Of a stretch of DNA of 23,175 nt, positions 1-23,175 are shown piece after piece; the stretch's first letter is position 1, and each line of letters begins with the position of its first letter. Location: IMG/VR virus record IMGVR_UViG_3300008217_000105, positions 1 through 23,175 of that record; one strand, 5' to 3'. Under the pieces are notes generated by a model that was not told where the DNA came from, did no database searches, and worked only from the letters and a program-made list of their open reading frames with translations. Origin of the DNA: a virus. Position numbers and translations under genes: made by a program.

Positions 1-503
1 ATATCGATTCGTTGCGTGAGGAATGTAAGATATGGTTGATGACCATATTGGACAAGTATGATCCCAATAAAGGCTCCGCGGCCTTTTCTTACTTTTCGGT
101 CATAACAAAGAACTGGTTTATTCACAAAGTAAAGCGACAGCAAAAGAGAAACAAGCGCGAGATTGACTTAGGAAATATCTCCAAGCGCTACGAGGAAGAA
201 TACCTTTCGACTAATGAATCTTATGTGTCTCAAAGAGTAGAAGAGGAATTTTGGAAATCGTTTTATACAGAGTTAAAATCGTGGGACGTATCCCAGATGA
301 AGGAAAACGATACAAAAGTTTATAAAGCCATCATCATTTTATTTGAGTCTAAAGAAGAGATCGATATTTTTAATAAAAAGGCTATTTATTTATATCTGCG
401 GGAGATCACTGGTTTGAATACAAAGCAGATTGTTAATTCTCTTAAAAAATTCAGGAAGAGATATTCTTCGTTTAGACAAAATTGGGAAGGTGGAATGTTG
501 TGA
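1..503 (+). CDS. Phage late-transcription sigma factor, gp55-like (5' partial)
   Basis: The frame is open from the left edge (codons start at base 3) to TGA at 501-503, so the N-terminus lies outside the window; the TTG at 12 is an internal Leu, not a start. The visible part has a sigma region-2-like segment: a hydrophobic helix, then KYDPNKGSAAFSYFSVITKN, then WFIHKVKRQQKR and a very basic stretch. This aligns by eye with T4 gp55 (NFDETK..NPHAYITQACFNAF.QRIKKERK). Such factors bind core RNA polymerase and direct it to late promoters. The C-terminal third (about KVYKAIIILFES to FRKRYSSF) is helical and contains YLREITGLNTKQIVNSLKKF, which looks like a helix-turn-helix (a region-4-like module is my inference). 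T4 gp55 ends in a clamp-binding LDFLY-type tail; this protein ends in NWEGGML with no such motif. Its place ahead of structural genes fits a late regulator. Family fairly sure; exact orthology to gp55 less so. Confidence 0.72.
   Translation, partial: IDSLREECKIWLMTILDKYDPNKGSAAFSYFSVITKNWFIHKVKRQQKRNKREIDLGNISKRYEEEYLSTNESYVSQRVEEEFWKSFYTELKSWDVSQMKENDTKVYKAIIILFESKEEIDIFNKKAIYLYLREITGLNTKQIVNSLKKFRKRYSSFRQNWEGGML
487..493 (+). promoter_or_regulatory. Ribosome binding site for the GTG start at 500
   Basis: AAGGTGG lies 6 to 9 bases before GTG at 500-502. It supports this start over the in-frame TTG at 482, which has no such site. GTG overlaps the TGA stop of the sigma gene by 4 bases, as in translational coupling. 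Confidence 0.6.
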
Positions 504-799
504 GCAAGAAGGACCTACAAGGCTTAATCGATGAAGCGCTTGGTAATATTCGCAATGATCGAAAGATTGCACGAGAATTTTTAAATGAAATTGCCAATCA
601 AATAGCAAATGATCCGGACCAAAATAAACATTTAAGTCCCGTCGCGGCAAAGCATGTAGAGTCCCTGCAGCGCTCTAATGAGCAGCTAGTTAAAATAATT
701 GGCCTGAGTCAGAAAAGACAAACACAAGGTTTTGGACTTTCAGAAGAAGACAAGAGCAGCCTGTTTGATATAATACAGGAGGAATCTAAAAGTGGCTAA
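500..799 (+). CDS. Small helical phage protein, function unknown
   Basis: The protein has 99 residues, starts at GTG (VSKKDLQGLIDEAL) and ends at TAA 797-799. It overlaps both neighbours (4 and 8 bases), so it is translated as part of the same block. The sequence is charged and almost wholly helical by eye: DEALGNIRNDRKIAREFLNE, a short linker with HLSPVAAKHVESLQ, a helix RSNEQLVKIIGLSQKR, and an acidic end EEDKSSLFDIIQEE. No catalytic motif, cysteine or membrane segment is present. Small helical oligomers of this size in late regions include small terminase subunits and transcription co-activators such as T4 gp33, but it has no gp33-type clamp tail and I see no HTH good enough to call a terminase. 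A small-terminase role is only a guess from size, helix pattern and the ending (acidic, hydrophobic). I do not recognise the family. Confidence 0.75.
   Translation: MSKKDLQGLIDEALGNIRNDRKIAREFLNEIANQIANDPDQNKHLSPVAAKHVESLQRSNEQLVKIIGLSQKRQTQGFGLSEEDKSSLFDIIQEESKSG
777..782 (+). promoter_or_regulatory. Strong Shine-Dalgarno for the GTG start at 792
   Basis: AGGAGG sits 9 bases before GTG at 792-794, inside the end of the previous gene. It fixes the start of the peptidase/spike gene although that start overlaps the upstream stop by 8 bases. Confidence 0.75.
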
Positions 800-2219
800 A
801 AAGCTTTTTCTTGATCCGTATGCCTTCTCTGATCCCGAGTCCGCACGAGATTTATATTCAAATGCTATTCGTAAGTCGTTAGGATATGGCGTTCCTTTTC
901 TTGAAGATAATAATTATGTTGCAAAAGTCATATCTCCGCCGCTCCCTTTAAAGCCGGGCGATGCTGCTATTTTTAATAATCCTGAAACTCTACTTCGCGG
1001 CGGCAACGTTGGAGAGGAAACTGCCGAGTTTGTTGGCGGAATGCGTCCACAACCAGGCGTCCTGTCTAAGTTTGTTTTTTATGGAAGAATAGAAAAAATT
1101 CATGCGCCTTTTTTAGAGGAGCCGTGTCCTATAGCTTATGCAGTCGACGCTGCTCAATCTTATAACTTGATTATGCAGCACACACAATTTCACTCATTGG
1201 CAACCACCACGGAACTTCCTGCAGTGGGAGATCTTGTAAATGTAAGATTGAATAAAGGAGATCATGGCTGGGATTTGCAATATGGGCATTATGTTGGAAT
1301 TTACGAGCGCAGCACAGATACGATTGTGCCTTCTCATCTTCCTGTTACAGCAAAAGCAGCCGCGGCCGCCGCAGCCGGCGGAGCTAGCTCCCTGGGCAAT
1401 GCCGATGCAGCGCCGGGATTTTCGGGAGATTATACTCCACCTGAAAACGCAGCGCCGGTGTCGAATGGCGCGATCTTGGCCGGCGCCGGTCCAGCAGCTA
1501 ATCCAGATTTGCTTACTACATATTGGGATTGGATTAGTCGCCTTCTGCCAGAGGGTTCAATCTGTACGTCTGGATTAAGAAACCAAGCTAGACAGAATAG
1601 GATTATTAGAAATTTCTATAAAGGCGCATGGGCGACTGGCCAGCCTGGTGATTCTTTTACGACGCCCCCGGGACCCGAGACAGATGAGGAAATTACATAT
1701 GCGCACGGTCAGGTGCGCAAGAAGCCATGGCCCGGGAAGATCGTGGGTCGTAGGGTTTCCGCAGACCCTCATGGTCACGGTGGCGGTGGTGCTTTAGATA
1801 TTTCATTTCCTCGGCTGCAGCCCGATCCACTTCCGAATGGGAAACGAGGAACACCAAATTTGGGAAAATTAATGGAAATAAGGGCCGTGGTTGAGGCTGC
1901 GAGTGAAGATCCTAATATAAAGGTATCGACGCGGCCATTTCACAAGGGGAATTACCCGAGCCTATATGAAAAGGCTAATAACTGCATACATGTTGAAATA
2001 AATATTGATGGTACGGAGTCCTTTGATGAGGTTTCCTTTGAAAGAGGGAGAGTGGCTATTGTAGCCAAGCTGGGAGGTTCTTCAGCCACCGCCGAGTTTG
2101 TCGGCGGTCATGTTAATGGAATCATGTACACTGACCGCGACGAGCACGCAGCTGCGCAAGCCGCGGCCCGCGATGCATTTGACGAGGCCCGAGCTGCCAG
2201 GCTGGCCGCGCTGCTATGA
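792..2219 (+). CDS. Baseplate hub/spike protein with OB-fold-like region and M15-type peptidase motif
   Basis: The product has 475 residues, GTG start with AGGAGG upstream, stop TGA. Residues about 95-172 (KFVFYGRIEKI to LPAVGDLVNVRLNKGD, then YGHYVGIYE) have the strand pattern of a gp5-type OB-fold; this is by eye. An Ala/Gly-rich linker follows (about 186-205, seven Ala in a row). The second half carries H329-G-G-G-G-A-L-D336, an exact match to the H-x-x-G-x-A-x-D zinc motif of M15 peptidases (VanY and phage L-Ala-D-Glu or D-Ala-D-Ala peptidases), and C-I-H400-V-E402, the place of the third zinc ligand. Such enzymes cut peptide cross-links or stems in peptidoglycan. The residue three before H400, usually Asp/Glu, is Asn397, so activity is uncertain. 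The end (about 450-475) is an Ala-rich helix. It sits immediately before the spike-like gene. I infer a role like T4 gp5: cell-wall opening during injection. TAEFVGG occurs at residues 77-83 and again at 433-439. An alternative is a plain endolysin, but the N-terminal half and the context argue against it. Confidence 0.6.
   Translation: MAKKLFLDPYAFSDPESARDLYSNAIRKSLGYGVPFLEDNNYVAKVISPPLPLKPGDAAIFNNPETLLRGGNVGEETAEFVGGMRPQPGVLSKFVFYGRIEKIHAPFLEEPCPIAYAVDAAQSYNLIMQHTQFHSLATTTELPAVGDLVNVRLNKGDHGWDLQYGHYVGIYERSTDTIVPSHLPVTAKAAAAAAAGGASSLGNADAAPGFSGDYTPPENAAPVSNGAILAGAGPAANPDLLTTYWDWISRLLPEGSICTSGLRNQARQNRIIRNFYKGAWATGQPGDSFTTPPGPETDEEITYAHGQVRKKPWPGKIVGRRVSADPHGHGGGGALDISFPRLQPDPLPNGKRGTPNLGKLMEIRAVVEAASEDPNIKVSTRPFHKGNYPSLYEKANNCIHVEINIDGTESFDEVSFERGRVAIVAKLGGSSATAEFVGGHVNGIMYTDRDEHAAAQAAARDAFDEARAARLAALL
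1020..1039 (+). repeat. Short direct repeat, copy 1 (encodes TAEFVGG)
   Basis: A 20-base stretch matches 2088-2107 at 18 of 20 positions; both differences are third-codon changes. Both copies are read in the same frame as TAEFVGG in the peptidase/spike protein. Confidence 0.7.
2088..2107 (+). repeat. Short direct repeat, copy 2 (encodes TAEFVGG)
   Basis: Second copy of the 20-base repeat seen at 1020-1039. The two copies bracket the OB-fold-like region, the linker and the peptidase region. Confidence 0.7.
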
Positions 2220-2227
2220 AAACATAA

Positions 2228-3214
2228 ATGCCAAAAGAAACTAAAATATATGATCCGGAATGTAGCGAATGGGCTAAGAAAACGGGCCATTGCAAAACAA
2301 TTGATGAATTGATTAAAGAAGGCAACGCACCAAACATGGTGCCTTCGCCCAGCGGCCTATATCATACAATAGGCCCCCCGCAGACGATTCATTTTAAAGC
2401 AGCCAGAAATGGTCTTCATATGCAACAAGGCGGCAGCTATATTGTATTAGGGTCCGACAGGCCCACTTCTGTTAGATCTGGATACGGCGCCAAAGGTGCG
2501 CAAAATGCAGCAACTATTGATTTAGTTGTTGGAAGGATGTCTAGCGCACACCCCAAACCAGGGACTTTTGTTGATAATAGTTTTTTTGCAGATGCTGCTA
2601 GAATTTATATTAGTCAATTAACCAACGTTGATACAAATTTTGGTTTGGCTTCGGGGGGAAAATCCTTAAGTCAACGAGCATCCTCAGCAGTGGTTTTAAA
2701 AGCAGATGCCATCAGAATTATTGGAAGAGAGGGAATCAAAATTGTTACTGGACAAGGCGAAGGCGTTAAAGGTTTTGGGGGTGGCGAACCGAATTCTCGC
2801 GGCGGCAAAATAAAGCGCCCGGCGCCTCCAATTGAGTTAATTGCTGGTAATAATATTGGGCAAAGAACCATTCCGGGGACTCCTTATAAGACCGGCGGAA
2901 CGGTGGATCTGCTGCAACCGATTCCACTAGGGAAAAATGTAAGAGACGGATTAGAAGAATTGAGTGACATTGTTGGTGAATTATGGAGTGCGGTGTTTAA
3001 TTTTGCGTTGCTTCAATCAGGTATGAACGTGGCTTTTGGAGTAAGTCCCTTTCCTTGGCAGCCAGCTGCCATGGCCGCCATGCAACCATCGATCTTTACG
3101 GGTGTTCTCAATTCATTATGGCATACTCGCGCTAATGTTACTATGTGGAAATTAAATTATCTCAATCCTGCTGGTTATAAATATATTTGCAGCAGAAGTG
3201 TTAGAACAACTTAA
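2228..3214 (+). CDS. Beta-rich spike/needle-like virion protein
   Basis: The product has 328 residues; ATG at 2228 is 9 bases after the upstream stop, without a clear Shine-Dalgarno, so coupling to the gene before is likely. It is rich in Gly, Ser and alternating polar/hydrophobic strands: GLHMQQGGSYIVLGSDRPTS, GAQNAATIDLVVGRM, ADAARIYISQLTNVDTNFGL, and VLKADAIRIIGREGIKIVTG. The last is typical of the stacked-strand (beta-helix) C-terminal spike of gp5-type proteins, where runs such as KADxIRIxGREGIKI recur. Residues about 235-328 become helical and hydrophobic (ELSDIVGELWSAVFNFALLQ), perhaps for docking. With the preceding peptidase gene it would form a two-gene version of the T4 gp5 puncturing device. 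No enzyme motif is visible. Structural assignment moderate; exact position in the baseplate is inference. Confidence 0.55.
   Translation: MPKETKIYDPECSEWAKKTGHCKTIDELIKEGNAPNMVPSPSGLYHTIGPPQTIHFKAARNGLHMQQGGSYIVLGSDRPTSVRSGYGAKGAQNAATIDLVVGRMSSAHPKPGTFVDNSFFADAARIYISQLTNVDTNFGLASGGKSLSQRASSAVVLKADAIRIIGREGIKIVTGQGEGVKGFGGGEPNSRGGKIKRPAPPIELIAGNNIGQRTIPGTPYKTGGTVDLLQPIPLGKNVRDGLEELSDIVGELWSAVFNFALLQSGMNVAFGVSPFPWQPAAMAAMQPSIFTGVLNSLWHTRANVTMWKLNYLNPAGYKYICSRSVRTT
3176..3183 (+). promoter_or_regulatory. Possible T4-type late promoter TATAAATA
   Basis: TATAAATA, the exact T4 late -10 consensus read by gp55-type sigma factors, lies 50 bases before the ATG of the 2229-residue gene, inside the end of the previous gene. 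A late sigma is encoded in this window. Against it: the octamer also reads as Tyr-Lys-Tyr codons, and it occurs at least twice more inside genes (10604-10611, 21577-21584), so chance is quite possible. Confidence 0.25.
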
Positions 3215-3232
3215 ATATAACGGATTATTAAG

Positions 3233-6200
3233 ATGGCTGAATCAAAATTTTTAAGACACCAAGATCCATCTGGAGACGGTCTTCCCGATGTATGTGATGA
3301 ATTTGTTGCAGTAGAAGAACCGTTATGTGAAGATTGCAAATGTATTAAAAATGGCGCTGCAATTACTCCTAATTGGCGCAGTCTTGATAGTGAAGAGTCT
3401 TTCCTAAATTATAAAAATTGTTTATATCAAGTTGCTATCGAGACGAAATATACCACCACAATTGATGAGTCACTTTTAGAAAAAGAAGATTTAACTGATA
3501 CTGAAGAGGCCGAAGGAATGGCCGCGCGGTATGAAGAATATGCAGAACAAGCAATAACGGCTCTTCTAGAAGAGAATAATAAAGATACTGGCGCCGCAGC
3601 ACTAAGGTCTATGTCAGTAGCTCTTCAAAATACGGATTACGATTTAGCTGCTAGACCAAAATCAAGATTGAGATTACTTTACTCTATTCCATATCATGAC
3701 TTATGTTCTCTTGATGATGCTGCTGATGAAGAAGACACCGATGATGCGGAAGAAGAAGGAGCAGAAGTTGAAGTAACTTATGAGATTCAGGATCTTAAAG
3801 CGAAACTTATTGTTGTTAGAAAGGGCCTCTTTCTGTACGGAAGGTATTTAAGAGTTTATCGTTCTATTGATAAAGGGAATTTATTTTTCCAAGATGGAGA
3901 TGCTGCCGGGAAGGTATTTCCCTTGTTCGATTATGGGGACCGAGGAATTTTAGGTGGCTCAACGATGGCAAAAATTTTGCCGCAATTAGACAATTTTTTA
4001 AATACAAAGGGATATAATATTCGTGGTGTTGATGTGCACGGCAGCTGCCGTGCTGGTTTTATAAATCTCTATAGAGATAAAGTTGAGACAGTTACATTCA
4101 CGTTCACTAAAGAATATGAGTTAAAAAAGCTAACGTTATATACACAGGGATGTGGAGAAGAAAACCCAATTATATTTATTGATAAGTTAAAACGCCTAAA
4201 AAAGAAGTCGGCTTGGAAAGATCCTACCGCCATGGCGTATTTAGTGCAATTAAATGAGATGACGGTTCAACTGCAAGCCCGCGAGCCAGTTCCATGGTTG
4301 GAATTTGTTAAAAAATATACATATCCTACAATTTATTCTTCTGTAAACCAAGGATATGCGAATACCGATCCGGATAATACAGGCGCCAGCTGTATTGCAG
4401 ACGCGCTTCAAAACGAAGCAAAACAGTTTGGCGAAGATATTTTAGATCCAATTTTCAGTATTGGGGACGCAATTGCTTATCGATTTCATGAGAATATATG
4501 TCGAGAGAAATCTGAAGAAGTTATTCAAGACGAAGTAGATGTTGGTCTGTTTTGGTCGCCTAAAAAGAAATCATCTCCCGAAGGCGCCTCTCAAGGGTCC
4601 CAAGAGGGCCCTACTACTACTTCGATAATATACACGGACGTGGAGGGTGTGGAGGTCCCAGCAGCTAAAAATAAAGATGGTTCTAGAAAACAAGTTCTTA
4701 AAACACTTTCTGATATGGCCGCTGAACAAGCTGGTCAAACCATAGGAATGGATGACGCGACTTTTGATGAATTTTGCGAAAAAGTCATTAATGATAGTGT
4801 TGGGTTTGATTTGGAGGAGCTTTGGGAAGAGGGTTTCAATAAGATTAAACTTTGCGGCCTTTATAGCTTGATGATTGATTCTGTTAAATGTTTGTTTGCT
4901 GGCCTTACTCTTGAAGAAATGTTAAGCACCGTCACAGAAAGCGCACTCCGCACCATGAGTCTTGAAAACTTTGGAAATTTGTTTATTGGGTTACCTCCTG
5001 ATAAACAAGCAGAATTGGACGCGTTGGTTAAAAAGAAGTTTGAGAATGGTGAATTTTTTGCTGGAGGAACCTCTGCTGGTCAACAGGAAATTGCTGATGC
5101 CCCTCCTTTTTCATTAGAGGGAAAACTAGATTTTACCAAACCTTGCAAAGACAAAAAATTAGTAAAATATCAAGAAGAGGAGCAAATGCAGCCGGGCCCA
5201 ACGGGAGAAACGTCAGTTCCAGCTTCCCCGATTAAAGAAGCGTCTGACGACACCAGAAGAACACTCGCCAAACAACTTGATCCCAGCTCCGCCGCCAAGA
5301 AACAACTAAACCCCAACAATGTTTTTGAAGCGTATATCTTGGCGTTATTAGAAGTATATTCCGAAAATTATTTTGAGCTTTTAGCAGAATTAAACAAATT
5401 TCCTGGCGCCCAACTGATTGCAACACTTATCGCAATTTTTGATTGCCCAAAGTCCCCCATCTTAGATCCTAGCGCTTTTGACTTTATCAAAGATATACAA
5501 TTGCCGTTTTGTCGGAATAGTAATGACATTACGTGGCCAGCGCTTGCAAATGAATCCGGATGGTTTCCGGGTACAAAAGATATTAGTGGTGCGCTGTTTG
5601 TTGCCATCCAATTTGCGATTCAAAAACTTGTTGTAACTTTATTGATGAAGTTGATGATTAAAATTTGTGGGACTTTGGGAAGTGCAGCATGCGCAGCGCC
5701 GAGTATTATAGGAGCTGCTATGTCCGGAAACAATATGGCAGATTTGATTAAAGATTCTCTTTGTCCTGACGCTGATGCAGAACAAATCGATAATACAATT
5801 GTGGACATGTTTGCCAATTTGGGCCTTGGTGCTACAGCGTTTGCGAACACAGAACAAGTAATTGATTTTGCAGGTGATATATCTTCTGCGGTGACAAGAG
5901 CGGAATTAGCCCGCGCGTTTTTAGGGGAATGTTCGAGCGAATTTTTAACAGTTGTGGATTCGTTAATAGTATACGAATATCCTGATTTTAGAGCAGGCCT
6001 GAGCAACAAAAAGAATATTTGCAGTTTTTTTGGAGACATGGGCAATTTAATGCCATCAGACTTTAGAGAGCAATTAAGGAATTTTGCCGAGGGCTTACCA
6101 GAGAATGATGGCCTACCAGCTAATCCTTCTTTATGCGCAACTCCACAGCAGATAGAAACTTTTAATCAGTTGAGATCTGATATCTTAGATGGCCGAGCGA

Positions 6201-9200
6201 CCCCCCAACAGATTGAAAAACTAGGAGATCGTTCTGGGCCCTTGGAAGATTTAAAAGATTTGGCTGGTGTGCTGCAGGGTGGCCCTACTCGATATCTTGC
6301 TGATAATTTACCTCCTTTGATTTCTGATCCCGGGTGCGATAATGGTCTTTTGCCGTATGAAAGCGAGGAGGCGAAAGCCACTACTGTGTCTGCTTTGGGC
6401 GGCTCGTTGGAGCAGTTGAAAATTGATTTTGCATATGATATGCTTGGCAACGGCCCGAGTAGTGGTAGATGGGGACTTATTAATATGATTCTTTCAGACA
6501 CAATGGGGAACCCTCTCACGGCGCATATGAGAAAGGCCTATAATCAAAATGATTATGTTGATTATTATACTGATACTAGCGTCGATGCAGATGTTACCCT
6601 GGACGACGATTCCACGGTGGGCACCGCCGGTGGCTGGTTTGATATTAGTGCCGCCGGCCTCGTCGCTGATATAATTACACCCCGCGTGTCACGAACCTCC
6701 CAACAAAGGGGGGCATTTCCATACAAAGTGGCTGATTGGCTGGAAGAATATATGCAGACGAACCTGACTGCTAGTTTTGCTTCTAACAATGAAATTCAAA
6801 AAGATATTAAATCAGATCCAATATCTTTTGCTTCTGCCTCCATTAAGACTTTTGGTAGTGGAATTAATTTACTAAAGTTGCCAGATTTAGGGTATAATGT
6901 TGATACGCGCATAAAGTTTGAGGATAAGGAGATATATTTCTTAGAGAAAGCTCGAAAGAAAGATCCAGATTTAACTTTGAGCTTTCAAGATAATTGCAAG
7001 GGATTGTGGGATGACGATGAAATCGATTCTATGTTTTCATATGGGTTCGACTTAGAATTTTATTTATCGGATTTGGTATCTGGTTCGACCGAGGGTATTC
7101 ATAATCGTGTCGGAGATAATGCAAGAATTAAAATTTGGGACCGTTATAATACTGCCGCCCGAACAGATACGACATTGGCAGCGTCTATACCAGATTTGTT
7201 AAAATATTATAAACCGTTGCAATATAAAATATCAAAAATGATTCTTAAGCCTGACAATAAAAAAATAACCGATTCTTATGAGAGAAAGTTTGAATTTTTA
7301 GCCACTGATAATATTTTAGACGAAATAGATTTGGCGCCATATCCCAAATTTGTTTCTACTTTTAGTCGTCAGCAATCTTACCTTCCACAAATTGTTCTTT
7401 TAGACGAGTTAATCGGCGCCGGCACCATAGAAAAAAGGGATATCAAAAGTGGTTATGACTCAATAATGTCTGACGTGACAGAACAACTTATTTCTGTAAT
7501 TGCTAATAATGAAGATGCTTTTCTGTATGGCGCTGTTTATGATGATTTGTCTTTTGACGATGTTCAATATGTAGTAGACGAAGGCCAAACAGAATCAGAT
7601 GGCGGAACAAATTATTATGAGGCGTTAGTAGATGATGGAGAAGGAGGCACCCGAACCATTAAAAATGATGATCAAATTATGGGCATAAGCTTGATGCAAT
7701 ACATGTCTGGATCTGACGAAAATAGAGTAATGTATCTTGATCCTAACACTTTTGGGGGATCATATATGAATCCTCCACTTTATGTCAAGCCGCTTGAAAA
7801 CAAAGGCTGGATGGGCTTCGTTGAGGCGATGTTTCCAGAAATAAGTCCGTGCAAGCCATATAGAACAGATATAATTGATTTTGAGGATATCCAACAAAAA
7901 ATAGAAAATTCATATCCGACTATTCCAGAAGATCAGCGTTTGAAATCGGATCCAAATTGTATAATTGAAGTTCCCTATGGGAGAATTTTGGAAAGACCAT
8001 CTGTTGCTGGTTTAGAAAGTGTCATTACAGCGACTCTTAGAATTTATGCAAGTACTTTTTTCATTAAATCGTTGGCCACATTCACCAAAATATATCCTAA
8101 GTTTCCAGATACTTTCAGTAGTCTTTACGCGGCTTATATCGTTGAGGAAATGGAAGCTTCTCTTAAGGATGCTCAAAAGGCATTTTGGGAAGCGTTTAAT
8201 CCTTTTAAAGATACCAAATTTTGGTATGCATTTTTAGAACAGTCGGTTCAGCTTTATTCTCGTCGCGTGGATAATGGAGAGATTAGTGATCCACCTACAG
8301 CAGCTGTAGAGGCTTTATCTCACCTTAATGATGTGCAAGAAAATTATCCATATCCAAATAAGAATACTTTAAAAAAAGCTCGTGGTACCGGTGAAGCCGG
8401 CGCGTTTGAATCATTGAAACACTTTAGACAAGACAAGAATCTTGAAGCCATTCAGGCCTCGGAAGAATATGCGAAAGTAATCCTTAAAGAAATGGTGGTT
8501 GAGCAGTTAAATTATATGGGAGAGAAATTTATAGAAAATTTCAAAAATGTAGGAATGTCTCCGGATATATTTGATTTGAACTATTTTATTTTTCAGAGTT
8601 TATCACAAGGTGGCGAGAGCTTGACATTGGATCAGGAGATCAAAGAAGAATATGCGGACTTACCAACAGAAGGCGACGAACATTATACAAGCGGAGGTTC
8701 GTTTGCTTTGCCAGATGGCACAGAATATGTTGGATATTATTTTGTTAAGACGGACGAGGAGGGAAATCCGACTTACGCAGTGGGAGAATTTGAAGTTGAG
8801 GGAGTAGAAGATGAAATATTGACTCCTTTCGCGAATCAAATTATAGTTCCGATAGGGGACATAGATGAATTAGGAGTCAGTACGGAGTCGTCTACTAGCA
8901 AACCATTTGTTATTGAAAAATATATTAGTATTAATGGCACCGCGTACGCGCCAAGTACGGCAGTGAGTATGATTCAGGATAATGATGATCTTGCTAAAAA
9001 TATTTCTGATGTTTACCCCGGAACCCTAGAGACGGTAACCGCTCCGAGCGGCAGAATTGTTGGCCTTGAAGGAGAATTGGGCGTTAGGCATGGCTTAAGA
9101 TTTTCCGCCATAATTAGTGGCACTACAGCTACACTTGTTGAGGTGGAAATAGATGCTTTAGATGTTCAGCTCTCAAAAGTAGATCCGCTAGCGGGCGACA

Positions 9201-9922
9201 GTAAATTACTATTGTGTTTGATTAATATGCTTAAAGCAGATGATAAATTTAGATTAGTTGCAGAATATATTTTCCCATTGAGGAAAATTACAGCCACGCT
9301 TGCCATATATAATGGTTTAGCGTTTCTGCCATCAATTGGCGAGAAGGTGGTTAAAGATAATCAAACTATTGGGAAGTATTATTGGGGAGAGGCAGATGAA
9401 TTGCCTTCGATTGCCGACCGTAGCAAAAATACTATTTATACCAAGCCAGGAGTTGCCTTGACTTTTGATTCAGGCGGAAATATAGCTATTTATCCGCCTG
9501 ATTATGCCGGCCCGAATACTCCAACCGATGAAGAATCCGTGACAGTCACCGATGCTGATGGAAACGCGACTGACTATGATCTTTCTCGTCCCAATGGAGG
9601 TGGATGGTCAAGCAAGCTTGATAGAGATCCGGGCGTTGGAGGGGGTCTTTTTGTTAAGGAATGGGACAACTGGGATCAAACCTTATTGAGAAACTCCAAG
9701 AGTAGGATTAAAAAGATGTTCAAGGGTTATTATAATTCTAGAGAATTTGATGCAGCCCAAACAGACGATTCAGCTGATAGTCCAGGCACTGTAGTAACTA
9801 ATGAATTTAAAGAAAGATTTAAGAAACCAACTGGTCAAAACCTTCTTCCATTCTGGAAAAGGAGAATGCTTCGAACAAATCCCTTTAATGCAAGCGGAGA
9901 ATTGTGCGAAGAAAAAGATTAG
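3233..9922 (+). CDS. Giant tail/baseplate-region protein of 2229 residues, unknown family
   Basis: One uninterrupted frame from ATG (MAESKFLRHQ) to TAG; no good Shine-Dalgarno precedes it. Residues 11-22 (DPSGDGLPDVCD) fit a thrombospondin type-3-like calcium site, followed by cysteines at 32, 35, 37 and 63. Residues about 155-180 are very acidic (EEDTDDAEEEGAEVE). A Pro/Ser/Thr linker spans about 650-700. Residues about 787-833 are hydrophobic (ALFVAIQFAIQKLVVTLLMK onward, then a Cys/Ala/Gly-rich part). The mid-part mixes helices and acidic loops. The last 100 residues are basic (RNSKSRIKKMFKGYY, FWKRRMLRTNPF). No heptad tape-measure pattern, enzyme motif or known fibre repeat is evident. 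It lies between the spike genes and gp25, so a hub or wedge part or an internal scaffold of the baseplate is the best inference. I do not recognise the family; whether it is in the virion needs protein evidence. Confidence 0.85.
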   Translation: MAESKFLRHQDPSGDGLPDVCDEFVAVEEPLCEDCKCIKNGAAITPNWRSLDSEESFLNYKNCLYQVAIETKYTTTIDESLLEKEDLTDTEEAEGMAARYEEYAEQAITALLEENNKDTGAAALRSMSVALQNTDYDLAARPKSRLRLLYSIPYHDLCSLDDAADEEDTDDAEEEGAEVEVTYEIQDLKAKLIVVRKGLFLYGRYLRVYRSIDKGNLFFQDGDAAGKVFPLFDYGDRGILGGSTMAKILPQLDNFLNTKGYNIRGVDVHGSCRAGFINLYRDKVETVTFTFTKEYELKKLTLYTQGCGEENPIIFIDKLKRLKKKSAWKDPTAMAYLVQLNEMTVQLQAREPVPWLEFVKKYTYPTIYSSVNQGYANTDPDNTGASCIADALQNEAKQFGEDILDPIFSIGDAIAYRFHENICREKSEEVIQDEVDVGLFWSPKKKSSPEGASQGSQEGPTTTSIIYTDVEGVEVPAAKNKDGSRKQVLKTLSDMAAEQAGQTIGMDDATFDEFCEKVINDSVGFDLEELWEEGFNKIKLCGLYSLMIDSVKCLFAGLTLEEMLSTVTESALRTMSLENFGNLFIGLPPDKQAELDALVKKKFENGEFFAGGTSAGQQEIADAPPFSLEGKLDFTKPCKDKKLVKYQEEEQMQPGPTGETSVPASPIKEASDDTRRTLAKQLDPSSAAKKQLNPNNVFEAYILALLEVYSENYFELLAELNKFPGAQLIATLIAIFDCPKSPILDPSAFDFIKDIQLPFCRNSNDITWPALANESGWFPGTKDISGALFVAIQFAIQKLVVTLLMKLMIKICGTLGSAACAAPSIIGAAMSGNNMADLIKDSLCPDADAEQIDNTIVDMFANLGLGATAFANTEQVIDFAGDISSAVTRAELARAFLGECSSEFLTVVDSLIVYEYPDFRAGLSNKKNICSFFGDMGNLMPSDFREQLRNFAEGLPENDGLPANPSLCATPQQIETFNQLRSDILDGRATPQQIEKLGDRSGPLEDLKDLAGVLQGGPTRYLADNLPPLISDPGCDNGLLPYESEEAKATTVSALGGSLEQLKIDFAYDMLGNGPSSGRWGLINMILSDTMGNPLTAHMRKAYNQNDYVDYYTDTSVDADVTLDDDSTVGTAGGWFDISAAGLVADIITPRVSRTSQQRGAFPYKVADWLEEYMQTNLTASFASNNEIQKDIKSDPISFASASIKTFGSGINLLKLPDLGYNVDTRIKFEDKEIYFLEKARKKDPDLTLSFQDNCKGLWDDDEIDSMFSYGFDLEFYLSDLVSGSTEGIHNRVGDNARIKIWDRYNTAARTDTTLAASIPDLLKYYKPLQYKISKMILKPDNKKITDSYERKFEFLATDNILDEIDLAPYPKFVSTFSRQQSYLPQIVLLDELIGAGTIEKRDIKSGYDSIMSDVTEQLISVIANNEDAFLYGAVYDDLSFDDVQYVVDEGQTESDGGTNYYEALVDDGEGGTRTIKNDDQIMGISLMQYMSGSDENRVMYLDPNTFGGSYMNPPLYVKPLENKGWMGFVEAMFPEISPCKPYRTDIIDFEDIQQKIENSYPTIPEDQRLKSDPNCIIEVPYGRILERPSVAGLESVITATLRIYASTFFIKSLATFTKIYPKFPDTFSSLYAAYIVEEMEASLKDAQKAFWEAFNPFKDTKFWYAFLEQSVQLYSRRVDNGEISDPPTAAVEALSHLNDVQENYPYPNKNTLKKARGTGEAGAFESLKHFRQDKNLEAIQASEEYAKVILKEMVVEQLNYMGEKFIENFKNVGMSPDIFDLNYFIFQSLSQGGESLTLDQEIKEEYADLPTEGDEHYTSGGSFALPDGTEYVGYYFVKTDEEGNPTYAVGEFEVEGVEDEILTPFANQIIVPIGDIDELGVSTESSTSKPFVIEKYISINGTAYAPSTAVSMIQDNDDLAKNISDVYPGTLETVTAPSGRIVGLEGELGVRHGLRFSAIISGTTATLVEVEIDALDVQLSKVDPLAGDSKLLLCLINMLKADDKFRLVAEYIFPLRKITATLAIYNGLAFLPSIGEKVVKDNQTIGKYYWGEADELPSIADRSKNTIYTKPGVALTFDSGGNIAIYPPDYAGPNTPTDEESVTVTDADGNATDYDLSRPNGGGWSSKLDRDPGVGGGLFVKEWDNWDQTLLRNSKSRIKKMFKGYYNSREFDAAQTDDSADSPGTVVTNEFKERFKKPTGQNLLPFWKRRMLRTNPFNASGELCEEKD

Positions 9923-9936
9923 ATGATATTTATAAT

Positions 9937-9941
9937 GAGGT
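9937..9941 (+). promoter_or_regulatory. Ribosome binding site of the gp25-like gene
   Basis: GAGGT lies 8 bases before ATG 9950, in the 27-base gap after the giant gene. This is the clearest Shine-Dalgarno in the middle of the block and suggests independent initiation here. Confidence 0.6.
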
Positions 9942-9949
9942 AAAAAATT

Positions 9950-10318
9950 ATGGCTTCTTTTGGTGTTGCTCTTCCATTATCATTAGATACAGCAGATGGC
10001 TTTGTAATGCTTAAGGATATTAGGAACCTTGCTAAGCAAAATTTGAAAATGCTTATATTAACACTTCCGGGCGAGCGAGTGATGAAGCCAAAGTTTGGAG
10101 TTGGACTTTCTCGATATCTTTTTGAAAATTTTGGACACGATACCATGGCCCAAATAGAATCTAAGATTAGAGAACAAGTAAGCATTTATATGCCGGCAAT
10201 TCAGATTCGTAGTATTACATTTGGCAATACAGATCCAGATAATAATTATTTGGGTATTGCGATAGAATACTCTATTGACAGCATAGGAATAGCAGATTTG
10301 TTGGAAATAACTACTTAA
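9950..10318 (+). CDS. Baseplate wedge protein, gp25-like (GPW/gp25 family)
   Basis: The product has 122 residues, close to T4 gp25 (132). Its core carries the family hallmarks: SLDTADGFVMLKDIRNLAKQN, then ILTLPGERVMKPKFGVGLSR (the PGER...P.FG..L signature), then a helix with IESKIREQVSIYMPAIQIRS and closing strands. gp25/P2 gpW proteins form the inner wedge that joins sheath and baseplate, and have an evolutionary link to lysozyme-like/sheath-initiator folds; they bind gp6. The next gene is the gp6-like partner, 15 bases on, as in T4 and P2. The start ATG has GAGGT upstream. Assignment is strong. Confidence 0.93.
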   Translation: MASFGVALPLSLDTADGFVMLKDIRNLAKQNLKMLILTLPGERVMKPKFGVGLSRYLFENFGHDTMAQIESKIREQVSIYMPAIQIRSITFGNTDPDNNYLGIAIEYSIDSIGIADLLEITT

Positions 10319-10333
10319 AAACGAGGGAATTCA

Positions 10334-12130
10334 ATGGCAGATGAACAAACAAAAATAGTACCAATCGATTATACTCACCGTGAATATAGCAGTATTCGTC
10401 AAGATTTAATGGAGATAGCGGAAAGACTGTATCCCGATACATTTAAAGACTGGAGCGAGGCATCTTTCGGCGCACTGATGATAGACGCGGTAGCATATGT
10501 GGGCGATCAGCTTTCGTTTTATTTGGATTATAATGTTAATGAGACGTTTTTGGATACAGCATATCAGTATAACAATATTGTGCGCCATGGTCGGATCCTT
10601 GGATATAAATATCGCGGCCCGGCCTCAACATATGGCACTGTAAGTATGTTTGTATTAGTGCCAGCCTCTACTACTGGCCTGGGTCCCGATACAGAATATA
10701 TTCCAGTTGTCAAAGCAGGGACGCAATTTACATCTCAAACTGGATTAAATTTTGTTTTGACAGAGAATGTTGAATTTTCAGATGTTGAGAATGTTGTGGT
10801 TGTAGCCACCGTTGATACAGATACTGGCGCACCTACGTATTATGCGATTAAAGCAACGGGAACTGTGGTGTCAGGCTATCTTTCTGAGGAACAAATAAGA
10901 ATTAATGCTTATGAGCGATTTTTAAAGGTAAGATTGGACTCAAATAATATAGCAGAAATAATTTCGGTTACTGATACTGAAGGAAATGAGTATTTTGAAG
11001 TAGACTTTCTTGCGCAAGACATGGTATTTAAAGAGATTGCCAATACCAATTATAAAAGCGATAATGTCCCCTCTATCTTAAAACCCTATTTGATATCTAG
11101 AAAATTTGTTGTTGAGAGGGATGTAATAAATACTTATTTACAATTTGGCAGCGGAAAGGAAAATGAATCAGATGTAGTAGCAGATCCTCAAACAGTGGCA
11201 ATAGATACTTTTGCGAAAAATTACGTAACAGATACAACGTTTGACCCCACAAGATTATCAAAAAATGAAAGTTTTGGTACTGTGCCGTCAAACACGACTT
11301 TAACAGTTACATATAGAATTACAAACGCAGCGAATTCAAATGTAGGAGCAGGGGGTGTGAATGCCGTTGGAATTGCAGAGATGAATTTTACTAATGCGGC
11401 GAGTTTGGTTTCTTCAAAAATGCAAGACGTTACCAATTCTTTAGAGGTGTCCAATGAAGAACAAATTATAGGAGATGTTTCTTCGCCAACTTCAGACGAA
11501 GTTAAAAGAAGAATATTTGATACATTCCCCACACAAAACAGGGCTGTGACACAATCTGATTACGAAAATATTGTATATAGAATGCCTGAAAAATACGGGT
11601 CGGTAAAAAGATGTTCTGTGCAGAAAGATCCAAAGGCGCAAAAAAGAAATTTAAATTTATATGTTGTTTCTGAAGACTCAGTAGGAAAACTAACAACAAC
11701 AAACAGCACTATTAAAAACAATATAAAAACATGGCTAAATCACTATAGGATGATGAATGATACTGTCGATATTCTTGACCCTTACATTCTTAATATAGGC
11801 GTAGAATTTACCATGAAAGCAGCAACAGGCACGGATAAGTTTACCCTTATTGAAAGTGCTGTCGACGCCTTAATAACAAAATATAGCACTCCTCTTTTTA
11901 TAGGAGAGCCGCTTTATGTGAGTGATATTTATGCTGAATTAAAAAATGTCACTGGTATTTTAGACGTTTTAACTGTAACTTTGAGGGCGAAGACCGGAGG
12001 AAATTATTCAAATGCGAATATAGATATCGATGCAAATATGTCTCCGGATGGGACTTATTTAATAGTACCAGCAAACGCTATTGTAGAAATCAAATATCCA
12101 GTCACCGATATTATAGGAAAAGTTGTATAA
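10334..12130 (+). CDS. Baseplate wedge protein, gp6/baseplate J-like
   Basis: The product has 598 residues (T4 gp6 has 660), ATG with GAGGG at 10323-10327. The N-terminus shows the conserved T4-like pattern: IDYTHREYSSIRQDLMEIAE, YPDTFKDWSEASFGALMIDA, VAYVGDQLSFYLDYNVNETF, then VRHGRILGYKYRGP. The middle is beta-rich. Around residue 390-440 comes RRIFDTFPTQNRAVTQSDYE and MPEKYGSVKRC, the segment typical of baseplate J-like proteins (R-A-V-T..DYE). In T4, gp6 dimers with gp25 form the inner ring of the baseplate, and they rearrange when the sheath contracts. Its stop overlaps the next ATG by one base (TAATG), so the next gene is probably coupled. Assignment is strong. Confidence 0.93.
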   Translation: MADEQTKIVPIDYTHREYSSIRQDLMEIAERLYPDTFKDWSEASFGALMIDAVAYVGDQLSFYLDYNVNETFLDTAYQYNNIVRHGRILGYKYRGPASTYGTVSMFVLVPASTTGLGPDTEYIPVVKAGTQFTSQTGLNFVLTENVEFSDVENVVVVATVDTDTGAPTYYAIKATGTVVSGYLSEEQIRINAYERFLKVRLDSNNIAEIISVTDTEGNEYFEVDFLAQDMVFKEIANTNYKSDNVPSILKPYLISRKFVVERDVINTYLQFGSGKENESDVVADPQTVAIDTFAKNYVTDTTFDPTRLSKNESFGTVPSNTTLTVTYRITNAANSNVGAGGVNAVGIAEMNFTNAASLVSSKMQDVTNSLEVSNEEQIIGDVSSPTSDEVKRRIFDTFPTQNRAVTQSDYENIVYRMPEKYGSVKRCSVQKDPKAQKRNLNLYVVSEDSVGKLTTTNSTIKNNIKTWLNHYRMMNDTVDILDPYILNIGVEFTMKAATGTDKFTLIESAVDALITKYSTPLFIGEPLYVSDIYAELKNVTGILDVLTVTLRAKTGGNYSNANIDIDANMSPDGTYLIVPANAIVEIKYPVTDIIGKVV

Positions 12131-13887
12131 TGGCCATTAAAAGATATACGGCTTCAGCTGATAATACTGTTGTCAATGCTTATGAGCCCAATTTGAGAAC
12201 GCGCGGAACAGGCGCGAACATGGGCGAAGCAGATATATTGGAAACGTTTTCAATCTACGGCCGTGTAACAACAAGTTCACAGGAGCTTTCCAGAATTCTT
12301 ATTAAGTTTCCTGTCACAGATATTTCTACCGATAGGACGAATGGCGATATTCCTGCTAGTGGAAATGTTAGTTTTTATTTACGAATGCACAATGCTGAAC
12401 ACTCCAAAACGGTACCAAGGGATTACACCTTGTCAGTTTTTACGGTTTCGCAGTCGTGGCAAGAGGGAGTCGGTTTAGATCTAGAGGGATATAAAGATTT
12501 AACTGTTGGGAATGAAGGGTCTAACTGGATGAGCGCTTCGAACACGACTTATTGGACAGATGCCAACGATACTTTGTTGGCGGGAGGTTCTTATATTACA
12601 GGCGCCGAGCCCAATGGCGTGGGACCCAATGCAGATGTTGATACCGAAATATATATTTTTAAACAGACACTAACGACAGGCTTGGAAGATATCGAACTTG
12701 ATGTAACTCCTGTTATAGAACAGTGGATAGCGAGCACTTATTCAAATTATGGGTTCGGAGTCCATTTATCAGCCAGTTATGAGGCATATATATCTGGAAC
12801 AGCAGACGATACGGTCAGTCGAAAGCCCGGTCAGCTAGCATTAGATAACGATGATGATACACAAAGTGTTATTTATAACCCTAGTGGTTCAACTACATCA
12901 TATTTCACAAAGAGATTTTTTGCCAGAGGAACAGAATATTTCTTCAAGCGCCCAGTGATTGAGGCGCGATGGGACTCTGCAACAAAAGATGATCGCGGGA
13001 ACTTTTACTACAGTAGTTCGCTAGCCACCGCTGCAAATAATTTAAATACCATTTACTTCTATAATTATGTCCGCGGCCAACTGGCTGATATACCCAACTT
13101 GGGCACGGACAAACGTGTATATGTAAGTATTTATTCCGGCTCTACTGGAGGTTTTTATAGCGATCAAGGTGGAGGCGATGGAGACGATCTGGCGCCATCG
13201 GATTGTGCTGCGTCTGGAACAACGTCGGAAGATACCGGCAGTGTGCAAATATTATCTGCTGATGATCCAGGCCATGTTCGTAGTGCTTATTTAACAGTCG
13301 CGACAGGCGGAATTGTATCAACAGGAATTTATAGCGCCTCCTTTACATATACTGGTTCAAAATGTGGATTAGATACGATATACGATGTGTGGTTTACTGG
13401 CAGCGATACGATTACAAACGCCAACGATGCTGCTATACAATTTTTTACTGGAGCCATCAAGCCTATAATACTCAGAGCAGAAGGAAGAGCTTCGCGCCCC
13501 ACTCATTATATGAATATTACAAATCTTCGGGATAAGTATCGCGCCGATGAAGTTGCTCGCCTTAATCTATATGTTAGGAATAAATATTGGGATCCAACAA
13601 TTTACACTGTAGCTGTTTCTTCTCCGCCCACAACTACCATTGTTAGTGCATCCTATAGTGTTTATAGAGTGATAGACGCCTATACTGCTATTCCTTATGG
13701 AACTGGCAGTGATAAACATACTGTGCTTTCTTATGATGTTTCTGGAAATTATTTTGACTTTGATATGAACTTATTAGAGCCTGGGTATGCTTATGCATTC
13801 AAATTCTCTTTTTACGATAACGGACTTAGTTCTTGGGTAGAACAGTCCGATACGTTTAAGTTCAGAGTAGAAGACTATGAGTATTAA
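12130..13887 (+). CDS. Baseplate-associated protein with DNRLRE/CBM96-like jelly-roll domain
   Basis: The product has 585 residues; ATG overlaps the gp6-like stop, with AGGA at 12115. Residues about 5-215 follow the pattern of DNRLRE-type (CBM96-like) domains: YTASADNTVVNAYEPNLRTR, a strand ending ELSRILIKFPV, then NVSFYLRMHNA, YTLSVFTVSQSWQEG, and IELDVTPVIEQWIASTYSNY followed by GFGVHLSAS. This fold is common in bacterial surface and carbohydrate-binding proteins. The rest is beta-rich, with Thr/Ser/Gly repeats such as SGSTGGFYSDQGGGDGDDLA, and ends in an Ig/fibronectin-like part (MNITNLRDKYRADEVARLNL to FRVEDYEY). In T4 the gene after 6 is 7; this protein does not look like gp7. Likely a peripheral wedge or glycan-contacting part; the role is inferred from domain type and place. 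Its end overlaps the next ATG by 11 bases. Confidence 0.7.
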   Translation: MAIKRYTASADNTVVNAYEPNLRTRGTGANMGEADILETFSIYGRVTTSSQELSRILIKFPVTDISTDRTNGDIPASGNVSFYLRMHNAEHSKTVPRDYTLSVFTVSQSWQEGVGLDLEGYKDLTVGNEGSNWMSASNTTYWTDANDTLLAGGSYITGAEPNGVGPNADVDTEIYIFKQTLTTGLEDIELDVTPVIEQWIASTYSNYGFGVHLSASYEAYISGTADDTVSRKPGQLALDNDDDTQSVIYNPSGSTTSYFTKRFFARGTEYFFKRPVIEARWDSATKDDRGNFYYSSSLATAANNLNTIYFYNYVRGQLADIPNLGTDKRVYVSIYSGSTGGFYSDQGGGDGDDLAPSDCAASGTTSEDTGSVQILSADDPGHVRSAYLTVATGGIVSTGIYSASFTYTGSKCGLDTIYDVWFTGSDTITNANDAAIQFFTGAIKPIILRAEGRASRPTHYMNITNLRDKYRADEVARLNLYVRNKYWDPTIYTVAVSSPPTTTIVSASYSVYRVIDAYTAIPYGTGSDKHTVLSYDVSGNYFDFDMNLLEPGYAYAFKFSFYDNGLSSWVEQSDTFKFRVEDYEY

Positions 13888-16800
13888 AAAGCTTTTTGAA
13901 TCTACTGAAATAGCTCGCAATTATCTTTCTGACACAAACGAAAGAGACCTGTATAAAAATGTTGAATCGGCACAAAATGTTGGTGCGATATCTACAAAAC
14001 AGCAAAGATTTGTTCCGCAGATAGATTACACAGAGCCTACAAACTTTGCCAAATATGGCTCAGCTAGGTTATATTACCAATCTGCGATAAATAGAATTCT
14101 TGATTATTATCCGTATGATGGTTCAGAGTATGAAATTACAGAGTTTCATAACAAATCATTGGACATTGAGGAATTTGTATTTGACAATCTTTATCCTCGC
14201 ACAACTGGATATGTGCTTTTAAGCGCTAATGGTTGGGGGACATTGCTTGGTAGCTTGTCGGGAGGATATGGAACACCCAGCGTCGATGGCGCATATGACT
14301 ACGAATACATTGAATTTACCGGCGGCCCGCATACCATAGGTATTGTCGGTGAGTCCTCTTCTTCCGCGGGAGTTGCTGTTTCGGGTAGCACAACCGCAGC
14401 CATATTTCCAGATGACAGCACTTCAAAAAGAATATATTCCAATGTGTATGATACAAATATTTACACAACTGCGGGCTTAGAATCAAGTTATGGAACTGGT
14501 TCCAGGGCTTCTAACTTGGAATGCAATTTTGATAAAGGAGTTACAATTGAGTTTTGGCTCAAAAAAGATGCCTTCGACACAGCCAAAACAACTAAAGAAG
14601 TTATTTGTGACATTTGGAATGGTGAAGATATAAACGTTCATAATTATGGACGCATTTTACTTAGTATCCGAGGAGATACTGATCCTCCGTTCTTGTTGAC
14701 AGTTAAGAGCGGCTCGACTGGGCCCATTGAAAAGGCGCTAGGAAGCGGCCAGGTTACAGAAGGCACGTTGACAAATAGCGCTTGGAAACATTATGCCATT
14801 ACTATGCAGAATTCTGGTAGTGGATTTATTACGAAATTATATGTAACGGGCGCCCTTGATGATACAGACACCAGCACTACGACGAATATAGGTACATTAC
14901 CATCGAAAACCAGCACTTCAGGCGCCATGGGCGCCCGCATTGGGGCACTTATTGCGCCAGCTCCAGGCGCCACCACTACCCGCGCCGGCCAAGGTAAACT
15001 AAGCGCTTCTTTGGATGAATTCCGTTTTTGGAAAGCGTCACGCAATTCTGATGAGATTGGAAGGAGTTGGTTTACACAAGTAAGAGGCGGAACAAACACA
15101 GATATTTATAACACGACCCTAGGAGTATATTACAAATTTAACGAAGGCATAACAGGCACCGCGAGCTTGGATAACAATGTTTTAGACTATAGTGGTAGAA
15201 TTTCCAACGGTAATTGGATTGGTTATGATTCAACGATTCACGATCAGGCAGTTCGTGGAACCTATGGAAGAGCGACCGGCTCTGCGATTGTGGAATCAAC
15301 AGCATCTGCTACAGAGTTTAAAGATCCGATTATAAGAAGTGGTCATACTGATGTTACAAGTCTTAAAAAGGATTTGGAATCGAAGGGTGCAGAACACGAT
15401 CATAATAATAATTCTGCGTTTAAGAGTTTAATTCCAAGTTGGGTTGTGGATGCCCAAGAGGCTTCCGATGGCAAAGATTTCGTGCCGGTTTATGATAATA
15501 ATATTGAAATGGTTTCTCACGTTGTGGGTTCTTATTTTGATAAGCTGAGATTACAAATAAAGGCGCTCCCGACGTTTAAACAATTGAATTATACTAGTGC
15601 GTCCCAGACCCCGTTGCCATTTGCACAGCATTTGCCTCAATCACTTGGTCTGTATATGCCAGAGTTATTTATTGACTCAACTGTTTTAGAAAGATTTATG
15701 AATCGCACTCCTTCAATGAAATTTGAAGGGGATCTTACTGAAACAAAGAATTTGATTTATCTAAATATTTACAACAACTTAGCTAATATTTATAAGAGCA
15801 AAGGAACAGAAAAATCAATTAGAAATATATTTCGGTGCTTTTATCTTGATGATAGATTGCTTCGACTAAACGTTTATGCCAGCAACGAGACCTTTGAACT
15901 CAAGGATAATCTTAAACAAACGCTGATTAACAAAAGAGTACTTAACTTTAATACTGCCAGTAATACCACTGCTGTTGTTTATCAAGCGCGCCAATCTGTT
16001 GATTATCTTTTAACTAACGGTTGGTGGTCGACATATGAATATACTGCGAAATCGAATTTGGTGGGTTGGTGGCGTCTGGATGCTGATGTATCATCTGGCG
16101 GCACCGGCTTCCCCAAAGTTACCGACGACAGCACTAATAGCAACGATGGCACGTTTGACGCCGCCGGCGACAGGCCAGCATTTTCGGAAGCATTGTATCC
16201 CGCTACCTACATTCAAACCGCGAGTTGCACTTTTAATGGCGCCGCAACCGCCGTAAATATCGGGACTGCCGCAACCTGGGATGACATTATTGGCCCAGAT
16301 GGTACTTCTAAAATGTCAATTTCCACTTGGGTTTATAAAACTGGCGATGGTGGTAATAACCTCGGCCGTATAATTGACTTTAGTACGTCAGACGTCTATC
16401 TTTATACGAATTCAGCTGACACACTTATATTCTCCGTGGGTGCTTGGGATACTACTAGTGGAGTTTGGTATGCCCCGGTCGGCGGCATTACTCAAAACAC
16501 TTGGCATCATATCGTTGTCACATATGATGCAGGCGCCGAAGCAAATGATCCTATTTTTTATCTGGATGGAGCGCGTGTTGCAACTAGCGTAACTACACAG
16601 CCCGAGGGCACTTATGCCAATTTCACCGGCCATGCTTGCTATATAGGAAACAATGGCAATGAAAATAGAAGCTGGAAAGGAAACCTCGCAGATATAGCCG
16701 TTTGGGATTCAATTTTAACTGAACAGGATGCCATCGCGCTTTACAATGCAAAAAGGGGTGTTGGACCTGATAGCAATGCGGCTAACACTCGCGGCTATAT

Positions 16801-19800
16801 TTCCGGAAGTCAAGGCGCCGGATTGTTGACTGACGCCGGCGAAACGGGGGGCGACATTGTTCGTGGTTATGAGTTCCCTTATGGGTTTACAGCCGAAGCA
16901 GATGTTATGTTCCCAACTAGTCCGGCCGACGTTACTTTTAATAAACAATACACAGAAGTTTCGTTGTTTGGGATGCATTCTGCCTCAATAGATGATGGGG
17001 GCACCCGGCCGCTTAATGATACAACATGGTTCCCAAATGATGCTGTTAGTTTCCAAGTGTATGCTGTAAAGGAATCTATAGATTCAAAAAATGTATTTTT
17101 TAAACTAACTTCCTCCTTGGCGTCGGACGGTACCGCGACCGATTCAACGGCTTATGCTTTATCTCCGGCCGAAGATTTATCCGATCCCTTTGCGGGATTA
17201 ACCAGTAGCTACTTCTACGATGTATATGACAATACTCGTTGGAATATTTCAGTAAGATTAAAGCCAAGCAGTTTTGGTGTTACTGATATGGTTACTGGCT
17301 CCGTCAATAGCGGATATAGATATGATTTAGTGTTTAAAGGGTTAAACTCTGATTTTGGCACTATTCAAAATAGTTTTACTTTAACTGCTTCTGTTTCAAA
17401 AGCCGCCGGTCACAATCTATTAAAGTCTGCAAAAAGATTATATGTGGGCGCCAGACGAGAGAATATTACTGGTTCTGTTTCTAGTTCGTGTGACACATTG
17501 TTTGTTGGTGCCAAATATTGGGCAAAATATGCAGATGACTTGACTTTAACGCAGCATGCTTATGATTTAGATAACGCTGGAATTTCTGGATCTTGGCGTA
17601 ATGTTTCTCCTCTTGATATGAATCTTAGCGGAAGCGGTAGTGTTCTCAATTCAAACATGCTGGCGTTGGATTGGAGATTTAGCGATGTTACTAGTTCGGA
17701 TGCAAACGGTTGCTTTTATGTAACTGATTTTAGTTCAGGCTCCGCGCTTCTCACACAAAGTTACGGCTGGGTTGGCGGTGTTGCTGGATATCAACATGTT
17801 GGTTCTGGATCATTTTTCTCGGCATCGGCACAAAATGCTATAGTAAGCCAATCGATTAATGCGTTTCAGTTTATTAACCCCGAGTATGCAGTTTCATCTG
17901 ACATGATTAAAATTATGTCAGATGATGACAAATATTTTGGTATTTATGAAACACCGCCAGATTATCGTTATGTTTTAGAAAAGAGCATGTATAACGCCAT
18001 TTCAGAAGAAATGCTAGATTTCTTCGCCGGCGCCATTGATTTTCATAATTTAATCGGAGAGCCAATTAATAGATATCGCGGGAAATATAAGAGACTTGAA
18101 AAGTTAAGGGAAATCTTTTTTAGAAGAGTAACCGCAGGCTCTGGGAGCAATAGCGACGGCGTTACAGACGTAGAAAAGTTTATCGAATATTATAAGTGGT
18201 TTGATGACGCGATTGCAGCCGTGGTAGGGCAGCTGCTACCGGCCTCGGTCGATTTTAACGCAGATGTTTATAATACAATTGAGAGCCATGTTTTAGAGCG
18301 CAATAAATATCGAACTAAATTTCCCACCATAAAGGATAGAAATATAGATCCGGAAGCGTCCACGGCATCGGACTTTGGCGCTTGGGAATCTACAGACCCA
18401 TCATCCCCGCGCAAAACAAATATGGCTGCATATTTCTGGAAATGTGAAGCAGATAGAGCTTCCCCGGAAATTACTTCTAATGATTCAACAATTGACAGTC
18501 AGAGAAACAACATTCGAACTATCGTTTGTTCAGAGCCGACTTATCCCGGGACTTTACCGACCCTTAGTGATGCATCGGGAAGCGAATATAAGGCACGATC
18601 AGCCACAAGAAGAAGTAGTTTTGTAAAAATCTCGGGTAAAATTGGTAGACAGCGCGCTAGTAGTCCTAGCACGGTCCATGGCGGCGTAAATTTTGGAGGA
18701 AACAAAAATATACATTTCACTTATAACGCGTTATATCCTGCAGGACCGGTTAATCGAGATGGCTCTGTTTTTGTTCCTTTGAATGTTTTGTATGCAGAGA
18801 CAGACGACTTGGTGCCATTGGACGAGATTGTAGCCAATGTTTCCAAGGCAATCCCAAATAGAAAGCTCAAGAGAATATTTTCCACTGTGCAACATGGTCG
18901 CGATTGGGAAGAGGGTTACGGCTATGCAAACACCAAGTCGACTTTTTCATTTCCGTTTAATATTATGAGTTCTTCGGTGGTTAGTGGATATAACAAAGCA
19001 GTATCAGATAAGGTATTGGCTAATTTAGAAGTTGTTAACTTGCACAACGATGCGTATGGTGATGATATGGAAATTCCCATGCAGGGGACATTTACATCGT
19101 ATCACGTCGGTGGTCATCAATCGCGACATGTTCCATTAAATACGGGGTCATCATTAGATACATATCTGACACGGGCGGAAGCTTGGAAACTTTTGCTTGG
19201 TAAATGTGTTGGTACATCCGGCGCTATCGGCATGGTCGGCGCCGATTATCCATGGCCCGAGGCCAATAACATAGGTGAAAGGCCATATCCAATGACTGCT
19301 TCTCATAAAGCAGTTTATTATCGTGATTACATTGCTAAAAGACCGGTTAATATCAGAAACATTTCACAATCATATAATGCGCCCCTGGGGAATTTTGGTC
19401 ACAATTACGAAATTGTGAGTTCTGTAGGATCATTTTCCAATCCTAGAAGATTTGTTGAACAGCAACCAACATTACCGACAGTGGCTCTAAACATAACCAA
19501 CGGAACAGTTTCCGGTTCTTCAAATATCATGAGCTTTTTTCCGACTATATACCGGGATGATGATTCACACTTTGATTTTGGGCTTACATATGCTCCGGTA
19601 CAGTTTACCGGATCTGGTAACAAATCTGTAATCGTGGGACGCTTCGGTGCCCCTGGTGGCCCTGATACAATGGCTCGCGGGTTCCTAGATATTCGCGGCG
19701 CAGAATATTCACCATATAACGTGCATACATATAGGAATCTTAGCGTTCTCAAGCCATTCCAGGCTTCTAGTTCGATTTCTCAAGCCACAGGTTCCGGCGT

Positions 19801-22800
19801 TCCCGGCATTCGTGCTTACGATCAACTTGGAAAAGATTATGGATTACGTATTCTCTTGGCGCGCCACAGCGCAAGATTTGGTCGCGATTCCCGTTTCGAA
19901 ACCGCTGTCCCTGGCGCAACTTACGCCCAACTGCCTAGCTTCCAAAAAGTCAATCGCAACAACATTACACTTATTGATTCATCTTCGGCTGGTTATGCTA
20001 GTGCTTCACAATATGATAATGCCTTTGTAACTCATGCCATTCCGAGATCAGTTAGACAATATTCTTGGATAAGTGCCTCTTTGATCGCCGCCAATGCAAT
20101 GAAATACAATCGGTATCAGCCCACCGCAGTGGGAACGCCGAAATGGCTATTAGGCTATCATTCAACATCTGCTGGGTATGTTTCATATTTTAATAATGAT
20201 TTTGTGAGCGGCACCAATATAGAAACAGCTACCGGGATTTACCAACCTACCACTCGGTTAAATATATTTACATTGGACGCAGTTACAGCATCGGCTAACA
20301 ATATTGTAGGATTTCCTTCGGAATCTAACAATACAAGTTATTTTAACGCTAGATTTCTTGATGCACTGCCGGCATCTGATTCTGATTTGATTACAGGCTC
20401 TGCTGCAAACTATTTCAATCTTCTGATGACTAGAAGAGGAAACACCTTTGGTTGGAATTGGAGGAAAGTACGTCAGGGCAATAATCCAGTTAATATTAAA
20501 GAATTATCTGGCGCTATCATTTCACTAACAAAAGTGCCGGCAAAGCCCGATCTCACATCATATAGGTTAACCCCGGTAAGTACAAAGGGGCGCCCGAAGT
20601 TGTTGAACATAACTGCACCAACTTCATCGGAAGAGCCGCGTTCTAATATAACTAATAATGCATTTACTCTCAAGGTAACAGATAATAACAAAAAGATTGG
20701 AACAGGCGACACTAATCTTGATAATGTCCTTCAGATGCCGTTTAATAGTATTACAACTCCTTATGATAAAGTATTGCATGTCGCGAAAGAATCTGAATAC
20801 ATGATAAACTGGATTGTTAACACTGAGTGTGTTTATCCTTCTGATTATAATGAGTTTTATGAGACTACCATCAATAAGACTGGCTATGACAATAAGTTTT
20901 GGAGAGACTCTCGTGGAACCACCGTGACTGCTTCAGAGGCCGGCACCACCAAGAACCGGAACACGTTGGGAGCAACCTTTAATAATTCGTTTGATGTGCC
21001 TGTGTCACAAAGCTCTTGGCATCTGGATCCCCAAGAGAACTTTTTAACTAGAACGCGTGCTACTTTACCGAGCCCCAGCTTCAATGATGGCGTTGCAAAA
21101 GATGTTGGCCTTATAACATCGGGTGCAGCAGGCGAGCTTCAAAACAACTATTTCTTTTATACCGACACGCTATATTCTGTGGCATACAATACGAATGCGT
21201 CCGAGGCATTGAAGCCCGGAGCTTTGTATGCACGTAAACACATGCTTACAACACCCAAGTCATTTAGCCCGTGGAAAAATGCCTTTAGAAAGGGCGCCCC
21301 CGACAAGGAACAATGGCGAAAGGGAGATTTCAATTCAGCGTCTATGACGCTTGTCCCCGAACCTTATGCCGGCGAGGCCTTGTGGCAAGCGGATACGCAA
21401 GCCGGAAGGGTTGTTAATATTGAGGGCACCGCTTCTTTTGTGTCCGAAGCATCTCAGCCATGGTGGAATGATTACGATGACTTTAAATATGAACTCAAGT
21501 TGGTAGCGAAAGATTATTCGATTGTGCCAGAATTTAGAATAAGCGAACACATCGAAGACTATATCAATTACGGGATTATAAATAGTAATTTGTCAGGCAC
21601 ATTTGAAATACCAGGCACCAAACTTAGTAGCTCCGAAAGCACTTTTTATAAAGATTATTCTAATTCGGAATTTATGAAAGATTTCAGATACATTCCGGAA
21701 GAAACCGGCCTACCACCAAAGGAAATAAGACTGGTGATGAGCGCGGCTATTAGGTTTAATCCTTATAAGGGATTTTACCCGGCACAACGAACTGTTGATA
21801 TGGCTAGTCAGTTTTCTAGATCATTTGGGAGTGGCCTCCGCGGCGATGCCGGCACCGGCGTGCGTATAGGAGAAGAACTTTTTCAAACATCTGGTTCGTT
21901 ATTAAGGCCGTTAATGCAACCGTTATTTTCACCGGGAATATTACACAATTCTATTAAAGGATGCGTGGGGGTTGAATATCCAGTTTTGTTGGATTGGAGC
22001 AAGTTTAATCGGTTAGCGTGGACTGGCTCTGGACAAACTACGGACAATTGGGCATTAACTTTTAGAAATGGAAACACAGCAGTGCCAGACGTAGAAGGAT
22101 ATAGTGGCGGACGTTGGTTTGATAAAACACTGCCTTTTGAAGCAATAATCGAACCAGATAAATACATTAAGGGAGTTCAATTTGTTGACAATGAGCCGCA
22201 TCCATCTTGCAGTATTGTCGCTACCGCTTCTTGGGATGGCGAAGCAGATTCAATTTACACGCTCATGGCGTCAAACTTCCTTGGAGAAGTGCCTAATTTC
22301 TTTTTGGCCAATCAAGAGTTCACGACACTTAAATCTGGCCCGATTACTGATGATTTAAAATTTGAAGAAGGCGATATATTTGGAGCAAGAGTGATCATGC
22401 AGCGCTCCACAACCGGCCCTAGAACTTATTTTTCCCAACCCAAGCCTGCAAGTCAAACATTTGCGAACACCATGTTTGGAGCCTGGGGATTTAATGCATG
22501 GAGTGGCTCGGCTACTACATCTTTTTCTGGCCGTCAGATACCATTTGTAGAGGTGCCGGTCCCGCAAGACCCACTAGGCAATCAAGATTTCAAACCACTA
22601 TTCATGCCCTATAGTCGGCCTACTGCGTTCGGGCCTCCCGTTGCAGGACGCCCAGGCCCTGCGTATTGGACCGGCGCCCCGACTGCATCATACGTGACTG
22701 GAGGAAGTGACCAGGGCATCTTCGATTCATTTACGGGCTTCAATGGAGCATACACGCCGCCATATACGAATGGTCAAGCATGGCTAGATCTTGTTTTTGC

Positions 22801-23175
22801 CCCAATTCCCGGCGAGTCTTATAGCCTGGAGCGCATAATGACGGAGACAAGCGGAGTATATTGGAGAGTAGACCCCGGCCCCGAAAGAGACCCCAGCACT
22901 CTTATAAAATATGCATGTGTCCCTGCGTGCGCCACGGGTAGCGATGACCCGGGCCCACCATACGGCGGCAGCAATATTAATCACAATTCAATGCAGTTAA
23001 GCGCGAGCGTTAATCCTTTTGGCATTGAGAGAATAACGAAGCAAACAACTGATAAATTCGGAAATTTGATCGAAGACAAAAACGAAACAGCAGCTAAAAA
23101 ATGGGTCATTCAATCAAAGTTTGAAACACCAATGATGAATTTTACAGATGAAGATCCCGTCCATCCAATTAAGCC
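13877..23175 (+). CDS. Giant LamG-domain baseplate/adhesion protein (3' partial, at least 3099 codons)
   Basis: ATG at 13877 (MSIKKLFESTEIARNYLSDT) overlaps the previous stop by 11 bases; the frame stays open to the right edge (last full codon AAG 23171-23173). Residues about 205-440 form a LamG/concanavalin-like domain (GVTIEFWLKKDAF, AWKHYAITMQN, SLDEFRFWKASRNSDEI). Residues about 600-670 hold IYKSKGTEKSIRNIFRCF, like the conserved GT helix of P2 gpI-type tail proteins. Residues 727-957 form a second, clearer LamG domain (LVGWWRLDADV, STWVYK, NTWHHIVVTYD, FYLDGARV, GNLADIAVWDSILTEQDAIA). The rest is mainly Ser/Thr/Gly-rich beta sequence of unknown family, with many aromatic residues. It follows gp25, gp6 and the DNRLRE-like gene, the place of gp7/gp8 in T4 or gpI/gpH in P2. 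I infer a wedge-attached adhesion protein that may bind surface glycans. It is over three times T4 gp7 (1032). LamG calls good; overall role moderate. Confidence 0.85.
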   Translation, partial: MSIKKLFESTEIARNYLSDTNERDLYKNVESAQNVGAISTKQQRFVPQIDYTEPTNFAKYGSARLYYQSAINRILDYYPYDGSEYEITEFHNKSLDIEEFVFDNLYPRTTGYVLLSANGWGTLLGSLSGGYGTPSVDGAYDYEYIEFTGGPHTIGIVGESSSSAGVAVSGSTTAAIFPDDSTSKRIYSNVYDTNIYTTAGLESSYGTGSRASNLECNFDKGVTIEFWLKKDAFDTAKTTKEVICDIWNGEDINVHNYGRILLSIRGDTDPPFLLTVKSGSTGPIEKALGSGQVTEGTLTNSAWKHYAITMQNSGSGFITKLYVTGALDDTDTSTTTNIGTLPSKTSTSGAMGARIGALIAPAPGATTTRAGQGKLSASLDEFRFWKASRNSDEIGRSWFTQVRGGTNTDIYNTTLGVYYKFNEGITGTASLDNNVLDYSGRISNGNWIGYDSTIHDQAVRGTYGRATGSAIVESTASATEFKDPIIRSGHTDVTSLKKDLESKGAEHDHNNNSAFKSLIPSWVVDAQEASDGKDFVPVYDNNIEMVSHVVGSYFDKLRLQIKALPTFKQLNYTSASQTPLPFAQHLPQSLGLYMPELFIDSTVLERFMNRTPSMKFEGDLTETKNLIYLNIYNNLANIYKSKGTEKSIRNIFRCFYLDDRLLRLNVYASNETFELKDNLKQTLINKRVLNFNTASNTTAVVYQARQSVDYLLTNGWWSTYEYTAKSNLVGWWRLDADVSSGGTGFPKVTDDSTNSNDGTFDAAGDRPAFSEALYPATYIQTASCTFNGAATAVNIGTAATWDDIIGPDGTSKMSISTWVYKTGDGGNNLGRIIDFSTSDVYLYTNSADTLIFSVGAWDTTSGVWYAPVGGITQNTWHHIVVTYDAGAEANDPIFYLDGARVATSVTTQPEGTYANFTGHACYIGNNGNENRSWKGNLADIAVWDSILTEQDAIALYNAKRGVGPDSNAANTRGYISGSQGAGLLTDAGETGGDIVRGYEFPYGFTAEADVMFPTSPADVTFNKQYTEVSLFGMHSASIDDGGTRPLNDTTWFPNDAVSFQVYAVKESIDSKNVFFKLTSSLASDGTATDSTAYALSPAEDLSDPFAGLTSSYFYDVYDNTRWNISVRLKPSSFGVTDMVTGSVNSGYRYDLVFKGLNSDFGTIQNSFTLTASVSKAAGHNLLKSAKRLYVGARRENITGSVSSSCDTLFVGAKYWAKYADDLTLTQHAYDLDNAGISGSWRNVSPLDMNLSGSGSVLNSNMLALDWRFSDVTSSDANGCFYVTDFSSGSALLTQSYGWVGGVAGYQHVGSGSFFSASAQNAIVSQSINAFQFINPEYAVSSDMIKIMSDDDKYFGIYETPPDYRYVLEKSMYNAISEEMLDFFAGAIDFHNLIGEPINRYRGKYKRLEKLREIFFRRVTAGSGSNSDGVTDVEKFIEYYKWFDDAIAAVVGQLLPASVDFNADVYNTIESHVLERNKYRTKFPTIKDRNIDPEASTASDFGAWESTDPSSPRKTNMAAYFWKCEADRASPEITSNDSTIDSQRNNIRTIVCSEPTYPGTLPTLSDASGSEYKARSATRRSSFVKISGKIGRQRASSPSTVHGGVNFGGNKNIHFTYNALYPAGPVNRDGSVFVPLNVLYAETDDLVPLDEIVANVSKAIPNRKLKRIFSTVQHGRDWEEGYGYANTKSTFSFPFNIMSSSVVSGYNKAVSDKVLANLEVVNLHNDAYGDDMEIPMQGTFTSYHVGGHQSRHVPLNTGSSLDTYLTRAEAWKLLLGKCVGTSGAIGMVGADYPWPEANNIGERPYPMTASHKAVYYRDYIAKRPVNIRNISQSYNAPLGNFGHNYEIVSSVGSFSNPRRFVEQQPTLPTVALNITNGTVSGSSNIMSFFPTIYRDDDSHFDFGLTYAPVQFTGSGNKSVIVGRFGAPGGPDTMARGFLDIRGAEYSPYNVHTYRNLSVLKPFQASSSISQATGSGVPGIRAYDQLGKDYGLRILLARHSARFGRDSRFETAVPGATYAQLPSFQKVNRNNITLIDSSSAGYASASQYDNAFVTHAIPRSVRQYSWISASLIAANAMKYNRYQPTAVGTPKWLLGYHSTSAGYVSYFNNDFVSGTNIETATGIYQPTTRLNIFTLDAVTASANNIVGFPSESNNTSYFNARFLDALPASDSDLITGSAANYFNLLMTRRGNTFGWNWRKVRQGNNPVNIKELSGAIISLTKVPAKPDLTSYRLTPVSTKGRPKLLNITAPTSSEEPRSNITNNAFTLKVTDNNKKIGTGDTNLDNVLQMPFNSITTPYDKVLHVAKESEYMINWIVNTECVYPSDYNEFYETTINKTGYDNKFWRDSRGTTVTASEAGTTKNRNTLGATFNNSFDVPVSQSSWHLDPQENFLTRTRATLPSPSFNDGVAKDVGLITSGAAGELQNNYFFYTDTLYSVAYNTNASEALKPGALYARKHMLTTPKSFSPWKNAFRKGAPDKEQWRKGDFNSASMTLVPEPYAGEALWQADTQAGRVVNIEGTASFVSEASQPWWNDYDDFKYELKLVAKDYSIVPEFRISEHIEDYINYGIINSNLSGTFEIPGTKLSSSESTFYKDYSNSEFMKDFRYIPEETGLPPKEIRLVMSAAIRFNPYKGFYPAQRTVDMASQFSRSFGSGLRGDAGTGVRIGEELFQTSGSLLRPLMQPLFSPGILHNSIKGCVGVEYPVLLDWSKFNRLAWTGSGQTTDNWALTFRNGNTAVPDVEGYSGGRWFDKTLPFEAIIEPDKYIKGVQFVDNEPHPSCSIVATASWDGEADSIYTLMASNFLGEVPNFFLANQEFTTLKSGPITDDLKFEEGDIFGARVIMQRSTTGPRTYFSQPKPASQTFANTMFGAWGFNAWSGSATTSFSGRQIPFVEVPVPQDPLGNQDFKPLFMPYSRPTAFGPPVAGRPGPAYWTGAPTASYVTGGSDQGIFDSFTGFNGAYTPPYTNGQAWLDLVFAPIPGESYSLERIMTETSGVYWRVDPGPERDPSTLIKYACVPACATGSDDPGPPYGGSNINHNSMQLSASVNPFGIERITKQTTDKFGNLIEDKNETAAKKWVIQSKFETPMMNFTDEDPVHPIK

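Follow-up and report, generated by a model that had tools for sequence, protein, structure and literature searches.

The 2229-residue protein encoded in the window (the whole stretch of DNA analysed, 23,175 nucleotides, positions 1 to 23,175 of IMG/VR virus record IMGVR_UViG_3300008217_000105) is read here, with a probability of about one half, as a structural baseplate component of a T4-like contractile tail, reinforced by disulfides and linking the gp25/gp6 wedges to the puncturing hub. We infer a holding role for it between hub and wedges: most likely it would be large and rigid, with the central puncturing device, encoded by the two genes upstream, on one side and the wedges, encoded by the two genes downstream, on the other. 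Conserved cysteines, of which at least some would form disulfides, and an N-terminal calcium-type loop would hold its fold, and a fold so held may keep the baseplate armed until host contact.

The 2229-aa ORF is genuine, intact and under purifying selection. Comparison with its 98% relative (L002) gave a dN of 0.010 and a dS of 0.050 over 1583 codons (dN/dS about 0.2), and the ORF lies far beyond chance expectation because full-length relatives with 34-63% identity exist. The features discussed below are collected in Table 1.

Table 1. Positions in the window of the giant ORF, its neighbours and the protein features discussed in the text.
Feature	Position	Strand	Remarks
Puncturing-device candidate	792..2219	+	Peptidase M15/VanY-like motif by eye
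Upstream neighbour, spike/needle candidate	2228..3214	+	328 aa; function by eye only
Giant protein ORF	3233..9922	+	2229 aa, ATG start, single stop at end
Loop, residues 11-22	3263..3298	+	Pattern in 73/79 members with readable N terminus
Cysteine knuckle C32, C35, C37 (residues 32-37)	3326..3343	+	C37 in 33/33 rows, C35 in 29/33
Sole strongly hydrophobic stretch, residues 787-805	5591..5647	+	
Helical hairpin, residues 971-998	6143..6226	+	Alternative Cys pairs 978/998 or 982/994 in relatives
Variable linker between halves, residues 1121-1160	6593..6712	+	Mean conservation 0.21, gap fraction 0.47
C-half, residues 1137-2229	6641..9919	+	Confident predicted fold, pLDDT 78.4, pTM 0.79
Residues 1481-1680	7673..8272	+	Among most conserved stretches; second half mainly helical
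gp25, baseplate wedge	9950..10318	+	Pfam GPW_gp25 4.3e-14; PHROGs 4.4e-21
gp6-like baseplate wedge	10334..12130	+	PHROGs 5.2e-21; 598 aa, 1 Cys

The sequence-only reading had placed the protein between spike and gp25, in a block where every gene should serve tail assembly. The gp25 side of this placement is borne out by Pfam and PHROGs, whereas the 'spike' was named by eye, and searches with its product returned weak or chance-level matches only. The product of 792-2219 matched nothing in Pfam or PHROGs, and only in the relative L006 did its counterpart match a tail lysozyme family (phrog_27932, 4.4e-5). The block does not consist purely of tail genes, as positions 3-503 look like a gene for a late sigma factor (PHROGs, window 0.001, L006 3.8e-5). 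Downstream there is also a separate giant ORF, which has laminin-G-type domains.

In IMG/VR, scans turned up as many as 345 stretches encoding this protein family, which belongs to a large, widespread group of uncultured viruses; 121 non-redundant members drawn from such stretches were aligned. The 107 rows longer than 2000 residues range from 2005 to 2461 aa, with a mean cysteine content of 1.18% compared with 0.01% in gp25 and 0.28% in gp6. Gene order is strictly kept: gp25 lies directly downstream in all 119 testable members (118 by profile, L119 by eye), gp6 comes within the next 1.5 kb in 85 of 85, and a relative of the window's upstream 'spike' gene directly precedes the giant gene in 59 of 59. 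The giant gene and its neighbours share a strand and are separated by small gaps (13-62 nt to gp25). This order suggests that the protein is part of the virion, and hub, wedge, cage and assembly factor are not separable by it alone. The earlier proposal of a new hub or scaffold component is plausible from the perfectly conserved gene order. Two cultured relatives recognized by gp6 and capsid (Mel-JY01 and immuto) and the metagenomic record LR756508 keep the gp25-gp6 pair without the giant protein; the basic baseplate therefore works without it.

The constant position between spike and wedge genes would also suit an assembly factor or chaperone that serves the spike-wedge complex without entering the virion. 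This appears rather unlikely, given that the protein is conserved over most of its length and that 2.2 kaa with a cysteine pattern fit for a stabilised particle would, in our judgement, be unusual for a chaperone. Ejection is seen for some large virion proteins whose place is unknown, but an internal head or ejected protein is very improbable here, with an obligate linkage to baseplate genes and, in the relative G001, the major head protein gene located elsewhere than the giant gene.

The protein has no known family by sequence, profile or fold searches, as the sequence-only reading had stated. No match was found in Pfam or PHROGs at E<=0.1, nor any PDB chain by sequence search at E<=1. Among 50,697 phage records, tblastn gave no match with the window protein (E<=0.01) or with members L083 and L047 (E<=1). 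Profile A4 or A3 of the family found nothing in Mel-JY01, immuto, LR756508, P-RSM6, HTVC008M, S-TIM5, P-SSM2 or T4 (0/8 records; positive controls rang in the A3 search, and the A4 search included none), and A4 found nothing in AG-345-F15, RM378 or LR756511 (0/3, controls ringing; 0/11 records overall). Neither profile matched the whole T4 genome at E<=1. Profiles of both halves reached a best probability of 6.3% against a set of 38 proteins, tail proteins and controls, from T4, HTVC008M and G001; no sequence-profile likeness to the T4 wedge proteins gp6, gp7, gp8, gp10, gp53 and gp25 was seen, and the 1240-aa protein that precedes gp25 in P-RSM6 did not resemble the C-half. No family in Pfam, PHROGs or PDB is convincingly matched. 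When 37 C-half members were searched against PHROGs, three matched a 'protease' family (best 0.00067), and a C-half profile match to PDB LotA (0.0057, 66 residues) was taken as chance. Literature searches brought up no description of the family.

Structure prediction served for the C-half, modelled confidently as a globular alpha/beta fold without a PDB match, and poorly for the helix-rich N-half (pLDDT 59.6). Foldseek of the C-half against PDB gave 254 matches at E<=10 and none at E<=0.001, and the best VIA score was Z 3.5; absence of this kind leaves a known fold possible in both searches. The best VIA score for the poorly modelled N-half was Z 5.5, to Lpp20 over residues 46-165. Among 43 members, many though not all have hydrophobic stretches above the cut-off near residues 787-805.

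These results bear on whether the protein is an enlarged gp27-type central hub, the centre piece of the baseplate, a type marked by two tube-like barrel domains. Hub genes often adjoin puncturing-device genes, as the giant gene does, but hub folds are well represented in PDB, where the C-half found no chain at E<=0.001, and the half-profile comparison was equally silent. Relatives also hold another large protein (1452, 1337 and 1141 aa) beside gp53, and the hub reading is accordingly doubtful. The corresponding place in HTVC008M, between gp53 and gp5, is taken by a tail protein. The 1452-aa protein was considered gp27-like by eye; phmmer against PDB and hhalign gave no support, so this call rests on position only.

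The sequence-only reading had passed over how the cysteines are patterned, how large the family is and that the N terminus carries a calcium-type loop. Seventeen cysteines are invariant in 33 of 33 rows. At the helical hairpin, 54 of 105 readable members carry the outer pair (C978+C998) and 41 the inner pair (C982+C994), while none has both, eight have neither and two have a single cysteine; the window copy lacks either pair (N978, S982, I994, G998). Joint change was seen in 10/10 independent contrasts for 982/994 and in 11-12/13 for 978/998, and, with a tree built from just the local region, in 7/7 and a mean of 5.9/7, respectively. Haplotype hitch-hiking was rejected as the cause, as 14-16 changes are still required on a local tree from which the four columns were left out; the runner-up among linked columns reached 0.54 bit against 0.99. 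Cysteines are thus gained and lost in pairs at facing positions and change together on independent branches, which is the hallmark of a disulfide staple; a bond within the chain is predicted from this pattern. The protein's cysteines could bind metal instead, yet the hairpin pairs are probably disulfides rather than metal sites. Covariation was assessed within the chain only; the sheaths of two relatives contain 4 and 3 cysteines in 1013 and 987 aa. The redox helper Erv1/ALR was found in none of three genomes, but the control was also silent, and thioredoxin-type proteins (two per genome in 3/3) are not specific.

The loop at residues 11-22, which we take to be like thrombospondin type 3 or EF-type calcium loops, is predicted to bind calcium. 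Such a loop, and the fact that disulfides are common in surface-exposed proteins, would suit a receptor-binding or peripheral baseplate adhesin. This is about as improbable as the chaperone: the two halves are conserved to a similar degree, whereas adhesin tips usually vary, the laminin-G-type domains belong to the other giant ORF, and Pfam and PHROGs searches, in line with the earlier remark, found no fibre signature.

Size and a helix-rich N-half with a hydrophobic stretch might recall a tape measure, but this is the least credible reading. The giant protein is not the tape measure, as first noted, because long relatives hold a separate candidate: in G001, an 883-aa protein with eight hydrophobic stretches lies by tube and sheath at 171-179 kb, while the giant protein lies at 49-56 kb, away from those genes, and matches to the 883-aa protein occur in 4/9 long relatives, G001 included. 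In place of an extended coiled coil that carries several membrane-type stretches, the giant protein shows a crude heptad coverage of 1.3%, one hydrophobic stretch and the globular C-half.

More speculatively, and with little likelihood, the protein may be a new kind of redox-set baseplate part: a giant cage or collar, stapled by calcium and disulfides, that encloses the spike. It would oxidise once released, lock the tail in the armed state and give way at the host envelope; a large, uncultured lineage of T4-like viruses would have kept it and tuned it by sliding its staple one helical turn. A protein of ~2.2 kaa whose gene is obligately tied to the baseplate genes of a large group of uncultured viruses is without any described relative. 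The paired cysteines offer a testable handle, predicting disulfides in a protein made in the bacterial cytoplasm. If this is true, disulfide-set baseplates are not confined to phage Milano and AlgoCIS, and these viruses would gain a marker gene in the family.

Among predicted folds in BFVD, the two halves find matches, in unchanged order, in four unnamed viral proteins: A0A516M7H3, A0A516MAR9 and A0A1B1IUR6 (two BFVD pieces each) and A0A1B1IUZ9 (1491 aa), all with only 8-16% sequence identity to the giant protein. A0A516M7H3 matched at 4.6e-15 (N-half) and 2.4e-27 (C-half, TM 0.48/0.48); the C-half matches of A0A1B1IUR6 (0.015) and A0A516MAR9 (0.031) are weak. The earlier argument that T4 has no counterpart between gp5 and gp25 is moot, because gene 5 (77959-79686, +) and gene 25 (115404-115802, -) lie 36 kb apart on opposite strands. 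The T4 order gp53-gp5-5.4-gp6 likewise runs from puncturing device to gp6 on one strand, but has no giant protein at that place and gene 25 lies far off.

Alg11 is presumably the gp6 counterpart in AlgoCIS, whereas gp6 in the window is a separate ORF with a single cysteine; a cage made from domains of a gp6-like protein was not found in the window, and no fold match was seen. As a precedent, the AlgoCIS cage is described as built from Alg11 domains; Alg11 is in addition part of the iris and as such holds the spike, and a disulfide between cage and iris is critical for firing (PMC13314943). The likeness would lie in a large element of the baseplate that surrounds the spike and has a functional intrachain disulfide. 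A second precedent is Agrobacterium phage Milano, whose baseplate is described as having interchain disulfides that join wedge, sheath and receptor-binding proteins (PMC10811340). Milano would share a cysteine-linked contractile-tail baseplate with the viruses described here, in which the evidence points to a covarying pair inside a single novel giant protein.

The reported open reading frame of 2229 residues proved uninterrupted in the window, which covers the entire 23,175-base virus record, and codon comparison with a 98% relative (L002) gave a dN of 0.010 and a dS of 0.050 over 1583 codons. Its placement by the sequence-only reading in an unknown family also held: none of 50,697 phage records contained a detectable relative, profile searches of eleven related or reference records found none, and no described component was matched. 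Searching IMG/VR with this protein alone recovered five relatives, and successive alignment-based scans recovered 78, 333 and 345 encoding stretches. The loci examined were those among the matches listed (at most 80 per scan). They numbered 171, with certain contigs represented twice, and yielded 172 family ORFs; with the window added and rows more than 97% identical removed, 121 rows were obtained. An initial alignment of 43 full-length sequences, with the window's among them, showed 34-63% identity to the window, falling to 31% between other members. One locus, from the genome collection, lies on a contig of 4.6 kb assigned to a Flavobacteriales MAG.

The gene order around the giant gene is highly conserved. 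Downstream sequence of 400 nt or more was available for 119 members; in 118 of these gp25 was found directly 3' by profile, and in the other (L119) an ORF there resembles gp25 by eye. gp6 follows within 1.5 kb in 85/85. In the window, PHROGs bore out both of these predicted genes and Pfam also gp25. A homologue of the 328-aa upstream protein precedes the giant gene in 59/59, confirming a conserved family, though its proposed spike function was supported by no search. Because the giant gene is obligately linked to baseplate genes, a baseplate role is the simplest reading. We put the probability that the protein is part of the virion baseplate, in its hub-wedge region, at roughly one half, and a bridge between the puncturing device and the wedges is its most likely place. 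Mel-JY01 and immuto, among the nearest cultured phages by gp6 and by the capsid protein of G001 (a 195-kb relative), have gp25-gp6 without the giant protein; Mel-JY01 carries 343- and 176-aa ORFs at the corresponding place. The earlier argument that T4 has no counterpart between gp5 and gp25 carries little, since the two genes are not adjacent in T4.

The candidate puncturing-device gene varies between relatives. One of the two such ORFs in L006 weakly matched tyrosine phosphatases (PF13350, E 0.00025, narrowly below the family's cut-off) and the other matched a tail-lysozyme hub family (4.4e-5). Relatives of a cysteine dioxygenase-type gene occurred in 8 of 49 long loci.

Coordinates of features in the window and in loci of relatives (L numbers)
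Feature	Locus	Coordinates	Remarks
Giant protein gene	window	3233-9922 (+)	2229 aa
gp25	L119	9234-9623	by eye
Late sigma factor-like gene upstream of baseplate block	window	3-503	PHROGs 0.001
Late sigma factor-like gene upstream of baseplate block	L006	3867-4571	PHROGs 3.8e-5
Puncturing-device gene	window	792-2219	M15/VanY-like peptidase motif by eye
Puncturing-device gene	L006	4863-6602, 6569-8077	two ORFs
Cysteine dioxygenase-type gene upstream of block	L006	362-760	phrog_7851, 4.2e-57
ORF running off record end	window	13877-23173	at least 3099 aa; two laminin-G type stretches (PF13385, 3.7e-24)
Second Cys-rich large protein beside gp53	L087	9387-13745	1452 aa, 15 Cys
Second Cys-rich large protein beside gp53	L150	9166-13179	1337 aa, 18 Cys
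Second Cys-rich large protein beside gp53	L151	3277-6702	1141 aa, 9 Cys
Tail sheath protein	L088	3-3248	
Tail sheath protein	L150	82-3123	
Tail sheath protein	L151	12567-15530	

A tape-measure function for the giant protein was rejected, in line with the reported lack of such a signature: the tail cluster of G001, approximately 110 kb from the giant gene, has a separate 883-aa candidate with eight hydrophobic stretches, encoded together with sheath (1082 aa), tube, phrog_150, 411-aa, gp53 and 1452-aa proteins. Matches to the 883-aa and 1452-aa proteins were found in 4/9 and 3/9 long relatives respectively, G001 counted, in records that are possibly fragments, so that absence means little. For the G001 copy of the second Cys-rich protein, phages and the PDB gave no match worth naming. 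Tail sheaths in the long relatives are around 990-1080 aa, compared with 659 aa in T4.

The C-terminal half (residues 1137-2229) was modelled with a pLDDT of 78.4 and a pTM of 0.79, and the N-terminal half with 59.6 and 0.46. No PDB chain matched the C-half fold at E<=0.001. Among BFVD entries, A0A516M7H3 resembles the N-half and then the C-half in the same order (4.6e-15 and 2.4e-27), and A0A1B1IUZ9 also resembles both (3.6e-14 and 1.7e-5). For A0A516MAR9 and A0A1B1IUR6 the N-half match is good (5.4e-14 and 2.6e-5, respectively) and the C-half match weak (0.031 and 0.015). The four are probably distant relatives. Near the N-terminus, D-x-[DNST]-x-[DNST]-[GFSNM]-x2-[DE]-x-C occupies residues 11-21 in 73/79 readable members, a loop presumably resembling thrombospondin type 3 and EF-type calcium loops, with a cysteine knuckle C-terminal to it.

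Seventeen cysteines are invariant in 33 full-length non-redundant rows and four more occur in 88-94%. Others vary in pairs: across 105 readable rows, 54 have the outer pair (978/998), 41 the inner (982/994), eight none and two a single cysteine, and no row has both pairs. The 978-998 pair has two-by-two counts (neither/one/other/both) of 49/1/1/54, and the 982-994 pair has 66/0/0/42. On a tree excluding residues 955-1045, the partners changed jointly in 11-12/13 and 10/10 independent contrasts respectively, with no opposite-direction changes; a local tree (residues 900-1075 without the four cysteine columns) agrees with less support (average 5.9/7 and 7/7). A further pair, 898/934, is present together in seven rows and singly in none. 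In the N-half model, residues 971-984 and 991-998 form, with moderate confidence, a pair of helices with a short turn between them. The four-residue shift of both partners equals one helical turn, which is what a bond linking antiparallel helices would predict. The hairpin cysteines could also form a metal site, given the invariant cysteines 968 and 1035 close in sequence. Both hairpin pairs are absent from the window's copy. Two thioredoxin-type matches were observed in each of three long relatives (G001, G002 and G003).

As the giant protein is not gp6-like and was matched to no described component, a function drawn by analogy is a suggestion only. It may be compared with phage Milano, whose baseplate is cross-linked between chains by disulfides (PMC10811340), and with AlgoCIS, in which a cage-iris disulfide in Alg11 is required for firing on the cell surface (PMC13314943). 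Both are precedents for disulfides in contractile baseplates.
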